A stretch of DNA of 45,014 bases, taken from a virus. Made by a program: the position numbers and the translations under genes. This document shows, one piece after another, positions 1 to 45,014 of this stretch (positions are counted from its first letter, which is position 1; the number at the start of each line of letters is the position of its first letter). Location: the IMG/VR virus record IMGVR_UViG_3300010399_000014, positions 1 to 45,014 of that record. The stretch is one strand, 5' to 3'. The notes under the pieces were generated by a model. It searched no databases. It was not told the origin of the DNA and saw nothing but the letters and a program-made list of their open reading frames with translations.

Positions 1-123
1 CGCCTACGGCTCCGACAGGCTACGCGTCGACGGACTACAAGTGCCGCCTGCCTGGCGCTTCGCGGACCGATTCGAGCGGCAGCCAGTATCTGATGCAAAT
101 CGAGACGGTGGACACAAGTAGCC
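1..123. repeat. Left copy of the 123-bp terminal overlap
   Basis: These bases are identical to the last 123 bases of the window (44892-45014). The tail-fibre reading frame runs through the overlap in phase from the right end to the left end. This shows that the contig is a circular or circularly permuted molecule written with an assembly overlap, and the unit length is 44,891 bp. A physical short terminal repeat is possible but less likely, because the overlap cuts through the middle of a gene and has the size of an assembler k-mer. Confidence 0.95.
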
Positions 124-491
124 TATACGTTTTGACGACTGGGACCAATACTACAACGACGGTTCAACTTGCAAGCGGGGCTATCGGCACCATTACGAGT
201 GGAACAAGTGTGGTTTATGCCGCAGTGTCCGTTGCGTCTGCCGTGCCTGTAGCGGTAGCGAAAAAAATCAATCTTATCGCCAGCACATTTGGCGGCTCGG
301 GGGTTCAATTGATTGCCGCCCCGAACGCCTCATATAGCGGATGGGATTCTTCCGCGCCGCCCCCATTGATGGCGTATGGCAGCAATCAGGATTCCTCATC
401 TGCGCAGTTCATCCTGGAAAGCAGCAATGTCTACTGCGCTTGCAATGGAGCTAGCAGCGGGTTGCTAAGTTGTTTCGGATGGGAGGAATAA
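1..491 (+). CDS. Tail fibre / receptor-binding protein, C-terminal part (continues from the right end of the window)
   Basis: This is the 3' part of the gene that starts at 43862. Joined across the circle (43862-44891 plus 1-491) it is 1521 nt and encodes 506 residues. In this part the first complete codon begins at base 3; the ATG at 93 is in the same frame but is internal. The segment is rich in Ser, Thr, Gly and Ala, as expected of a beta-rich distal fibre or receptor-binding domain, and ends in a Cys-containing stretch followed by GWEE. The DUF4376-type gene begins 1 nt after the stop, with an AGGAA-type ribosome site inside this gene's end. The receptor and the adhesin fold cannot be read from sequence alone. 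Confidence 0.85.
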   Translation, partial: PTAPTGYASTDYKCRLPGASRTDSSGSQYLMQIETVDTSSLYVLTTGTNTTTTVQLASGAIGTITSGTSVVYAAVSVASAVPVAVAKKINLIASTFGGSGVQLIAAPNASYSGWDSSAPPPLMAYGSNQDSSSAQFILESSNVYCACNGASSGLLSCFGWEE

Positions 492-492
492 A

Positions 493-912
493 ATGGGCTA
501 CGCAATCAACTCTACGCATACCGGATGGCGCGCCGTAGACTCCGCTGCAGACTTAGCTGCGAAAGAAACATTCAGCGCAGCGCTGCCCACACTGCCACCA
601 CCACCGCTGTCGTTGGTCGACGGCTACGCACAAGCTATCGCGCTACCCGTAACGATCACGACCCATGCTGGCGTGGCTAAGGTGTATCAGGCCGATGCAG
701 ACTCGCGCCAGAAAGTGCACGACATGCTCGCTGCGTATTCGCCAGCGGGCGCGCTTCCCGCCGATTTCTACTGGGTCGCTGCGGACAACACGCAAGTGCC
801 ATTCGTGCTGGCTGACTTGCAGGAGTTGGCCGCGGCGCTCGGCGCGCAGGGCTGGGCAGCGTTTCAGAAGCTGCAAACGCTCAAAGCACAAGGCGCGACG
901 ATCTGGGCGTGA
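493..912 (+). CDS. DUF4376-like tail fibre accessory protein
   Basis: 139 residues. The protein has a short N-terminal region, a proline patch (LPPPPLS, about residues 34-40), then a helical C-terminal domain with the pattern of DUF4376, a domain common in fibre-associated and fibre-assembly proteins of tailed phages (family assignment from memory). It lies directly behind the tail fibre gene with a 1-nt gap and a good ribosome site (GGGAGGAATAAA before the ATG). A role in folding or attaching the fibre is inferred from this position. No enzyme motif is visible. Confidence 0.7.
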   Translation: MGYAINSTHTGWRAVDSAADLAAKETFSAALPTLPPPPLSLVDGYAQAIALPVTITTHAGVAKVYQADADSRQKVHDMLAAYSPAGALPADFYWVAADNTQVPFVLADLQELAAALGAQGWAAFQKLQTLKAQGATIWA

Positions 913-978
913 CGGTTAATTTGTAACAAAAATAGCGGCCTCGCGCCTAGCGCGCTAACATATCGCGACGAGTGACAC

Positions 979-1260
979 ATGAGGAAAGAAATGACGCTGG
1001 ATGACTTCGCGCGAGAAGCCGCCGCGATCGCGCTCACGAGCAAAGCTTACGTCGTGGGCGGGGCCGCCGGGCTGCTCGCGTGGGCCATGTCGCTCAATTG
1101 GCTGGGCTTGGGCAGCGTGGTCATTGCCGCGCTCGGCCTGGGTGCGAATATCTACTTTCTCTGGCGTCGTGATCGGCGCGAAGAACGCGAACTCGCATCC
1201 CGCCTGCGCCTGAACAAGTTGGAAAGCGACGCGCTGCGCCGCGAGCAACGGAGCACCTGA
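979..1260 (+). CDS. Holin (two transmembrane segments, two possible starts)
   Basis: Small membrane protein expected to open the inner membrane so that the downstream endolysin can reach peptidoglycan. Two hydrophobic segments are visible (about residues 23-39 and 44-62 of the 93-residue form), followed by a highly charged, Arg-rich cytoplasmic tail, as in two-TM holins. Two in-frame ATGs exist, 979 and 991. The second has the better ribosome site (GAGGAAAG at 981-988) and gives 89 residues. The longer form adds Met-Arg-Lys-Glu, net +1 charge, which resembles the antiholin/holin start pair of lambda S. The stop overlaps the endolysin start by one base. Holin identity rests on size, topology and position; no catalytic motif exists for this class. 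Confidence 0.8.
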   Translation: MRKEMTLDDFAREAAAIALTSKAYVVGGAAGLLAWAMSLNWLGLGSVVIAALGLGANIYFLWRRDRREERELASRLRLNKLESDALRREQRST

Positions 1261-1751
1261 TGCCCGTTATCACGGCTGCCGAAGCTGGAAGCGCCAACCG
1301 GTGCGCCTTTCTGGACATGATCGCCTGGAGCGAGATTGGCCCGGCGCTCCTGACCGCATCCGACGACGGATATGACGTCATGGTCGGGTCGACTCCGCAA
1401 CACCCGCTGCTATTCACCGACTACACGCGCCATCCGGGCGTCCTGAACGCGCAGCTAAACTCCACGGCAGCCGGCCGTTACCAGTTGCTGTACCGGTACT
1501 GGCTGGCTTATCAGCGCTCGCTCGGGCTGCCCGACTTTTCGCCCTTGTCGCAAGACAAGATCGCACTGCAGCAGATCCGCGAACGCGGTGCGCTTGCACA
1601 CATCGACGGCGGCTATTTCGCGCTCGCCGTGGGCGCCTGCTCGTCGATCTGGGCCAGCCTGCCGGGCAACTCGTACAAGCAGCATACGAACGACTTGCAG
1701 TCGCTACAGCGCGCTTATCAGGGCGCGGGCGGCACGCTGGCCATCAACTGA
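1260..1751 (+). CDS. Endolysin, lambda R-type lytic transglycosylase
   Basis: 163 residues, close to the 158 of lambda R. It cleaves the MurNAc-GlcNAc backbone of peptidoglycan. The protein aligns along its length with lambda R: a FLDMIAWSE block with the catalytic Glu at residue 25, GYDVMVG, LFTDYTRHPG, the STAAGRYQLL segment, then LSQDKIALQQI and a C-terminal SSIWASLPG block. No signal peptide or SAR sequence is present, so export should depend on a pore-forming holin, consistent with the gene directly upstream, whose stop codon overlaps this start by one base. Confidence 0.95.
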   Translation: MPVITAAEAGSANRCAFLDMIAWSEIGPALLTASDDGYDVMVGSTPQHPLLFTDYTRHPGVLNAQLNSTAAGRYQLLYRYWLAYQRSLGLPDFSPLSQDKIALQQIRERGALAHIDGGYFALAVGACSSIWASLPGNSYKQHTNDLQSLQRAYQGAGGTLAIN

Positions 1752-1763
1752 TCCGGAGCTGTC

Positions 1764-2132
1764 ATGCCCATCATCAAACACCTGATCGACGCGGCCCGCG
1801 GCAAGCACCCCTTGAGCGCAAAACGCTCGAGCCATTGGCCGACTGTGCGCAAGCAGCATCTACAGCTGCATCCGACGTGCGAACTGTGCGGCGGCGGCGC
1901 AAAGTTGGAAGTGCACCACAAGCGGCCGTTTCACCTGCACCCCGAACTGGAACTAGATCCCGCGAACCTGATCACCCTTTGCGAAGCGGGTAAAGACGGC
2001 GTAAACTGTCATTTACTTTTCGGCCATCTGGGCAACTTCAAGAGCTTCAACGTGTCGGTGGACACAGACGCCCAGACCTGGCACGAGAAAATCGCCAACC
2101 GGCCCACGGCCGAACAAGGAACCGGATCATGA
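1764..2132 (+). CDS. HNH endonuclease
   Basis: 122 residues with a compact HNH fold: CELCG (about residues 39-43), the VHHKRPFH histidine block (51-58), the conserved DPANLITLC segment (66-74) and a final NCHLLFGH. The four Cys and His residues expected for zinc and metal binding are present. The gene has a CGGAG ribosome site and sits between the endolysin and small lysis-region genes, not next to terminase where many phage HNH proteins act in packaging. It could be a free-standing homing nuclease or a packaging/DNA-processing enzyme; the sequence does not decide. Its stop overlaps the next start. Confidence 0.85.
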   Translation: MPIIKHLIDAARGKHPLSAKRSSHWPTVRKQHLQLHPTCELCGGGAKLEVHHKRPFHLHPELELDPANLITLCEAGKDGVNCHLLFGHLGNFKSFNVSVDTDAQTWHEKIANRPTAEQGTGS

Positions 2133-2341
2133 ACCAAACGTCTCCCGCCGCCACCGGCACCACGGGCGCGGCCGTCGCGGCCCTCGTCGCCATCCTGTCT
2201 ACCCTGAACGCGCATTGGAATTGGGGCATCAACCCCGACGGCTTGGCCGCGATCGCCGGCGGCATGCCCGTCGCAGCGCACTGGCTCGCGCAGCAATACG
2301 CGGCGCGCCAAGCCGCGAAAAACGTCAAGGCCGCAGCGTGA
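2129..2341 (+). CDS. Small membrane protein of the lysis region
   Basis: 70 residues with two hydrophobic stretches (about residues 14-28 and 38-53) and a basic C-terminus ending KNVKAAA. ATGA overlap with the HNH gene upstream and TGATG overlap with the lipoprotein gene downstream indicate translational coupling in one transcript. The size, two-segment layout and location among lysis genes fit a second holin, antiholin or other small lysis regulator, but there is no diagnostic motif. Ribosome site AAGGAA lies 6-11 nt before the ATG. Confidence 0.6.
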   Translation: MNQTSPAATGTTGAAVAALVAILSTLNAHWNWGINPDGLAAIAGGMPVAAHWLAQQYAARQAAKNVKAAA

Positions 2342-2661
2342 TGCTTATCCGCGCCGCAGTGGCCGCTTGCGCGTTGACCGCGTTGGCCGGCTGTGCGGGG
2401 CAGGCAACCTATCGCATACGCCCGTACCGAGTGCCAGGCAGTGGTGATCTGATCTGCTGCGAGGCCTTGGTTACGTCCAGTCGGGACGTCGCGCAGGTTA
2501 CCGTCCACGCCACAAAGACGCCCGACGGCGGGTACACACTCGATCTGACCGAGACGGGCATATCAGCCAGCGCGCCGATCCAGGCGCAAAACGGCGCGGT
2601 GTCCGCTGTCGCGGGCGCAGTTTCCAACACGGCCGCCGCTGCGGTCAAATTCATACCGTGA
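2341..2661 (+). CDS. Small lipoprotein (possible spanin-like protein)
   Basis: 106 residues from the ATG that overlaps the previous stop; an upstream in-frame ATG at 2215 lies inside the preceding gene and is unlikely. The N-terminus is a type II signal peptide with the lipobox LAGC (Cys at residue 20), so the mature protein should be anchored in the outer membrane. The last 20 or so residues are Ala/Val-rich and weakly hydrophobic. Because no Rz/Rz1 pair is seen, a unimolecular spanin is one possibility; the C-terminal segment is short for a membrane anchor, so this is only a suggestion. Confidence 0.6.
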   Translation: MLIRAAVAACALTALAGCAGQATYRIRPYRVPGSGDLICCEALVTSSRDVAQVTVHATKTPDGGYTLDLTETGISASAPIQAQNGAVSAVAGAVSNTAAAAVKFIP

Positions 2662-2669
2662 GGTCCAAC

Positions 2670-3068
2670 ATGAAAAGCGTCATTCGGGTTATCGTCGCGA
2701 CGTCAATCGTCGTGGCCGCCGCCGCGCTGGGCGGCTGCGCAACCACCACGCAAACGGCCGCGAAAGTGCAAGTGGCCGTGGCCAAGGCTTGCCCGATCGC
2801 CAAAGCGACCGTCACGGCGCTACAGGGCGTCCCGAATCTGTCGGCCAAGCTGCAAGCCGACTTGGCGCAAGCCGCCCCGCTCATCACGACCGCCTGCGCA
2901 GGCAATGCCACACTGGACACCACGACCGCGCAGTCGCTCGTGCAGACCGGCATTCCCGCCATGATCGCCGACGTGCAAGCTTCCGGCATGGCCGAATCGA
3001 CCAAGCAAACCGTGGTCGGCGCGCTGACCGCGACGAGCATCGTTTTGCAGGTCGCGTTGGCGCAGTAG
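2670..3068 (+). CDS. Lipoprotein of the lysis region
   Basis: 132 residues. An in-frame GTG at 2658 exists, but the ATG at 2670 has GAGGT at a good distance and places the signal peptide correctly: two basic residues, a long hydrophobic core, and the lipobox LGGC with Cys at residue 23. The mature part is Ala/Thr/Val-rich with two further cysteines (near residues 41 and 79) and looks largely helical. Together with the previous gene it gives two consecutive lipoproteins downstream of the endolysin. Function unknown; outer-membrane disruption or superinfection exclusion would both fit the location. Confidence 0.6.
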   Translation: MKSVIRVIVATSIVVAAAALGGCATTTQTAAKVQVAVAKACPIAKATVTALQGVPNLSAKLQADLAQAAPLITTACAGNATLDTTTAQSLVQTGIPAMIADVQASGMAESTKQTVVGALTATSIVLQVALAQ

Positions 3069-3072
3069 TCGC

Positions 3073-3495
3073 ATGGCGCAGTTTCACACGCCGCTGATCG
3101 TCGAAAACGTCAGTGACACGGACGCGGACGGGCGCGGGATCTGGCGCCTGCGGCAAATGTTTGTCTACGAGTCAGACCTGCTGGGCCGACTTGTCATCAT
3201 CGAACAGGGCTTTCTGACTGACTACGCGAGCGTGCCGCGCGCGCCTTTCGCGTATTGGTTGTTGGGCGATACCGCGCACAAAGCGGCCGTCGTTCACGAT
3301 TGGCTTTACCACCACCACGAAGTCTGCGACGAGCGCACTGCAAACCGCGTATTTTTGGAGGCCTGCGCGGTGACGCGTATCCCGGCCTGGCGCCGGTGGC
3401 TGCTTTATCTTGGCGTCATGCTTGGGGGTCGTTCCAGCTGGCAGGAAGACGGTCGTAGTGATGGCCATCGGATTGTCGACGGCCGCATCGTCTAA
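3073..3495 (+). CDS. DUF1353 family protein
   Basis: 140 residues. The DUF1353 signature is clear: GFLTDYASVPRAP (about residues 46-58), then a KAAVVHDWLYHH block (about 74-85) and a helical C-terminal half. DUF1353 proteins are common in phages near lysis or tail genes and have no established biochemical function. The gene is the last of the long rightward arm and overlaps the convergent RusA gene by 4 bp, with no terminator between them. No convincing ribosome site is seen before the ATG; it begins 4 nt after the previous stop. Confidence 0.8.
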   Translation: MAQFHTPLIVENVSDTDADGRGIWRLRQMFVYESDLLGRLVIIEQGFLTDYASVPRAPFAYWLLGDTAHKAAVVHDWLYHHHEVCDERTANRVFLEACAVTRIPAWRRWLLYLGVMLGGRSSWQEDGRSDGHRIVDGRIV

Positions 3496-3869
3496 CGGGC
3501 GATTTCGCGGATCTCGATGGTGACGCGCCCGCGCCCTGCATCCGGCGCGCCGCGATAGACGTGTCCCACGTCGATCTGCGAGTCGTCCAACCACACGCGC
3601 TCCTTCGTCAGAAAGTCGCACAGCAGCTTTTCCCGGTTGAAAATGTCCCACGCTTTGGCGCCCATGGCGGCGGGCGCGTGCAATGTAATGGCTACCTCCA
3701 AGCGCCCGCGCAGCGGTGGCGTTACGCGGCCCGCAGGCAGCGCGTTGTGGGCGGCTTTGAGCCACGCACGGGCTTGTGCCGACAATACGACGCGCGCCGC
3801 CACGGCGCGCCAGATCGCGTTGACAGAAGGCGGAAAGGGTAGCGTGTAAGTGTGCGGCATAAACGACAC
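3492..3869 (-). CDS. rusA: RusA-type Holliday junction resolvase
   Basis: 125 residues. RusA enzymes are homodimeric endonucleases that cut four-way DNA junctions, here probably to process replication or recombination intermediates before packaging. Visible family features: PFPPSVNAIWR near the N-terminus, then WDIFNREKLLCDFL and WLDDSQIDVG (about residues 72-102), which carry the acidic residues that bind metal. The frame starts at a GTG (3869), with an in-frame ATG three codons later (3860); neither has a strong ribosome site, and a perfect hairpin ends exactly at the GTG. It is third in the leftward arm after the DUF2800 and DUF2815 genes. Confidence 0.9.
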   Translation of the reverse strand: MSFMPHTYTLPFPPSVNAIWRAVAARVVLSAQARAWLKAAHNALPAGRVTPPLRGRLEVAITLHAPAAMGAKAWDIFNREKLLCDFLTKERVWLDDSQIDVGHVYRGAPDAGRGRVTIEIREIAR

Positions 3870-3894
3870 GGGCCGCTAATATTGTCAGCGGCCC
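3870..3894 (-). promoter_or_regulatory. Hairpin abutting the RusA start codon
   Basis: A perfect 8-bp inverted repeat (GGGCCGCT / AGCGGCCC, 9-nt loop) lies between the stop of the DUF2815 gene and the GTG start of RusA. It has no following T-run on the minus strand, so it is not a classical terminator. Lying against the start codon it could limit RusA translation or stabilise the upstream message. Function is inferred. Confidence 0.5.
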
Positions 3895-3913
3895 GCGAGG
3901 TCAGTACGTCAGA

Positions 3914-4579
3914 CTACGCAGCAGGCTGCGCGAAGGGATTGGCCGCGGCCGCACCTTGAGCGAAGGGATTGGCCGCACTCGCCGGCGTGTTAGCCGGGGC
4001 CGGGGCTGCTGCGGGCGATTGGCTGGCGGGCGCGGGTGCTGCCGCCTTGGGGTCGGCGAACTTGGCGAAAGCGCTGGCCGAATCATTGCCGATCGACAGA
4101 CGCTCGCCGCCTTGACCTGCGTCCATGATGCCGGCCAAGTTGAACGATACGCCGCGGCCGCCTTGCGGGTGGGTCCACGGGAAAGCCGTCAGATTGGCGC
4201 GCACGCGCTTGCCCGCGTAGAACGTGGACTTGATGGCGGCTTGTCCATCGGGCGCGTCTTGGCGCAGTTGTTCGCCTTTGGCGCTGTACACCTCGGGGGC
4301 GAAGCGCGTCACGGCTCGGATGATGAACCAATCGACCGGAATGCCGGGCAACGGTTTTTTGCGGGCGCTATTGCGCTCGACGCCGACTTGGACATCGGGG
4401 TGCAGGCCGCCGAACAGACTTTGCGCAGCAGCCTGCGCAATAGCTTGCAGGTCGTTGCCGGCTTCGGGCGCCATGGCCAGAAGCGCGAAGAACTCCAGCG
4501 GATTGCCGGCCTTGAGCTTGTTGGCCTGGGGCGTCGCAAGCGCAAAATGGGTGAGAATGGCGATGTGATCGGAAATCAT
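3914..4579 (-). CDS. DUF2815 single-stranded DNA-binding protein
   Basis: 221 residues from the ATG at 4579 (AAAGGT ribosome site); a longer in-frame extension is not supported. The protein matches the DUF2815 family of phage ssDNA-binding proteins, here directly downstream of a DUF2800 nuclease, its usual partner. The body includes KKPLPGIPVDWFIIRAVTRF and an RVRANLTAFPWTHPQGGRGVSFNLAGI segment. The last 45 or so residues are an Ala/Pro-rich linker with two NPFAQ repeats encoded by a duplicated DNA stretch. Instead of the acidic tip typical of many SSB proteins the tail ends in PAA. It should coat ssDNA during phage replication. Confidence 0.8.
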   Translation of the reverse strand: MISDHIAILTHFALATPQANKLKAGNPLEFFALLAMAPEAGNDLQAIAQAAAQSLFGGLHPDVQVGVERNSARKKPLPGIPVDWFIIRAVTRFAPEVYSAKGEQLRQDAPDGQAAIKSTFYAGKRVRANLTAFPWTHPQGGRGVSFNLAGIMDAGQGGERLSIGNDSASAFAKFADPKAAAPAPASQSPAAAPAPANTPASAANPFAQGAAAANPFAQPAA

Positions 4580-4628
4580 AGTAGTACCTTTAAAAGTGAC
4601 TGAAAAAGTGCGCAACGCACCCTGAATA

Positions 4629-5825
4629 CTACTCGCCCTTAACCTGGGCGTCAACGATATTTGAATATTTTTTGAATAACTTGGCGATCTGCGACGGCGT
4701 GCCGGGATCGACTAATTTGATGGACCGCGTGGGCGACCCGCGCGCGATGAGTTCGTCACGCGCGAAAGCGGGCAGCTTGTCGAACACCGTGCTGAGCGCT
4801 TTCGGCTCGAGTAGATCGGTGCGGCCCATGGCCAGCAACGTTAGCGTGACCTGCGCGTCGTCTTTCCACTTGCGCCGGCCGTCGGATGTCGTCACCTGCA
4901 AGCGCGCGTGGCCGGCCTGAGCCAGCAACTCGATGCGTTCTTCGACGTCTTCCCAGAAACCCTTGAAAGCGCTACGGGCCGCCCACAACTGCACGACTTC
5001 ATCGTCTGTCATGCTGTGCAAACTACGCTCTCCGGTGTAAACGGCGAGCGCTGCAGCCGCAGCATTGTGCGTGCGCGGGCATATCGGCTTGGCGCGGCAA
5101 TACCTGCACCAATCGCCGGCGTTGGGGTTCTGGCCCGTCGCGGCGTCCACTGCGGCCACCTCACGCCTGAGTTTGTTGCGCTCGGCCGGCAACCAGTCCG
5201 ACGTGAACATCTCGGATTGGCCGGCCAATCCGATCACGCGCCGCGGCTGGAAAATGGCAACGCAAAGCTCGGCAGGTTCCAGCCCGAACGTCTCGGCCCC
5301 CGCAACCACATAGGCCGCCAACTGCTCGTTTGTGTTTTCGGCGTCGCCTACCGCGACGTCCTCGAAACCGTACTTGTAGTCGACCACGACTAGGCGCCGC
5401 AACTCCGGCAGCCACACCAGGCAATCGGCCGTGCCGAATAACTGCGGGTGAATCGACGGGATAGCTACGCGCTGCTCGATCGTGACGTGCGCCGCAGCCC
5501 CTGCCGGGATTAGCCCGCGAATGAACTCGACGTAAGCGCGCCCGTGCCGACGCATGTCCTCATTCCACGCCTCGGGCGTACGTCCTTTGAGATTGAGGCC
5601 TTCGGTGACGGGAATGTCCAGCGGATCACCAGGAAGCGCGCCGGGCAGCCCGAACGCTTGCCGCACATAAAACTCGGCCACCGAATGCGCGGCCGTCCCT
5701 TCGGCCGCGTAAGGCGAGGTCTTGTCGGCGAAGCCGGCAGAAAGCAAGACGCTATCGGGGCAGTTCTTCCAGCGCTTGCGCGCCGAGAACGACAATTTGG
5801 AATGCACGACGGCGGGATTTGACAT
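4629..5825 (-). CDS. DUF2800 family nuclease (PD-(D/E)XK, Fe-S cluster type)
   Basis: 398 residues from the ATG at 5825. A longer frame from 5858 is unlikely because that ATG lies inside the predicted -10 box. DUF2800 proteins are Cas4/AddB-like exonucleases. Visible here: LSFSARKRWKNCPDS at the N-terminus with the first cluster Cys, AAEGTAAHSVAEFY, the core motif VVVDYKYGFEDVAVGDAEN (catalytic Asp and Lys), and the cysteine group CRYCRAKPICP, which completes a four-Cys Fe-S site. It is first in the leftward arm from copy A and probably works with DUF2815 and RusA in replication-linked recombination. Confidence 0.85.
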   Translation of the reverse strand: MSNPAVVHSKLSFSARKRWKNCPDSVLLSAGFADKTSPYAAEGTAAHSVAEFYVRQAFGLPGALPGDPLDIPVTEGLNLKGRTPEAWNEDMRRHGRAYVEFIRGLIPAGAAAHVTIEQRVAIPSIHPQLFGTADCLVWLPELRRLVVVDYKYGFEDVAVGDAENTNEQLAAYVVAGAETFGLEPAELCVAIFQPRRVIGLAGQSEMFTSDWLPAERNKLRREVAAVDAATGQNPNAGDWCRYCRAKPICPRTHNAAAAALAVYTGERSLHSMTDDEVVQLWAARSAFKGFWEDVEERIELLAQAGHARLQVTTSDGRRKWKDDAQVTLTLLAMGRTDLLEPKALSTVFDKLPAFARDELIARGSPTRSIKLVDPGTPSQIAKLFKKYSNIVDAQVKGE

Positions 5826-5853
5826 GGCGGACTCACGTGGCGAATGAACCGCA

Positions 5854-5882
5854 ATCATAACAGCCTATCACGCAAAAGTAAA
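5854..5882 (-). promoter_or_regulatory. Predicted sigma70-type promoter for the DUF2800-DUF2815-rusA arm
   Basis: On the minus strand TTTACT and TATGAT are separated by exactly 17 nt. The -10 box covers the ATG at 5858, and transcription would start near 5847, giving a 22-nt leader before the ATG at 5825. The same TTTAC(A/T)-17-TATGAT arrangement occurs at 38772-38800. It lies just outside the left edge of repeat copy A. Confidence 0.55.
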
Positions 5883-6051
5883 TAAACGGCGACGCGGGAC
5901 GGTACGGACGACAACCCGGAAAGTACGGAGGATCCTCCGTAAAGTCCTCCGTAAAGCGTGTCCGAACGTCAATTCCATGACTAAACGTAATGGTGCGTTG
6001 CAGCGTAAAAATGTTGCTAATTGTAAGAATCGACCATTTTACGGACGACAT

Positions 6052-6089
6052 TCCGTTGATGTTCCGTTAATCTTCCGTACTTCCTCCGT
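6052..6089 (+). repeat. Helically phased TCCGT array
   Basis: TCCGT occurs at 6052, 6063, 6074 and 6085, an exact 11-bp period, each preceded by T or C and followed by T or A. One-turn spacing places the sites on one face of the helix, as in operator or iteron arrays bound by an oligomerising protein. All four copies are intact in repeat copy B (30779-30816). Confidence 0.7.
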
Positions 6090-6130
6090 ATTGTCCCTTA
6101 TTTATATTCCTTCCTCCTACTCTACTCTAA

Positions 6131-6194
6131 CCTATTGATATTATTATATTTATTATAGATAGATAGATAGTAATAGAGATAAGATAAGAGTGAG
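6131..6194. other. AT-rich block between motif clusters (possible unwinding element)
   Basis: This 64-bp stretch contains only a few G or C bases and includes a run of GATA tetranucleotides near 6157-6170. It is flanked by the phased TCCGT array on one side and by two ACGGA sites (6196, 6205) on the other. The arrangement resembles a DNA-unwinding element of an iteron origin. The same block, with one change, is in copy B. Confidence 0.45.
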
Positions 6195-6239
6195 TACGGA
6201 GGATACGGAAGAGAATATAGGTAAAAAACTATCCAGGAC

Positions 6240-6279
6240 GCAAAAGTGAATTTAGTAGGGGTACTAAATCCATTTTCGC
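6240..6279 (+). promoter_or_regulatory. Conserved 40-nt hairpin in the repeat element
   Basis: An inner perfect stem ATTTAGTA / TACTAAAT closes a GGGG loop (6250-6269) and is extended outward by a further, imperfect 10-bp stem. In copy B one base differs, turning a G-C pair into a G-U pair on the plus-strand RNA, so the fold is kept as RNA. This suggests a structured leader for rightward transcripts, or a DNA cruciform at an origin. It lacks a T-run and is not a typical terminator. Confidence 0.45.
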
Positions 6280-6402
6280 ATTACCGAGAAAGTGTGGCGA
6301 CAAGTCTCCTCCGTTAAATGGTTTGTAAACTGTGCAATGGCTATCAGTTGGTCAGCATTCATAGTTTCCTTCTATTTTACTTTTAGCTAACATCCGGGCA
6401 AT

Positions 6403-8940
6403 ATGATCAGAAACCGCTGCGAACCACTCGCCGCGACTCACGGGGCAGGCATGCAAACGGACATTCGATTTACCCAGATCACAGCAACGAATTGTGAGCT
6501 GACCAAGACCTACACGCTGGTTACAAACGGTGTGCACAGCAGCGCCATCGCCCACATGACCGAAGGCCACGCCCGCATTCTGTCGCTACCCTCGATCAGC
6601 AATCTGGGCGCGGTCCTGGATCTGCTGCAGTCGAATCAGGCGATTACCTGCGGCGTCCCGGCCAAGGGCGACACCGCCCTGACCACGCGTGCTGGCGCAG
6701 ATTTCCGTCCCGATGCGGTAGCGCGCACGAACGAGGCGTTTGTTTTCCCCTACGGCCCGGCGCTGTTCCCGATCGATGTCGATGTTGACGGCGACACGTT
6801 TCGCAGCGTGGACGACGTGCTGGACGCGCTGGAGGCCTGCTCGCCCTGGATGCGCAACATCTCGCGGGTTGCGCGGCCCTCGTCCTCGTCCTATGTAACC
6901 GGGCGTGGGCTGCGCGGTGTGCACGTTTACTTGCCCGTCAATCGCGGCGTAGATGTGCCACTTCTGGCCAAACGCATGCAGATCGAGCAATGGGCGGCCG
7001 GCCGCGGTTTTGTGCGCATCAGCAAATCGGGGGCGCTTTTGGTGCGCCAGCTATCAGACGCTATGGTTTACCAGCCCTCGCGGCTCATGTTTGAGGCGCC
7101 CCCGGTGCTGCACGACCTCGCGCGCGAGATCCCGCCCGAGGCGCGGTTCATCGAGCGGGCCCCGCAAGTCGTCGGCCAACCGGCCAAATATCGCACTCCT
7201 GACGGAATGCTGGACGTGCAACTGATGCCTGCCGTGCGCGAGTTGGACGAACGCCGCTTCGTGACCGCAGTGCGCGCCGCCAAGAATGCGCGTCGGCGCG
7301 AGGCCAAGACGGTTGCGATCGACTGGCAGAAGCAGAATGCCATTGCGGCCGGGCTGGATCCGGCCGAAGGCGAGCGCTTGGGCCTACTCGCCACGCGCGC
7401 GCTAGGCGACAAGGCGTTGCCGCGTAGCTGGTTGCTACGTATTGCCGGGCTGCCCGATCCGGTGTCGGTGGCCGATGTGCTGGCCAACCTGGACGCAGCA
7501 CTCGGGCGCCACTGCGCCGACCCGTTCGACACGTTTCGCTTTGATCTGGCGGACAAGCACATGCACAAGGCTGAGATCGTGCGCATGGGCGACACGCCGG
7601 GCATCTGGTCGCATAAGCTGCAGGAATTCTTTGCGTTCACGGCGGCCGACGCCGCAGACTTGGCCAGCCCGCTGGATTTGGCGGCAGAGAAATTGTGCGG
7701 CCTGGTCGAGTATCCCGAACCGGCCGGCCGCAAGGCTGCGCCGTTTGTCAACGTCATGCACGGTCTGGAGCTGCTGCTGCGCGAAATCGACGCGCTGCCG
7801 CAATTTAACGTGTGCACGTCATCCGTCGAGGCTGAAGACGTGCCGCCGACCGGGCGTCTAGTCGAGGCGCTGTCTCGGATTGGTTGCGCTAACGTGACGC
7901 CCGGCACTGTCGAGCGCGCCGTGTCGGCGCTGGCCGAGATGCGCCGTGTCGACCCCTGGAAAGACAAGATTCTGAATTTACCCCCCTGGGACGGCCAGAA
8001 ACGACTTGAGGGCGTGTTTTACGACGTGTTTGATGCCGAGGTAGCACCTCACGTTCCCAACGTCTCCTGCGCCCTTTTTGCAGGTATCGTCATGCGGCAG
8101 TTGCGCCCGGGCGTTCCGGCCCCCGTCATTCCCGTGTTAATCGGCGCGCAGAACTTAGGCAAAAGTCGCTTCGTGACCGAAGTGGCCCGCGCGCTGGGCT
8201 TTCCCCTGCCGGCTTCGATTGCGTTCGGCGATGATCGGCGCATGTCCATGGCCGCGTCGCGTTCAGTTATCTGCGAGCTGGCCGAGATGTCCGGCCTGTC
8301 TAAACGCGACGCCGACGATGTCAAGCGATGGGTCACGGATGACGTGGACGTGTACCGGCGTCCTTATGAAAAACAGGAAGAAGCGCACCCACGCCGGTTT
8401 GTCGCTTGCGGTTCGGCCAACAAGTACGAGATCAACCGCGATGAGACAGGCAACCGGCGCTTTGGCCCGATCTTCATTCGCGCCGCGATGGCGCCGCATT
8501 GGATGGTGGAACTGCCCCAGATATTCGCAGAGGCCAAGCAGCGTTTTTGCGAGAACGAGTCCGACTATTACGCGTTGATCCGTCGCGCCGCCGAGTCAGT
8601 CTATGAGTACAGCCAGGTGGCGATGAGCCGCGGCGAGGGCATCCCCGTGTCCGACCTGGACGAGCTGTTGCCGCCAATCCTCACTAAAGCCCTGAACCGC
8701 GATGGGCGCGGCCGCGTACAGGCCGCAGCCATCCGTCAAGCGCTCGACCAGATCGTGTCGGGACGGCGCTTTTCAGCCCAGGACGTCGCGCGCTGGCTGA
8801 CTGCTCGCGGCTGGACTGCGGGCAAGGACGGACTCGGTATGCGGCATTACGTCGCCCCGTCAAATTTCGTTGACATAAACGAGAAAGTCACTATACTAGA
8901 ACAACACAATCCATTTACAACGGGAGCAAAAGTAGCATGA
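6403..8940 (+). CDS. VapE-type primase-helicase replication protein
   Basis: 845 residues. The N-terminal half resembles an archaeo-eukaryotic PrimPol domain, with the acidic IDVDVDG motif near residue 123 and a GRGLRGVHVYLPV segment. The C-terminal half is a virulence-associated E (VapE) helicase domain: Walker A GAQNLGKS near residue 581, Walker B ICELAEMSG about 40 residues on, and the arginine motif ETGNRRFGP. It probably primes and unwinds phage DNA. It is first in the rightward arm from copy A. The ATG at 6403 has no good ribosome site and overlaps a TATGAT hexamer; the in-frame ATG at 6451 (ACGGGGCAGGC before it) may be the true start, giving 829 residues. Confidence 0.9.
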   Translation: MIRNRCEPLAATHGAGMQTDIRFTQITATNCELTKTYTLVTNGVHSSAIAHMTEGHARILSLPSISNLGAVLDLLQSNQAITCGVPAKGDTALTTRAGADFRPDAVARTNEAFVFPYGPALFPIDVDVDGDTFRSVDDVLDALEACSPWMRNISRVARPSSSSYVTGRGLRGVHVYLPVNRGVDVPLLAKRMQIEQWAAGRGFVRISKSGALLVRQLSDAMVYQPSRLMFEAPPVLHDLAREIPPEARFIERAPQVVGQPAKYRTPDGMLDVQLMPAVRELDERRFVTAVRAAKNARRREAKTVAIDWQKQNAIAAGLDPAEGERLGLLATRALGDKALPRSWLLRIAGLPDPVSVADVLANLDAALGRHCADPFDTFRFDLADKHMHKAEIVRMGDTPGIWSHKLQEFFAFTAADAADLASPLDLAAEKLCGLVEYPEPAGRKAAPFVNVMHGLELLLREIDALPQFNVCTSSVEAEDVPPTGRLVEALSRIGCANVTPGTVERAVSALAEMRRVDPWKDKILNLPPWDGQKRLEGVFYDVFDAEVAPHVPNVSCALFAGIVMRQLRPGVPAPVIPVLIGAQNLGKSRFVTEVARALGFPLPASIAFGDDRRMSMAASRSVICELAEMSGLSKRDADDVKRWVTDDVDVYRRPYEKQEEAHPRRFVACGSANKYEINRDETGNRRFGPIFIRAAMAPHWMVELPQIFAEAKQRFCENESDYYALIRRAAESVYEYSQVAMSRGEGIPVSDLDELLPPILTKALNRDGRGRVQAAAIRQALDQIVSGRRFSAQDVARWLTARGWTAGKDGLGMRHYVAPSNFVDINEKVTILEQHNPFTTGAKVA

Positions 8941-9507
8941 AAAACGTCAAATATGAATTCGTTGAAGGCGACGAAAAGGTCATCGCCCCTGGCGTAGTCG
9001 TCAAGCGTATACGCGCTACGGTCGCTATTGCCGCGACACTATGGACGCCTGCAGGTGTCCGGCAACGCGTGGGTGTACGGCGACGCGCGGGTGTCCGGCA
9101 ACGCGCAGGTGTACGGCAACGCGCGGGTGTCCGGCAACGCGTGGGTGTACGGCGACGCGCAGGTGTCCGGCAACGCGTGGGTGTACGGCGACGCGCAGGT
9201 GTCCGGCAACGCGCGGGTGTACGGCAACGCGCGGGTGTACGGCAACGCGCGGGTGTCCGGCGATGGTCTCATTTTCTGGGCCAGCAAGGTCGGCAGCGAA
9301 AACGGGACGCTGACCGTCTACAACGCCGAGGGCGACATGCTCGAGGTCACGCGTGGATGCTTCCGCGGGACGGTCGAGCAGTTCCTCGCAGCAAGTGCGA
9401 AAAAACACGATAGTCGCACCCAGCATGAGTACAGATTGTTGATCGAGGTCGCGCGCTCGCGCATCGAAGCCGCACGCGAGACCACCGAATTGCCGGAACA
9501 GCCATGA
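8937..9507 (+). CDS. Hexapeptide-repeat (left-handed beta-helix) protein, apparently frameshifted
   Basis: Two reading frames together make one recognisable protein. The start at 8937 (ATGA overlap with VapE) encodes KYEFVEGDEKVIAPG and KRIRATVAI, the N-terminus of a phage family that continues with hexapeptide repeats. After about 9025 the matching sequence is in the +1 frame: twelve V-(S/Y)-G-(N/D)-A-x repeats and then a globular end (SENGTLTVYNAEGD, RGCFRGTVEQFLA, EYRLLIEVARSRIEAARE) to the stop at 9507. The usual linker with a GDLGGWIE-like block is missing. A deletion with frameshift, or an assembly error, is likely; no slippery site is visible. The stop is coupled (ATGA) to the next gene. 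Confidence 0.6.
9055..9270 (+). repeat. Twelve 18-bp tandem repeat units
   Basis: Units of the form GTG-(TCC/TAC)-GGC-(AAC/GAC)-GCG-(TGG/CGG/CAG) are repeated without interruption. Each unit encodes one hexapeptide of a predicted left-handed beta-helix. Units differ mainly at the codons for Ser/Tyr, Asn/Asp and the last position. Unit number could change by slippage without altering the frame. No stop codon occurs in other frames through this block, so long unrelated frames there are artefacts. Confidence 0.9.
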
Positions 9508-9782
9508 CTCGCTACACCGCCGAAGGCCTACCCGACGAAAACTGGACAGTCGAGGAAGCGAGCCGTTTCTTGACCTGTCCGCAACCCGTCGCGCTTGACC
9601 TACTTTCCAAGTTGGGCCGCGACTGCAGCATGGTGTGTCGGATCCACAATCTGCCTTGGACAGTGCGCGCCACGCCGAACAAGCCGTGGGGCACCGAACG
9701 CGCCTACCCGTTCGTCGTCATCCGCGAAGTGTTTGAGTTGAACCCGGACACGGCGCCTTACATACCGAGGGGCACAACGTGA
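9504..9782 (+). CDS. Conserved hypothetical phage protein
   Basis: 92 residues, not recognised. The start ATG overlaps the previous stop (ATGA) and the end overlaps the next start (GTGA), so it belongs to a translationally coupled chain. An N-terminal helix (WTVEEASRFLTCPQPVALDLLSKLG) looks like a small helix-turn-helix or excisionase-like fold, and the rest (PFVVIREVFELNPDTAPY) may be a winged extension. A DNA-binding role is possible, but there is no clear family match. Confidence 0.6.
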   Translation: MTRYTAEGLPDENWTVEEASRFLTCPQPVALDLLSKLGRDCSMVCRIHNLPWTVRATPNKPWGTERAYPFVVIREVFELNPDTAPYIPRGTT

Positions 9783-9850
9783 ATTGGTTTTGGTACGCGT
9801 TTTACGCGGGGCTTTTCGCTTGGTTCGTATTGTGCGTTTTGCTGCCGTGA
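9779..9850 (+). CDS. 23-residue single-span membrane peptide
   Basis: GTG start overlapping the previous stop (GTGA); the product is MNWFWYAFYAGLFAWFVLC followed by VLLP. Almost all residues are hydrophobic or aromatic, giving one transmembrane helix. Coupled translation and placement in a dense early operon, together with a similar 32-residue peptide gene at 11951, support it as a real micro-gene. Function unknown; small early membrane peptides of phages often act on the host envelope or exclude other phages. Confidence 0.5.
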   Translation: MNWFWYAFYAGLFAWFVLCVLLP

Positions 9851-9854
9851 CGTC

Positions 9855-10088
9855 ATGCTCGAGCGCTGCATCCAGACCGGCAAGATCGTGTTCGCTACGC
9901 GTGCGAAAGCCGAAGCGCGCGTAAAGGCGATCGCACGCGACAAGCATTCACGCGACAGCTTGGGCAATTACGGCTCGGGCAAGCTGTGCGCATATCACTG
10001 TCGGTTCTGTGGCCAGTTTCATACGGGACATCTGCAAACTAAACGCAAGAAACCTGTTAAGATACGTTTTGAATTCATAGACGAGTAG
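9855..10088 (+). CDS. Small zinc-finger-like protein
   Basis: 77 residues, basic. The central segment CAYHCRFCGQFHTGH contains two Cys (CRFC) followed by two His at close spacing, a compact zinc-knuckle pattern often seen in phage early proteins. The N-terminal half is helical and rich in Lys, Arg and Ala. No strong ribosome site is visible before the ATG. Likely nucleic-acid or protein binding; the specific role is unknown. Confidence 0.6.
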   Translation: MLERCIQTGKIVFATRAKAEARVKAIARDKHSRDSLGNYGSGKLCAYHCRFCGQFHTGHLQTKRKKPVKIRFEFIDE

Positions 10089-10095
10089 TTTACCT

Positions 10096-11937
10096 ATGCC
10101 TAGACTTACGCCGCGCTGGTATCAGGCCGAGTGCGTAGACGCTGTTATTGACGCCATCCAGACCGCAGCAAACGTGCACCCGCTGGCTGCCGTCGTGACA
10201 GGCGGCGGCAAGGCGCTCATCAACGCCATGCTGATCGAGCGCTTACTGCAGCTGCAGCCATCGGCGCGCATCCTGTCGCTGGCGCCGTCGATGGAGCTAG
10301 TCCGGCAAAACGCGGACGAGGCCGTCGGTTTCTGGGGCGCGCAATTAGCCGGCCGCCTCGGTATCTATTGCGCCGGCCTGAACATGAAAGACAAGCTGTC
10401 GCAGATCATCATCGGTTCGCCGCAGTCGGTCTCGCGCCAGGTCAAGCGTTTCGGGCCGATCGACTATGTGATCGTCGACGAGGCGCACACATTTAACATC
10501 GACTTGAAGACGGCGGCGGTCATCGTCAAGGGTTTCCAAGAACTAAATCCGAAAGTGCGGTTTATTGGCATGACCGCGACGCCCTTCATGATGAAGGGTT
10601 TGAAAGTCGTACCGTTGACGCAGTGCGGGCTGTTCTCGTCGCTCGTGTATGATCTGACGAGCGGCCGGCACTTCAATCGGCTTGTACGCGAAGGTCACAT
10701 CGCACCGATTGTGGCGCCTTCGATCCGTTTCCCGCAGATCGACACGTCGGCCGTCAAGACCAAGGGCGGTGACTTCGACGAGGCCGCGCTCGCCATCGAG
10801 GCGATGAAAGTCACGCGCGAGTGCGTTGCCGTCGCGCTCGAGAACGCGGCCGAGCGCAAGCATTTCATGTGGTTTGCCGTCAACATCGAACATGCGCGCA
10901 TGATTCACGCGGCGCTGATGGACGCCGGCGAATCGGCCGTCATTATCCACGGCGAGCTGGAAAAGGGTGAGCGCGTCGCGGGCGTAGCCGAATACCTATC
11001 CAAGAAGCACCGGCATATCGTGTCGGTGGCCATGCTGACGACGGGCTTTAACGCTAAGTTTGTCGATTGCCTCGTACCGCTGCGTCCGACGCGCTCGCTC
11101 GTACTATGGCGGCAGATCATAGGTCGCGGCCTACGTCCTTACGATGGTAAAGACAATTGCTTGGTGCTGGACGCCGGCGGCAACTTTGCGCGGCACGGCC
11201 CGGTCAATGCCGAGATCGCCGCCGGCGATTCGCGCGCCGGCCTGTGGGAATGCACCGACCAAGTCGTCGTGTCACCTTACACACCCCGCGGCCCGGACGG
11301 CGCGCCGCTGCCTGTAGGCGCGCGTGAACGTTCAGGCATCCGCTTTCCGGTCAATACCGTGGCGCCCGAACCCGACATGCGCGTCGCGCTTGCTCTTATG
11401 GCGCCCGACGCGCCAGGCTGCGGTTACTTGAACGACGCCGAGCATCTGTTGTGCCGCCAATGCGGGCGCCCGCGTCAGGGTTTTCTGGCGTTGCGTCAGC
11501 GTCGCGAGGCAGCCAAGCGCGGCATTGGCGACGGCGACTCGTACGAGATCCACGACGAGGAAAGCGTAATCCTGCGCGATGAGGCCTGCCGCGAGACTCG
11601 CACGATGGAAGTGCGCAGCATGACGATCGGCGCGCACGGTAACAGCGTGCTGGACTTTCAGTACGAGACGGATTTCGGCAGCTACTCGTTGCGCCTGGAT
11701 TTTGACCGTTCGACCGCCGATAACAAATTCTTCGCCCAGGCGCGTAAATACTACGAGCTGGCCACAGGCAAGAAACTGCCCGGCGAGGCGTACCGCGTGC
11801 TGCTCATGCGCGAACTTTTCCCTACGCCGCTTGACATTACATTGACAAAGTACGAAGATAACCGTATATTCTTGACTGAAATTCGATTTGTTCGGGATGA
11901 ACAAATGTTTAGTTTCAAGTATGACCCTCAATACTGA
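10096..11937 (+). CDS. SF2 DEAH-box helicase with a C-terminal zinc motif
   Basis: 613 residues. Superfamily 2 motifs are in order: a Q-like start (LTPRWYQAECV), motif I TGGGKA (35-40), motif II VDEAH (about 126-131), motif III GMTATP (about 158), motif VI QIIGRGLRP (about 340). A four-Cys element (CGYLNDAEHLLCRQC) lies near residue 445 and a beta-rich domain follows. It probably unwinds or translocates on DNA during replication and recombination. Motif I has Ala where almost all family members have Ser or Thr after the Lys, which could weaken Mg-ATP binding. The gene follows the zinc-finger gene by 7 nt. Confidence 0.9.
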   Translation: MPRLTPRWYQAECVDAVIDAIQTAANVHPLAAVVTGGGKALINAMLIERLLQLQPSARILSLAPSMELVRQNADEAVGFWGAQLAGRLGIYCAGLNMKDKLSQIIIGSPQSVSRQVKRFGPIDYVIVDEAHTFNIDLKTAAVIVKGFQELNPKVRFIGMTATPFMMKGLKVVPLTQCGLFSSLVYDLTSGRHFNRLVREGHIAPIVAPSIRFPQIDTSAVKTKGGDFDEAALAIEAMKVTRECVAVALENAAERKHFMWFAVNIEHARMIHAALMDAGESAVIIHGELEKGERVAGVAEYLSKKHRHIVSVAMLTTGFNAKFVDCLVPLRPTRSLVLWRQIIGRGLRPYDGKDNCLVLDAGGNFARHGPVNAEIAAGDSRAGLWECTDQVVVSPYTPRGPDGAPLPVGARERSGIRFPVNTVAPEPDMRVALALMAPDAPGCGYLNDAEHLLCRQCGRPRQGFLALRQRREAAKRGIGDGDSYEIHDEESVILRDEACRETRTMEVRSMTIGAHGNSVLDFQYETDFGSYSLRLDFDRSTADNKFFAQARKYYELATGKKLPGEAYRVLLMRELFPTPLDITLTKYEDNRIFLTEIRFVRDEQMFSFKYDPQY

Positions 11938-11950
11938 TAGGGACGAAAGC

Positions 11951-12049
11951 ATGAAAAATTGGACTTTTGGGCAAATCCTGAACTTGCTGGGCTGCGCCGC
12001 ACTTGGCTGGTGCATTGCGGACATCATCCGCTTTCTGTTCAAGAAATGA
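11951..12049 (+). CDS. 32-residue single-span membrane peptide
   Basis: Starts at ATG 11951 behind a GGGACGAAAGC leader and ends in an ATGA overlap with the methyltransferase gene. The peptide (MKNWTFGQILNLLGCAAL, then GWCIADIIRFLFKK) has one hydrophobic helix flanked by basic residues. Coupling to the next gene on both sequence and spacing grounds makes it likely to be translated. Function unknown. Confidence 0.5.
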   Translation: MKNWTFGQILNLLGCAALGWCIADIIRFLFKK

Positions 12050-12795
12050 GCCACCTATTACTGCAGGGCGACTGTTTGGATCTGATGCAGTTGCTGCCCG
12101 ATGCGAGCGTCGACATGATTCTGTGCGATTTGCCGTATGGAACCACGCAAAACAAATGGGATAGCGTGATACCACTAGCCCAACTTTGGGCCGAATACTG
12201 GCGCGTCGCCAAATCGGCGGCGGCCGTCGTTCTGACTGCGCAAACTCCCTTTGACAAAGTCCTCGGGGTGTCGTGCCTCGAGCGCCTACGGTACGAGTGG
12301 ATTTGGGAGAAGACGGCAGCGACCGGTTTCTTAAATGCTAAAAAATCGCCGCTCAAGGCGCACGAAAACGTGCTGGTTTTTTACCGCCAGCCGCCGACTT
12401 ATAACCCCCAAATGACCTCGGGGCACACAATCAAGCGTGTTCGGGCTTCCTATGCCAATCATGGAGACAGCTACGGAAAAACAGCTTCCGTTCGGCCGCC
12501 TTACGAATCCACCGCAAGGCATCCGCGCAGCGTCCAGAAAATCGCAAAGGACAACAGGATGCTGAAACAACACCCCACACAGAAGCCCGTCGCCCTGATG
12601 GAATACCTGATCCGCACCTATACGAACCCCGGCGACGTGGTGCTAGACAATTGCATGGGCAGCGGCAGCACGGGCGTGGCGTGTGCACAAACCGATCGAT
12701 TCTTTGTCGGAATGGAACGCGACGAAAGTTATTTTAAAATAGCTAAAGAACGAGTAGAGTCTGCTTATAAATTAGCTAAGCAGAACGACAAATGA
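12046..12795 (+). CDS. DNA (N4-cytosine or N6-adenine) methyltransferase
   Basis: 249 residues from the ATG at 12046, which overlaps the preceding stop; an in-frame start at 11959 lies inside the micro-gene. It has the beta-class order: LLQGDCLDLM and the catalytic DLPYG (28-32) near the start, HPTQKPVALMEYLI about residue 185, and the AdoMet-binding DNCMGSGSTGVA near residue 201. DLPYG in place of DPPY is a common variant. Methylation may protect phage DNA from host restriction or mark it for replication. ATGA overlap with the polymerase gene downstream. Confidence 0.9.
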   Translation: MSHLLLQGDCLDLMQLLPDASVDMILCDLPYGTTQNKWDSVIPLAQLWAEYWRVAKSAAAVVLTAQTPFDKVLGVSCLERLRYEWIWEKTAATGFLNAKKSPLKAHENVLVFYRQPPTYNPQMTSGHTIKRVRASYANHGDSYGKTASVRPPYESTARHPRSVQKIAKDNRMLKQHPTQKPVALMEYLIRTYTNPGDVVLDNCMGSGSTGVACAQTDRFFVGMERDESYFKIAKERVESAYKLAKQNDK

Positions 12796-14771
12796 ACGAA
12801 CTCGATAACGCCGTCGCGCTGGACTTCGAAACGGCCAGCAAGTGCGACTTACCCGAGACCGGCCTGGGCCGCTATCTGGTCGACCCGACCACGCGTCCGA
12901 CGTGCCTCACGTTTCGGCTACCGGGCATGGCCGTCACGGATTTGTGGGAATTCGGCAAGCCCTTTCCGTCGCAGATCATGCGAGCTATCGAGCGCGGCGC
13001 GCATTTCTGGGCGCACAACGCGCCTTTCGACTTTCATATCTGGAATGAAGTGCTGTCGGCTTTTGTGCCAGATCTGCCGCGTGTGCGCATCGAGCAGGTG
13101 CGTTGCAGCGCGGCGCGGGCGCGCTACAACGGCCTGCCCGGGTCGCTGGAAGGCGCCTGCGACGCGTTGGGCCTGCCGATCCGCAAGGATACCGAAGGCA
13201 AGCGCGTAATGCTTCAGCTGGCCGCGCACCCCGAATGGACGCCCCAGACCCATCCGCAGGAATACGCGCGCAAGTACAGCTACGCGATCACAGACACCGA
13301 TGCCATGATCGGGCTGATCGGCGCGACCGTGCCGCTGCCGCCGCGTGAACAAGCGTTCTTCGAGATGGACATGCGCATCAACGCGCGCGGGTTCGGCGTG
13401 GATGTCGAGGTGGCGCGGGCCATGGAGGAACTGAAAACGCTCGCGCAGGCGCAGCTCGATTATCAGATGACGGTACTGACTCGCGGCGGCGTCTTGGCCG
13501 TGACTGAGGTGGCCAAGATCAAGGAATTCGCTGGCAATTTCGATCAGGAACTGGATGACGCGAGCCGCGAAACGCTCAAAGGCATGACGGCTCGCGAGGA
13601 TTTGCCTGACGATTTGCGCCAAGTGTTGCTACTGCGCCTGGATGCTTCGCGCGCGCCGAAGAAATCGGCGGCCATCCTGCGCGCGCACGTAGGCGGCCGC
13701 CTGCAGCACAGCACGGTCTACCACGGCGCGCTGTCGGGCCGTTCGACCGCCCGCGGCGCGGGCGGCGCGCAAACGCTCAATTACGCGCGCCCCCGGCGCG
13801 AGATGGACGACGCCGAGTGCGCCGCCATGATCGCGGCCATCAAGCGCAAAGATGTCGAGTTTTTGTCCTCGCCTGAGCGCGGGCCGCTTCTGGCCGCGCT
13901 GGCCGACGCGCAGCGCTCGCTACACCGCGCGACGTGGCCGGGCCACGTGCTAGTCGACGCAGACTTGTCAGGCATTGAAGCGCGCATAGCGCCCTGGCTG
14001 GCCGATGACGAAGAGAAACTCACCGATTTCGAGAACGGCATCGACTCGTACAAGAAGTCGGCCATGACGATTTATCCTGGCGTCGAGTACGAGCACGTCA
14101 CCAAGGCGCAGCGCCAGATCGGCAAGGTCGCAGATTTGGCACTCGGTTTCGGGGGCGGCGACGGCGCGTTTACCAGCATGGCGGCCAATTACGGCGTGCA
14201 CTTGCTGCCCGAGCAAGTCTCGGAGATCGTGTTTAACTGGCGCGCAGGCCGCCCTGCATTCGAGCGCTGGTGGAGCGCGCTGGAATACGCCGTACTCATC
14301 GCGCTGGATCCGATGCAGCACGGCCGTCCTGTCGACGTGCCGATCGGGCGCGGCCACTGCGCCAAGGCGTCATTCGTCAAGGAAGGCCCGGCGCTGCGCA
14401 TGGTGCTGCCTTCCGGGCGCGCCATCAGCTACCACAACGCACGTTTGCATCTCGAGCCGGGCGCGAGCGTACCGACGGCGGTCTACGATAAGCCCGAGGG
14501 ATACGTCGAGACGCTGGATCGCAAGATACTGTCCAACAACATGACCCAGGGCCTGGCGCGCGATCACTTCTGGGAGATCATGCTGGACGTGGACAGGGTC
14601 GAGGCGATCGTGCATCACATCTACGACCAGGTCGTGCTGGAAGTGCCGGCCGAGCGCGCCGAGTTGCGCCTGCAACAACTCATCGAACGCATGCGCATCG
14701 TACCGCGGTGGGCGCCAGGGCTGCCGCTGGACGCGGCGGGCTACACCGCACCGATTTGGAGGAAAGACTGA
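12792..14771 (+). CDS. Family A DNA polymerase with 3'-5' exonuclease
   Basis: 659 residues. The exonuclease domain shows LDFETAS (9-15), HNAPFD and YAITDTDA. The polymerase domain shows motif A DADLSGIEARIAPW (about 388), motif B KVADLALGFGGGDGAF (about 443) and motif C YDQVVLEV (about 610). In motif C the usual His-Asp-Glu is Tyr-Asp-Gln; the metal-binding Asp is kept. It is the replicative polymerase of the phage, in the rightward arm from copy A with primase-helicase, SF2 helicase and methylase. It is coupled by ATGA to the methylase and by TGATG to the zinc-ribbon gene. Confidence 0.95.
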   Translation: MNELDNAVALDFETASKCDLPETGLGRYLVDPTTRPTCLTFRLPGMAVTDLWEFGKPFPSQIMRAIERGAHFWAHNAPFDFHIWNEVLSAFVPDLPRVRIEQVRCSAARARYNGLPGSLEGACDALGLPIRKDTEGKRVMLQLAAHPEWTPQTHPQEYARKYSYAITDTDAMIGLIGATVPLPPREQAFFEMDMRINARGFGVDVEVARAMEELKTLAQAQLDYQMTVLTRGGVLAVTEVAKIKEFAGNFDQELDDASRETLKGMTAREDLPDDLRQVLLLRLDASRAPKKSAAILRAHVGGRLQHSTVYHGALSGRSTARGAGGAQTLNYARPRREMDDAECAAMIAAIKRKDVEFLSSPERGPLLAALADAQRSLHRATWPGHVLVDADLSGIEARIAPWLADDEEKLTDFENGIDSYKKSAMTIYPGVEYEHVTKAQRQIGKVADLALGFGGGDGAFTSMAANYGVHLLPEQVSEIVFNWRAGRPAFERWWSALEYAVLIALDPMQHGRPVDVPIGRGHCAKASFVKEGPALRMVLPSGRAISYHNARLHLEPGASVPTAVYDKPEGYVETLDRKILSNNMTQGLARDHFWEIMLDVDRVEAIVHHIYDQVVLEVPAERAELRLQQLIERMRIVPRWAPGLPLDAAGYTAPIWRKD

Positions 14772-14995
14772 TGGCCGCCCATTTCAACTGCCCGCTTTGT
14801 GGCGTGGTGCCTGAGCTGTTCCAGATCGGCGAGGCGGAGTTTGGCGCGCGCTGCCGGCGCGCGACGGCCTACCTAGGCACCTGCATGATGGAATACGCGT
14901 TCGGCGACACCGAGGCGGCCACTTGGGCGGCGTGGGGCGACAAGGCCGTGTACATCGCAGGGCTATCGTCCAAGACGCGGATTAAATCCGCTTGA
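14771..14995 (+). CDS. Small Lar-like zinc-ribbon protein
   Basis: 74 residues from ATG 14771, preceded by an excellent ribosome site (GGAGGAAAG) inside the polymerase end. The N-terminal NCPLCGVVPELF with further Cys (ARCRRATAYLGTC) and the C-terminal TWAAWGDKA resemble the restriction-alleviation (Lar) zinc-ribbon family, where CPFCG and AWN motifs frame the domain. The assignment is tentative. Its stop codon is part of the -35 box of the next promoter. Confidence 0.6.
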   Translation: MAAHFNCPLCGVVPELFQIGEAEFGARCRRATAYLGTCMMEYAFGDTEAATWAAWGDKAVYIAGLSSKTRIKSA

Positions 14996-15021
14996 CACTG
15001 CGCGCCCTTACAATTTACACT
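14992..15021 (+). promoter_or_regulatory. Sigma70-type promoter overlapping a stop codon, with tandem TTTACAYTTAGG sites
   Basis: A perfect -35 TTGACA (14992-14997) contains the TGA stop of the preceding gene; TACACT follows after 18 nt. The 12-mers at 15014-15025 and 15030-15041 are near-identical direct repeats (TTTACAC/TTTAGG type, 16 nt apart). The first covers the -10 box and the second the ribosome site TTAGGAG. They could be operators for the DNA-binding protein encoded just downstream. Confidence 0.6.
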
Positions 15022-15051
15022 TAGGGCAGTTTACATTTAGGAGTTATACAT

Positions 15052-15330
15052 ATGAACGCCCCCGTCGATTACATGACGCTGCCGCTGGAGAAATTCACCA
15101 TCCGCGATCTGACGGATGCCATTGGCATCGCCGAGTCGGCGCGCGTTCTGGATACCAGCACGCGCGCGATCTACACGCAGCGCAACACGCGCCGCATCAG
15201 CGTCGACCGTATGCAAAAACTGGTCGCGCACCTGCGCACGAACGAGCGGCACTACCGCGAGCGCCTGGCCATCAAACGTGACATGCAGGCGCGGGCCGCC
15301 GCGACGGTTCAAGTGCTCGCACAAGCCTGA
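15052..15330 (+). CDS. Small putative DNA-binding regulator
   Basis: 92 residues, basic. Residues 16-55 (FTIRDLTDAIGIAESARVL, then STRAIYTQRNTRRISVDRMQKLV) look like a helix-turn-helix of the kind that reads a site through a TRAIYTQ-type recognition helix. The gene has its own promoter with tandem repeats that overlap the -10 and ribosome site, an arrangement typical of autoregulation. No closer family can be named. It is the best candidate in the genome for a transcription factor acting on shared promoter motifs. Ribosome site AGGAG. Confidence 0.55.
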   Translation: MNAPVDYMTLPLEKFTIRDLTDAIGIAESARVLDTSTRAIYTQRNTRRISVDRMQKLVAHLRTNERHYRERLAIKRDMQARAAATVQVLAQA

Positions 15331-15359
15331 CGATTTCACAACCTGACAGAGGAACAGAC

Positions 15360-15971
15360 ATGAAGTTGATTTTCGACAACACGACCGAATTGGTCGAATT
15401 TCTGGATGTCATGGCAAATCGCGCCGTGCGTCATTATCTGGACACGTGCTTTGGGGGCGACCTGCACACACCGACGCCCGAAGCGCAACCCGAAGACACG
15501 GCCGGCCCGGCGCCAAAAGGTATGGAAGGGGCTGATGAAGAACCCATACCATACGCGGCCGCCAGCGAGCAAGCACCGCGGCGCAAACGTCGTACGAAAG
15601 CCGAAATGGCCACCGTTGCGCAAGCTGAGTTGACGGCTGATGTGCAAAGTGCTCAACCTGAGGCGCAAGCCGCTGCCGTAGCTGACGTAACGGTCACCGC
15701 GCACGGCGCGACGCTGGACGGAACGATGATCACCGATATCCAGATCGTGCGACGCGCTCAAGAACTGGGTGAAGTCGACCCGGCCAAGCACCTGAATGAC
15801 GCGCGCGCGTTCATCGCCGCGCACGGTCTGACGGCCTATCTGCAGACGCAGCAAATGGCCAAAGTGAGCGAGAATGCCGTGACGTACACGCCAGAGGAAC
15901 GCGCGCGCCACACGGCCGCCATGCAACTCTTCGAGTTCATGAAGACCGGCGAAGGCACTGCGGCAGCGTAA
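15360..15971 (+). CDS. Hypothetical protein with a basic RRKRR patch
   Basis: 203 residues, not recognised. The N-terminal 45 residues are helical (NTTELVEFLDVMANRAV), then comes a Pro/Glu-rich linker, a strongly basic patch PRRKRRTKAEM (about residues 75-85) of the kind found in AT-hook-like or phage scaffold proteins, and a helical C-terminal domain. A good GAGGAA ribosome site precedes the ATG. It is the last gene of the copy A rightward arm, ending just before a strong terminator. Nucleic-acid binding is plausible but unproven. Confidence 0.6.
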   Translation: MKLIFDNTTELVEFLDVMANRAVRHYLDTCFGGDLHTPTPEAQPEDTAGPAPKGMEGADEEPIPYAAASEQAPRRKRRTKAEMATVAQAELTADVQSAQPEAQAAAVADVTVTAHGATLDGTMITDIQIVRRAQELGEVDPAKHLNDARAFIAAHGLTAYLQTQQMAKVSENAVTYTPEERARHTAAMQLFEFMKTGEGTAAA

Positions 15972-15973
15972 AT

Positions 15974-16005
15974 AAAAAAGCCCGGCTAGCCCGGGCTTTT
16001 TTTTT
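15974..16005. terminator. Bidirectional rho-independent terminator
   Basis: Stem AGCCCGG / CCGGGCT with a 5-nt loop (15979-15997), flanked by a run of A on the left and nine T on the right, so it works on both strands. It separates the convergent early rightward arm (ending 15971) and late leftward arm (ending 16004); the T-run overlaps the stop codon of the NUDIX gene. Confidence 0.9.
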
Positions 16006-16570
16006 ACGTCATGTGCGACATGCAGTCGGCTGCGAGCTTGTCGAGCGTGTCGAACGCCAACTTGATCGGGTCGGCGTCCTCGGCGCGCGCTTTGCGCTGC
16101 ACGCTGTAGGCAATCGCTGCGGCTTGCGCCGGCGGCTTGCCGACTCCGATCTCTTTACCGATATTCTCGGATCGGGCTTTGTCCGATTTCCCTTCGATGA
16201 GCGGCATGGTGCGCATTCCTTCAGCAATGGATGGATGCAATTTGTTGGGCAGCTTCGCGTCTGGTGCGAAGCGCGCCCACTTGTAGGCAGTATGCTCGTC
16301 GTTTAGCCGCGGCGTCCATTGCGAATCGGCTACGGCACCGTAACAAGTGAAACCGTCTTTGGTCGTCCAGAGTGGCGTAAGCGGCCCGTCGTAGGACAAG
16401 CCGCATTCTTCGCTGAATTCGCGCCGGGCCGCGTCCTGCGCCGTCTCGCCCGGTTCGATGCCGCCGCCAGGAAAACCCCAGGCACGTGGGGCGTCCTGGG
16501 CGTGCGCGCTGCGCTTGAGCAGCAGGACGTGGCCGTCGTGCACAAAGAGTATGCCGGCGGCGCGGGCCAT
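16004..16570 (-). CDS. NUDIX hydrolase with C-terminal extension
   Basis: 188 residues. NUDIX enzymes hydrolyse nucleoside diphosphates linked to another group. The Nudix box is intact: G-x5-E-x7-REFSEECG, with GIEPGETAQDAARREF at about residues 36-51. After about residue 125 there is an extension (GKSDKARSENIGKEIGVGK, PPAQAAAIAYSV) that resembles a short domain seen in phage structural or protease proteins. The start at 16570 overlaps the stop of the tail tube gene by one base, so it is coupled to a late gene. Likely substrates such as ADP-ribose, NAD or dinucleotides are inference only. Confidence 0.85.
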   Translation of the reverse strand: MARAAGILFVHDGHVLLLKRSAHAQDAPRAWGFPGGGIEPGETAQDAARREFSEECGLSYDGPLTPLWTTKDGFTCYGAVADSQWTPRLNDEHTAYKWARFAPDAKLPNKLHPSIAEGMRTMPLIEGKSDKARSENIGKEIGVGKPPAQAAAIAYSVQRKARAEDADPIKLAFDTLDKLAADCMSHMT

Positions 16571-17001
16571 CAGTTGGGCGCCGGCGAGATCCGACCGAAC
16601 ACGAGCTGCACGACGGCGGGTTGCAGAATTTTCTTGCCGTCGGGCGCCTTGTAAGTGCGCATGTAGCCGCTCGAGAGCGTGTAGCGTCGGCCAAGCGCGG
16701 GCACTTGCACCGTCCAGTCCTGCTGCAATTTCGTGCGGTTGGCCACTTCGTAGTTCCAGATGTTCTCGAAGAGAATCAGCGACGGGCTGTCGGCCTGGAC
16801 GGTGACCGTGAACGGGATTTCGTTGAACACGAAGCCTGCCGAGAGTTTGCCGTCGATGCCCATGGAATACTCGCCGTTCTCGACTTCGGCAAATCCGTAG
16901 GCGTCGTCGGCGGCGAAACCCTGGATGCGCTGCGCGCTCGGGTAAAGCGCTTCGACAGTCGCCGTGATGACGGCGTTGGCAGTGGTAAGCGTACCGGCCA
17001 T
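16570..17001 (-). CDS. Tail tube protein (DUF3277-like)
   Basis: 143 residues. It lies directly downstream of the tail sheath gene, the usual order for sheath and tube in myophages, and has a strong ribosome site (AAGGAGA). The sequence is beta-rich with the style of DUF3277 tube proteins: an N-terminal LTTANAVITATVE segment, then GKLSAGFVFNEIPFTVTVQADSPS. It should polymerise into the inner tube through which DNA passes. Coupled to the NUDIX gene downstream. Confidence 0.8.
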   Translation of the reverse strand: MAGTLTTANAVITATVEALYPSAQRIQGFAADDAYGFAEVENGEYSMGIDGKLSAGFVFNEIPFTVTVQADSPSLILFENIWNYEVANRTKLQQDWTVQVPALGRRYTLSSGYMRTYKAPDGKKILQPAVVQLVFGRISPAPN

Positions 17002-17013
17002 AGTGGTTTCTCC

Positions 17014-18501
17014 TTAGATGACGGCGCGCGAGTTGACGGTAAGTTGCTGGATGCTGCCGCCGTCCGTCCACCACAGCTGCGCGCTGGGGGTCGTGCGGTT
17101 CTGGCGCGCCTGGGCGACATTGGCCGGGTCGCCGATGAGGTAGTAGAAACCCTGGGTTTGCAGCGTGCTGGCGATGTCCTTGCCGGCCTGGTTGTTGACT
17201 TGAGCAATCTGCGAGGCCGAGAGAGTGACGCCCGTGCGGATGATGCCGGAAGTGAGCGCAGCTTGCAGCACCGTCAGCGCAGCGGCATACAGCAACTCGT
17301 AGCCGTCGGCGTTGTACGGGATCGAGTTGTAGGCCAGCATGGCCTCGAAACTCGCACGCTGCAGTTCGCTGTTCAGGTAGATCTGGTCGAGGTACGTATC
17401 CGACCACAAGTATTGGCCCGACACCGCGCCGTTGTACATGATGGCGTAGGTGTTTGCCTTGTTGGCGTAGGCACCGTAATACGTGTAGTGATTCGAGATC
17501 AGCGCATTGGCCGTGGCCAGATCGGTCACCTTGGGCACGAGGGCGGCGGCCGACTGACGGAACGCCAGGTCAGTGCGGCCGTTCACCACGTTGTAGTTGA
17601 TCGAGGCGGCATAACCCATCACGAGGCCAGCGTCGTCGATGCCACCGTACAGCGGCAGCGTGCCTTGCTGGGGTATAGCAAACACGACGGCGCCGAACGA
17701 TGCGGAGTTGTTGGCGACGATGCTGGCCGCTTCCATGTCGTACGCGACGTACAGGAAGTCCGAGTTCTGGCCGCTGTTCCAGGTCGCGAACGCTTCACGG
17801 TCGGCGATGACGGCAGCCCAGGCAGTCGTGAAACAGCCCCAGTTGATGGTGCTGGCGGTCAGGCGCGTCATGGCCGTGGCCGGCGTATCGGCGGCGACAC
17901 CGTTTTGCATGACGGCGCCCGAGGCAGCGGCAAGCAGCACGTCGGGGGCGAGCGTGCCGGTTACCGCCGAGACAGTCGCCGTGGTACCCGTGGCCGTGGT
18001 CTCCAGGAGGAACCGCCCGCGCGTGGCGTCGTACGTGATGGCGAAGTCCGGACTCGTGAAGCCGGCCGTCATCAGCGTGGCCGCATCGGCGAAATCCGTC
18101 GCGGTCGACAGATTGATCGTGCTGGACGTGAACGTCGCGCTGGTCGTGACGATGAGCGTGCCGCTGTACGTCTTGAGTTGCGCCAGGGTGATATTGCCCA
18201 GCTGCGCGCCGAACACCGTCGCGGGCAGCGCGTTCAGCGCGTAGGCGCCGAAGATCAGCACGTACGGCAGCTGGCCGCCGTTGATGATGCCCGGAAAATA
18301 GTTGTTGGCCGCCGTGGTTTCCGGTGCCGTCGGCCCGAACCAGTTGGAAACGTCGCCCGCGGTGTAGAAATAGAGCGGTGCGCCGGCGGGAACGGACGTG
18401 TCTTGCGTCATCACTACGCCGGAAAGCGCGCCCGCTGCGCCCCCGCCGCCGATGACACCCTTCACGATCGAGGTAATCTGACTGATGGGGATTGTGGACA
18501 T
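17014..18501 (-). CDS. Contractile tail sheath protein (DUF3383)
   Basis: 495 residues from ATG 18501 (AAGGAA ribosome site); an earlier in-frame start at 18534 is less likely. DUF3383 proteins are sheath subunits of myophages. Seen here: the N-terminal SQITSIVKGVIGGGG segment, a beta-rich middle insertion domain, and a conserved C-terminal region (TLQTQGFYYLIGDPANVAQ, WWTDGGSIQQLTVNS) that forms the inner sheath strands. It defines the virion as contractile-tailed. A predicted minus-strand promoter lies just upstream, which fits high expression. Confidence 0.9.
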   Translation of the reverse strand: MSTIPISQITSIVKGVIGGGGAAGALSGVVMTQDTSVPAGAPLYFYTAGDVSNWFGPTAPETTAANNYFPGIINGGQLPYVLIFGAYALNALPATVFGAQLGNITLAQLKTYSGTLIVTTSATFTSSTINLSTATDFADAATLMTAGFTSPDFAITYDATRGRFLLETTATGTTATVSAVTGTLAPDVLLAAASGAVMQNGVAADTPATAMTRLTASTINWGCFTTAWAAVIADREAFATWNSGQNSDFLYVAYDMEAASIVANNSASFGAVVFAIPQQGTLPLYGGIDDAGLVMGYAASINYNVVNGRTDLAFRQSAAALVPKVTDLATANALISNHYTYYGAYANKANTYAIMYNGAVSGQYLWSDTYLDQIYLNSELQRASFEAMLAYNSIPYNADGYELLYAAALTVLQAALTSGIIRTGVTLSASQIAQVNNQAGKDIASTLQTQGFYYLIGDPANVAQARQNRTTPSAQLWWTDGGSIQQLTVNSRAVI

Positions 18502-18563
18502 ACCCGATTCCTTTCCGGTAGGCGCGCTATGCACGCAAGTTTATGCCTATGACGGCCTGCCCA

Positions 18564-18593
18564 ATCATAGCATCTACCTAACCGGGCGCGCAA
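18564..18593 (-). promoter_or_regulatory. Candidate late promoter for the tail sheath gene
   Basis: On the minus strand TTGCGC and TATGAT are 18 nt apart, starting directly after the stop codon of the preceding (neck) gene. The TTGCG-type -35 recurs at 21152-21157 and 31889-31894. The 90-bp gap otherwise contains nothing recognisable. Confidence 0.4.
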
Positions 18594-19139
18594 TCAAACC
18601 GGCAGATCGTCCGCCGGCGGATGGATCGTGATGACGCCCGCGCCACTGAAGAAGTCTTGCGGCAACGACACGGTCTGGTCGAACTGGACGTACAACTTGG
18701 TCATGAAGCGTTGCTCGTACTGGTCTTCGCTGTTGACGATGTTCAACTGCTGCACTTCGTCGGCGTAGAGCGGCGTGAACGGCAGCGCGTTCAGCGTAGC
18801 GTAATCAGCCACCCAGGGCGATTTCCAGGCAGCGGACAGCATGTCGGCCCATACCGGGCCGTTCGCGCCGAAGCAGTCGACCTGGTAGTAATACGTGCGG
18901 TGCTGCCCGATGATCTGCAAGCCATTGACCGAGTCGTAGTCCCTGCGCCCTTGATCCTGACCTACGCGAATGCCGGGCGAGATGACGATGTACGACACGC
19001 CGGCTGGCGTGGCCGTCATGTTCTGAAAGCCCTTGAAAATGGGCGGCAGCACCGCCGGTGCAGGCGCGAAGAACTGCGTGACAGTCTGCCACACCGCGTC
19101 GAATACCTGATCTTCGGGGATGCCTAGCGCGGCGGTCAT
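18594..19139 (-). CDS. Neck / tail terminator protein (phage_neck_terminator-like)
   Basis: 181 residues. The layout matches the neck or tail-terminator proteins found upstream of DUF3383 sheaths: an N-terminal helix (EDQVFDAVWQTVTQF), a proline-rich link, and a beta domain (SYIVISPGIRVGQDQGRRDYDS, IIGQHRTYYYQVDCFG). It is thought to cap the tail tube and join it to the head. ATGA overlap with the gene upstream. Assignment rests on family resemblance and order. Confidence 0.65.
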   Translation of the reverse strand: MTAALGIPEDQVFDAVWQTVTQFFAPAPAVLPPIFKGFQNMTATPAGVSYIVISPGIRVGQDQGRRDYDSVNGLQIIGQHRTYYYQVDCFGANGPVWADMLSAAWKSPWVADYATLNALPFTPLYADEVQQLNIVNSEDQYEQRFMTKLYVQFDQTVSLPQDFFSGAGVITIHPPADDLPV

Positions 19140-19573
19140 GGGTTTGCCCCGTTTTGGATCTGCGCGAGCAGCTGCGCGATGTTTGCTGCGTTCAATTGGC
19201 GAGTGACCTCAAAGCAGCACCAATCGGTCCACCATTCCAGCACTTGGCTGATGTAGTACCAGGACGGCGACGTGTCCGAGTTGCGCGTGAACGTCACCAC
19301 GTCGCCGCCGTCGCCCGTCGGGCGCTCGATGTCGGAGAAATTTCCGAATGCGTAAATGGTCAGGAAACTGTTAGACCATTGCAGATTGACCTCGTGCCGA
19401 ATCGGGTTGTGCTTCTGCGCCTGCACCTGCAGATACGCGGGCACTGCGGTAAACGTCGGCGTGAGAATCCCACGCACGTTCGTATTGCCCGTGGAAATAT
19501 AAACGGTGCCCGAGATGTCCTCGTTGACCGTCTGGATGGCGCCGCGCACCGTGCCGTGCATGTTGAACGTCAT
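19136..19573 (-). CDS. Head-tail connector / virion protein
   Basis: 145 residues, beta-rich, with no enzyme motifs. A VTFTRNSDTSPSWYYISQ segment and an EWWTDWCCFEVTRQL block with two adjacent Cys are its most distinctive parts. Four-base overlaps with the genes on both sides place it in the connector module between DUF4054/HK97 gp10-like proteins and the tail terminator. The exact role (stopper, tail completion) cannot be read from the sequence. Confidence 0.55.
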   Translation of the reverse strand: MTFNMHGTVRGAIQTVNEDISGTVYISTGNTNVRGILTPTFTAVPAYLQVQAQKHNPIRHEVNLQWSNSFLTIYAFGNFSDIERPTGDGGDVVTFTRNSDTSPSWYYISQVLEWWTDWCCFEVTRQLNAANIAQLLAQIQNGANP

Positions 19574-20046
19574 GACTTGGCCACTTGAGTCTGGAAGTCG
19601 ATCGAGTTAAGCAGGTGCGAAGTCAAGACAAGCCCATGATTGAAACCCTTGAACGCGGCCCAGGCTTTCGCATTGTCCGCAGGCCAGTCGCGGATCTCTT
19701 GCTGGATGTCTTCGCGCATGATCTGCCCGACCGTATTGGCCGCCGTCAGCAACGGCACGCCGGCCGCGGCCAGCTTCGTAAATGCGCGCGCCCAGTCGCG
19801 GCCGTTCTTGCTCACGGCTTGGCCGATAAACGGCCGCGGATGATTCTGGCCGAAGCCGTAGTGCAGCGCGCGTGCGATAACCGCCACCGGCATGCCGGCG
19901 CGCCGGTCGGACACTTGTTCACCGGTGCGCGCGTCGGTGAGCATGTCGGCCGGGTATGTCGCGCCCGCAAGGACGCCCGCCTTGACTTCCAGGCTTGTAT
20001 AGCGCTTGAATGCGCTGCGCTTGAGCCCGCGGCGCGACACGCTCAT
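19570..20046 (-). CDS. HK97 gp10-like neck / tail completion protein
   Basis: 158 residues from ATG 20046, which overlaps the DUF4054 stop; an upstream in-frame start is not supported. The segment EVKAGVLAGATYPADM, followed by ALHYGFGQNHPRPFIGQAVS, is the pattern of HK97 gp10-like proteins (VGVLxGATY ... PRPF), which join head and tail. A basic N-terminus precedes it. ATGA coupling on both sides. Confidence 0.7.
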   Translation of the reverse strand: MSVSRRGLKRSAFKRYTSLEVKAGVLAGATYPADMLTDARTGEQVSDRRAGMPVAVIARALHYGFGQNHPRPFIGQAVSKNGRDWARAFTKLAAAGVPLLTAANTVGQIMREDIQQEIRDWPADNAKAWAAFKGFNHGLVLTSHLLNSIDFQTQVAKS

Positions 20047-20525
20047 ACGCCGCCCGGGATGCTGACCGGCGGTATGCCGAAGGCCTTGGAGTAACCCACG
20101 CCGGAGCCGCCGATAGGCGAGTAAATGAACGAACGGAACTGCGCCGTGGCGGCCCAATACTGCGCGCCGTATTTCGTCTGGTTCCAGTACGCTTGGCTGG
20201 CCGTGGCCGTCGAACCCACGTTGTATTCAAACGCCGTGGTGACGGTGCCCTGCGTGGCCGAGCTGATACGCCCAGGGGGCGTGTTGTCGGTCGTGCCATC
20301 CGGGCGCACCGTCGGGTTCGTACCCATGAGCAACAGCAAGTGCGCCACGATGAGATAGAACAGCTCGGTGCGGTAGTTCACATCCATCACGGGCGAGTTG
20401 TCCGTGTTGTCCAGCATCGTGTATTGGGCGATGTTGAACTGTGACTGCAGGCGTGCACTTGGAACGCTTGCGAACTCGGGATAGGCCGCCGCGAAGGCTA
20501 CAGGGTCGAACGTGACTACAGCCAT
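20043..20525 (-). CDS. DUF4054 head-tail connector protein
   Basis: 160 residues. DUF4054 connector features are visible: FDPVAFAAAYPEFASVPSARL at the N-terminus, a long helix (YRTELFYLIVAHLLLLMG), and a C-terminal glycine-rich part with GAQYWAATAQFRSF. These proteins sit at the portal ring as adaptor. The order capsid, small protein, DUF4054, gp10-like, connector, terminator, sheath is typical of small myophages. Ribosome site AAAGG about 9 nt upstream. Confidence 0.8.
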   Translation of the reverse strand: MAVVTFDPVAFAAAYPEFASVPSARLQSQFNIAQYTMLDNTDNSPVMDVNYRTELFYLIVAHLLLLMGTNPTVRPDGTTDNTPPGRISSATQGTVTTAFEYNVGSTATASQAYWNQTKYGAQYWAATAQFRSFIYSPIGGSGVGYSKAFGIPPVSIPGGV

Positions 20526-20549
20526 AGTGGTCGGCCTTTCAGGATGCGT

Positions 20550-20966
20550 TTAGGCGCCTTCGCCCGGGTCGCGCGACCCTTCGACTTGAATGGCCACGCC
20601 GGTGCGCACGCGCTCGCTCGGGTTGTTGGGGTCGATGGGATTGTAGCCCACATCGAGGTCTTTGCGCTCGGCGGCTTTGGCCTGCGCGCTCTTGTCGTCA
20701 CCCGAGACAAATACCGATTCGTTGTGCAGCCAACGCGCGTTCGGCTTGTCTTTGAAGTGCGCGACGATGGCGTCCCAGGTCGAAGTCTTGACCGACGTCA
20801 TACCATGACCGGCCACCGCATACGCGGAAGTCGAACCGTGCAGAAACTGCTCGAGAACGACCGAACCCGCCTCGTTCAACACGCGAATGTTCAAGCCTTG
20901 CGGGATGCGGCAGGCGATCTTGACGTATTCAGCCGAGCGCTTGACGGATTGCGATTTGGTTGCCAT
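20550..20966 (-). CDS. Hypothetical virion-region protein
   Basis: 138 residues from ATG 20966 (GGAGA ribosome site); the in-frame ATG at 20993 lies in the structured leader and is unlikely. A compact N-terminal domain (KIACRIPQGLNIRVLNEAGS) is followed by a polar, charged C-terminal part ending VAIQVEGSRDPGEGA. The protein is probably a minor head or decoration component, judged by position alone. Its message appears to begin at its own promoter (21130-21157) and carries a long hairpin leader, unlike its neighbours. Confidence 0.6.
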   Translation of the reverse strand: MATKSQSVKRSAEYVKIACRIPQGLNIRVLNEAGSVVLEQFLHGSTSAYAVAGHGMTSVKTSTWDAIVAHFKDKPNARWLHNESVFVSGDDKSAQAKAAERKDLDVGYNPIDPNNPSERVRTGVAIQVEGSRDPGEGA

Positions 20967-20988
20967 GGGTGTTTCTCCGAAATTTAAG

Positions 20989-21100
20989 GCCATCAGATCA
21001 GACTGCGAAACGTTCGCATAAGGCAGCGGTTAGTAGAAACACTCTCCGGGAGCATCTGGCGGTGCCAACCCGCCATCGCTTCGCAGTCTGATCGGATGGC
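20989..21100 (-). ncRNA. 112-nt structured leader or small RNA behind the capsid gene
   Basis: Two 24-nt arms (20989-21012 and 21077-21100) pair with only two mismatches and enclose a 64-nt segment with its own small stems, for example GGCGG / CCGCC. The element begins about 20 nt after the predicted start of a promoter (21130-21157) and ends close to the ribosome site of the gene at 20966. It is not a tRNA and has no T-run. A structured 5' leader, a processed stable RNA or a recombination site would fit. No known RNA family is recognised. Confidence 0.5.
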
Positions 21101-21129
21101 CCTGCGCAAGGCTGCGCAAGTCAGGTAAG

Positions 21130-21157
21130 AATATAGCACAAACTGCATTACACGCAA
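21130..21157 (-). promoter_or_regulatory. Predicted promoter downstream of the capsid terminator
   Basis: Minus-strand TTGCGT and TATATT are 16 nt apart, with transcription expected from about 21123. A GTGTAA motif lies between the two boxes (plus-strand TTACAC at 21148). It follows the capsid terminator directly and leads into the structured element, so it restarts transcription for the connector and tail genes. Confidence 0.5.
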
Positions 21158-21161
21158 AGAA

Positions 21162-21186
21162 CAAAGCCCGCACGAAGCGGGCTTTG
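21162..21186 (-). terminator. Terminator of the capsid transcript
   Basis: Perfect 10-bp stem CAAAGCCCGC / GCGGGCTTTG with a 5-nt loop, followed on the minus strand by a T-rich TTCTTT stretch. It lies 33 bp after the capsid stop. It may be partial, since a promoter follows at once. Confidence 0.7.
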
Positions 21187-21218
21187 CGTAGCTTGCAGGC
21201 TGTATGGCGCTTGGCGGG

Positions 21219-22229
21219 TTAGACGCCGAGGGTTTGGGACATGGCGAACGGACGGTACACCACGGCGCCCCACGTACCTGCCGATTTCTTCTGACGGAAG
21301 TACGAAGAGTACCGCTCGACGGCGTGCGCGCGCATTTTTTCGGTGAACGCACATTCGGCCACGGGCGTGCCTTCAACTTCACGCGCCCAGAGCTGCACGA
21401 GTCGCCCGGACGCGGTGTCGTATTCCGGCACTTCGACGATTTCCAGGTTCTTCCAGACTTCCTTGAGCAGCTTCATCGCCGACAAACCGTACTGGTTCGT
21501 GCGGTTCAGGTCGGCGGCGGCCGACGGAGGCATGCCCAGCGCCAGGTCGTCATCGTTGCGGATGACGCCCTGCGAGGTCTGAACGACGGCCTTCCACAGA
21601 TCGGTATTGATCGCGTTGAAGATTTCGTCGGGAGTCGCGGTCGCCCAGTTGGCCGAAGCGGTCGAAGCGGCCGGCAAGCGCGGGTCGTTCGTCAAGCCGT
21701 AGTTCTGCAGGCCAGCGATGCCGTACAGGTACGAGGCGTTCAGGAACTTGGCGATACCCAGGGCGGAAGCGTAATTCAGCTGGCTGGCCAGGTCGACACG
21801 GCCGGCGCCGGCCATTTCAAGTTCGCGTTCACCCCAGCGCGTCCAGGTCTGGAAGAAATACGATTGGCGTTGCGGGTAGTTCACGTTCGTGCCGGACGAA
21901 CCTTCGGCCGAATAGTCGCCGTAGGTGGCGACTTTCACCGTCGGCTCGGCCTGGATGAACGCGGCTACCAGCGTGGTCCAATCGCCTTTCTTGGTCTCGC
22001 CCACCAGCGTAGCAGCCGCCATGGGGGCGACGATGGTCTCGATGACCTTCGGGTCGACGTAGGTCGTCAGGAACGACGGGATGGCGCCGTTCGTGCTGCC
22101 GATCTGGGTCGGCGCCAGACTGGCCGCGTCCATGGCGTACTGCGTACGCGGGGTGGACACGTTCTGCACCGTGTTGGGCAGCACGATCCCGGCGCGGGTC
22201 AGCTGGGCGATAAGTTGCGAGTCACGCAT
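21219..22229 (-). CDS. Major capsid protein (DUF2184)
   Basis: 336 residues. DUF2184 proteins are HK97-fold capsid subunits of this phage type. Visible: an N-terminal segment with TNGAIPSFLTTYVDPKVIETI, a middle QTWTRWGERELEMAGAGRVDLAS helix region, and a C-terminal ARAVEGTPVAE-type stretch with RAHAVERYSSYFRQKKSAGTWGAVVYRP. A strong AAGGAGAAA ribosome site precedes the ATG and a terminator follows the stop, as expected for the most abundant virion protein. The cement protein gene lies immediately upstream. Confidence 0.93.
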   Translation of the reverse strand: MRDSQLIAQLTRAGIVLPNTVQNVSTPRTQYAMDAASLAPTQIGSTNGAIPSFLTTYVDPKVIETIVAPMAAATLVGETKKGDWTTLVAAFIQAEPTVKVATYGDYSAEGSSGTNVNYPQRQSYFFQTWTRWGERELEMAGAGRVDLASQLNYASALGIAKFLNASYLYGIAGLQNYGLTNDPRLPAASTASANWATATPDEIFNAINTDLWKAVVQTSQGVIRNDDDLALGMPPSAAADLNRTNQYGLSAMKLLKEVWKNLEIVEVPEYDTASGRLVQLWAREVEGTPVAECAFTEKMRAHAVERYSSYFRQKKSAGTWGAVVYRPFAMSQTLGV

Positions 22230-22258
22230 GTCAGTTTCTCCTTATGTTCAGCTGACGG

Positions 22259-22768
22259 TTACTGACCGAAGCCGGCCGAGATGATGACAGTCGTGTTCAC
22301 CGTGGCCGTCTCGGACATGAGGATGTAGCCGGTGTTGACGGTCGTGGACGGGGGCGACGTGGGCGCGCCCACGATGGTGTGGCCGGTCAAGACGTCCCAC
22401 CACACCTGTGCGCCGCGGACGGGCGTGCCGTTGATGACGTCCACATTGACCCAGAAATCGCCGAAGCGGAACAGGGCAACCGGTTCGCCCGGCTGGATGG
22501 TCATGCCCGACTCGGCCAGGTAGGTCACGATCTGGCCGTTGAACTCGCGATGCACGAAGCCGACACGGCTCGGATCCGACGGCGCGGCGACCAGCGTGGA
22601 CGACACGGTGCCGGTCGAGTTCAGCGAGCCGAACTGGCCGATCTTGACGCCATTGGTGTCGGCGATCATGAGTCCGGTGCTGGTCAGCTGATACTGCATG
22701 GGGTTGCTGGAGGCGAAGTCGCCGGGGATCGCTTCGGCGGGCTGAATGTAGACTTGGTTCTGGAACAT
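22259..22768 (-). CDS. Head cement / decoration protein (gp24-like)
   Basis: 169 residues, beta-rich. The N-terminal QPAEAIPGDFASSNPMQ pattern is shared with structural cement (decoration) proteins that begin with a GDFAS-type motif and lie directly before DUF2184 capsids. The mid part has EFNGQIVTYLAESGMTIQPGEPV, a fold segment typical of the family. It would stabilise the expanded capsid. Placement between protease/scaffold and major capsid supports this. Confidence 0.75.
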   Translation of the reverse strand: MFQNQVYIQPAEAIPGDFASSNPMQYQLTSTGLMIADTNGVKIGQFGSLNSTGTVSSTLVAAPSDPSRVGFVHREFNGQIVTYLAESGMTIQPGEPVALFRFGDFWVNVDVINGTPVRGAQVWWDVLTGHTIVGAPTSPPSTTVNTGYILMSETATVNTTVIISAGFGQ

Positions 22769-22804
22769 GGTTTTCCTCGTTCGTCAGGGTTTGTCCGCTA
22801 GGCG

Positions 22805-24244
22805 TTAGCCCTGGACGCGGATCTTGCTCACCAGGCCCGTCAGGCGGTTCTGGGTCTGGTCTTTCATCGCGCCGTCGTTGGCCATGGTGGCCACATCGCG
22901 CGACACGGCGCCGCGGCCGGCCGCATGGGCGCGGCTGTAGCCGTACCAGGCCGCTTTCTCGCCTCCGCGCGGGATCTCGCCATCGGGCACGCCCGACTGA
23001 ATCAGCGCGGCGCGATACACGTCCGCAGCGCTGTCCATGGCCAGATCGGGCCCCAGGACGTAGCGTACGTCTTCCTTGGCGCGCGACAGCGCTTCGACTC
23101 GGGCGCGCTCACGCTTGAGCGCATCAGCCACGGCGGTATTGACAATACGCACGGTACGCGCGTCCATGGCGCCGATGACCTGCGCGGGCTGCTCGTTGGC
23201 GCCGCGGGCCGGCGTGCCGCCGTTGGGCGCGGTCGGCATCGGGGGCTTCACGCCGCCGTTCTCGCCGCCCAACTCCTGCATTTCGGTGTCTTGCGCGCCC
23301 TTGACGGCAGGCTCGAGTTCCATGTCGCGGGCGCGGTCGGCGCCCGACGCCTCGCGGGCTTCGCGTTCCATGCGCGCTTCGTCGGTCTCGGACTCGGCGT
23401 CGCGGGCGCGGTCGTCGGCATCCGGTTCGTCGCCTTCCTGCGGCTGCATGCCCATCGGCTCGTTGTCCTCGCCTTCGCCGGCCGGCGCGTTGACGCCACC
23501 CGAGATCTTGGCATGAATGTCCTGCAGCACGACGCCGATTTGCTTGAGCGCCTGGCCGATCATGGCCATGTTGGCCTGCTCGTTCTGTTCGCCGGCAGGG
23601 CTACCCGGCGCGGGCCGGGCTTCGGGCGCCTTCGCGCCGGGTTGTTCGAGAGGCATAGCTTGCGCTCCTTGCGTGGGTGAGTCGGAGTTTCGCGGCGCTT
23701 GCAAGGCCGCATCGGCAACGTGCGCGCCGGTTGCGCGCCCGTCGTCAACCAAAGCGACGTGATTACCTTGAACATTGGTCATCACGCCATCGTATTTTTT
23801 GCCGCCGGCCTCGCCAGGTCGCATGACGGGCTTGTAGCGGTACGAGCAGGATAGATCGCTCAACGCGTCGGACTCGATGAGGTCGATTGCCTCGCCGTCC
23901 CATACCAGCAGATCGCCGCGCAGCCGTTTACCGTCGAATTCGACGTTGTGCACCGAGCCGCCGATGTACTCCTTGCGCGGTTCGTCGGCGGTCTGCGCGA
24001 TGTGCTTTATCATCAGCGGCAACCCTTCAAACGATGACGCGCCGGCGCCCAGCGCCTCGGGATCGCGGTACAGCTCGTACACCTGTTCGGGCCGCAGACC
24101 TAGCTTGTCGGCGTCCGGGATTTCCCGACCATAATACGGGTTTACCTCGGCCACGCTCAGAATGCAGTTCTTGACGCGCATGCGGCCATCTGCGTCGCGG
24201 GTGCGCGCGGTCTGGCGATCAAACGCAAAAAAGGCTTTCGGCAT
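22805..24244 (-). CDS. Prohead protease with scaffold domain (DUF2213)
   Basis: 479 residues. The first 190 or so match DUF2213 prohead proteases: VAEVNPYYGREIP, SSFEGLPLMIKHI, LSDLSCSYRYKPVM and the NVQGNHVALVDDGRATGAHV catalytic region (His and later Ser/Asp set). The remainder is long, Gln/Glu/Ala-rich and strongly charged, as expected of an internal scaffold, and ends in a short conserved tail. Protease-scaffold fusions process themselves out of the prohead. No clear ribosome site is visible at the ATG. It is the last head gene before the inserted rightward cassette. Confidence 0.85.
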   Translation of the reverse strand: MPKAFFAFDRQTARTRDADGRMRVKNCILSVAEVNPYYGREIPDADKLGLRPEQVYELYRDPEALGAGASSFEGLPLMIKHIAQTADEPRKEYIGGSVHNVEFDGKRLRGDLLVWDGEAIDLIESDALSDLSCSYRYKPVMRPGEAGGKKYDGVMTNVQGNHVALVDDGRATGAHVADAALQAPRNSDSPTQGAQAMPLEQPGAKAPEARPAPGSPAGEQNEQANMAMIGQALKQIGVVLQDIHAKISGGVNAPAGEGEDNEPMGMQPQEGDEPDADDRARDAESETDEARMEREAREASGADRARDMELEPAVKGAQDTEMQELGGENGGVKPPMPTAPNGGTPARGANEQPAQVIGAMDARTVRIVNTAVADALKRERARVEALSRAKEDVRYVLGPDLAMDSAADVYRAALIQSGVPDGEIPRGGEKAAWYGYSRAHAAGRGAVSRDVATMANDGAMKDQTQNRLTGLVSKIRVQG

Positions 24245-24384
24245 GGCGGCATGGGGTAAGTTTGTGCAATAGTAACGCGCCGGTTAGGAATACGCAATCA
24301 AGCGCGAAATGCCATAGCGAAATTCAATGGAGAGTCTGGCCGCGTATGTTAAGATATGGGTTACATACACGTAAGGAGTCTCAC

Positions 24385-24966
24385 ATGCTCACAATCCCCG
24401 CCCACAAACTCAAAGCCGCGCTGACGCACTCTGCCGTTCGTGACATTCGCTACTACCTCAATGGCGTTTACCTGGAGGCTGCCGAGTCCGGCGATTTGCA
24501 CATCATCGCAACGGATGGACACCGTATGCTCTGCGGGCGCATTCCGGACGGCGCGGCGAATGCCCCGGATTTCAAGTCGGTCGTTATCCCGAGCGAAACT
24601 GTCAAACTGGCCGTGAGAGGCAAAGGCGATGTGGAATTGGCTTGGGCTGCCGGCGTTTGGCGTTTAGGTACGTATCTGTTCAAACCGGTCGACGGTGTGT
24701 TTCCGCCCTGGCGCCGCGTCATTCCGACGCTCGATCCGGCCGCGCCGCCGACGGATTGGGACTATACGTACCTGGATTCCGCACAAACAGCGCTCCGGCT
24801 ATGGACGGGACACAAAACAATGACTGTCCGCAAGCTGGATTGCGAAGGCAATTCCTGCGTCGTGGCTTGCTTCGATCCCGACGTGTTTTGCATCGTTATG
24901 GCGTTGTGGAATCACGGCGCGACAGTTATCGAACCGCCGTTCACACCTGCGGCGGCTCGCCAATGA
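24385..24966 (+). CDS. Half-size sliding clamp (DnaN-like)
   Basis: 193 residues from ATG 24385 (TAAGGAG ribosome site). The sequence matches the middle and third domains of bacterial beta clamp: SAVRDIRYYLNGVYLEAAESGD and HIIATDGHRMLCGRI align with the start of domain II, VVIPSETVKLAVRGKGDVEL follows, and TYLFKPVDGVFPPWRRVIPT matches the start of domain III. The first domain and most of the third are absent. It could form a different ring, load onto the phage polymerase, or act as a decoy for host clamp partners. It lies on the strand opposite to all surrounding head genes, with a coupled methyltransferase. Confidence 0.8.
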   Translation: MLTIPAHKLKAALTHSAVRDIRYYLNGVYLEAAESGDLHIIATDGHRMLCGRIPDGAANAPDFKSVVIPSETVKLAVRGKGDVELAWAAGVWRLGTYLFKPVDGVFPPWRRVIPTLDPAAPPTDWDYTYLDSAQTALRLWTGHKTMTVRKLDCEGNSCVVACFDPDVFCIVMALWNHGATVIEPPFTPAAARQ

Positions 24967-26009
24967 GCGCGTATTACAACGAAATCGAACCCTTTGCAGC
25001 CCAATGGCTGCGCAACCTGATCGCGGCGGGGCACATCGCCCCAGGCGACGTGGATGAACGGAGCATAGAAGATGTACGACCCGACGACTTGCGCGGATAC
25101 GCCCAATGCCATTTCTTTGCCGGCGTCGGCGTCTGGTCCTACGCCCTGCGACTCGCCGGCTGGCCCGATGACCGGCCTGTTTGGACGGGTTCCTGTCCGT
25201 GCCAACCTTTCAGCGCGGCAGGTAAAGGCGCTGGGTTTGCTGACGAGCGGCACCTTTGGCCGCACTTCCATTGGCTCATCCAGGAGTGCCGCCCTCCAGT
25301 CATCTTTGGAGAGCAGGTTGAAGCAGCGATTAAACACGGCTGGCTCGACCTTGTTCTAGATGACCTGGAAGGAAGTGGCTACGCCTTCGGGGCGACAGGT
25401 ATCCCTGCTGCGGGCGTCGGTGCACCGCATCCCCGCCACCGACTTTACTTCGTGGCCGACAGCAGCAGCCAGGGATTACAGGAGCGAATCGGCGACGGAC
25501 GAATTCAACAAGAAACGTTGGGAGCATCCCCGCGGCAAACCGCTGTCGGCAGTTGCCGCCTTAGCCGGCTGGCCGACCTGCACGGCGACGGACGCTCACA
25601 GGGGCGCGAAGGCCGCGCGCCCTTGGGACACCGGCCGACCGCTCAACCAGATTGTGGCTCTGGCCGCGTGGAATACACCAGCAGCCTCGGATGGAATGGG
25701 CGGAAAGCGCCCGCATCCGGACACATCGATGACGGGGCAACACCCCGACGGGCGCAAGATAAACATGGGGTTGCCCTCTCAGGTGCACCTGGGCTTCATC
25801 AACACGGAGCCGGCCCGATTAACGGCTTCTGGCGAGATGCTGATTGGCTCTTCTGCCGGGATGGAAAGTGGCGGCCAGTTGAACCCGGCACATTCCCGCT
25901 GGCTCATGGGGCTCCCGCCCGAGTGGGACGCCTGCGCGCCTACGGCAATGCCATCAACGCGCAAACTGCGCGCGTCTTCATCGAAACGGTAATGGCAGGC
26001 ACGCCTTGA
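24963..26009 (+). CDS. C5-cytosine DNA methyltransferase
   Basis: 348 residues, coupled to the clamp gene by ATGA. Motif [18 protein letters not shown] (51-67), motif [11 protein letters not shown] with the catalytic Cys at about residue 80, a motif VI position with GEQV instead of ENV, motif [15 protein letters not shown], and a C-terminal motif [10 protein letters not shown]. The region from residue 160 on is rich in Arg, Gly and Asp and is also open in a second frame (25360-25992). It probably modifies phage DNA against host restriction. The 3' end overlaps the convergent Mu F-like gene by 32 bp. Confidence 0.88.
25360..25992 (+). CDS. Overlapping second-frame protein (alternative methyltransferase C-terminal frame)
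   Basis: 210 residues read in the +1 frame inside the methyltransferase gene. Unlike ordinary shadow frames it carries segments known from independently annotated phage proteins: repeated WPT(A/C) motifs, a [18 protein letters not shown] stretch, and [19 protein letters not shown] followed by [10 protein letters not shown], which resembles the end of other cytosine methyltransferases. The main frame in the same DNA encodes [16 protein letters not shown] and a motif X. Both frames therefore look conserved. The ATG at 25360 has no clear ribosome site, so expression may need coupling or frameshifting. Recognition is from memory. Confidence 0.5.
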
Positions 26010-26934
26010 GCCTGAACGCGCCCGGGAAACCGGGTACCGGTTCCAGCTTGTCCGGATCGAACCCGGTCGGCATGCGGCCCAAACCGGGAATGATCGAACG
26101 CCCCGTGCAGCGGCAGTTGATCGCCTCGCCGGGCAGCACGTACCCAAACCCATCGCCAAAGTCGATACCGACGTTGATGTCGTAATACCAATTTTCGCGG
26201 CTGGCGCGCAGATGCTCGGGCCGCGGCTCTTTGCCCGCGCTGGAATGTTTCCAGAGCGCCCAGCGGATGCCCAACTCACGTTGACGCGCGCTGTTTAGCT
26301 GCGCCGTCGCCTTGTTGGATTGGTCGCGCGCAATCAGCGCGGCGCGGCGCGTGCATACGCCTCCGCGTTTCTTGATCTGTTCGGCCATGGGCGCCAAGTC
26401 GCGCCCCGCCAGGAAATTGCGGGTGACAATGCCCTGAATGTCTTTGTGGTAGTCCTGCTGGATGGATCGAATCAGCGCGACGTTTTCGGGGATCTTGGCC
26501 CGCAGCACGAGTTTCTGCGCTGGCGTGACCTGCATCTTGATGTCGAACCCGGCGCGCCCCAGCTTGCTCTGCCAGGCCGACGAGTTGGATTTGTACCACT
26601 TCTGCACGACCCCGATGGCGAGATTGCGGGCGAGTTCGTCAAACTTGTTCGACCAGTAGTCCTCCAGGCGCGCGAGTTCGCCTTGCAGCCGTTCAGCGTC
26701 CTGAAATGGCGAAGCGTCCTCGGCGCGCGCTGCACGATCGGGCAGGCGCCCCGCGGCCACGTTAGCTTCGACGGCTTGGGCAAACCGCCGTGCCAGCCAA
26801 TGCTGATACGAGGTCGTCATGTTGGCCACCGCTTTAGCGATCGCCGAGCGATACCATGCTTCGATCTGCGCGTTTGGCCCGACAGCACCTAGCGTGATCG
26901 TGCGCTTGCCCGGCGCGCGCAGTTCTGCAGTCAC
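25978..26934 (-). CDS. Mu F-like minor head protein
   Basis: 318 residues. The C-terminal half matches the Mu gpF-like head morphogenesis domain: [28 protein letters not shown], then [18 protein letters not shown] and [18 protein letters not shown], with paired Cys near the end. The N-terminal half is helical. Such proteins are ejected or lie near the portal and help start head assembly. ATGA coupling with portal. Its 3' end overlaps the oppositely oriented methyltransferase gene by 32 bp, so the inserted cassette ends inside it. Confidence 0.88.
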
Positions 26935-28625
26935 ACCAAGCCCTCGACCGTTTCGTCAAGTTGACCCGGTTGCAGCACGGGGTCGGCCGGCTCGACGCGC
27001 GCCGGGCGCAACTCTGCGGGCGTGCCTGCGGCGTTTTCGGTCGGCGCCTGCGGTTCGGCTTGCGCGTTCATGCCCTCGCTAGGCGCGCCACCCGCGCCGG
27101 TTGTCTCTTGCGCCATATCGGTCAATTTGTCCGTGATGCCGCCGATGTCGTCGTCCGGCGTGGCTTCTAGCGTGTCAGCCACGAGCGTGCCCGCGTACAT
27201 GCTGCCCGAGTCATTGTTCAGGCGCGCCGAGACTTGTTCGGCTGTCACGATGCCCGATTCGATGTTCAACGAGTCGGTTTGTGCGATCTTGAACTGACGG
27301 TCGGAATCTTCCAGCGCGGTCAGCTCGTACAGTTCTTCCCAGTCCCAATAGATCGACTCGTCAATCTCGCCAAAAAGCGACAGCTGGATGAGGCGCAACA
27401 CCGTGTCCATGACCGGCGTCACCGTGCGCGACTGATACCCGGCGACGTAGTCGTACCACACGCGGATCTCGCCTTCGCTCGATGCGTTCAGGCCGGACGG
27501 CGTGATGCCGGTCAGCTTGACCAGCGGGATATGCGACACGGCCGACTGCTGTTCCTGCGCCTGGGCTTGTAGATCGGAAAGGCCCGACAGCGGCGTATTG
27601 ACCTGGAAGAATTCTTCGGTTGCTTTATCCAGGAAGGCGATATTGCGATTGTCGCGCATCCGGTTGAAAAGCTCTGCCCGATTGTTGAGCGCCTGGGACG
27701 CGCCAGGCGCCAAAAATTGCGCGAGGTCAGTCAGGACGCCGGTGATCGAAAATTGCTTGATCGTGTCGCTGACCGACTGCTGCGTGCGCAACCAGTTGTC
27801 GATGTACGGCATCGCCAACTGCGACATGCTGATGCCGCGAAACGAGTACGTCGGCTTGAGCATGTCCGGCACGGGCCGGCTGATCATGGTCTGTAGTCGC
27901 GTGGCATGCACTTCAGTGGCCAGCATCCACCAGGTGGACGGCTTGTAGAAATTGGGCGCCGACGGGTCGATCGAGTTGTAATTGTTCGGCGTGACCCAGT
28001 AAGGCTCGACCACGCGCACGGCCTCGAAAGACCCTTTGCGCACGGTACCGGGTCGTAGGACGAGCGGCGTGTCGCGCTGGTTTTCATCGCCGCGCAGCTT
28101 AAAAAACGCGTGGCCGCCCCCGAAAGCCTGGTCATGCACCACGAGTTGGCGCACGGCCGACTTCATATCAAGGCGCTTGATCTCGGATTCGATCTCTTCC
28201 AGCTTGGCCGGATCCGCCGTGTCGGCTGCCTTGACTTTGCCCCACTTGCGCACGCACTCTTCGGCCAGCGTCTCGTGCATGGTGCGGTATTCGGCCAACT
28301 GCGTAAGGAGCGCCAGCGTGGGAAAGCCCGGAAATCCGGTTTGCGCGATGTACGTCAGCGCGTTCATGGACATGCCGTTAAAGTCCATGGCGTGTTCGGC
28401 TGCGGCACGCTCGCGCGTCGTGTAGTTTTCGGGCTTGGTCTCGTACGCGGTCGCGCGGGCATAAGACGGCGAAACCGGCGCCGCCGTGGAGGACAGCGCG
28501 AGCTGCATGGCAGCGGCGCGAAGTTGCACTTCGGTCAGCGGCGTCTCGCGTTGTGTCGCGGGCGTTGCGGGCGTTGCGGACGGGGGCGCGCCGGCGCGCT
28601 GGGTGCGTAGACTGCGTCGGGTCAT
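26931..28625 (-). CDS. Portal protein (DUF1073)
   Basis: 564 residues. DUF1073 portals form the dodecameric DNA gate. Visible: MDFNGMSMNALTYIAQTGFPGF, a block FGGGHAFFKLRG, WVTPNNYNSIDPSAPNFYKP, RLQTMISRPVPDMLKPTYSFRGIS, and LLDLSLFGEI-like C-terminal helices. The last 90 residues are acidic and Pro/Ala-rich. It is followed after 1 nt by terminase upstream in the operon and coupled to the Mu F-like gene. In databases related proteins are sometimes labelled Acb1-like; nothing here shows nuclease or phosphodiesterase activity. Confidence 0.88.
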   Translation of the reverse strand: MTRRSLRTQRAGAPPSATPATPATQRETPLTEVQLRAAAMQLALSSTAAPVSPSYARATAYETKPENYTTRERAAAEHAMDFNGMSMNALTYIAQTGFPGFPTLALLTQLAEYRTMHETLAEECVRKWGKVKAADTADPAKLEEIESEIKRLDMKSAVRQLVVHDQAFGGGHAFFKLRGDENQRDTPLVLRPGTVRKGSFEAVRVVEPYWVTPNNYNSIDPSAPNFYKPSTWWMLATEVHATRLQTMISRPVPDMLKPTYSFRGISMSQLAMPYIDNWLRTQQSVSDTIKQFSITGVLTDLAQFLAPGASQALNNRAELFNRMRDNRNIAFLDKATEEFFQVNTPLSGLSDLQAQAQEQQSAVSHIPLVKLTGITPSGLNASSEGEIRVWYDYVAGYQSRTVTPVMDTVLRLIQLSLFGEIDESIYWDWEELYELTALEDSDRQFKIAQTDSLNIESGIVTAEQVSARLNNDSGSMYAGTLVADTLEATPDDDIGGITDKLTDMAQETTGAGGAPSEGMNAQAEPQAPTENAAGTPAELRPARVEPADPVLQPGQLDETVEGLV

Positions 28626-28626
28626 G

Positions 28627-30078
28627 TTATCGAATCCTTGACAAAATCTCTTTCGTAATCATACCGGCAATCGGCGAGCGCAGGCACAATTGCTGCAGTG
28701 CAATCGTCATGCAATCGACGGTATCGTCGTTTTTGACGTCAGGGAAAGACGTGATTTCGGCCACCCATTGCGCGATGCTCGGGTCTTCGCTCGGGTCGGG
28801 CAAAAACACGCTATTGTTCGCCCACACCCAGGAGACAGCGTGGGCCCGCGCTTCCTTGCTGCCTAAGGGCGGCACGCCTTCGACGCCGACAAAGTGTTTC
28901 TGCAGCATCTCAATGAGCGCGGCACCATTGGCCGCTTCTTCTATGTAAATCCGGTGCGTGTCGGGGTGTTTACCGCGCAGGTCAGCAATGGCCTGCGCGG
29001 TCGCCACGAACCCTAGGCGCTCCCGGCGTTTGTCGATCAGCCAGACATTGTCGATCGCATCCAGGCCCCAAACGCCGACGGCAACAAAGTCGCTCGTTTT
29101 TGCGTCCTTGAACGTCGCGTCGACCGTGATGATCTTGCGCTTGAAACTGCGCGGCAAGTCGGCGCGCTTGTAATGACGTACGTGCGCGCGCGGGAAAATC
29201 GCGCCCACATCCGCTAGCGGCGTCTGCTGGAACATCGCAGCCCACCACATGGCCGAAATATTGCGCTTGATCTCGCGCAGCTTCGTCTCGTCGTGCAGAT
29301 GCGGTACGAGCGCGCCTGGCGGCAGCCCAGGGTCATAGCCTAGCTCATCAGGTAGGTTCAGCGCAGGAAACGACAGCAGCGTGAAATTGGTTTGCGACTC
29401 AAACACCCGGCGCACGTGCGCGAGTAGATCCTGCGCCGACCAGGGTGTCCCGATGATGACCACGCCCGAGCGTTGTTGCAGGCGCGTTTGCAGCACCGAG
29501 TCGAACCAATCGCGGTTGCGCTCCTGAATGGTCTCGGAAAGCGCCTCTTCAGCGTTTTTTACCGCGTCGTCGACGATGCCTACTTCGAGCGGGAAGCCAG
29601 TCAGGCCGCCACCAATGCCCACGCCGCGCAACCATCCGCCGCCGGGCACTTCCAGGCCGTCTGAGACGTTGTCGATCCCTTTGAACCCGATCAAGGAAGC
29701 GTACGGGAAAATCTCGCGGTAGATCGGCTCGGCCATGATGGCCTGGGCGTCGCGCCGGTTGCGATTGGCCAAGCCCTGCGCGTAGGAGGCGCAGGCGATG
29801 CGCACGCCGGGCAGCTCGCGTAGCAGTCGCCCCATAAGATAGGGAGGCAAGCAGCGCGAAATAAGGGACGATTTGCCGTGCTGCGGGGGCGCAGTCAACA
29901 TCAGGACAGGACGCTTGCCGGCGATCAAGTCTTCGACAAACCGGTCAATCGCACGGCACACGGCCGCCGAGAAAGCCGAGTGTTTATAGCGCGGCCGATG
30001 CACGGCGGACACGAACGCGGCAAAACTCGTGCGCGCCGCCTCAACGAGAAATTCGACGGGGTCGACGACTTGCGTCAT
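28627..30078 (-). CDS. terL: Terminase large subunit
   Basis: 483 residues. ATPase motifs: Walker A APPQHGKSS (63-71), adenine-side KHSAFSAAVCRAIDRF before it, Walker B VGIVDD (166-171). Nuclease domain: TVDATFKDAKTSD (Asp at 320), RIYIEEAANG (about 377-386) and VKNDDTVDCMTIAL with Asp near 455. It packages phage DNA into proheads and cuts it. The circular map with no defined end inside a late gene suggests headful packaging, but the sequence alone does not prove it. Four-base overlap with the small subunit gene. Confidence 0.93.
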   Translation of the reverse strand: MTQVVDPVEFLVEAARTSFAAFVSAVHRPRYKHSAFSAAVCRAIDRFVEDLIAGKRPVLMLTAPPQHGKSSLISRCLPPYLMGRLLRELPGVRIACASYAQGLANRNRRDAQAIMAEPIYREIFPYASLIGFKGIDNVSDGLEVPGGGWLRGVGIGGGLTGFPLEVGIVDDAVKNAEEALSETIQERNRDWFDSVLQTRLQQRSGVVIIGTPWSAQDLLAHVRRVFESQTNFTLLSFPALNLPDELGYDPGLPPGALVPHLHDETKLREIKRNISAMWWAAMFQQTPLADVGAIFPRAHVRHYKRADLPRSFKRKIITVDATFKDAKTSDFVAVGVWGLDAIDNVWLIDKRRERLGFVATAQAIADLRGKHPDTHRIYIEEAANGAALIEMLQKHFVGVEGVPPLGSKEARAHAVSWVWANNSVFLPDPSEDPSIAQWVAEITSFPDVKNDDTVDCMTIALQQLCLRSPIAGMITKEILSRIR

Positions 30079-30563
30079 TTTGCGCTGTCCAGCAGCCCGA
30101 GCGCGGCAAGCTCCTTGAGCTGTTCGACATACTGCTCGCGCTGCTCTTGCGATATTGTCTGGGCAAGCGGCGCCGCGTTGGCGATCTCGACCACGGCTTT
30201 GTCAAAGCCCAGCAGCTTGACCAGCATGGCAAAGGACTTGTCCTTGCTGCGAAACCGCGGCACGTACTGGCCATGCTTGAAGTCGAACCCCTCGATGAGT
30301 CGGCCGACTCGCGGCGTGCGCAGCTTCGCTTGGTCGAGTTCGTAATGCTCGACGGCGCCTACGCCGCCACACGTGGCGCAGGTCATGAGCGTGCCGTCGT
30401 CGGTCACGGTTCCGTCGCGCCGCGCTTCGCCGCCCACCGTGCCGGCGCCCGCGCATGCCGGGCACGTCACGGTCTTGATGTGCAGAAGCGCCCCTAGGTT
30501 TTCGTTGATGAGCGAAACCAGATCGGCAACAAGCGACGTATGGACGGGGGCAAGAGGTTCCAT
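30075..30563 (-). CDS. Putative terminase small subunit
   Basis: 162 residues from ATG 30563; the longer in-frame extension from 30641 runs into the repeat element and is unlikely. The gene is first in the leftward arm from copy B and overlaps terL by 4 bp, the standard place for the DNA-recognition subunit. It contains two CPAC / CATC-type cysteine pairs (TVTCPACAGAG and MTCATCGGVG, residues 33-72), a zinc-ribbon not found in classic small terminases, and a helical C-terminal half (QEQREQYVEQLKELAAL). Identity is inferred from position. Confidence 0.65.
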   Translation of the reverse strand: MEPLAPVHTSLVADLVSLINENLGALLHIKTVTCPACAGAGTVGGEARRDGTVTDDGTLMTCATCGGVGAVEHYELDQAKLRTPRVGRLIEGFDFKHGQYVPRFRSKDKSFAMLVKLLGFDKAVVEIANAAPLAQTISQEQREQYVEQLKELAALGLLDSAK

Positions 30564-30626
30564 GCGGCAAAGTGTAACGCAAAGGTTAACCCGCGCGCCA
30601 TCTAAGCACCCGAATGCACCAAGTTT

Positions 30627-31057
30627 CGGTACAGACGACAACCCGGAAAGTACGGAGGATCCTCCGTAAAGTCCTCCGTAAAGCGTGTCCGAACGTCAAT
30701 TCCATGACTAAACGTAATGGTGCGTTGCAGCGTAAAAGTGTTGCTAATTGTCAGAAACGGCCATTTTACGTACGACATTCCGTTGATGTTCCGTTAATCT
30801 TCCGTACTTCCTCCGTATTGTCCCTTATTTGTATACCTTCCTCCTACTTTACTCTAACCTATTGATATTATTATATTTATTATAGATAGATAGCTAGTAA
30901 TAGAGATAAGATAAGAGTGAATACGGAGGATACGGAAGAGAATATAGGTAAAAAACTATCCAGGACGCAAAAGTGAATTTAGTAGGGGTATTAAATCCAT
31001 TTTCGCATTACCGAGAAAGTGTGGCGACAAGTCTCCTCCGTTAAATGGTTTGTAAAC
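30627..31057. repeat. 431-bp divergent intergenic element, copy B
   Basis: Second copy of the element at 5900-6330 in the same orientation, offset by 24,727 bp, with no net indel. Substitutions cluster in two places (30738-30771 and 30831-30849) and leave ten of the twelve ACGGA/TCCGT cores, the palindrome and the phased array intact. It lies between the small terminase gene (start 64 bp to the left) and the first baseplate gene (start 62 bp to the right), so it mirrors the placement of copy A. Short frames inside it are not supported as genes. Confidence 0.95.
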
Positions 31058-31083
31058 CGCATATCGTTGCGTGTGGCGCGGCT

Positions 31084-31112
31084 TGATCGGCGTGCTGCTG
31101 CAGTGCTACGAT
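31084..31112 (+). promoter_or_regulatory. Candidate late rightward promoter beside copy B
   Basis: TTGATC and TACGAT are 17 nt apart and the -10 box ends 6 nt before the ATG at 31119. If used, the message would be nearly leaderless; no ribosome site is seen before that ATG. It lies just outside the right edge of repeat copy B, as the copy A promoter lies just outside its left edge. Confidence 0.4.
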
Positions 31113-31118
31113 TGACCC

Positions 31119-31496
31119 ATGGACACGTTGTCGCTCACCCCCGCCTGGGATTTGGATGTCGACGCCTACGGCAACTGGGCGACGATCGGCGACGCCACGC
31201 CGGGCGACATGACCGGGCCGGGCATGCGGCTTGCACAGGACGTGGCCACGCGCTGCCTGTCCTGGCGCGGCGAGGTCTACTACGACGCCACGCAAGGCAT
31301 CCGCTACGAGCAGATCCTAGGCCAAGCCCCAAACTTGGCGCTCATCCAGAGCACGTTCGCCACCGAAGCGCTAAAAGTGCCGGGCTGCGCGCAGGCCATT
31401 CCGAATTTCACGTTCACCGGCGGCCGTGCGCGCACGCTGTCCGGCCCGCTCACTGTGGCGGATTTCGCGGGCAATGGCGGTCAGGTGCTGTTTTGA
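31119..31496 (+). CDS. Baseplate wedge-region protein (gp25/W-like small protein)
   Basis: 125 residues. The pattern WDLDVDAYGNWATI, MRLAQDVATRCLSWRGEVYYD and a TQGIRYEQILGQ segment is shared with small baseplate proteins found at the start of tail operons in this phage type, related in layout to gp25/W-like wedge proteins. It is first in the rightward arm from copy B. Its stop overlaps the TTG start of the next gene. Confidence 0.7.
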   Translation: MDTLSLTPAWDLDVDAYGNWATIGDATPGDMTGPGMRLAQDVATRCLSWRGEVYYDATQGIRYEQILGQAPNLALIQSTFATEALKVPGCAQAIPNFTFTGGRARTLSGPLTVADFAGNGGQVLF

Positions 31497-31792
31497 CCTG
31501 GGTAAACATTCCGCTGTCCACGCAGCCGAATCAGACCTTCGGCGCGCAACTTGACGGCGCCTACGCGCAGATCACGCTGACCACGACCGACTACGGCCTC
31601 TTTGCCGACGTGATCTACGACGGCGTTCCCGTCGCGCTCGCGCGCTTGTGCTTGGATCGCACCGACATCAACCCGAATCGTTATCTGGGGCTGCCGCAGA
31701 TGCTGTGTTTTGCGGATCTGCAAGGCACGACCGACCCTGTCGCCGCAGGGTTCGGCACTCGCTATCTGCTGTTGTACGGCACGCCCCCTTGA
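31493..31792 (+). CDS. DUF6983-like baseplate/tail protein with TTG start
   Basis: 99 residues from TTG 31493, which overlaps the preceding stop (TTGA), analogous to the ATGA couplings elsewhere. There is no ATG or GTG start in frame near this point. The sequence (NIPLSTQPNQTFGAQLDGAYA, LFADVIYDGVPVA and ADLQGTTDPVAAGFGTRYLLLYG) matches the small beta-rich protein that usually follows the gp25-like gene in related phages. Structural baseplate role is inferred. The stop codon forms part of a TTGACA box. Confidence 0.65.
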   Translation: MTWVNIPLSTQPNQTFGAQLDGAYAQITLTTTDYGLFADVIYDGVPVALARLCLDRTDINPNRYLGLPQMLCFADLQGTTDPVAAGFGTRYLLLYGTPP

Positions 31793-31817
31793 CAAGCGCT
31801 GCGCGGCCACTGATACT
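31789..31817 (+). promoter_or_regulatory. Promoter overlapping a stop codon, upstream of a terminator
   Basis: TTGACA (31789-31794) includes the TGA stop of the previous gene; GATACT follows after 17 nt. Transcription would start near 31824 and meet the terminator at 31846-31883, which gives a predicted transcript of about 60 nt unless termination is bypassed. Confidence 0.5.
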
Positions 31818-31845
31818 GAAAGCTCATGTTCCTTTGTCCCTGGTG

Positions 31846-31883
31846 CCCGGCCGAAATCCCTTGTTTCGTGCCGGGTTCTTTTT
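31846..31883 (+). terminator. Rho-independent terminator
   Basis: Stem CCCGGCCGAAA pairs with TTTCG(T)GCCGGG (one bulged T, 7-nt loop) and is followed by TTCTTTTT. It closes the short operon 31119-31792 and lies directly behind the promoter at 31789. Confidence 0.85.
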
Positions 31884-31888
31884 GCTGC

Positions 31889-31917
31889 TTGCGTTTATCT
31901 TTCGTTTAGTTTATAGT
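31889..31917 (+). promoter_or_regulatory. Predicted promoter after the terminator
   Basis: TTGCGT and TATAGT are 17 nt apart. The first gene downstream starts at 31951 behind AAAGGGACAAGAAATC, giving a leader of about 27 nt. It would restart transcription into the tail chaperone, tape measure and baseplate genes. Confidence 0.5.
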
Positions 31918-31950
31918 TAAATCTCCAATTGACTAAAGGGACAAGAAATC

Positions 31951-32289
31951 ATGACGCATTCGACACAAACCGCAGCGAGTTCGGGACTGGAATCGTTTCT
32001 CACACTGCTCGGCCTCGCTCTGCTAGGCATGTTGACCGTCGCGGTGTGCGTGGGCTTCATCGCGCATAGCTATTGGGCTTGGTTTATCGTGCCGTTGGGC
32101 GCCCCCGCGCTGGGATTTTGGCAAGCGGCCGGCATCGCTACCGGCGCGCGCGTGGTAGGGCGCATGTCGTTGGCGCGTCGGCGCGACGCCGCGCACGAGG
32201 ACCGCGCTGGCGCGCAGTGTGTGGATTTCATCTGCGCGACGGGCTTGGCGTGGTGTGCCGGCGCCGTCATCCATGCGCTCGCGTTCTGA
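31951..32289 (+). CDS. Three-span membrane protein
   Basis: 112 residues, not recognised. Hydrophobic segments lie at about residues 15-36, 40-58 and 92-110, with a basic loop RMSLARRRDAAHEDR between the second and third. It has its own promoter and ribosome site (AAAGGGAC) and stands before the tail chaperone genes. Superinfection exclusion or envelope modification is possible. No family can be named. Confidence 0.6.
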   Translation: MTHSTQTAASSGLESFLTLLGLALLGMLTVAVCVGFIAHSYWAWFIVPLGAPALGFWQAAGIATGARVVGRMSLARRRDAAHEDRAGAQCVDFICATGLAWCAGAVIHALAF

Positions 32290-32290
32290 C

Positions 32291-32848
32291 ATGCTCAAGA
32301 CGCGACAAATCGAACTGACCGGCCGCGACGAGGGCGTCAAGCTTACGTTGCAGGAATTGCCTGCGTTGGCAGCCGATCGCATCGCGCGCAAGTTGATCGA
32401 CCGTTGGCGCGGCGACAAAACGGGTGGTGTGGTCGGGCTGGCGTTGCGCCACCAGGCCGCGCTGCGCAAGCTCGGGGAAGGTTCGCTACCGGCGCTGATG
32501 CCGTTCGTGAACATCATAGCTGGCGCGCCTAAAGGCCTGGACTCGCTCAAGGACTGGCAGAACGTCGGCCGCGTGCAACAAGCCGCGCTGGCGCTACATG
32601 CCGATTTCCTGATCGGGCGCGAATCGCTTGAGCTGCCGATAGCCATGCAGGCCGAAGGCATTCTCGCGGGTGAAGGGCTGGCTGCGACTTTTTGCTCGCC
32701 CTTCATCGCTGCGGTGATACAATCGGGCATGGCGACCTACGTCGAATTGGAGACCATTTTGTCTACCGAAGACGCGTTCAACTTGGCCGAACTACTCAAC
32801 GTGGACGCGGTGCGCCATTGGCGCGACGCACAAAAACGCAAAGGATGA
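32291..32848 (+). CDS. Tail assembly chaperone, first gene (probable)
   Basis: 185 residues from ATG 32291, directly after the previous stop; an upstream in-frame start is not supported. Helical protein with no enzyme motif, in the slot before a second small gene and the tape measure gene, where tail assembly chaperones are normally encoded. Sequence stretches such as KLTLQELPALAADRIARKLID fit chaperone-type N-terminal domains. Its stop overlaps the second chaperone gene (ATGA). The AAAAA near the end is not a canonical slippery site. Confidence 0.6.
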   Translation: MLKTRQIELTGRDEGVKLTLQELPALAADRIARKLIDRWRGDKTGGVVGLALRHQAALRKLGEGSLPALMPFVNIIAGAPKGLDSLKDWQNVGRVQQAALALHADFLIGRESLELPIAMQAEGILAGEGLAATFCSPFIAAVIQSGMATYVELETILSTEDAFNLAELLNVDAVRHWRDAQKRKG

Positions 32849-33249
32849 ACATGATCGATCACGACGAACACATCGTCCCCGGCGTGCTAGGCAAAGACGC
32901 AGGCAAGCGCTTCGCGCTGCGCCAGCTCGGCCCGGTGGACGCGGCGACGTTTATGCTACGGCTGGTATCGGCGTTGCGCGTGGACAGCTACGAGACGCTG
33001 CTTGAGCGTCTGCGGGCCTCAGACGCCACGCAAAAACCCCCGATCGACGAGATCATGCAAGTGCTGCAAGGCTGCGACCCCGACCGTGTCGCGTCGCTGA
33101 TCCGCGAAGCGCTCGCGAGTATGCGCGTTGCTCCGGATCCGCAGCATCCTGAGGCATTTCGCGCGTTGACCGCCGAAGACATCGGGGAGCTGCGCACGCT
33201 GGGCGAGCTGCTGATGGCGTTCATTCGGTTCAACTTCGGCGGCGTGTAG
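32845..33249 (+). CDS. Tail assembly chaperone, second gene (probable)
   Basis: 134 residues from ATG 32845 (ATGA overlap); a second in-frame ATG is two codons later. The frame is -1 relative to the previous gene, as in gpE/gpE'-type pairs, but here it has its own start and coupling, so frameshifting is not required. Helical, with a short mid-loop (DATQKPPIDEIMQVLQG). Position just before the Dit-like and tape measure genes supports a chaperone role. Confidence 0.55.
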   Translation: MNMIDHDEHIVPGVLGKDAGKRFALRQLGPVDAATFMLRLVSALRVDSYETLLERLRASDATQKPPIDEIMQVLQGCDPDRVASLIREALASMRVAPDPQHPEAFRALTAEDIGELRTLGELLMAFIRFNFGGV

Positions 33250-33251
33250 CC

Positions 33252-33845
33252 ATGGCGATCACCGCGTCCGTTGCGGCCCTGGACGCGCTGGCGCTTGTCG
33301 CCTCGGCGCTGCCCAATATCAACCCGCCGACGCCGATCTACGCCATCCTGCAAAGTGATACGTTCCTGCCTCTGACGCTTCCCTCGTCCTGGGGCGAATT
33401 CTCGCCGCGCTACGAATCGGCTTTGTCGGATTACGCGCAAGAGCAAGGCGCGTTTCAGGTTTACAACAAGGTCCACCGGCCGACAACGGTTACCGTCACG
33501 CTTATCAAGACCGGCTCGGATCTGGCGCGGTTTGCGTGGCTGGCCGCCATTTTGCAGATGGAGGCGCAGTTTCCCACGCAACTCTACACGCTGATCTCTC
33601 CGCAGGCCGTCTACGTCGACTACACGATACAGAGGATGTGGCACGACACGCGGCCCGAACGCGGATCGAACATTTTGAGGTTGAATATTCAGTTCGCTGA
33701 AGTGCCGCAAATCGTCACCGGCACGCCATCGAACACGGTCGCCCCCAAGAGCGGCCCTGTGCAGCAACTTGGCCAGCTCTTCACTCAAGCCTTGACGACA
33801 GCGCAAACCACGCTGGCCGACGTGGGCACTTTCCTGACGATATGA
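33252..33845 (+). CDS. Dit-like / baseplate hub-adjacent tail protein
   Basis: 197 residues. The N-terminal half contains TPIYAILQSDTFLPLTLPSS and a VYNKVHRPTTVTVTLIKTGSDLARFAWLAAIL-type region (read in parts), typical of Dit-like or baseplate-ring proteins that sit next to the tape measure protein. It begins 2 nt after the previous stop and ends 1 nt before the tape measure gene. The C-terminal 40 residues are Thr/Gln-rich and probably flexible. Confidence 0.65.
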   Translation: MAITASVAALDALALVASALPNINPPTPIYAILQSDTFLPLTLPSSWGEFSPRYESALSDYAQEQGAFQVYNKVHRPTTVTVTLIKTGSDLARFAWLAAILQMEAQFPTQLYTLISPQAVYVDYTIQRMWHDTRPERGSNILRLNIQFAEVPQIVTGTPSNTVAPKSGPVQQLGQLFTQALTTAQTTLADVGTFLTI

Positions 33846-33846
33846 C

Positions 33847-35619
33847 ATGGCAGACAATGGCAACGTCGTCGACGAACTCGTCGTCAAGCTGAAGCTGGAC
33901 GCGGCGCAGTACGAGCGCGCGGACAAGGAAGTTGACAACCTCGTCACCAAGACGGAAAAGAAGCGCGTCGTCGAGGACAGCAAGCGCAAAAAACGCGAGC
34001 AGGATCAGCTCAAGCGCACGAAAGAGGCCACGCGCGCCACCAAAGGTTGGGCGCTGGCCGTGCGCGGGCTTTCCACCGTCGCGGGCACGGCCGCCCTGGC
34101 CGTCACGGCGTCGTTTGCCGCCATGTCCAAGCTGGCCGGTTTCGAGACAAATCTGCGGCGCGCCGCCGTGTCGACGAACCTGTCGAATCGCGAGTTGCAG
34201 GCCTGGGGATCGACGGCGCGGCGTTTAGGCGCGGACGCGCAAGCCGGCCAGCAAGCGATTGCCGAACTGGCGCGCGAGCAGCAGCAATTTGGCATTACCG
34301 GGCAGGCGCCGACGATGCAAGCGCTTGCGCGCTTGGGCGTGAACGTCGGGCAGAACGTCTCATTGCCGGACATGCTCGAGCAGGCGCAGCGCATGTATCG
34401 GCAGTCATCGCCCGCGCAGCAGCGCCAGATCGAATCCAGTCTGTCCGCGCAGGGTGTCTCAAACGATCTGATCGTCATGATCAAGTCCGAGACGGACGCG
34501 CGTCAGGCTTACGCGCAGTCAGTCAAGGAAAGCGCCACCGAAAACCGGTCGGCCATCAACGCCGTCAACGCCGCACTGACCACGATGGCCAATTCGGCGG
34601 TAAACGTAGGCAACGCACTGGCCACGATCGCGCAGCCCGCCGTGCAAGAGTTTGCTAAGTGGGTAAGCGACGGTGCGACTGAGTTGTCGGCCTGGAATGA
34701 CCGCGTCATCGCGGCCGGAGGCGGCATTCAAGGCTTAGGCACGATCCTTACGCAGGATTTCCCTAAGTCGATGAAAGTCGTGACAGACGGTCTGCAGTCG
34801 CTAGGCCGAGCTGTCGATGTGTTGGCGTACGGCATGCAGGAGGCTTGGCGCGGCCTGGAAGGCGCGTTCGGCTGGTTGTCAAAGCGCGAAAAGAAAAACA
34901 TAACCCCGCGTAAGCCGATTTTGGGGTTTTATCTGGACGATTGGCTAGGAGAGAAGTGGAAAGAATTAGTTGGCGTCGCGCGCAAAGAAGGGCCCGCGCC
35001 CGTCGAGCATTACCTGCAAAGTCACAACTCGACGGCGGGCACATCCGCGCCGCTTGCCGTCTCTAGTGCGCAAGACATCATGTCCAAGCTTGTGACGCAC
35101 TATGGGTTGTCCGTCGACCAAGCCGCGGCGGTAGCTGCCAGCATCGGGGGCGAATCCAGTTTCAACCCGGCCGCATTTAATCCGGCAGGCGGCGGCCAGG
35201 GCGCTCGTGGGCTATTCCAGCTGCGCGGCGCGCGTATCAGCGCGTTCCAGTCGCGCTACGGCGTCTTGCCTAATCAGGCTACAGTCGATCAGCAACTAGC
35301 CTTTGCGTTCAGCGATCCGTACGAGCGCGGCCTTATCAAACAGGCGCTCGCCGGCGCCGGCGGCCCCGAAGGGCTAGGCACGTCGTTCTCGCGCGTTTTT
35401 GAGGCGCAAGGCAACGCCGCCATCGATGCGGCGCGCGGGCGCACAGCGGCGCAGTACGCGGCGGCATATAACGGGCCGGTCGCCGGGCAGCCTGGCGCGA
35501 GCAGCGCGCAGATCTCCATCAGCGGCCCGGTGACCGTGCAGGCAAACAACCCGAACGAGTTTGTCGGTGGCATTACGCGGCTTGCGTCGCCGCAAAATTA
35601 CAGTTCCGCGACCCGTTGA
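33847..35619 (+). CDS. Tape measure protein with tail-tip lysozyme domain
   Basis: 590 residues. A charged coiled-coil N-terminus (KRKKREQDQLKRTKEATR) leads to a hydrophobic segment (about residues 78-97) and long helical regions, as in tape measure proteins. From about residue 405 a Phage_lysozyme2-type domain is present: KLVTHYGLSVDQAAAVAASI, GGESSFNPAAFNP and ARGLFQLRG, which would open peptidoglycan during DNA entry. At roughly 1.5 Angstrom per residue the length predicts a tail of about 90 nm. The stop codon is inside a promoter -35 box. Confidence 0.85.
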   Translation: MADNGNVVDELVVKLKLDAAQYERADKEVDNLVTKTEKKRVVEDSKRKKREQDQLKRTKEATRATKGWALAVRGLSTVAGTAALAVTASFAAMSKLAGFETNLRRAAVSTNLSNRELQAWGSTARRLGADAQAGQQAIAELAREQQQFGITGQAPTMQALARLGVNVGQNVSLPDMLEQAQRMYRQSSPAQQRQIESSLSAQGVSNDLIVMIKSETDARQAYAQSVKESATENRSAINAVNAALTTMANSAVNVGNALATIAQPAVQEFAKWVSDGATELSAWNDRVIAAGGGIQGLGTILTQDFPKSMKVVTDGLQSLGRAVDVLAYGMQEAWRGLEGAFGWLSKREKKNITPRKPILGFYLDDWLGEKWKELVGVARKEGPAPVEHYLQSHNSTAGTSAPLAVSSAQDIMSKLVTHYGLSVDQAAAVAASIGGESSFNPAAFNPAGGGQGARGLFQLRGARISAFQSRYGVLPNQATVDQQLAFAFSDPYERGLIKQALAGAGGPEGLGTSFSRVFEAQGNAAIDAARGRTAAQYAAAYNGPVAGQPGASSAQISISGPVTVQANNPNEFVGGITRLASPQNYSSATR

Positions 35620-35644
35620 CAAAAGCTTTACGTCTGGTTAAGCT
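35616..35644 (+). promoter_or_regulatory. Promoter overlapping a stop codon
   Basis: TTGACA at 35616-35621 contains the tape measure gene's TGA stop; TAAGCT follows after 17 nt (a weak -10). The next gene starts at 35672 behind AGGAG, a short leader. The arrangement is the same as at 14992, 31789 and 37197. Confidence 0.45.
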
Positions 35645-35671
35645 ATGGACTTATTCAACCAGGAGCGGAAC

Positions 35672-36301
35672 ATGGAACAGAAAGAATTCAAGGTTGGCCA
35701 AGTGTGGAAACGCCGGGGCGGCGGCACCGAAACTATCCACGCCGTTCTCACTGACGGGGCCTATCCGATTATAGGTCGTGTGACTTCTTACACGCGTGAG
35801 GGTAAGTGTTACTCGTGGGGAGACAGCTCAATGGATCTCGTCGAACTCGTACAGGATGCACCCGAAAAGCCCGCGCCGGCGAAAGAATTCAAGGTCGGTC
35901 AAGTGTGGAAACGTCGGGATGGCGGCACCGAAACTATCCGCGCCATTCGTACTGACGGTGTCTATCCAGTTACGGGCAGCTCAGGGTGGCTATACACCCG
36001 AACTGGCGATTATCTGTTGCGTGGCGACTCTGACTCTGATCTCGTCGAACTCGTACAAGACGTAATCACGCCCCCGCCAGCAGCGCCAAACTTTTCACCG
36101 TACGAAACGCTTTCCGCCACGGCGCGCGCTGCCATCAAGTCGGCCATCGTCGAGCTGCAAGGCCAAGCCGCGCATGCCGCCGACGAGCGTGACGCCGCGC
36201 TGACGCGCTTCGAGGAAGCGGCGGCGCGCCAGCGCGAGAAAGCGCTGGCCGCAATCGAGCTAGGCACGCTGCTCGTGCGCATGCCTGAGTCGACGGACTG
36301 A
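35672..36301 (+). CDS. Accessory protein with a duplicated KEFKVGQVWK domain
   Basis: 209 residues from ATG 35672 (AGGAGCGGAAC); the earlier in-frame ATG at 35645 lies in the leader. Two copies of a domain of about 55 residues, each starting KEFKVGQVWKRR and ending DLVELVQD, stand in tandem (about residues 4-62 and 70-130). A helical C-terminal region follows. Similar domains occur singly in unrelated phages, usually in accessory genes. Function unknown. Own promoter and a position between tape measure and hub suggest a late-acquired gene. Confidence 0.7.
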   Translation: MEQKEFKVGQVWKRRGGGTETIHAVLTDGAYPIIGRVTSYTREGKCYSWGDSSMDLVELVQDAPEKPAPAKEFKVGQVWKRRDGGTETIRAIRTDGVYPVTGSSGWLYTRTGDYLLRGDSDSDLVELVQDVITPPPAAPNFSPYETLSATARAAIKSAIVELQGQAAHAADERDAALTRFEEAAARQREKALAAIELGTLLVRMPESTD

Positions 36302-36303
36302 CG

Positions 36304-37200
36304 ATGCCGACTTTCCAGCCATTCATGCAACGCGTCGCCCGGGTGACCGTGACAGTCACCCGGGCAAACCCGCAAGGCGCGCTCACGAACTACACGTATG
36401 TGTTTGAGCAGAACCGCATGCGCATCCAGGTGCGCCAAGGCGGCCAGCAGTTCGGCAACGCGCACATCGAGATCATGGGCGTGCCGCCGGCCGACATGAA
36501 CCAGATCGCGCGCTTATGGCTGGAACCACTCACGCCGCAGAACACCGACAACCTGCTCGTCGAGGTGTGGGACGGCCATACGTTCACGCCGTTCTTTCAA
36601 GGCATCATTGCCTGGTCGGCGGTGGACGCGAGCGAAGTCTCAAGCGGTATCGTCAAACTCGTGCTGGACGCCAATGCGGCTCTTCCGCTGGGCAACACGC
36701 CCGCGTCGCCTTACGCCAATCCTGGGCCCGTGTCGCTGCAGGCCGCGCTGACTTCGGTCGCCGCGCTCGGCGGTTTCGTGGTCGACTATTCGGCCGACGC
36801 TCCGCAATATCAGCTGACCGACGTGCGCTTGACCGGTTCGCCCCTGCAGCAGATCGCAGCGCTCATGCAGCACGTCTCAGACTTGACTTGGTACGTGAAC
36901 CTTCAGCGCGTTGTGGTGCGCGCTGCCAATGCGCCGTTTACCGCAGTGCCGATTCGCGTCGCCGTCGACACGGGGCTGATGAACGCACCGGTTTACAGCA
37001 CGAGCGGGCTGCAGTTTTCGACCCTCTTCAATCCGCAAATCCGTCCCGGCGTAGCGCTAGATGTCGAAACGACGTTCGACTTTGTGAACCGCACGCAATG
37101 GGTTGCGGCCGTCCTCACGCACGATCTGACCGTAAACTGGCCCGGCGGCCCATGGACGACCGCGTGCGCTGCGAACAACTACGGCGCGAAAAAGAGTTGA
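36304..37200 (+). CDS. Baseplate hub protein
   Basis: 298 residues, beta-rich. It starts with RVTVTVTRANPQG and contains AHIEIMGVPPADMNQIARLWL, an AALPLGNTPASPYANPGP segment, and GSPLQQIAALMQHVSDLTWYVN, similar to gpD/gp27-like hub domains in small myophages. Hub proteins connect tube and spike. It lies between the tape measure and spike genes, as expected. A stable hairpin (36337-36365) lies in its first codons. The stop codon is part of the promoter at 37197. Confidence 0.75.
   Translation: MPTFQPFMQRVARVTVTVTRANPQGALTNYTYVFEQNRMRIQVRQGGQQFGNAHIEIMGVPPADMNQIARLWLEPLTPQNTDNLLVEVWDGHTFTPFFQGIIAWSAVDASEVSSGIVKLVLDANAALPLGNTPASPYANPGPVSLQAALTSVAALGGFVVDYSADAPQYQLTDVRLTGSPLQQIAALMQHVSDLTWYVNLQRVVVRAANAPFTAVPIRVAVDTGLMNAPVYSTSGLQFSTLFNPQIRPGVALDVETTFDFVNRTQWVAAVLTHDLTVNWPGGPWTTACAANNYGAKKS
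36337..36365 (+). repeat. Perfect 11-bp inverted repeat in the hub gene start
   Basis: GCCCGGGTGAC and GTCACCCGGGC flank a 7-nt loop, 33 nt after the ATG, within codons for about residues 12-21. The GC-rich stem would be very stable in mRNA. It could slow translation or act as a binding site; the coded RVTVTVTR pattern may also produce it by chance. Confidence 0.5.
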
Positions 37201-37225
37201 CATGCGGTTAAACTTAGCGTAGGCT
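37197..37225 (+). promoter_or_regulatory. Promoter overlapping a stop codon
   Basis: TTGACA at 37197-37202 contains the hub gene's TGA stop; TAGGCT after 17 nt is a weak -10. The next gene starts at 37251 behind AAGGAGCAATC. The -10 is poor, so this is supported mainly by the repeated pattern. Confidence 0.35.
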
Positions 37226-37250
37226 GTAGACTTACGTTCAAGGAGCAATC

Positions 37251-37460
37251 ATGTGGCCTTTTGCACGCAAAGCCAAATCCGAATACCGCAGCGAATGGGA
37301 CGAATGGACGGCAGAAGCGCGCCTACTACGCGCCCGTGAAGCACACGCCGCGGGAATGTTGCAACCCGATGTCACGGCCGTAGACTGGGACGTACACTGC
37401 CTGTTATCCGTGATCCTCGATTTAGAGGCACGTGTACGCGAGCTGGAGCGCAAACCATGA
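37251..37460 (+). CDS. Small hypothetical protein
   Basis: 69 residues, largely helical and charged. The N-terminal MWPFARKAKSEYRSEWDEW segment is followed by two helices (ARLLRAREAHAAG and LLSVILDLEARVRELERK), the second with a short coiled-coil pattern. Excellent ribosome site AAGGAG. It overlaps the superinfection-immunity gene (ATGA), so the two are co-translated and may work together. No family recognised. Confidence 0.6.
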   Translation: MWPFARKAKSEYRSEWDEWTAEARLLRAREAHAAGMLQPDVTAVDWDVHCLLSVILDLEARVRELERKP

Positions 37461-37651
37461 GCTTCATCATACTTTTCGTCGCTGCGGCCATCCTGGGCGC
37501 ACCGTTCTGGATCGCACTCATTCGACGGCACCCGTCGCGCTGGGCCATCTTCCTGCTGTTGTGCATTTTCGGCTGGACAGTCATCGGCTGGGCCATCGCG
37601 CTAATCTGGTCGTTTACTGGCCCCGCGGGCCGCTCGGAGCGCACGGCATGA
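37457..37651 (+). CDS. Superinfection immunity family membrane protein
   Basis: 64 residues, two hydrophobic segments (about 2-22 and 30-53). The signature HPSRWAIFLLLCIFGWTVI followed by GWAIALIWSF is that of the superinfection-immunity family that includes T4 Imm, a membrane protein that blocks DNA entry of later phages. It overlaps both its upstream neighbour and the downstream spike gene by 4 bp (ATGA), so it is translated with structural proteins. Activity is inferred from family; many cellular members exist. Confidence 0.8.
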   Translation: MSFIILFVAAAILGAPFWIALIRRHPSRWAIFLLLCIFGWTVIGWAIALIWSFTGPAGRSERTA

Positions 37652-38409
37652 GCAACACCCCGTACAGCATGCCTTTTGAGGCACTGTTCGATCCTGACCA
37701 AGCGCAGCAATTCATTATCCGCACGCTCCTAGGCGCGATCCACACCGCCGAACTCGTGCAGGTTCAGGTTGTGCAGCCCGTGACGGATCGCGTGGGTTTC
37801 GTGACCGTGCAGCCCCTAGTGCTAGACACCGACACGAACAACATCGTCGTGGCGCAGTCACCGGCCTACAACGTGCCGTACTTGCGCGTGCAGGGCGGCG
37901 TGTCGGCCATTCTGCTCGATCCCGCAGTAAGCGACATCGGGCTGGCCGTCTACGCGCAACGCGACATCACGAACATCAAATCTTCGCTTGCCGAAGGGCC
38001 GGCCGCGACGCTGCGCACCTATTCGACGGCCGATGGCCTGTATCTGGGCGGATTTCTGAACGGGGCGCCCACGCAATACGTGCAGTTTCTGGCCAACGCG
38101 GCTGGCATCAACATCGTGTCGCCCGGCAACATCGAGTTGCAGGCGGCCGGCAACATCTCGCTGCAGGCAGGCGGCACGCTCGGTTTGACCTCGACCAGCG
38201 ACACGACAGTCAACGCGGCCGCGCTCATCATCAATGCGCCGGTGACGTTCAACGCTTCGGTCAATGGCGCAGCCACGGGCGCGGGTGCGTACACGTTCGC
38301 GGCGCCGATTACCGCACCCGATTTCATCGTCGAGACGATTGGTAGCGTCAAGGACCACGTGCATCCTGTCACGACGGCGCCCGGTACAACGGGCACGATG
38401 ACGGGCTGA
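37648..38409 (+). CDS. Baseplate central spike (gp138/gpV-like)
   Basis: 253 residues from ATG 37648. The N-terminal part matches gp138/gpV-type OB-domain spikes (VQVVQPVTDRVGFVTVQPLV; AVYAQRDITNIKSS), followed by a repetitive beta-helix (GNIELQAAGNISLQAGGTL) and a tip with HVHPV (His-x-His), which usually binds an iron ion. This is the membrane-piercing tip of a contractile tail. It is coupled (ATGA) to the immunity gene. Confidence 0.85.
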   Translation: MSNTPYSMPFEALFDPDQAQQFIIRTLLGAIHTAELVQVQVVQPVTDRVGFVTVQPLVLDTDTNNIVVAQSPAYNVPYLRVQGGVSAILLDPAVSDIGLAVYAQRDITNIKSSLAEGPAATLRTYSTADGLYLGGFLNGAPTQYVQFLANAAGINIVSPGNIELQAAGNISLQAGGTLGLTSTSDTTVNAAALIINAPVTFNASVNGAATGAGAYTFAAPITAPDFIVETIGSVKDHVHPVTTAPGTTGTMTG

Positions 38410-38413
38410 TGGC

Positions 38414-38728
38414 ATGCCCCGTTACCATTGCCGCTGCCGGCGCTGCGAGACGCGCCGCGTATTGGCCAAACACCCGGACGAGTATCGCCGACAGCCAACC
38501 TGCGCGTGCGGCGCCCGGGATTGGCGCACTGACGCTTGGATGAACAAGCGCGACACGTCCGCCCGTGGTATGGGCTGCACGTGCAACGGTTACCATTTCA
38601 CGCACCGGCGCGGCTCTCGATATTGCTGGTATCGGGCGGACGGCACGGACCGGATGCCAGGTGATCCGGACTTTGCCGACCGTGATTTGTCCGAGGCTGA
38701 GATTGCAGCGCTAGCGCTGGCCGCCTAG
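38414..38728 (+). CDS. Cys-rich zinc-binding protein
   Basis: 104 residues with eight or more Cys in the pattern RYHCRCRRCETRR, TCACGARD and GMGCTCNGYHFTHRRG, probably two zinc ribbons or knuckles. Arg-rich overall. It follows the spike gene by 4 nt. A DNA- or RNA-binding accessory role is likely; no family is recognised. The C-terminus (DLSEAEIAALALAA) is helical. Confidence 0.6.
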   Translation: MPRYHCRCRRCETRRVLAKHPDEYRRQPTCACGARDWRTDAWMNKRDTSARGMGCTCNGYHFTHRRGSRYCWYRADGTDRMPGDPDFADRDLSEAEIAALALAA

Positions 38729-38771
38729 CGACAATTCGTTTAGATTTAGTGTAAATAAGTGTAAGAACGCA

Positions 38772-38800
38772 TTTACACAGTTGATCGGTAGCAGTATGAT
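38772..38800 (+). promoter_or_regulatory. Promoter with GTGTAA operator-like repeats
   Basis: TTTACA and TATGAT are exactly 17 nt apart, one of the best promoter matches in the window. Upstream, GTGTAA occurs at 38749 and 38759, and its complement TTTACAC (38772) overlaps the -35, forming an 8-bp inverted repeat (38749-38756 / 38771-38778). This looks like a repressor or activator site. It drives the accessory genes from 38847 on. Confidence 0.65.
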
Positions 38801-38846
38801 TCTCTCAACGGTGAACGAAATGCACCGGCTACTTGGAGAAAACATC

Positions 38847-39050
38847 ATGACGCTGAACGAAATCTTGTCCACCGAACGCAAAATCAAGTACGTCAACGAC
38901 AGCGGCATGGACCTGCGCATGTTCGATGCGCAACTGGATCAAATGATTTTCGCGGACAGCACCGAACCGCCCGAAGATTTGGCCGATATCATCCGCGTCG
39001 AATACGTCAAGCTGGGCGATGAACGCCGCTGCATCATCTACGCCGCCTAA
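38847..39050 (+). CDS. Small acidic hypothetical protein
   Basis: 67 residues from ATG 38847 (GGAGA ribosome site); the in-frame ATG at 38781 is upstream of the predicted transcription start. Acidic in the middle (STEPPEDLADIIRVEYVKLGDERR), with no motifs. It is the first gene after a strong promoter with operator-like repeats, so it may be an early accessory or anti-host protein. Not recognised. Confidence 0.55.
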   Translation: MTLNEILSTERKIKYVNDSGMDLRMFDAQLDQMIFADSTEPPEDLADIIRVEYVKLGDERRCIIYAA

Positions 39051-39119
39051 CAGCCCCTGCTCATGCCCGGCGTGCTGGGCATCGGCAGGCGCTGTTGCCT
39101 TAACTACCTGGATCACACC

Positions 39120-39638
39120 ATGAACAAAGAACTCAAGCCGTGCCCGTTTTGCGGTTGCGCGCTGGATGCACACTGGGATCGCCCTAACCCCAAGGCCAGG
39201 TGCCGCACCGATGGCTGCAAGGGGAAACAGCTCCCTGTGCTGAATCTGGACGTGCCCGAAGACATCGCCGCCTGGAATGCCCGCGCGACGACGCCTATCA
39301 CCTACGCGCCCACGCTCACCAAGACCGAGCGCAGCATCCTCGCCTACGCGGAGTGCTGCCTGGTGGACTACGGCGGCCTGCTGGAAGGCCGGCGCATGAA
39401 CGAAGACGACATCGCCGCACTGCGTAAATTCCAGGACGCCGGCATCCTCACGTTCGGCCGCATCCCCTTCCACACGATGGAGACGCTGGTGCGCGTGGAC
39501 CGCCATCCGACGCACTGGATCACCTTCACCGATGCCGCCTGGGATCTGGCCCACGCCGTGCGGCGCCTGCGCGCCCAGGTGGACAGCGTGAACCGGAAGA
39601 AAGTGGACGCGGCCCTGGCCGAGCGCGAAGCCGCGTAA
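39120..39638 (+). CDS. Lar-like restriction alleviation protein
   Basis: 172 residues from ATG 39120. The N-terminal 55 residues are a Lar-type zinc ribbon: LKPCPFCGCALDAHW, then CRTDGCKG and VPEDIAAWNARA, matching restriction-alleviation family proteins. The rest (TKTERSILAYAECCLVDYGG, GRIPFHTMETLVRVD) is a separate helical domain not recognised. If Lar-like, it would dampen host type I restriction. This fits with the two methyltransferases elsewhere in the genome. The region 39639-39703 upstream of the next gene holds nothing recognisable. Confidence 0.65.
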   Translation: MNKELKPCPFCGCALDAHWDRPNPKARCRTDGCKGKQLPVLNLDVPEDIAAWNARATTPITYAPTLTKTERSILAYAECCLVDYGGLLEGRRMNEDDIAALRKFQDAGILTFGRIPFHTMETLVRVDRHPTHWITFTDAAWDLAHAVRRLRAQVDSVNRKKVDAALAEREAA

Positions 39639-39703
39639 CAGCCCCGACTCAACAGTCACGTGCGGCCGTCCGGCAGGTACTGTTCCTAAACTAAGGGAAG
39701 AAC

Positions 39704-39814
39704 ATGCTCAAACTCTCCAAGCAAGACCTAATCCAAGCGTTCATCATCGTCGCTACGTTCAGCGCGGCAGGTGGCGTCCTGATCGGATACGCTATCGCCA
39801 AGACTCTCGGATAA
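39704..39814 (+). CDS. 36-residue membrane peptide
   Basis: Starts behind GGGAAG and encodes MLKLSKQDLIQAFIIVATFS then AAGGVLIGYAIAKTLG. A single hydrophobic helix (about residues 11-33) with basic start. Good ribosome site and placement in a run of accessory genes support translation. Function unknown. Confidence 0.5.
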   Translation: MLKLSKQDLIQAFIIVATFSAAGGVLIGYAIAKTLG

Positions 39815-39827
39815 ACAAGGAAAGAAC

Positions 39828-40361
39828 ATGATCACCAACTACAAGCCGCTCACACGCGAGCAATTCAATACGCTTTACCAGCGTATGTTTAACAACCCTG
39901 CGGAAGAAAACACCAACCACGATCTGATGCAAGCGGTCGAGCAAGCCGTCATCGAGAACTATCTGGCGCAGAATGGGCAGTCTAGTGTACCGGATGGATG
40001 GAAATTCAAAGCAAGCTATGACGAAGAAAGAACGTGGCTTCAAATAACAACGCCCCATAAAATAGGCGCAGCTTTGAGCGCACGTCGTTATATCGGTAAT
40101 GGCGATGAAACAATTGCATCGCAAGTTATTTCATATCTATCCGATGTGTGCGCCGCCGCTCCCACGCCTCCCGCACCCCAGGATGCGCAGGTGGGGAAGG
40201 ATGCGGAGCGGTATCGCGCACTCGCCTGGGCGATGGAAACCAACGATAAGGATGCCCGACTGGTTCTCAACAAATACCTCGAACCCACACCTAGCAGGGA
40301 AACAGTTGGCAAAATCGCAGATGAATTGATCGCCATCGCTGCGGCAAATGGGAAGGAATGA
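39828..40361 (+). CDS. Accessory protein of mosaic type
   Basis: 177 residues. N-terminal LTREQFNTLYQRMFNN and the C-terminal DAERYRALAWAMETNDKD block are seen in many mosaic phage ear-ly accessory proteins, in which such segments are shuffled. The DNA is less GC-rich and uses more A/T-ending codons than the structural genes around it, consistent with recent acquisition. AAGGAAAG ribosome site. Function unknown. ATGA overlap with the next gene. Confidence 0.6.
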   Translation: MITNYKPLTREQFNTLYQRMFNNPAEENTNHDLMQAVEQAVIENYLAQNGQSSVPDGWKFKASYDEERTWLQITTPHKIGAALSARRYIGNGDETIASQVISYLSDVCAAAPTPPAPQDAQVGKDAERYRALAWAMETNDKDARLVLNKYLEPTPSRETVGKIADELIAIAAANGKE

Positions 40362-40510
40362 ACGAGGCAGAACAATTGTTGCGCGATTTAGTCGCTGCAC
40401 TTGATGGCGCATTCATTTCAACTTGGCAATCTACGGCCGCATGGGTCGATCAGTTGGACGCAGCACGTCAGTACATCGAAAGGATAGATGAATGTTGCCA
40501 GCACACGTAA
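40358..40510 (+). CDS. 50-residue hypothetical protein
   Basis: Starts in an ATGA overlap and is read in frame to TAA at 40510. The sequence (NEAEQLLRDLVAALDG, then TWQSTAAWVDQLDAARQY) is helical and acidic, ending CCQHT. Coupling to the previous gene and overlap with the next give it support. No family. Confidence 0.45.
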   Translation: MNEAEQLLRDLVAALDGAFISTWQSTAAWVDQLDAARQYIERIDECCQHT

Positions 40511-40689
40511 ATCGTTGCCTTGGCGCGGGCATCCCAAAATGTCGAGAATGCCAGCGCCACATTGCCCTGCGCAACGCAGCATTTCCATTAATAGAACCCC
40601 CGAAAGGCTGGGATGATTGGGCTTTATCACATCTTCCAGGATGCCCCAACTACATTGCGCCGGAAACGACGAAGGAAGAAAGGAAATGA
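40492..40689 (+). CDS. 65-residue Cys-containing hypothetical protein
   Basis: Starts inside the end of the previous small gene (19-nt overlap), with AAGGATAGATGA as ribosome site. A CRECQ pair plus later GCPNY indicates a possible zinc site. The C-terminus is charged (PETTKEERK). Coupled by ATGA to the next gene. No family. Confidence 0.5.
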   Translation: MLPAHVNRCLGAGIPKCRECQRHIALRNAAFPLIEPPKGWDDWALSHLPGCPNYIAPETTKEERK

Positions 40690-40865
40690 CCACCACTGCT
40701 GAACGCGTTTGTTGCGAATACGGAGACTGCCAGAACGAGGGAACAGTATTCGATGAAAGTCTGAATGCTTGGCTATGCGACGAGCATGAGGACAGTCCCA
40801 ACAACTCAACCGGATACTGCAATCGTGAATGCCAACTTGGGCATGGTTGCGATGGGAGCTGCTGA
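40686..40865 (+). CDS. 59-residue Cys-rich protein
   Basis: From ATG 40686 (ATGA overlap; GGAAA site). Eight Cys in a short protein (CCEYGDC, LCDEHE, YCNRECQLGHGC, CDGSC) suggest one or two zinc ribbons or a disulphide-rich fold. One base separates it from the next start region. Function unknown. Confidence 0.5.
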   Translation: MTTTAERVCCEYGDCQNEGTVFDESLNAWLCDEHEDSPNNSTGYCNRECQLGHGCDGSC

Positions 40866-40866
40866 A

Positions 40867-41757
40867 ATGACCACCACCACCGAATTTAACGAGGCCGACA
40901 TGGTGCTGGCGCTGGAAGCTGCTGGCTACACGACCTACGGCCCAGCGGAAGAGAAAGCCTGCAAACTGGCTCAGATTGTCCTCGCCGCCAGCCGCAAGAA
41001 GCTGATGGAACAGGAGCCGGTAGGCGTAACCGACATGACTGGCGGTATTTACTGGAAACGGGGAGCTCCTATCCAGGCAAAACTCTACGCCGCGCCCATG
41101 CCGCAGGCCAATGAATCGGAGGCGGTGAAGGCGCTGAGGGAGTTGCACGACGCCTGGGCGGACAACTCAAACGATCTGCCGCGCATGGCCGCCATAAAGC
41201 GCATTGCAGACCGTCGTTTAGCCGCAATGAAAGCCGCTCGCGCCGTGCTTGTTGGCGAACCTGGGGCGACGGGTGAGCCCGAAACGATGGAAGAAATCCA
41301 CCGCCAAGAACGTGAGCGTCCATACGCTCCCGCCATCCCTGTAAATCCGCATGACCCCATTCAGCCCAAGCAAGCGCAAGCGATGGATGAGCGGAATGAA
41401 TTCGAGCGAAAATTTCCGATGCCACCGCATTGCGTGCGTTGTGGTGACGGTTATTCTGCAACTGAATATCATGCGTGGCTTGCACACTCCTACAAAGATA
41501 AATGGGAAGGCTGGCAAGCCCGCGCCGCACTCGCCCAGGCGCAGGCCAGCGGGAAGGCAGAGAAATACTGCGATGATCATTGCACTTGGCTGGATCATGA
41601 CCCCGAGTGCGTGATTGGCGGGAAGGCTGCGCCGAGTGATGAGGAAATCGATCATATCGCTCGAAAATTGCCACATCTGCCGTGGGGGATTGGATCAAGA
41701 AGAACAGACGCTTTGAACTTCGCTCGCGCCTTGTTGGAGCGGTACGGCAATGCGTGA
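40867..41757 (+). CDS. Large mosaic accessory protein
   Basis: 296 residues from ATG 40867. Built from blocks that recur in phage accessory proteins: an N-terminal EADMVLALEAAGYTTYG, a middle KALRELHDAWADNS helix, an FPMPPHCVRCGDGYS region with paired Cys, and a YHAWLAHSYKDKWEGWQARA block common in Enterobacteria and Burkholderia phages. No enzymatic motif. Lower GC than surroundings. It overlaps a 28-residue peptide at its 3' end. Function unknown. Confidence 0.6.
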   Translation: MTTTTEFNEADMVLALEAAGYTTYGPAEEKACKLAQIVLAASRKKLMEQEPVGVTDMTGGIYWKRGAPIQAKLYAAPMPQANESEAVKALRELHDAWADNSNDLPRMAAIKRIADRRLAAMKAARAVLVGEPGATGEPETMEEIHRQERERPYAPAIPVNPHDPIQPKQAQAMDERNEFERKFPMPPHCVRCGDGYSATEYHAWLAHSYKDKWEGWQARAALAQAQASGKAEKYCDDHCTWLDHDPECVIGGKAAPSDEEIDHIARKLPHLPWGIGSRRTDALNFARALLERYGNA

Positions 41758-41836
41758 CGATTTCCTGCTCGGCTACGGCATTGCGGCGCTGTTGGCGCTA
41801 TGTCTGATGCCTTTCATCGTGTCGACCGTGATGTGA
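41750..41836 (+). CDS. 28-residue membrane peptide
   Basis: ATG overlaps the end of the previous gene by 8 nt. The product (MRDDFLLGYGIAALLALCLM then PFIVSTVM) has one strongly hydrophobic helix. It fits the series of micro-membrane genes in this genome, but its ribosome site is weak. Function unknown. Confidence 0.4.
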   Translation: MRDDFLLGYGIAALLALCLMPFIVSTVM

Positions 41837-41874
41837 CTTGCGCGGCGGGACTTACCTCATGGTAAACTGCGGGG

Positions 41875-43149
41875 ATGACGACGAATGTCCCGCTCCCGCA
41901 GTTTACGCCCGCCGGGCTCGTGACGTACAGCGAGCAAGACATCTTTGCGGGCGTGCTTGCCGACTACGTGTCGGCGTTCGCGTTGTCAGGAAAAAACCTC
42001 AGTCCCGAACTTACCACACCACAAGGGCAGGTGGGCTCGTCGCAAGCCTATATGGTGGCGGACTTTCAAGCGCTCCTGGCCCAACTGATCGCCAATGTAG
42101 ACCCGCTGACGTCCAGCGGCGCGTATCAAGACGCGCTTTTGCGTATCTACCTGCTAACTCGCAAAGCGGCGACGTACGCTACAGTGCCGGCCACGCTCGG
42201 CGGCGTGCCAGGATCAGTCATCACGGCCGGCGCGCAAGCCAAAAGCGTCGTCGACGGCAGCATATGGGCTACGCAAACGACTGCAACGATTGCCCCCGAC
42301 GGGACTGCGCAGGTGACGTTCCAGGCCACGGTGGCAGGGTCTGTCCCGACCGTGGGCGCGCCCGTCGGTGGCGTCAGTGGGCTGACCGTCTATCAGCGTC
42401 AAAACGGCTGGCAAACCGTCGTGAACACGACAGCCAGCACGCCCGGCCAAGACGTGGAAAGTCGCTCGGCGGCCGAAGTGCGACGCCAAGAGAGCGTGCA
42501 GATCGGCGGCAATGGCACGGCGCAAAACGTGCGCGCCGCGGTGGCTGCCGTGGCGAATGTGTCGGATGTGTTCGTTTACAACAACGGTTCGGATGCGGCG
42601 ATTACTTACGGCGCGACAAGCTATCCGATTCCGGCGCATAGCGTGGCCATCAGCGTAACGGGCGGCCTGGATGTGGACGTGGCTACGGCAATTCAAGCCA
42701 AACTGGACGCCGGCTGCGGTATGTCGACTACAGGAACTACCTCTGTGACGCTGGTCGATGACGTGAACTACCCGTCCCCGTATCCGCAATACGTCTATCG
42801 GTTCGTGCGCCCGACCGCGACTGAGGTGTACATCACGGTTGACGTGGCCAACCTCACATCGCTGCCTGCGGACTATATCGTCCAGGTGCAAAACGCGGTG
42901 GCCAACGCGTTTCTGAGTGGCTACTCCACCGCCGACGGCACGATCAATGTCAGCCGTGCGCGCATCGGCGCGCAAATCATCGCGGCTGAATACCTGCCGA
43001 TCATCAACACGCTAGCCAACATCACGCCCGTTTCGATCTACATCGCGTTTACCGCGAGTCCGACGAGCGGCACGGCCGTCACGATGGGCATCGACCAGCA
43101 GCCAGTATGCCCGGCGTTGAACGTCACGGTCAACGCCGTCACGGTATAG
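41875..43149 (+). CDS. Baseplate J-like wedge protein
   Basis: 424 residues. Baseplate J family features: an N-terminal EQDIFAGVLADYVSAF, a stretch with ALLAQLIANVDPLTSSGAYQ, AGSVPTVGAPVGGVSGLTVY, and the conserved central RSAAEVRRQESVQI-GGNGTAQNVRAAV area. It forms the wedge that connects hub and fibres. After the accessory genes, structural order resumes here. Start is ATG 41875 without a clear ribosome site. It is followed by a DUF2612 gene. Confidence 0.88.
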   Translation: MTTNVPLPQFTPAGLVTYSEQDIFAGVLADYVSAFALSGKNLSPELTTPQGQVGSSQAYMVADFQALLAQLIANVDPLTSSGAYQDALLRIYLLTRKAATYATVPATLGGVPGSVITAGAQAKSVVDGSIWATQTTATIAPDGTAQVTFQATVAGSVPTVGAPVGGVSGLTVYQRQNGWQTVVNTTASTPGQDVESRSAAEVRRQESVQIGGNGTAQNVRAAVAAVANVSDVFVYNNGSDAAITYGATSYPIPAHSVAISVTGGLDVDVATAIQAKLDAGCGMSTTGTTSVTLVDDVNYPSPYPQYVYRFVRPTATEVYITVDVANLTSLPADYIVQVQNAVANAFLSGYSTADGTINVSRARIGAQIIAAEYLPIINTLANITPVSIYIAFTASPTSGTAVTMGIDQQPVCPALNVTVNAVTV

Positions 43150-43159
43150 CGAGGCGCAC

Positions 43160-43858
43160 GTGAGCAACTATCTTGGTGCAACCGTCCAAAAGGAATATGC
43201 CAATTCGCCGACGCTGCTGGCGCTCCTGGATGATTTCGATCAATGGGTGGATCCGGCCAAATTCGTCGCCGACTTCCTGTCCTACGTATGGGACATATCG
43301 ACCGCGCAAGGTTTCGGCCTGGATATCTGGGGGCGCATTCTCGGCCAGTCGCGCTACATTCAGGTGACGCCCACGCCCGGCAACAATTTCGGCTTTCAGG
43401 CCAACCCGACAACGGGTCAAACGAATTGGAAGCCCTGGAACCAAGCGCCATTTTATGGCGGCCAAGCGGCCGGTACTGTCGGCTATGCGTTGCAAGACGA
43501 CTATTACCGGCAGCTCCTGATCGTCAAGGCGGCGGCAAATATCGCGGCCTGCAACGTGCCGTCGCTCAATACGCTCATGCGCAGCATGTTCGGCACGCGC
43601 GGGCCGTGCTACGTCGGTTACGATCTGGACTTCCCGATGCATATCGGGTATCACTTCGATTTCAACCCGACGAACGTAGAGCGCTCGATCATCGAGGCGG
43701 GTTTGTTTCCCGTTCCGGCCGGTATGACCGTACAATTCATCTACAAGACGCTGACCTATTCGCCGTTCGGCTTTGCCGGCGCGAATGCCGGCGCGAACCC
43801 GCGTTTTGTCACCGGCTGGAATCAAGGGCCGTTCGCGCCGTCCATCCCACCGAGCTAA
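43160..43858 (+). CDS. DUF2612 baseplate protein
   Basis: 232 residues. DUF2612 features: VQKEYANSPTLLALLDDFDQW, TAQGFGLDIWGRILGQSRYI, and a segment DDYYRQLLIVKAAANIAACNV, then SLNTLMRSMFGTRG. The family is related to P2 gpI-like wedge proteins and sits between J-like and fibre genes. C-terminal Gly/Ala/Phe-rich repeat AGANAGANPRF probably links to the fibre. The tail fibre gene begins 3 nt after the stop. Confidence 0.88.
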   Translation: MSNYLGATVQKEYANSPTLLALLDDFDQWVDPAKFVADFLSYVWDISTAQGFGLDIWGRILGQSRYIQVTPTPGNNFGFQANPTTGQTNWKPWNQAPFYGGQAAGTVGYALQDDYYRQLLIVKAAANIAACNVPSLNTLMRSMFGTRGPCYVGYDLDFPMHIGYHFDFNPTNVERSIIEAGLFPVPAGMTVQFIYKTLTYSPFGFAGANAGANPRFVTGWNQGPFAPSIPPS

Positions 43859-43861
43859 ACC

Positions 43862-45014
43862 ATGCAGAAATCGAGCATCCCCGCGAAATACTTGCTGCCC
43901 TGGGCGCAAAACGACACTTCCAAGGTCGAGGTTCCCGTTACGACCACGGACCCGACCCGAGCCAGCTTGTCGCTGGGCTTTCCTCCCCTGACCGAGCAGC
44001 CGCCCGAAGTAGGGGGCGTTCCACCCCAAGGCGAAGATTTCAACGGTGGTATGAACCAGATCAGCCGGGCCATCTGGTGGATGATGCAAGGCGGTGGGTT
44101 TCCCTACGACTCGGCCTTTGCCAGCGCGTCGCAGATCGGAGGCTACATCAACAGCGCGGCCATCCCGCGCGCGGACGGCGCCGGCTTTTGGCTGTCCACC
44201 GCCGACAACAACCTGACAAACCCCGACGCTACCGATGGCACCGCAGCGAATTGGGTACCGCTGAACGTCTACGGCACAGGTACGATCAACGTTACGGCCA
44301 CGACGGTCACGGTCTATCCCGTCACGGCCGCTTTTCCGGTTCTTCTGATTTCCGGCACGCTTACGGCCAATACGGTCATCAATCTGCCGGCCTGGACGTA
44401 CCAGTGGAAGATTGTCGACAACACCGTGCGTGCGGGTTTTACGCTGACCGTCAAGACCGCGCTCGGCTCGGGCGTGGTCATTCAGACTGGTTCGCAAGAT
44501 GTGCGCGGCGACGGCACGAGCATCGTGCAGAACCCGCAGAGTATCGCGGCCGCCACGCTGAACTCGCAGGCCGCGACGTATGGCCAGTTACTGACCGCCG
44601 TCGCAGGCGTAAGTGGCGGCAGCGTCCAAGGCACAATCAAAAACTTCAAGTCGGCCGTGCCCGGCTTGAACAGCTACACCACGGTGTTGACGGCTGACGA
44701 GGTAGCGCTGGAGAACGGGTCCAATCTCTACTATACGGCGCGCGCCGTCAATCTGACGGTTAACGCCAATGGCACGGTCGGCGCACCGTTGTCGATTATG
44801 TCTGCGCGCGCCGCATCGACGTGGTATTACCGCTGGCTCTGGTACAACACGACCAACGGTTTGACGGCCACGCTCGACATCAGCAGCACCGCGCCTACGG
44901 CTCCGACAGGCTACGCGTCGACGGACTACAAGTGCCGCCTGCCTGGCGCTTCGCGGACCGATTCGAGCGGCAGCCAGTATCTGATGCAAATCGAGACGGT
45001 GGACACAAGTAGCC
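43862..45014 (+). CDS. Tail fibre / receptor-binding protein, N-terminal part (continues at base 1)
   Basis: ATG 43862 opens a frame that runs off the right end and continues in phase at the left end (1-491); joined length 506 residues. The N-terminal 120 residues match phage tail fibre and fibre-adaptor proteins: PPQGEDFNGGMNQISRAIWW, GGFPYDSAFASASQIGGYIN and an ATDGTAANWVPLN region. The rest is beta-rich with Thr/Val repeats. It follows the DUF2612 gene after 3 nt. No ribosome site is clear. It determines host range, though the receptor is unknown. Confidence 0.88.
   Translation, partial: MQKSSIPAKYLLPWAQNDTSKVEVPVTTTDPTRASLSLGFPPLTEQPPEVGGVPPQGEDFNGGMNQISRAIWWMMQGGGFPYDSAFASASQIGGYINSAAIPRADGAGFWLSTADNNLTNPDATDGTAANWVPLNVYGTGTINVTATTVTVYPVTAAFPVLLISGTLTANTVINLPAWTYQWKIVDNTVRAGFTLTVKTALGSGVVIQTGSQDVRGDGTSIVQNPQSIAAATLNSQAATYGQLLTAVAGVSGGSVQGTIKNFKSAVPGLNSYTTVLTADEVALENGSNLYYTARAVNLTVNANGTVGAPLSIMSARAASTWYYRWLWYNTTNGLTATLDISSTAPTAPTGYASTDYKCRLPGASRTDSSGSQYLMQIETVDTSS
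44892..45014. repeat. Right copy of the 123-bp terminal overlap
   Basis: Exact copy of 1-123, the assembly overlap of a circular molecule; see the entry at the left end. Removing it gives a unit length of 44,891 bp and restores the full fibre gene. Confidence 0.95.

Follow-up and report, generated by a model that had tools for sequence, protein, structure and literature searches.

The window, by which we mean the whole 45,014-nucleotide stretch of viral DNA analyzed here (IMG/VR record IMGVR_UViG_3300010399_000014), comes from a contractile-tailed phage of a Bcep781/Kantovirinae-like clade, and a 123-bp terminal overlap indicates that the record is circular, with a length of 44,891 bp. Its genes diverge from two hubs (Table 1). 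At one of them, an exonuclease gene on the minus strand points away from a primase-helicase gene on the plus strand; at the other, the genes for a putative terminase small subunit (TerS) and a baseplate wedge subunit are arranged in the same manner. The name TerS was given because the gene sits just upstream of TerL, phrog_16968 itself being a family of unknown function. A weakly Gp2.5-like protein is encoded by the second gene of the exonuclease arm, beside the first hub. For the primase, the conserved N terminus suggests that the true start lies near 6450 rather than at the ATG at 6403. Directly 3' of the primase gene, an open reading frame (8937-9413) carries 18-nt tandem repeats (8997-9317) that amount to a 6-residue protein repeat, and an open reading frame of the tail arm (35645-36301) contains a 92-bp repeat (35680-35972; 86% identical, 201 bp spacing).

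Table 1. Genes, repeat copies, and candidate sites at the two divergent junctions of the window
Feature	Position	Strand	Remarks
ssDNA-binding/annealing protein, weakly Gp2.5-like	3914..4654	-	phrog_16841 4.8e-54; phrog_112 5e-6
PD-(D/E)XK exonuclease, first gene of recombination arm	4629..5858	-	start likely near 5825
Candidate exonuclease promoter TTTACT-17-TATGAT, extended -10	5854..5882	-	outside repeat; consensus match only
Copy 1 of duplicated element	5900..6330		exonuclease/primase junction; 97.2% identical to copy 2 (12/431 differ)
Left iteron cluster, copy 1	5925..5952		ACGGAGGA at 5925; reverse complement TCCTCCGT at 5933 and 5945
Iteron, copy 1	6082..6089	-	TCCTCCGT on + strand
Candidate unwinding element (AT-rich core), copy 1	6136..6191
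Iteron ACGGAGGA, copy 1	6196..6203	+
Iteron, copy 1	6307..6314	-	TCCTCCGT on + strand
Box TTTTACTTTT upstream of primase	6375..6384	+	outside repeat; also before primase in G001 and G004
Primase-helicase with VapE-like domain	6403..8940	+	PHROG 16593; PF05272 1.7e-39
Putative terminase small subunit, first gene of head arm	30075..30641	-	phrog_16968; start likely near 30563
TACACT, late-promoter-like -10 upstream of TerS	30571..30576	-	outside repeat
Copy 2 of duplicated element	30627..31057		TerS/baseplate wedge junction; direct orientation relative to copy 1
Left iteron cluster, copy 2	30652..30679		units at 30652, 30660, and 30672
Iteron, copy 2	30809..30816	-
Candidate unwinding element (AT-rich core), copy 2	30863..30918
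Iteron, copy 2	30923..30930	+
Iteron, copy 2	31034..31041	-
Candidate baseplate-arm promoter TTGATC-18-TACGAT	31083..31112	+	outside repeat; consensus match only
Baseplate wedge subunit, first gene of tail arm	31119..31496	+	phrog_120

A duplicated element with iterons and an AT-rich core

Between each pair of diverging genes lies a copy of the same element. The original prediction had described a 431-bp duplication in one orientation with 12 substitutions, placed at divergent junctions with gene starts 62 to 75 bp away, and each of these particulars held up. A gapless alignment of the two copies returned exactly 12 substitutions, both copies lie between a minus-strand and a plus-strand gene, and the distances from the repeat to the likely start codons are about 62 bp for the baseplate gene, 64 for TerS, 72 for the primase, and 75 for the exonuclease. 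Identity between the copies ends abruptly at both edges of this alignment. The shared part has a GC content of 39%, against 61% genome-wide, and the copies are the only long dispersed repeat that a scan of the window revealed besides the terminal overlap. When one copy was compared with the record by BLAST, it matched in two places only (E 1e-227 and 2e-211). Among 50,697 phage records BLASTN returned no match to the element, a scan of IMG/VR for exact 21-mers was equally negative, and a search of the window against Rfam found no RNA family.

Counted on both strands, the 8-mer ACGGAGGA has 12 occurrences in the window's two junctions (six per copy) and none in the rest of the genome. These iterons lie to either side of the AT-rich core, some in one orientation and some in the other. 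In addition, relaxed TCCGT units recur in copy 1 at 6052, 6063, and 6074, 11 bp apart.

Recurrence, turnover, and rearrangement among relatives

Since elements of different genera cannot be aligned, relatives were sought by protein. The sample comprised 24 complete or nearly complete genomes, drawn from isolates, IMG/VR contigs, and one metagenome-bin contig. Among the named relatives are the Burkholderia phages Bcep781, Bcep1, Bcep43, and BcepNY3 (Naesvirus) and the Xanthomonas phages KPhi1, phiXaf18, XapPhi, and PhiXhv. A duplicated AT-rich element occupies the same two divergent junctions in all 24 genomes, that is, in the window and its 23 relatives; the Bcep781-type phages, which the original prediction had named as the ones to check, do carry it. 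The shared part measures 127 to 519 bp across the genomes, the block in G006 being only 50 bp, and the two copies within a genome are 94 to 100% identical in most cases, with lower values in G001 (82%), G038 (85.5%), and G006 (86% over its 50 bp).

This recurrence bears on whether the duplication is real and on whether it could be mobile. Assembly duplication is ruled out by the presence of the element at the same two places in genomes from independent sources and by the 12 sites at which the window copies differ. Moreover, the Bcep genomes, which are of the Sanger era, carry the duplication, so that it is no short-read assembly artifact. An origin as a MITE-like insertion, or as an assembly duplication after all, is scarcely credible. 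Terminal inverted repeats do occur in some copies (G009, G030, and G037), but the element always lies at the same two junctions, without variation in copy number or position; in PhiXhv5, one of the two holds 1.5 units.

Individual genomes have further peculiarities. The exonuclease/primase junction of G003 (1124 bp) contains about 540 bp inserted within one element copy, between shared blocks, and the baseplate wedge/primase junction of PhiXhv5 (L069) holds its partly repeated element as blocks of 143 and 224 bp. In G001, a small gene for an HTH-like regulator is inserted between exonuclease and element, within the first 400 bp of the exonuclease/primase junction. A small conserved open reading frame is found between element and primase in KPhi1 (L029, 40253-40574, about 107 aa) and also in Xaf18, PhiXhv5, G030, G032, G037, and XapPhi1; the idea that it is a copy of the primase C terminus was rejected, as hhalign showed no homology. 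Away from the junctions, TerL of G006 (L043, 11942-14446) and of G015 (L058, 10808-13312) has an intein-like interruption of about 1 kb (one 905-aa frame).

Clear iterons are found in the window and in about eight relatives, including the Bcep phages, G003 to G006, and G009. For example, TGACAGAT occurs 14 times in the junction pair of Bcep1 (seven per copy), TACGGAGG 10 times in those of G003 and G005, ACAGACGA 8 times in that of G009, and GGTGGGAT 10 times in that of G006, with no occurrence elsewhere in these genomes; in G004 there are 10 inside the pair and 0 to 1 outside. The 8-mer scan found iterons weak or not evident in G022, G027/G028, G038, and the XapPhi phages, and a universal consensus, ACRG[AC]NGA, was discarded because it fails in most of the genomes. 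The core ACGGAGG is common to the window and its sister genomes G001 and G003 to G005, which indicates that the iteron word drifts with phylogeny. In G006 the copies have in common only the 50-bp block plus iterons; they are otherwise hardly alike and yet full of GGTGGGAT, so that the iterons appear to have been kept where the remainder drifted. According to nearest-neighbor energies, the two least stable 100-bp segments of the genome are the two junctions in 24 of 24 genomes. Low duplex stability would, however, be anticipated for any long intergenic stretch of a GC-rich genome, such stretches being commonly AT-rich.

The two junctions occupy homologous positions throughout the 24 genomes. 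At a cutoff of E 1e-10, the elements match only the partner in their own genome or the elements of close relatives and do not align between genera, the exception being short matches of 59 to 137 bp among Xanthomonas-type phages. Judged from these alignments, a pair of copies that are alike within a genome and unalignable between genera is a case of concerted evolution, and the pattern supports the earlier idea that exchange by gene conversion keeps the copies alike. In the closely related trio G003 to G005, six sites have genome-specific substitutions in both copies, and no site separates the two positions across the three genomes. Such substitutions were also sought in the Bcep phages and none was seen, meaning that conversion is invisible at that depth. 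The pattern suggests that conversion happens only now and then over short times, yet prevails over long ones.

Two arm orders, A and B, exist among the 24 genomes (REARRANGEMENT). Order A, in which TerS is paired with baseplate and exonuclease with primase, is that of the window and nine others; order B, in which TerS is paired with exonuclease and baseplate with primase, is found in 14 genomes, including the Bcep and Xanthomonas phages. The two are related by an inversion of everything that lies between the elements, and the order has switched at least twice, based on trees of six proteins and on a primase tree to which partial contigs were added. The orientation of the element has changed as well. 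Its copies are direct in 17 genomes, the window and the Bcep phages among them, and inverted in 7 (KPhi1, Xaf18, G009, G022, G030, G033, and G037), with at least five switches on the tree. Some elements are nearly palindromic (z 19.7 in G009, 9.5 in G004, and 8.0 in G030), which could let the copies pair in either orientation and thereby explain the flips. In the window, the same end of the element faces the exonuclease, an early gene, at one copy and TerS, a late gene, at the other. The claim that early and late arms begin at separate copies stands for the window, but it does not extend to the family, where Bcep and Xanthomonas phages have an early and a late arm at both copies. From these changes of orientation and neighbors, it follows that neither orientation nor the early or late identity of the neighbor is essential to function.

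The literature that we searched, which excludes the original Bcep781 genome paper (reportedly Summer et al. 2006), makes no mention of the duplicated element or of arm exchange. It does describe four gene clusters on alternating strands in Bcep781-type genomes (PMC2771037), and a published table for PQ43W (PP405626) places the exonuclease on the minus strand next to the primase on the plus strand, the same arrangement as in the window (PMC11324598).

Probable twin origins and rival functions

The element is probably, though by no means surely, a replication origin that is present in two copies per genome and homogenized by recombination. The original prediction had offered an origin, a master operator, or both. 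An origin is the better fit, whereas a shared operator or promoter fares worse, with the candidate core promoters of the window lying outside the element and its orientation flipping between genomes. Twin origins that recombination keeps alike and at which arms are exchanged best account for the anatomy of the element, its orientation independence, the turnover of its iterons, and the class of initiator encoded next to it; orientation independence over so many flips suits an origin in particular.

On the evidence of sequence and a structural model, the primase-helicase is the candidate initiator. It matches PriRep1 (PDB 7pds) both by profile (4e-38) and by fold (4.5e-15). Its AlphaFold2 model (mean pLDDT 75.5) has a C-terminal end of the form helix-strand-helix-helix-strand-strand, a pattern typical of a winged helix, and in the Rep initiators of SaPIs it is the C-terminal domain that binds the origin iterons (PMC7581432). 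Against the origin reading, however, the primase's predicted recognition helix seems fairly well conserved while the iterons differ between genera.

If the copies are origins, the VapE/PriRep1-like primase-helicase would bind the iterons, open the AT-rich core, and start bidirectional replication. Forks would then travel outward, co-directional with transcription of all four arms, and each arm would be transcribed from a promoter of its own in the unique sequence adjoining the element. The exonuclease and the annealing-like protein may use one copy as the template for mending the other, and the two arm orders would arise from crossing over between inverted copies. As evidence for an origin, GC skew neither helps nor hurts, the outward skew of every arm being close to zero. 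DnaA-box-like sites are missing from the junctions of 22 of the 24 genomes, so any origin would be DnaA independent. The other two, KPhi1 (L029) and Xaf18 (L030), have three such sites each, all of them in junctions and one of them perfect (TTATCCACA).

A rival proposal is that the copies form a shared transcription hub, a bidirectional operator or enhancer on whose iterons a phage regulator would coordinate the four arms. We regard this as rather unlikely. The element always lies between divergent gene starts, its iterons could be operators, and sigma-70-like promoters are found near its edges; in XapPhi1 and PhiXhv5, the consensus scan even gave good sigma-70-like matches inside the repeat. 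In the window, however, none of the candidate promoters close to gene starts fell within the repeat, all of them being in the unique flanks, and a motif similar to the TACACT box precedes TerS in several relatives, including G004, G009, and KPhi1. Across the 24 genomes, the best consensus match fell beyond the shared part, toward the gene, at 60 of 96 sides and within the shared part at 33. Matches in the flanks argue against the element as a promoter, but not against a modulating role. Furthermore, a timing switch should not tolerate changes of orientation and early or late context, and an operator needs no AT-rich core that is the least stable part of the genome. A shared operator thus explains the position of the element but not its changes of orientation and context, and is less likely than origins.

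The two roles might also be combined, as in the autoregulated iteron plasmids, with the initiator on the iterons both firing replication and repressing or activating the flanking promoters. The iterons extend close to the edges of the element and to the candidate promoters, and the candidate initiator gene lies downstream of copy 1, but the second copy is distant from that gene, and we consider the combination distinctly improbable. Even less probable, in our estimation very much so, is a recombination, resolution, or packaging site (e.g., pac or dimer-resolution-like) that serves mainly genome processing. Such a site would be in keeping with arm exchange on at least two occasions, the frequent orientation flips at the element, the signature of gene conversion, and the long inverted repeats within some copies (G009, G004, and G030). 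Nevertheless, pac sites are usually single and located in or near terS, no recombinase gene was recognized beside the element, and homology alone explains the exchange.

It is tentative, and to our minds doubtful, that the pair is both an origin and a live isomerization hub. Were this the case, recombination between inverted origins would flip half the genome, and one population would hold both arm orders. With direct copies, recombination would give two replicating subcircles; in the window, one would run from the primase to the head genes and the other from the tail to the exonuclease genes.

Should the twin-origin reading prove correct, a whole clade of virulent phages would have two near-identical origins, matched by recombination and turned over in sequence between genera. 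This would amount to a natural experiment in the coevolution of initiator and iterons and in concerted evolution in a tailed phage, and would explain how whole arms can be swapped in a four-arm genome without breakage. The cultured members Bcep781, KPhi1, and XapPhi make the reading directly testable.

Comparison with known replication systems

Several known systems resemble the paired element in part. Satellite phage P4 has two separate iteron sites, ori and crr, that serve a fused primase-helicase initiator, and the window element can be likened to them; these sites are not known to be a near-identical duplicated block, however, or to head divergent arms. In Bacillus phage SPP1, oriL and oriR are two similarly organized origins, made of direct repeats and an AT-rich unwinding element and bound by one initiator, and collision at the second origin has been proposed to trigger the switch to concatemers via recombination proteins (PMC6316719). 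The likeness is one of architecture only, namely, two sites with repeats and an AT-rich unwinding element in one lytic genome. SPP1 relies on gp38/gp39/gp40, with a DnaB-type helicase and loader, whereas here the initiator candidate is of the VapE type. Likewise, oriL lies inside the initiator gene, whereas the copies described here are intergenic, mostly near-identical, and located at divergent hubs. The duplicated mitochondrial control regions of rhacophorid frogs (Rhacophoridae) also consist of two copies evolving in concert (PMC9494961), but with an unrelated replicon and machinery, so that the parallel is an analogy only.

In the origins of PICIs, including SaPIs, an AT-rich region is bordered by two sets of iterons (PMC6092414). 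The element resembles them in that iterons flank an AT-rich core (clearly so in the window, the Bcep phages, G003 to G006, and G009), in that the iteron sequence varies between relatives, and in that the adjacent primase-helicase is a homolog of PriRep1, a Pri-Rep self-loading helicase. The differences concern number, position, and lifestyle. A PICI has a single origin directly 3' of rep, whereas here one copy precedes the primase on its 5' side and another is found at the other hub; PICIs are satellites, whereas this is a virulent tailed phage whose copies, 20 to 25 kb apart, evolve in concert. According to the authors who described the PICI origin, none of the other known elements of the type under consideration had this architecture (PMC6092414). 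If the twin-origin reading is right, a PICI-type origin architecture would be found in free-living phages.

Follow-up and report, generated by a model that had tools for sequence, protein, structure and literature searches.

The region around positions 6052–6089 of a viral genome raises the question of what a dense, helically phased array of one short word does, and why the genome carries it twice. The stretch of DNA analysed, hereafter the window, is the whole of IMG/VR virus record IMGVR_UViG_3300010399_000014, an assembly of 45,014 bases that is complete and of circular type, with a 123-bp end repeat. Judging from its sequence, the window is a complete Bcep781-like myophage. Its placement rests on the primase, helicase, family A polymerase, sheath, TerL, and baseplate proteins (identity to Bcep phages is 55%–56% for the primase and 67% for TerL), and it has the common gene set and order of the group (Naesvirus/Kantovirinae). 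About 20 orthologues are shared with Bcep phages in the same blocks, with the exonuclease-baseplate segment inverted. We propose that the array belongs to a duplicated element, here called R, and that its two copies, A and B, are probably iteron replication origins read by the VapE primase-helicase encoded beside copy A.

Other repeats were also observed in the window. An 18-bp tandem repeat (8997–9317) is present in about 13 or more copies within the open reading frame at 8937–9413 and gives a six-residue protein repeat. In the tail region, the open reading frame at 35645–36301 contains a 92-bp direct repeat (35680–35771 and 35881–35972, 86%, 201 bp apart).

Anatomy of the duplicated element

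Element R consists of an array and an AT-rich core, and both copies lie between divergent genes. Copy A (5900–6330) separates the gene for a PD-(D/E)XK exonuclease (DUF2800; 4629–5858, minus strand) from that for the VapE-type primase-helicase, our proposed initiator (6403–8940, plus strand; translation may in fact begin at the ATG at 6451). Copy B (30627–31057) lies between a TerS-like gene upstream of TerL (30075–30641, minus strand; the true start is probably the ATG at 30563) and the gene for a baseplate wedge protein (31119–31496, plus strand), the first of the rightward late operon. The two copies have the same orientation and 97.2% identity over 431 bp, with 12 differing positions. The primase gene has copy A on its 5′ side, and copy B lies about 22 kb away from this gene. 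The protein in the TerS position shows a weak likeness to anti-TRAP and DnaJ-type zinc-ribbon domains.

The pentamer TCCGT/ACGGA is strongly concentrated in R. Our recount of copy A gave 12 pentamers in 431 bp, the number in the first-pass annotation. The number expected by chance is about 0.8 from base composition, and dinucleotide shuffles of A (n = 5000) had a mean of 1.44 and a maximum of 7. The next densest 431-bp stretch elsewhere in the genome had at most three, and TCCGT is not enriched over the whole window (76 observed versus 93 expected), so the array reflects local concentration rather than abundance. A genome scan for the nonamer TCCTCCGTA, suggested earlier as a check on site specificity, placed all 10 exact copies in the record within A or B.

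The sites in R bracket the AT-rich core. This core (6088–6187) has 25% GC and is the lowest 100 bp of a genome with 61% GC; its counterpart in B (30824–30923) also has 25%. On the left are four TCCGT sites (6052–6089, plus strand; 30779–30816 in B) at the exact 11-bp spacing originally described (6052, 6063, 6074, and 6085), and four equally spaced sites occurred in 0 of 5000 dinucleotide shuffles of A. On the right is a tandem pair of TCCTCCGTA and TCTTCCGTA (6195–6212, minus strand; 30922–30939 in B), and the bracketing arrangement is the same in B. We also recovered the previously noted 18-bp palindrome TACGGAGGATCCTCCGTA (5924–5941 in A, 30651–30668 in B) and tandem pair 12 bp apart (5936 and 5948); the palindrome and a further TCCTCCGTA 12 bp on together occupy 5924–5953 (30651–30680 in B). 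Outlying sites are TCCTCCGTT (6307–6315, plus strand; 31034–31042 in B) and TCGTCCGTA (5903–5911, minus strand), the B copy of which is abolished by one substitution. A search of viral contigs for the exact 18-bp palindrome returned no match.

Evidence that the word is under selection comes from related phages rather than from comparison of A with B. Ten of the 12 pentamers are indeed retained at matching positions in copy B, but this retention does not on its own indicate selection, with two of the 12 differing positions falling in pentamers and about 1.7 expected. We dropped the argument from A/B conservation because the two copies were recently homogenised. Word conservation in relatives is better evidence: with three phage groups pooled (eight Bcep copies, six copies from relatives G002–G004, and the window's nonamers), none of 137 word columns was variable compared with 57 of 966 other columns (P = 4e-4). 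The eight Bcep copies contributed 0/57 versus 15/261 variable columns, and the six G002–G004 copies 0/35 versus 30/319. As read from these sequence patterns, the array is almost certainly a site of protein binding. A dense, site-specific, and helically phased array should bind protein cooperatively, so this part of the initial interpretation stands, but the candidate binders need changing.

Element R in related phages

Paired elements at the same positions are a family-wide feature. Self-comparison showed that each relative with sequence for both divergent junctions has its own element R twice, once per junction. The pairs are direct in Bcep1 (93.5%), XapPhi2 (98.5%), G001 (88%), and G002–G004 (96%–97%) and inverted in KPhi1 (99.5%) and G007 (98%), while in PhiXhv1 and G005 only 79 and 50 bases, respectively, could be aligned between R copies. 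Between distant relatives R is unalignable, and a DNA similarity search of phage records with R found no match, which we attribute to R evolving too fast. Among closely related phages, paralogous copies of R resemble each other about as much as orthologous ones do, which is concerted evolution.

The AT-rich core is shared across the family, and the word is specific to each phage or clade. In all 14 genomes with both junctions, including that of the window, the two R copies are the two lowest-GC 100-bp segments. Where words are clear, they are private to a phage or clade, lie in the same places, and are confined to R. The word TCCTCCGTA is common to the window and G001, and exact copies inside R account for 14/14 of ATCTGTCA in Bcep1, 10/10 of GGTGGGAT in G005, 8/8 of ACAGACGA in G007, and 8/8, 9/9, and 9/9 of CCCTCCGTAC in G002–G004. 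Both the AT core and the duplication are present in the Xanthomonas relatives, but no clean repeated word was found in them.

Paired repeats are already published for four of these Xanthomonas relatives. BsXeu269p/3, KPhi1, MYK3, and phiXaf18 have 197-bp inverted repeats that are described as possible recombination sites (PMC9968065). We checked KPhi1 and phiXaf18, where the repeats are the same element at the same two junctions. The word array, AT core, origin reading, and family-wide pattern do not appear in the accessible part of that publication.

Among relatives, R and the segment that separates its copies occur in varying orientations. This is as expected of a site that is indifferent to direction, which supports the origin reading. 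The exonuclease-to-baseplate block runs in opposite directions in the Bcep1/Xanthomonas type and the window type. Compared with Bcep1 and the Xanthomonas phages, the window has its B-to-A segment (1–6330 plus 30627–45014) inverted, even though the repeats on either side of it are direct. Two local features of relatives were also seen: a 375-bp tandem duplication (98%) after the polymerase gene in KPhi1 (locus L021, 5890–6644) and, as judged by eye in G001 (locus L026, 44845–45250), what seems to be an additional XRE-type HTH reading frame located between exonuclease and R.

Candidate readers and alternative roles

Of the two proteins named as possible binders in the first-pass annotation, the VapE primase-helicase is the best candidate, with its gene directly beside A, and the protein encoded at 15052 is an unlikely reader. 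In all relatives checked, the primase gene adjoins a copy of R. The helicase part of the window's protein resembles SaPI PriRep1 (PDB 7pds, E = 2e-29 by sequence and 4e-40 by profile); this structure, solved with DNA, is its only clear solved relative and the source of the top fold matches. Structure prediction gave a C-terminal winged-helix domain at approximately residues 747–821, in a model with pLDDT mostly 70–86 in this domain, 61 overall, and a poor helicase part. We consider this predicted domain the best candidate for reading the array. Recognition of iterons by the C-terminal domain is described for SaPI Rep and Cch2, the latter with the pentamer AAGTG (PMC7581432). Across phages, the primase recognition helix and the word showed no co-variation beyond overall divergence, and helix identity followed overall identity.

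The second candidate is a small Cro-like HTH protein (phrog_17223; 15052–15330, plus strand) that is conserved in the group. Its predicted structure is a confident small fold, a five-helix HTH, and a fold search with this model returned only weak HTH/Cro-like matches (E > 0.6). Since its recognition helix hardly changes between phages with entirely different array words, this protein more likely reads another, conserved operator.

Separate elements were observed in the flanks of the relatives and the window. A palindrome, CGATAG-N7-CTATCG, occurs in late-gene flanks of several relatives (L020, 16287–16305; L025, G001 25245–25263; L029, 286–304; L039, G007 16293; L040, G007 35676). It ends about 20 nt before a TACACT box, with its centre near −42, the class II activator position. 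We rejected it as the array word, as it is a separate element that is absent from the window's junctions; it may be read by the conserved HTH protein of the 15052 type. Before the primase gene, the window has CTATC-N14-CATAG (6341–6364), and G001, G003, and G004 have CTATC/CTATT-N14-GATAG in the same place, possibly an early-gene operator.

Promoter-like boxes at both junctions lie outside R. A canonical sigma-70 scan of the junction gave nothing above chance, and the boxes were identified by comparing gene-proximal flanks among relatives. The exonuclease operon has TTTACT-N17-TATGAT (5854–5882, minus strand), which would place the exonuclease start downstream of the ATG at 5858, and the primase gene is preceded by a conserved TATTTTACTTTT...TATGAT (6373–6406, plus strand), in which the exact promoter boxes are uncertain. 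At copy B, the TerS operon has an extended −10-like box, TTGCGTTACACT, that is conserved in relatives (30571–30582, minus strand), and the baseplate operon has TTGATC-N18-TACGAT (31083–31112, plus strand). Boxes of early and late genes differ and fall outside the duplicated part, and the deposited promoter annotations of phiXaf18 likewise flank its core. Because the boxes are outside it, R is not simply a promoter but the part common to both hubs that lies between the promoters.

Starting from the observed anatomy, statistics, and conservation of the arrays, and from the kinship of the primase to a self-loading helicase, we infer a binding partner, melting, and initiation, as well as the possible firing of both copies. 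Phage-specific iterons with the core TCCTCCGTA would lie on either side of some 100 bp of AT-rich DNA that melts easily and would be bound by the VapE primase-helicase through its C-terminal winged helix. The protein would assemble on the phased sites, open the AT core, load its own helicase ring, and prime synthesis in both directions. Both copies may fire, or one may be a required partner site, as crr is for the P4 ori. Recombination between the R copies would keep them alike within a genome, while the word would change between lineages. Cumulative GC skew in the window showed no clear switch at A or B.

The main rival is that R is a shared activating or repressing array, at which one phage regulator acting on both copies would control four outward operons, early and late. 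We regard this as rather unlikely, although several observations are consistent with it. R lies between divergent promoters at both hubs, every main operon begins there, cooperative regulators typically have phased sites upstream of promoters, and in A the exonuclease −35-like box has its nearest site about 20 bp upstream. Several points count against an origin: an enhancer would also be AT-rich and lie between divergent promoters, two near-identical origins are unusual, GC skew gives no clear switch at either copy, word and primase recognition helix do not co-vary beyond overall divergence, no clean word is seen in the Xanthomonas relatives, and SaPI origins are downstream of rep rather than upstream. 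However, R cannot set timing, as the side of it that is turned towards an early gene at copy A of the window is turned towards a late gene at copy B. Additionally, the recognition helix of the small HTH candidate stays constant while the words change, the CGATAG-N7-CTATCG palindrome of several relatives, about 20 nt before TACACT, looks like a better late-gene operator, and regulation leaves the genome-wide AT maximum without a reason. We favour an origin over an operator because the AT maximum is bracketed by sites, the promoter-like boxes are outside R, and the arrangement is family-wide.

The remaining alternatives fare less well. Iteron initiators (Rep proteins) are often autoregulators, and promoter-like boxes abut R on both sides, so the primase-initiator on its iterons could both fire replication and regulate the flanking promoters; this dual role appears improbable, as the early boxes resemble ordinary sigma-70 promoters that need no help. 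The inverted pairs in KPhi1, phiXaf18, and G007 and the exonuclease-baseplate segment inverted between lineages would fit a recombination site that inverts or exchanges the segment between copies, as proposed for the Xanthomonas 197-bp repeats (PMC9968065). We find this very improbable: copies are direct in the window and most relatives, direct repeats cannot invert a segment, and recombination accounts for the likeness of the copies but not for private word arrays or the AT core. A packaging (pac) or partition site within R seems the least credible of all, since although one copy adjoins the TerS-like gene and headful packaging is presumed for the group (PMC13190192), the second copy is 20–25 kb from TerS, PhageTerm analysis of Xanthomonas relatives found no terminal repeats or cohesive ends and mapped no site (PMC13190192), and no partition genes were present among the proteins scanned.

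Comparison with satellite replication origins

The arrangement in the window resembles that of P4, in which one word is clustered at two separate loci and nowhere else. As a positive control, an unsupervised word scan of P4 (GenBank NC_001609) returned GGTGAACA as the top word, found only in the annotated ori and crr (six and five copies), with neighbours often 9–11 bp apart. The same scan of the window gave the same picture, with ACGGAGGA clustered at A and B. In P4 the octamer lies on both strands and the alpha primase-helicase is its reader. However, the sequence and layout of ori differ from those of crr, whereas A and B share 97% identity, and the window's helicase module is VapE-like.

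Likenesses are also found with the origins of PICIs, all of which are reported to have an AT-rich core between two groups of short repeats (PMC6092414). R likewise has two iteron sets flanking an AT-rich region that would melt, an element-private word confined to it (10/10 copies of TCCTCCGTA), and an adjacent gene for a helicase of the Rep/Pri-Rep kind, the VapE primase-helicase matching 7pds. The helicases are related and self-loading, with a C-terminal DNA-binding domain that is a predicted winged helix here. In contrast, the SaPI origin is directly 3′ of rep, whereas copy A is upstream of its gene, and R occurs in myophages of about 45–48 kb, as two near-identical copies per genome between divergent operons. 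Given this upstream position and a reader that is a predicted one, we suggest that R works like a PICI origin rather than that it is one.

More tentatively, and with appreciably less confidence than for the window itself, we suggest that Bcep781-like phages in general may have two near-identical, orientation-independent, satellite-type iteron origins, one per divergent hub, with gene conversion, a repeatedly re-invented word, and operons co-directional with forks moving away from both. If so, replication in these phages would be directly testable in a group whose relatives are studied for phage therapy and crop protection, and the family would offer a natural series of initiator/word pairs for studying how origin specificity changes. 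This type of origin has so far been described mainly in phage satellites, and a doubled version of it in free-living myophages would connect the replication of satellites with that of phages.

Follow-up and report, generated by a model that had tools for sequence, protein, structure and literature searches.

The clamp subunits of T4 gp45 and PCNA are shorter members of the clamp fold family, with two complete domains each, and form a trimeric ring, whereas DnaN, the bacterial beta clamp, has three clamp domains per subunit and a head-to-tail dimer interface. Phages also encode full-length clamps (phrog_947; Psul1, Pyei1, and Sansa) that have domain I and the whole of domain III. For E. coli beta, a beta clamp review (PMC11139829) gives 18 pocket residues, assigns I78, F106, I272, L273, and E298-E304 to the dimer interface, and names Q149 as a DNA contact. 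The same review describes a monomeric beta mutant (I272A/L273A), which is engineered and retains all three domains, and Twort Gp168, a phage protein that acts on the host clamp system by binding the clamp's DNA channel. Herpes UL42 and UL44 are viral clamp relatives that, according to PMC9690074, are not closed rings and are highly positive and DNA-binding.

Here we describe a phage protein, which we call the half-clamp, that has in common with E. coli beta its domain II, the fold of the C-terminal half of domain III, and the pocket residues, but is without domain I, the first half of domain III, and the dimer interface. Its homology to the full-length phage clamps covers domain II and the end of domain III. 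In its predicted state, a pocket without a ring, the half-clamp resembles the monomeric beta mutant. If the half-clamp acts on the clamp system of its host, Gp168 would be an analogue among phage proteins, although Gp168 occupies the DNA channel and the half-clamp copies the clamp's own pocket. Like UL42 and UL44, it is predicted not to be a closed ring; unlike them, it has a net charge of about zero.

The half-clamp gene lies in a 45,014-nucleotide IMG/VR virus record (IMGVR_UViG_3300010399_000014), the whole of which we refer to as the window. The 193-residue ORF singled out in the original prediction proved to be a real gene, preceded by a likely ribosome-binding site (Table 1). It was also correctly described as running against the head operon next to a methyltransferase; the two genes in fact overlap. 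The head operon is on the minus strand and comprises the terminase large subunit, portal, head morphogenesis, maturation protease, and major head protein genes, with the methyltransferase and half-clamp genes forming an antiparallel island between head morphogenesis and protease. Consensus searches found no sigma-70-type promoter or terminator beside the half-clamp gene (0.7 and 2.3 expected by chance). The phage also encodes a primase/helicase and a helicase.

Table 1. Coordinates of the half-clamp gene, its parts, and other genes of interest in the window.
Feature	Position	Strand	Evidence or remark
Likely ribosome-binding site AAGGAG	24373..24378	+	Read from sequence; six bases upstream of half-clamp ATG
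Half-clamp gene, 193 aa + stop	24385..24966	+	ORF; PF02767, PHROG_3007, TIGR00663, and PDB matches; AlphaFold
Complete clamp domain II, half-clamp residues 1-115	24385..24729	+	hhalign, residue mapping
Linker and C-terminal half of domain III, residues 116-176	24730..24912	+	
C-terminal tail past the DnaN end, residues 177-193	24913..24963	+	
DNA cytosine methyltransferase	24963..26009	+	PHROG_363 E 5.7e-90; overlaps half-clamp stop
Head maturation protease, left flank	22805..24244	-	PHROG_2229 E 1.1e-107
Head morphogenesis protein, right flank	25978..26934	-	PHROG_324 E 9.6e-65
Portal protein	26931..28625	-	PHROG_15528 E 4.8e-129
Family-A DNA polymerase	12792..14771	+	phrog_17 E 2.1e-70; PF00476 E 2.1e-9, below cut-off
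Second DNA methyltransferase	11959..12795		phrog_67 E 1.9e-78; directly before polymerase gene

Relatives in IMG/VR were identified with DNA patterns for DIRYYLN, YYLNGIC, DG[RK]FPDW, and N-terminal peptides, using the best 80 of 285 and the best 80 of 119 matches; conservation in relatives found this way is partly built in, because the patterns include some pocket residues. An ORF was classified as "half" when its profile match started within the first 130 residues. By this measure, the 249 ORFs kept comprised 231 half-clamps and 18 full clamps. At 70% identity the half-clamps collapsed to 95, and removal of L172, truncated at the end of its contig, and L158, apparently a piece of a full clamp, left 93 representatives; the full-clamp control set was reduced from 18 to 13 (L057, L076, L169, L177, and L206 dropped). 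Searches by tblastn returned 156 phage records at E<=0.01 with the window protein, some of them full-length clamps, and 243 records at E<=1e-3 with a Kagunavirus member, and related short viral proteins are present in BFVD. The family is widespread among phages. A genome scan for prophage copies returned full-length DnaN with domain I in 80 of 80 cases and has little bearing on prophage half-clamps.

The half-clamp consists of all of domain II and the C-terminal half of domain III of the beta clamp. The proposed match to domain II was borne out for the window protein by the Pfam DnaN central domain (PF02767; E 1.1e-6, 29.3 bits against a cut-off of 27), by E. coli beta residues 142-250 in the PDB (E 5.8e-10), and by TIGR00663, whose match was restricted to half-clamp residues 19-115 and, at 32.4 bits, fell below the equivalog cut-off of 137.65. 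PF02767 matched 79 of the 99 members of alignment A6, and the N-terminal part of the family aligned with domain II at 100% in hhalign (E 3e-38). The phage family profile PHROG_3007 covered nearly the whole protein (E 5.7e-32; residues 1-172 on 2-182 of 190). Domain I is missing, as had been claimed: PF00712 had no match in the gene or in the whole window record. The alternative of a clamp in two pieces, with domain I encoded at another locus, was set aside, PF00712 being absent from all 16 half-clamp records examined and present in 3/3 full-clamp control records.

The C-terminal part had been taken for the beginning of domain III; it is instead the end. This assignment was made with separate half-domain profiles built from the 13 full-length phage clamps and E. 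coli, applied to 94 of the 95 representatives (the one truncated at a contig end was left out). All 94 C-terminal parts matched E. coli 313-366, 77 of them at E<0.01, versus a single representative at E<0.01 for E. coli 251-312. In hhalign, the C-terminal part scored 97.9% (E 6e-13) against the end of domain III and 3.1% against its first half. In four relatives (W05, W06, W09, and W13), TIGR00663 matched over 137-258 and then over 314-367 with no match between, the second pieces being weak (E 0.003-0.26), and most tail-less relatives end at or near the DnaN C-terminus, MPMRL. The first profile search had aligned the C-terminal part both to E. coli up to 297 and to 314-366; its main alignment ran through 297, in the first half of the domain, because the clamp domain is an internal pseudo-repeat. 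With domain I and the first half of domain III missing, the protein does not have the three clamp domains per subunit of DnaN, and at one and a half domains it also falls short of the two complete domains of T4 gp45 and PCNA.

Structure prediction gave a clamp fold, in agreement with the original prediction. The AlphaFold model of the window protein, made with the 99-sequence alignment A6 (99 of 104 sequences, with L069, L130, L158, L209, and L229 omitted by choice), had a pLDDT of 92.8 and a pTM of 0.87. By VIA-align, residues 1-176 of this model superimposed on residues 127-366 of E. coli beta (6fvl_D; Z 16.1, rmsd 2.5, 167 aligned), leaving about 73 chain residues of that E. coli segment without a predicted counterpart. 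The model of a tail-less relative of the Klebsiella phage type, L100 (pLDDT 95.1, pTM 0.90), aligned over residues 1-178 with E. coli beta 125-366 (8vat_G; Z 14.2, rmsd 3.1, 165 aligned). In this model, which represents the tail-less Klebsiella/Salmonella type, a strand takes the place of the second inner helix of domain II.

All 18 pocket positions given in the beta clamp review (PMC11139829) fall within retained segments, and the listed interface residues I78, F106, I272, L273, and E298-E304 all fall within lost ones. The segments that form the head-to-tail dimer interface of DnaN are missing from the half-clamp, and a ring of a known type, one of the possibilities raised at the outset, is disfavored by the absence of both interface faces. 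In the window protein, the pocket positions correspond to R22, L25, T43, G45, H46, R47, M48, P107, R111, and V112 in domain II and to D126, Y129, N156, I170, M172, A173, L174, and W175 in domain III.

The pocket is also the best-kept feature of the family at sequence level. Across the 93 representatives, identity to E. coli was 0.77 at pocket positions versus 0.21 elsewhere (p 7e-8), and entropy was 1.06 versus 2.72. The enrichment persisted when columns touched by the search patterns were left out (p 1.7e-7) and in 13 named phages that had been identified by protein similarity rather than by pattern (p 3.5e-6). Because the pocket is already conserved in DnaN, we also compared columns that are at least 90% fixed in 21 bacterial DnaN: half-clamps kept 0.82 of these in the pocket versus 0.45 of the others (p 6e-4), or 0.78 versus 0.33 without the seeded columns (p 7.5e-5). 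Individual residues kept across the family include R152 (93/93), G174 and P242 (92/93 each), L155 (91/93), T172 (89/93), M362 (88/92), and H175 (85/93), and a mean of 13.7 of the 18 pocket residues are identical to E. coli. At the level of sequence, the half-clamp possesses the pocket for clamp-binding motifs that characterizes DnaN. Loss of the DNA contact Q149, retained in 13/93 half-clamps, is a weak argument for a pocket decoy, since full-length phage clamps vary there too (2/14 retain it). A C-terminal tail of more than eight residues is present in 68 of the 93 representatives; it might fold onto the pocket or substitute for the lost half-domain. Many tails carry an aromatic motif, PAWA or FTP-like.

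In a tree of the 93 half-clamps, the 13 phage clamps, and the 21 bacterial DnaN, one change from full to half was needed, compared with a mean of 30.1 in shuffled trees (0/500 as low as one). Support for the half-clamp branch was modest (SH-aLRT 66), and the family is compatible with a single origin. Among 17 close pairs, the 15 usable ones gave dN/dS values of 0.04-0.26, which indicates that the family is under purifying selection.

The genomic settings show that the site in the head operon is exchangeable and that the half-clamp is an accessory gene. Among 16 carriers with annotated surroundings (the window and 15 others), the gene is antiparallel among virion genes in nine, either single or paired (the window, Bcep781, SO-1, NFG_5577, and fFiEco03) or inside a small cassette (KpV2811, AB4P2, PM-CJR, and pIS4-A, the last placed by its similar layout, its neighbors being unlabelled). 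The backward orientation in the head operon recurs in several lytic phage genera. In the other seven carriers the gene lies elsewhere, in places adjoining polymerase, helicase, or methyltransferase genes. Neighbor strand counts from a rough gene caller were not used, the caller being unreliable in GC-rich DNA.

Dhillonvirus has 155 records with a match to the head region, which in 146 spans at least 80% of it, and 16 with a match to the half-clamp gene; in Guernseyvirinae, the corresponding numbers are 484 (128 over at least 80%) and 23, all of these counts including duplicates. An Nmad5 gene takes the half-clamp site in the Dhillonvirus members SECphi18 and Bas85. In Guernseyvirinae, the site is empty in K1ind2, holds a gene for a 179-aa unknown protein in TU03, and holds an N6/N4 methyltransferase in dunkel. 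Six records without the gene at the site, checked whole, had no half-clamp, and the positive control, TheodorHerzl, had one. Xanthomonas phage PhiXhv-18, whose head operon is Bcep781-like, has a methyltransferase alone at the site between head protein and protease; Bcep781 has the half-clamp alone, and the window has both. A methyltransferase common to the Xanthomonas phage and the window was rejected, the two proteins having no similarity by BLAST. As side observations, the Dhillonvirus site lies between scaffold and spanin genes and contains either the half-clamp or Nmad5 (L004/L334/L335/L340), the Bas85 Nmad5 gene being annotated "hypothetical"; the Kagunavirus/Jerseyvirus site (L019/L336/L337/L338) is empty or contains the half-clamp, the 179-aa unknown, or an adenine methyltransferase.

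From this anatomy we infer, at somewhat less than an even chance, that the half-clamp is a ring-less mimic of the pocket, in competition with the host clamp for binding partners. Of the roles suggested in the original prediction, a pocket mimic is the one favored by the predicted clamp fold and the conservation of the pocket; neither outcome named in advance as refuting, an unrelated fold or an unconserved pocket, was observed. The phage would make a piece of beta clamp that is essentially a docking pocket on a minimal scaffold, probably soluble and monomeric, from an accessory (moron-like) gene outside the core replisome. This pocket would bind those proteins of the host that have clamp-binding motifs (clamp loader delta, Pol III alpha, Pol IV, Hda, and MutS/MutL) in competition with the host's loaded clamp, and the outcome may be slower clamp loading or a redirection of replication and repair to the host's or the phage's favor. 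The loader is a plausible first target because, according to PMC11139829, the affinity of delta for a monomeric beta mutant is about 50 times that for the dimer. A broader proposal, possible but more tentative, is that the half-clamps are a widespread and probably once-evolved family of soluble decoys that draw polymerases, repair proteins, or the clamp loader away from host forks.

Several observations weigh against a pocket decoy. The pocket of the window protein is partly altered, with 11/18 residues identical to E. coli and changes mostly in subsite II (N320D, P363A, and R365W). Carriers without a detected family-A or C-family polymerase may need the host's Pol III, so that a strong decoy could be harmful, and in 7/16 records the gene is not within the virion operon. 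Lastly, pocket conservation would fit a docking adaptor as well.

Such an adaptor would hold in its pocket a phage protein with a clamp-binding-like motif and organize phage DNA metabolism, leaving the host untouched. Candidates are the neighboring methyltransferase, a ParB-like protein, or a polymerase, and genes of all three kinds are found beside half-clamps (DNA methyltransferases in the window, L006, L010, and L017). A scan of 64 of the 79 co-directional neighbors found, all from the rough gene caller, included four matches to a DNA polymerase family and three to a ParB-like family, numbers for which there is no baseline. The gene also occurs with very different neighbors and alone, however, and the window phage's own proteins contain four clamp-binding motifs versus 5.8 +/- 2.4 in shuffled sequences, a lack of excess that points to host partners. 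We consider an adaptor unlikely. A QLSLF sequence in the window portal was interpreted as a feature of the portal rather than as a clamp-binding motif; it is conserved in the Bcep781 portal within a 60%-identical stretch.

An unusual processivity factor for a phage polymerase, either a non-ring tether of the UL42 type or an unusual oligomer, is a rather improbable alternative. Family-A DNA polymerases are not known to need a DnaN-type clamp. A family-A polymerase is clear in 6/16 carriers (PF00476, four of them over the cut-off, with clear phrog_17 matches), and in BcepC6B the half-clamp gene directly follows that of its polymerase. Four copies of three half-domains would also give the twelve half-domains of a clamp ring, as a matter of arithmetic only. 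Against this, ten of the 16 carriers have no PF00476 match (one of these, the seventh carrier, has a weak phrog_17 match alone), and none of the 16 has a C-family polymerase; given this mixed content, the half-clamp does not track one kind of replicase. A core role as polymerase helper, as had been suggested, is further disfavored by the presence or absence of the gene among close relatives in Dhillonvirus and Guernseyvirinae with the same head region. The strand that replaces the second inner helix of domain II in the L100 model and position 328, polar in the family but a hydrophobic leucine (L328) in DnaN, also speak against a processivity factor. A net charge near zero (family median 0, window -1) counts against a UL42-like tether, UL42-type clamps being described as highly positive in PMC9690074.

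Alternatively, the half-clamp could serve as a counter-defense or SOS modulator that occupies one host clamp client, such as Pol IV/V, MutS/MutL, or a clamp-using defense nuclease, without shutting down replication. The accessory site that it has in common with DNA methyltransferase and Nmad5 genes, for which anti-restriction functions are plausible, lends this idea some weight, but there was no PADLOC match, in a library that lists defense rather than counter-defense systems, and we regard a modulator as doubtful. Insertion into the host DnaN ring as a heterodimer poison is highly improbable: the two proteins have a common fold, but the half-clamp is without I78/F106 and I272/L273/E298-E304, and hence without both dimerization faces described in PMC11139829. 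That the half-clamp is a decaying fragment without function, as its reduced length relative to DnaN and varied sequence could suggest, is scarcely credible given its uniform boundaries, open reading frames across the family, purifying selection, and a tree compatible with one origin.

In public databases, the clamp-fragment anatomy is hidden and the family is filed under a wrong name. Its members are mostly labelled "DNA polymerase III beta subunit" or, through PHROG_3007, "RusA-like Holliday junction resolvase". A RusA function was rejected: PF02767 was the sole Pfam match of the window protein at E<=10 and the sole Pfam family matched by the 99 family members at E<=0.001, and Bcep781 carries a separate RusA, gp22. 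The Bcep781 relative, gp15, which is 52% identical to the window protein, is annotated "DNA Pol III b subunit fragment". The RusA-like label was seen on clamp fragments in many RefSeq phage records (for example, NC_004333.2 gp15 and NC_013600.1 gp07), and in Salmonella phage PhiSTP2 (OL944023.1, 3868-4350) a half-clamp match stands under a "major head protein" label that is probably an error. The gene family and the DnaN homology label were thus already known; what seems to be new is that the pocket, at sequence level, is kept where the defining features of a sliding clamp are absent. A literature search that took in a minority of subscription papers turned up nothing that treats ring-less phage clamps as a functional class.

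Bacteria use the clamp pocket as the hub for deciding among replication, bypass, and repair, and the pocket is also a target for antibiotics. The proposed role of the half-clamp is directly testable, as phages of E. coli K-12 that carry it exist (TheodorHerzl), along with close relatives that are without the gene. If the reading as a pocket mimic is correct, a natural clamp reduced to its pocket would serve as a ready-made competitor of the clamp hub. It would also reveal a new route by which phages seize or spare host replication, with host takeover achieved by mimicking the clamp and not by binding it.

Follow-up and report, generated by a model that had tools for sequence, protein, structure and literature searches.

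Can one stretch of phage DNA encode two conserved proteins in different frames and, if so, what does the second protein do? A cytosine methyltransferase gene in an IMG/VR virus record (IMGVR_UViG_3300010399_000014) raises this question. We analysed positions 1 to 45,014 of that record, a stretch of 45,014 nucleotides here called the window. A sequence-only reading of this DNA had proposed that the 3′ half of the gene is dual coding over more than 600 bp (25360–25992), its second product being either a separate protein or an alternative methyltransferase tail made by frameshifting. We conclude that the locus very probably encodes a two-subunit C5-cytosine DNA methyltransferase, the subunits of which overprint each other on one DNA segment.

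Two overlapping frames at the methyltransferase locus

Both frames carry what the sequence-only reading had seen in them. The 3′ end of the frame 0 gene, which we call alpha, encodes the 16-residue peptide and motif X (RLRAYGNAI) singled out there, and the +1 frame, which we call beta, encodes the WPT repeats and the 15-residue block. The 'independently annotated phage proteins' that it mentioned correspond to homologous loci read in the alpha or the beta frame. Over the 3′ half, dual coding stood, but its extent had to be redrawn: the whole beta span starts at an internal ATG (25072) and ends at 25992, in the +1 frame of the alpha gene, an overlap of ~920 bp rather than ~630. Position 25360 is simply the first ATG after a TAG, and both that stop and the N-terminal third of beta had been overlooked. 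The locus comprises the following features.

24963..26009, plus strand: alpha, a C5-cytosine methyltransferase of 348 aa in frame 0 (PF00145, phrog_363, M.HhaI-like catalytic core)
25060..25063, plus strand: GGAG Shine-Dalgarno sequence, 8 nt 5′ of the beta ATG and within the alpha R-S codons (from the sequence)
25072..25359, plus strand: beta part 1, +1 frame, 95 aa, from the conserved ATG to an in-frame TAG, over the alpha catalytic core
25357..25359, plus strand: TAG inside beta with an ATG directly after; the consensus has the Lys of GSTLYKLTWK
25360..25992, plus strand: beta part 2, +1 frame, 210 aa, the ORF of the sequence-only reading
25453..25476, plus strand: beta WPT repeat 1, WPTAAARD (from translation; consensus GWPTPxAxD)
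25570..25593, plus strand: beta WPT repeat 2, WPTCTATD (from translation and consensus)
25669..25692, plus strand: beta WPT repeat 3, WNTPAASD (from translation and consensus)
25879..25929, plus strand: beta motif-IX-like block, 17 aa (profile match to LNPAFPEWMMGWPTGW of single-chain C5-methyltransferases)
25920..25955, plus strand: alpha motif X, frame 0, including RLRAYGNAI; overlaps beta motif IX by 10 nt
25476..25940, plus strand: alpha stretch between motifs VIII and X, predicted disordered (mostly pLDDT <50), with no folded target recognition region (TRD)

Alpha begins at an ATGA that also holds the stop codon of the gene 5′ of it. That upstream gene (24385–24963, plus strand) matches PF02767, the DNA polymerase III beta sliding clamp central domain (1.1e-6), and PHROG 947 (processivity factor); its best PHROG match is 3007, labelled RusA-like resolvase.

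The pair is conserved across phages and prophages

Searching phage databases with the +1 peptide, as the sequence-only reading had suggested, matched the ORF from 25360 to phrog_31772 (4.5e-33) and phrog_1008 (1.3e-23). The +1 protein was found by tblastn in 196 phage records, 146 of them over at least 80% of its length. Among 327 loci gathered with either protein, alpha and beta are both full length and in +1 register in 311; the remaining 16 loci show a truncation or interruption, and beta is never present without alpha. Bacteria whose prophages carry these loci include Comamonas, Pseudomonas, Burkholderia, Brucella, Yersinia and Citrobacter, together with Desulfovibrio-like and other members of the Proteobacteria or Desulfobacterota. 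The pair also occurs in phages N15 and epsilon15 and, at a greater distance, in T4-like and Vequintavirinae phages, where the +1 frame is open over ~200 codons. In relatives, beta is ~300 aa long and overlaps a median of 87% of the alpha gene (5th–95th percentile 82–90%). Depositors usually annotate one frame; both are annotated in K1ind2 and PhiXhv-28, and mainly beta in PMG1.

Individual loci show further arrangements. Two phage loci with single-chain-like methyltransferases (L351 and L352) have LPTP repeats in the +1 frame and motifs IX and X in frame 0, another division of the TRD between frames. In L329 and L334 the TRD lies in frame 0, yet the +1 frame is open over a long stretch upstream of it and encodes a peptide, GSIEYSETWPKTGYMSGGRAFELPTS, that resembles the N-terminal part of beta and is possibly a remnant or a second overlapping gene. 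L082 and L154 are exceptionally long, with 501 and 532 open codons in the +1 frame, seemingly because the repeat region has expanded in both frames. Partial matches to the beta N terminus (query 16–145) occur on two Citrobacter amalonaticus plasmids (NZ_CP083652.1, 5019–5411; NZ_AP024586.1, 156497–156889) with no annotated methyltransferase there, one of them under a YadA-domain gene; they are possibly decayed beta copies.

We counted stops in the beta span of 260 distinct homologous loci with full-length alpha. The sequence-only reading had held that stops in most homologues would speak against coding, and these were not seen: the span is stop-free in 257. Synonymous resampling of alpha predicts 3.5 +1 stops per gene under its own codon usage and 4.9 under flanking-gene usage, and the +2 frame of the same loci carries 13 on average. 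The frame is thus open across the family but not throughout in the window itself.

A stop codon interrupts beta in the window

The one in-frame TAG in the window's beta stands in place of the conserved Lys in GSTLYKLTWK; on the alpha side, the change lies within a Leu codon (CTA). The other two loci with a stop in the beta span are L009 (TAG) and L324 (TAA near the end). Beta in the window may be made in two pieces by stop-restart, be read through, have been lost recently or owe its interruption to a sequencing error.

A real possibility, a little short of an even chance, is that this copy of beta is dead, the TAG being a fresh null mutation or an assembly error and alpha the only product. The stop itself points that way, as do the rarity of such stops (3 of 260 loci) and our search for a tRNA gene that might suppress TAG, which found none in the window. 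Against this, the conserved blocks of beta are retained on both sides of the TAG and most pairwise counts after it still show constraint, although single pairs are noisy; the ATG directly after the stop also suits stop-restart. A dead beta would concern the window copy only and is compatible with the two-subunit explanation for the family.

Alpha and beta carry complementary methyltransferase parts

Alpha matches PF00145 (2e-15) and phrog_363 (5.7e-90), and its catalytic core matches HhaI. We identified motifs I (FFAGVG), IV (PCQPFS), VI (GEQV), VIII (RHRLYF) and X (YGNAI). PCQPFS, with the catalytic motif IV PCQ of C5-methyltransferases, is invariant in alpha homologues. RLRAYGNAI aligns to motif X, with G328 and N329 invariant, and the alpha C terminus matches motif X of single-chain C5-methyltransferases with a profile E of 0.0027, weaker than the motif IX match of beta. 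In the AlphaFold model of alpha, the core scores mostly above 90, residues 172–326 are largely disordered and the motif X helix scores ~90. No folded TRD with motif IX is present within the modelled alpha chain, and the motif IX profile match falls in beta.

Beta corresponds to PHROG 1008 (profile match 7.2e-37 over positions 11–297 of 329, spanning 25087–25965 of the window with one TAG inside). The N-terminal part of its consensus reads GSTLYKLTWKxWxTPSGRSxSRLRASVRRTS and is followed by repeated GWPTPxAxD units and a conserved 24-aa terminal block. The repeats match the TRD of single-chain mycobacteriophage C5-methyltransferases (profile E 3.9e-7). The C terminus matches motif IX (LNPAFPEWMMGWPTGW) of single-chain enzymes (E 8.9e-5), a short match of 47 columns that scores above every scored column shuffle (60 run). 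In IrishSherpFalk, the phrog_1008 profile matches residues 194–390, the TRD half, of the single-chain methyltransferase (1.3e-57); in split systems it matches the second gene, both in Kampy (1.7e-79) and in YungJamal (7.4e-59). Beta alone is modelled poorly (mean pLDDT 61, pTM 0.29), which might be expected of a partner-dependent domain. Its sequence had no match in the PDB, and above-noise matches of its model in BFVD had very low TM-scores and were for the most part to phage methyltransferases or to proteins without a characterised role; the model being too poor, we dropped any claim about fold. Direct profile comparison detected no relation between beta and alpha.

By their motifs, alpha and beta together read as one complete C5-methyltransferase. 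Alpha would be the catalytic large domain, with motifs I, IV, VI, VIII and X, and beta would supply in trans the small domain missing from it, namely motif IX and the target recognition region with its WPTP repeats. As a heterodimer, with beta the likely recognition subunit, they would form an active methyltransferase acting on phage DNA, probably as protection against host restriction.

Beta might instead be a separate overprinted protein with another job, such as an inhibitor or regulator, alpha methylating alone. Dual coding and an internal start fit such a protein equally well, the library name of PHROG 1008 is no test of function, and beta alone gives no confident fold. We nevertheless consider this improbable: PHROG 1008 matches the TRD half of single-chain C5-methyltransferases, alpha is without a folded TRD or motif IX, the C termini of beta and alpha map to motifs IX and X of the same single-chain enzymes, and beta never occurs without alpha.

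Both frames are selected and beta probably has its own start

We measured selection in each frame across homologues, a comparison that the sequence-only reading had also proposed, using aligned blocks at least 40% identical from 56 independent homologue pairs. The +1 frame is constrained, with dNN/dNS of 0.557 [0.476–0.642] and dSN/dSS of 0.246 [0.183–0.310], whereas flanking-gene controls treated identically gave 1.24 and 1.70; dNN/dNS is the safer figure because dSS rests on few sites. Constraint is divided unevenly along the overlap. Over the core, alpha dominates (dSN 0.308 versus dNS 0.099), yet the +1 frame is still constrained there (dNN/dNS 0.71, dSN/dSS 0.235). Over the TRD, beta is more constrained than alpha (dSN 0.167 versus dNS 0.374), and the C terminus is constrained in both frames. 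Both frames are under purifying selection, above controls, and form a real, long and conserved dual-coding pair. The senior frame appears to differ by half, alpha over the core and beta over the TRD, with the other frame overprinted in each.

The start of beta is also conserved. Alpha's conserved ERSIEDV uses GAT at its Asp codon in 84% of 226 loci, compared with 40% of Asp codons in the same genes, and GAT with the next G creates the +1-frame ATG of beta. Between 4 and 16 nt 5′ of this ATG, 54% of 230 loci have a Shine-Dalgarno-like motif, against 15% expected from synonymous sampling. The motif is restricted to loci with the conserved ATG (124/191 versus 0/39, p=7e-16, a value that overstates independence since the loci are related). 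The 39 of 230 loci that lack this ATG require other starts, and many have nearby ATG or TTG codons. The conserved internal ATG, its linked Shine-Dalgarno motif and selection on the +1 frame well upstream of the earlier ORF together point to beta being made as a separate, internally initiated protein, the first of the two products that the sequence-only reading had envisaged; ribosomes would start it at the internal ATG with its own Shine-Dalgarno sequence.

The second, a tail joined to the alpha core by programmed frameshifting, would bring core, TRD and motif IX together in a single chain, and single-chain versions do exist in mycobacteriophages. It is very unlikely, and we rejected it: selection on the +1 frame extends over the core, 5′ of any shift point, instead of being confined to the region downstream, the conserved ATG and Shine-Dalgarno motif precede the +1 frame, and a shift without return would lose motif X. 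Least plausible of all is a non-functional +1 frame held open by GC content and the constraint on alpha protein: although chance stops are fewer in high-GC genomes and alpha codon usage already lowers the number expected, synonymous resampling (no stops in 257 of 260 loci against the 3.5–4.9 predicted), flanking-gene controls without such selection, the conserved start signals and the open frame in T4-like and Vequintavirinae phages rule out chance opening.

Comparison with known split methyltransferases

The nearest precedent, likened to the phage pair by motif layout and not by sequence, is M.EcoHK31I (YGGCCR). Its small subunit, beta, has 176 aa and lies within the large-subunit gene in a different frame, a nesting that the phage pair shares. 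As with alpha and beta, its large subunit holds motifs I–VIII and X and a smaller polypeptide holds motif IX (PMC3404938). The predicted TRD of M.EcoHK31I has been placed in the large subunit (PMC3404938), whereas the TRD-like repeats of the phage pair lie in beta and the middle of alpha looks disordered. M.EcoHK31I is a restriction–modification enzyme; the phage pair has a beta of ~300 aa and a phage host. M.AquI (CYCGRG) likewise has its catalytic part and its (distal) TRD with motif IX on separate chains (PMC3404938). Its second chain also has motif X, which stays in alpha in phages, and it is split without nesting, whereas the phage genes overlap over most of their length.

Mycobacteriophages offer the same parts un-nested. 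IrishSherpFalk gp71 combines in a single frame the methyltransferase core, the LPTPTxxDG repeats, LNPAFPEWMMGWPTGW and motif X. This single chain and the split Kampy gp78/gp77 and YungJamal gp7/gp6 carry LPTP repeats and a motif IX (LNPAFxEWMMGW) in the same order as beta; TRD, IX and X either share one frame or lie in a second gene that overlaps by 23 or 209 nt. The placement of the TRD varies across phages: it can share the frame of alpha, occupy a second gene or be nested in +1. The ShiLan domain resembles beta in being another protein concealed in an alternative frame of a phage methylase gene but is a homing HNH insertion element, unlike the enzyme subunit proposed here (PMC11855218). Escherichia phage K1ind2 has the same pair (ORF29/ORF28, 'Mte8-like protein'), a 930-nt methylase with a nested 798-nt ORF, for which we found the label only and no statement on function or dual coding. 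The literature searched (subscription papers and preprints being outside its scope) yielded M.EcoHK31I and M.AquI and no description of the phage family as dual coding. The phage pair would be a widespread variant of the split C5-methyltransferase rather than a separate category.

Discussion

How might such a pair have arisen? We lean slightly towards reciprocal overprinting, in which a single-chain phage C5-methyltransferase was split and its halves extended through each other's frame, so that ~1 kb encodes both; switching of the TRD between frames may be a way of evolving methylation specificity. Conserved nested overlaps as long as this one, ~300 codons, seem uncommon in cellular genes and in those of dsDNA phages.

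The pair sits in classical phages (N15, epsilon15 and K1-specific phages) and in prophages of many Proteobacteria, mostly with one frame annotated. If the two-subunit explanation is true, many 'DNA cytosine methyltransferase' entries would be half an enzyme, the other half being listed as a hypothetical protein or a second methyltransferase, and single genes, when cloned, would lack activity unless they retain the nested start. A naturally split methyltransferase would be of use as a tool, and the pair offers a natural, directly testable system for fitting two functions into one sequence.
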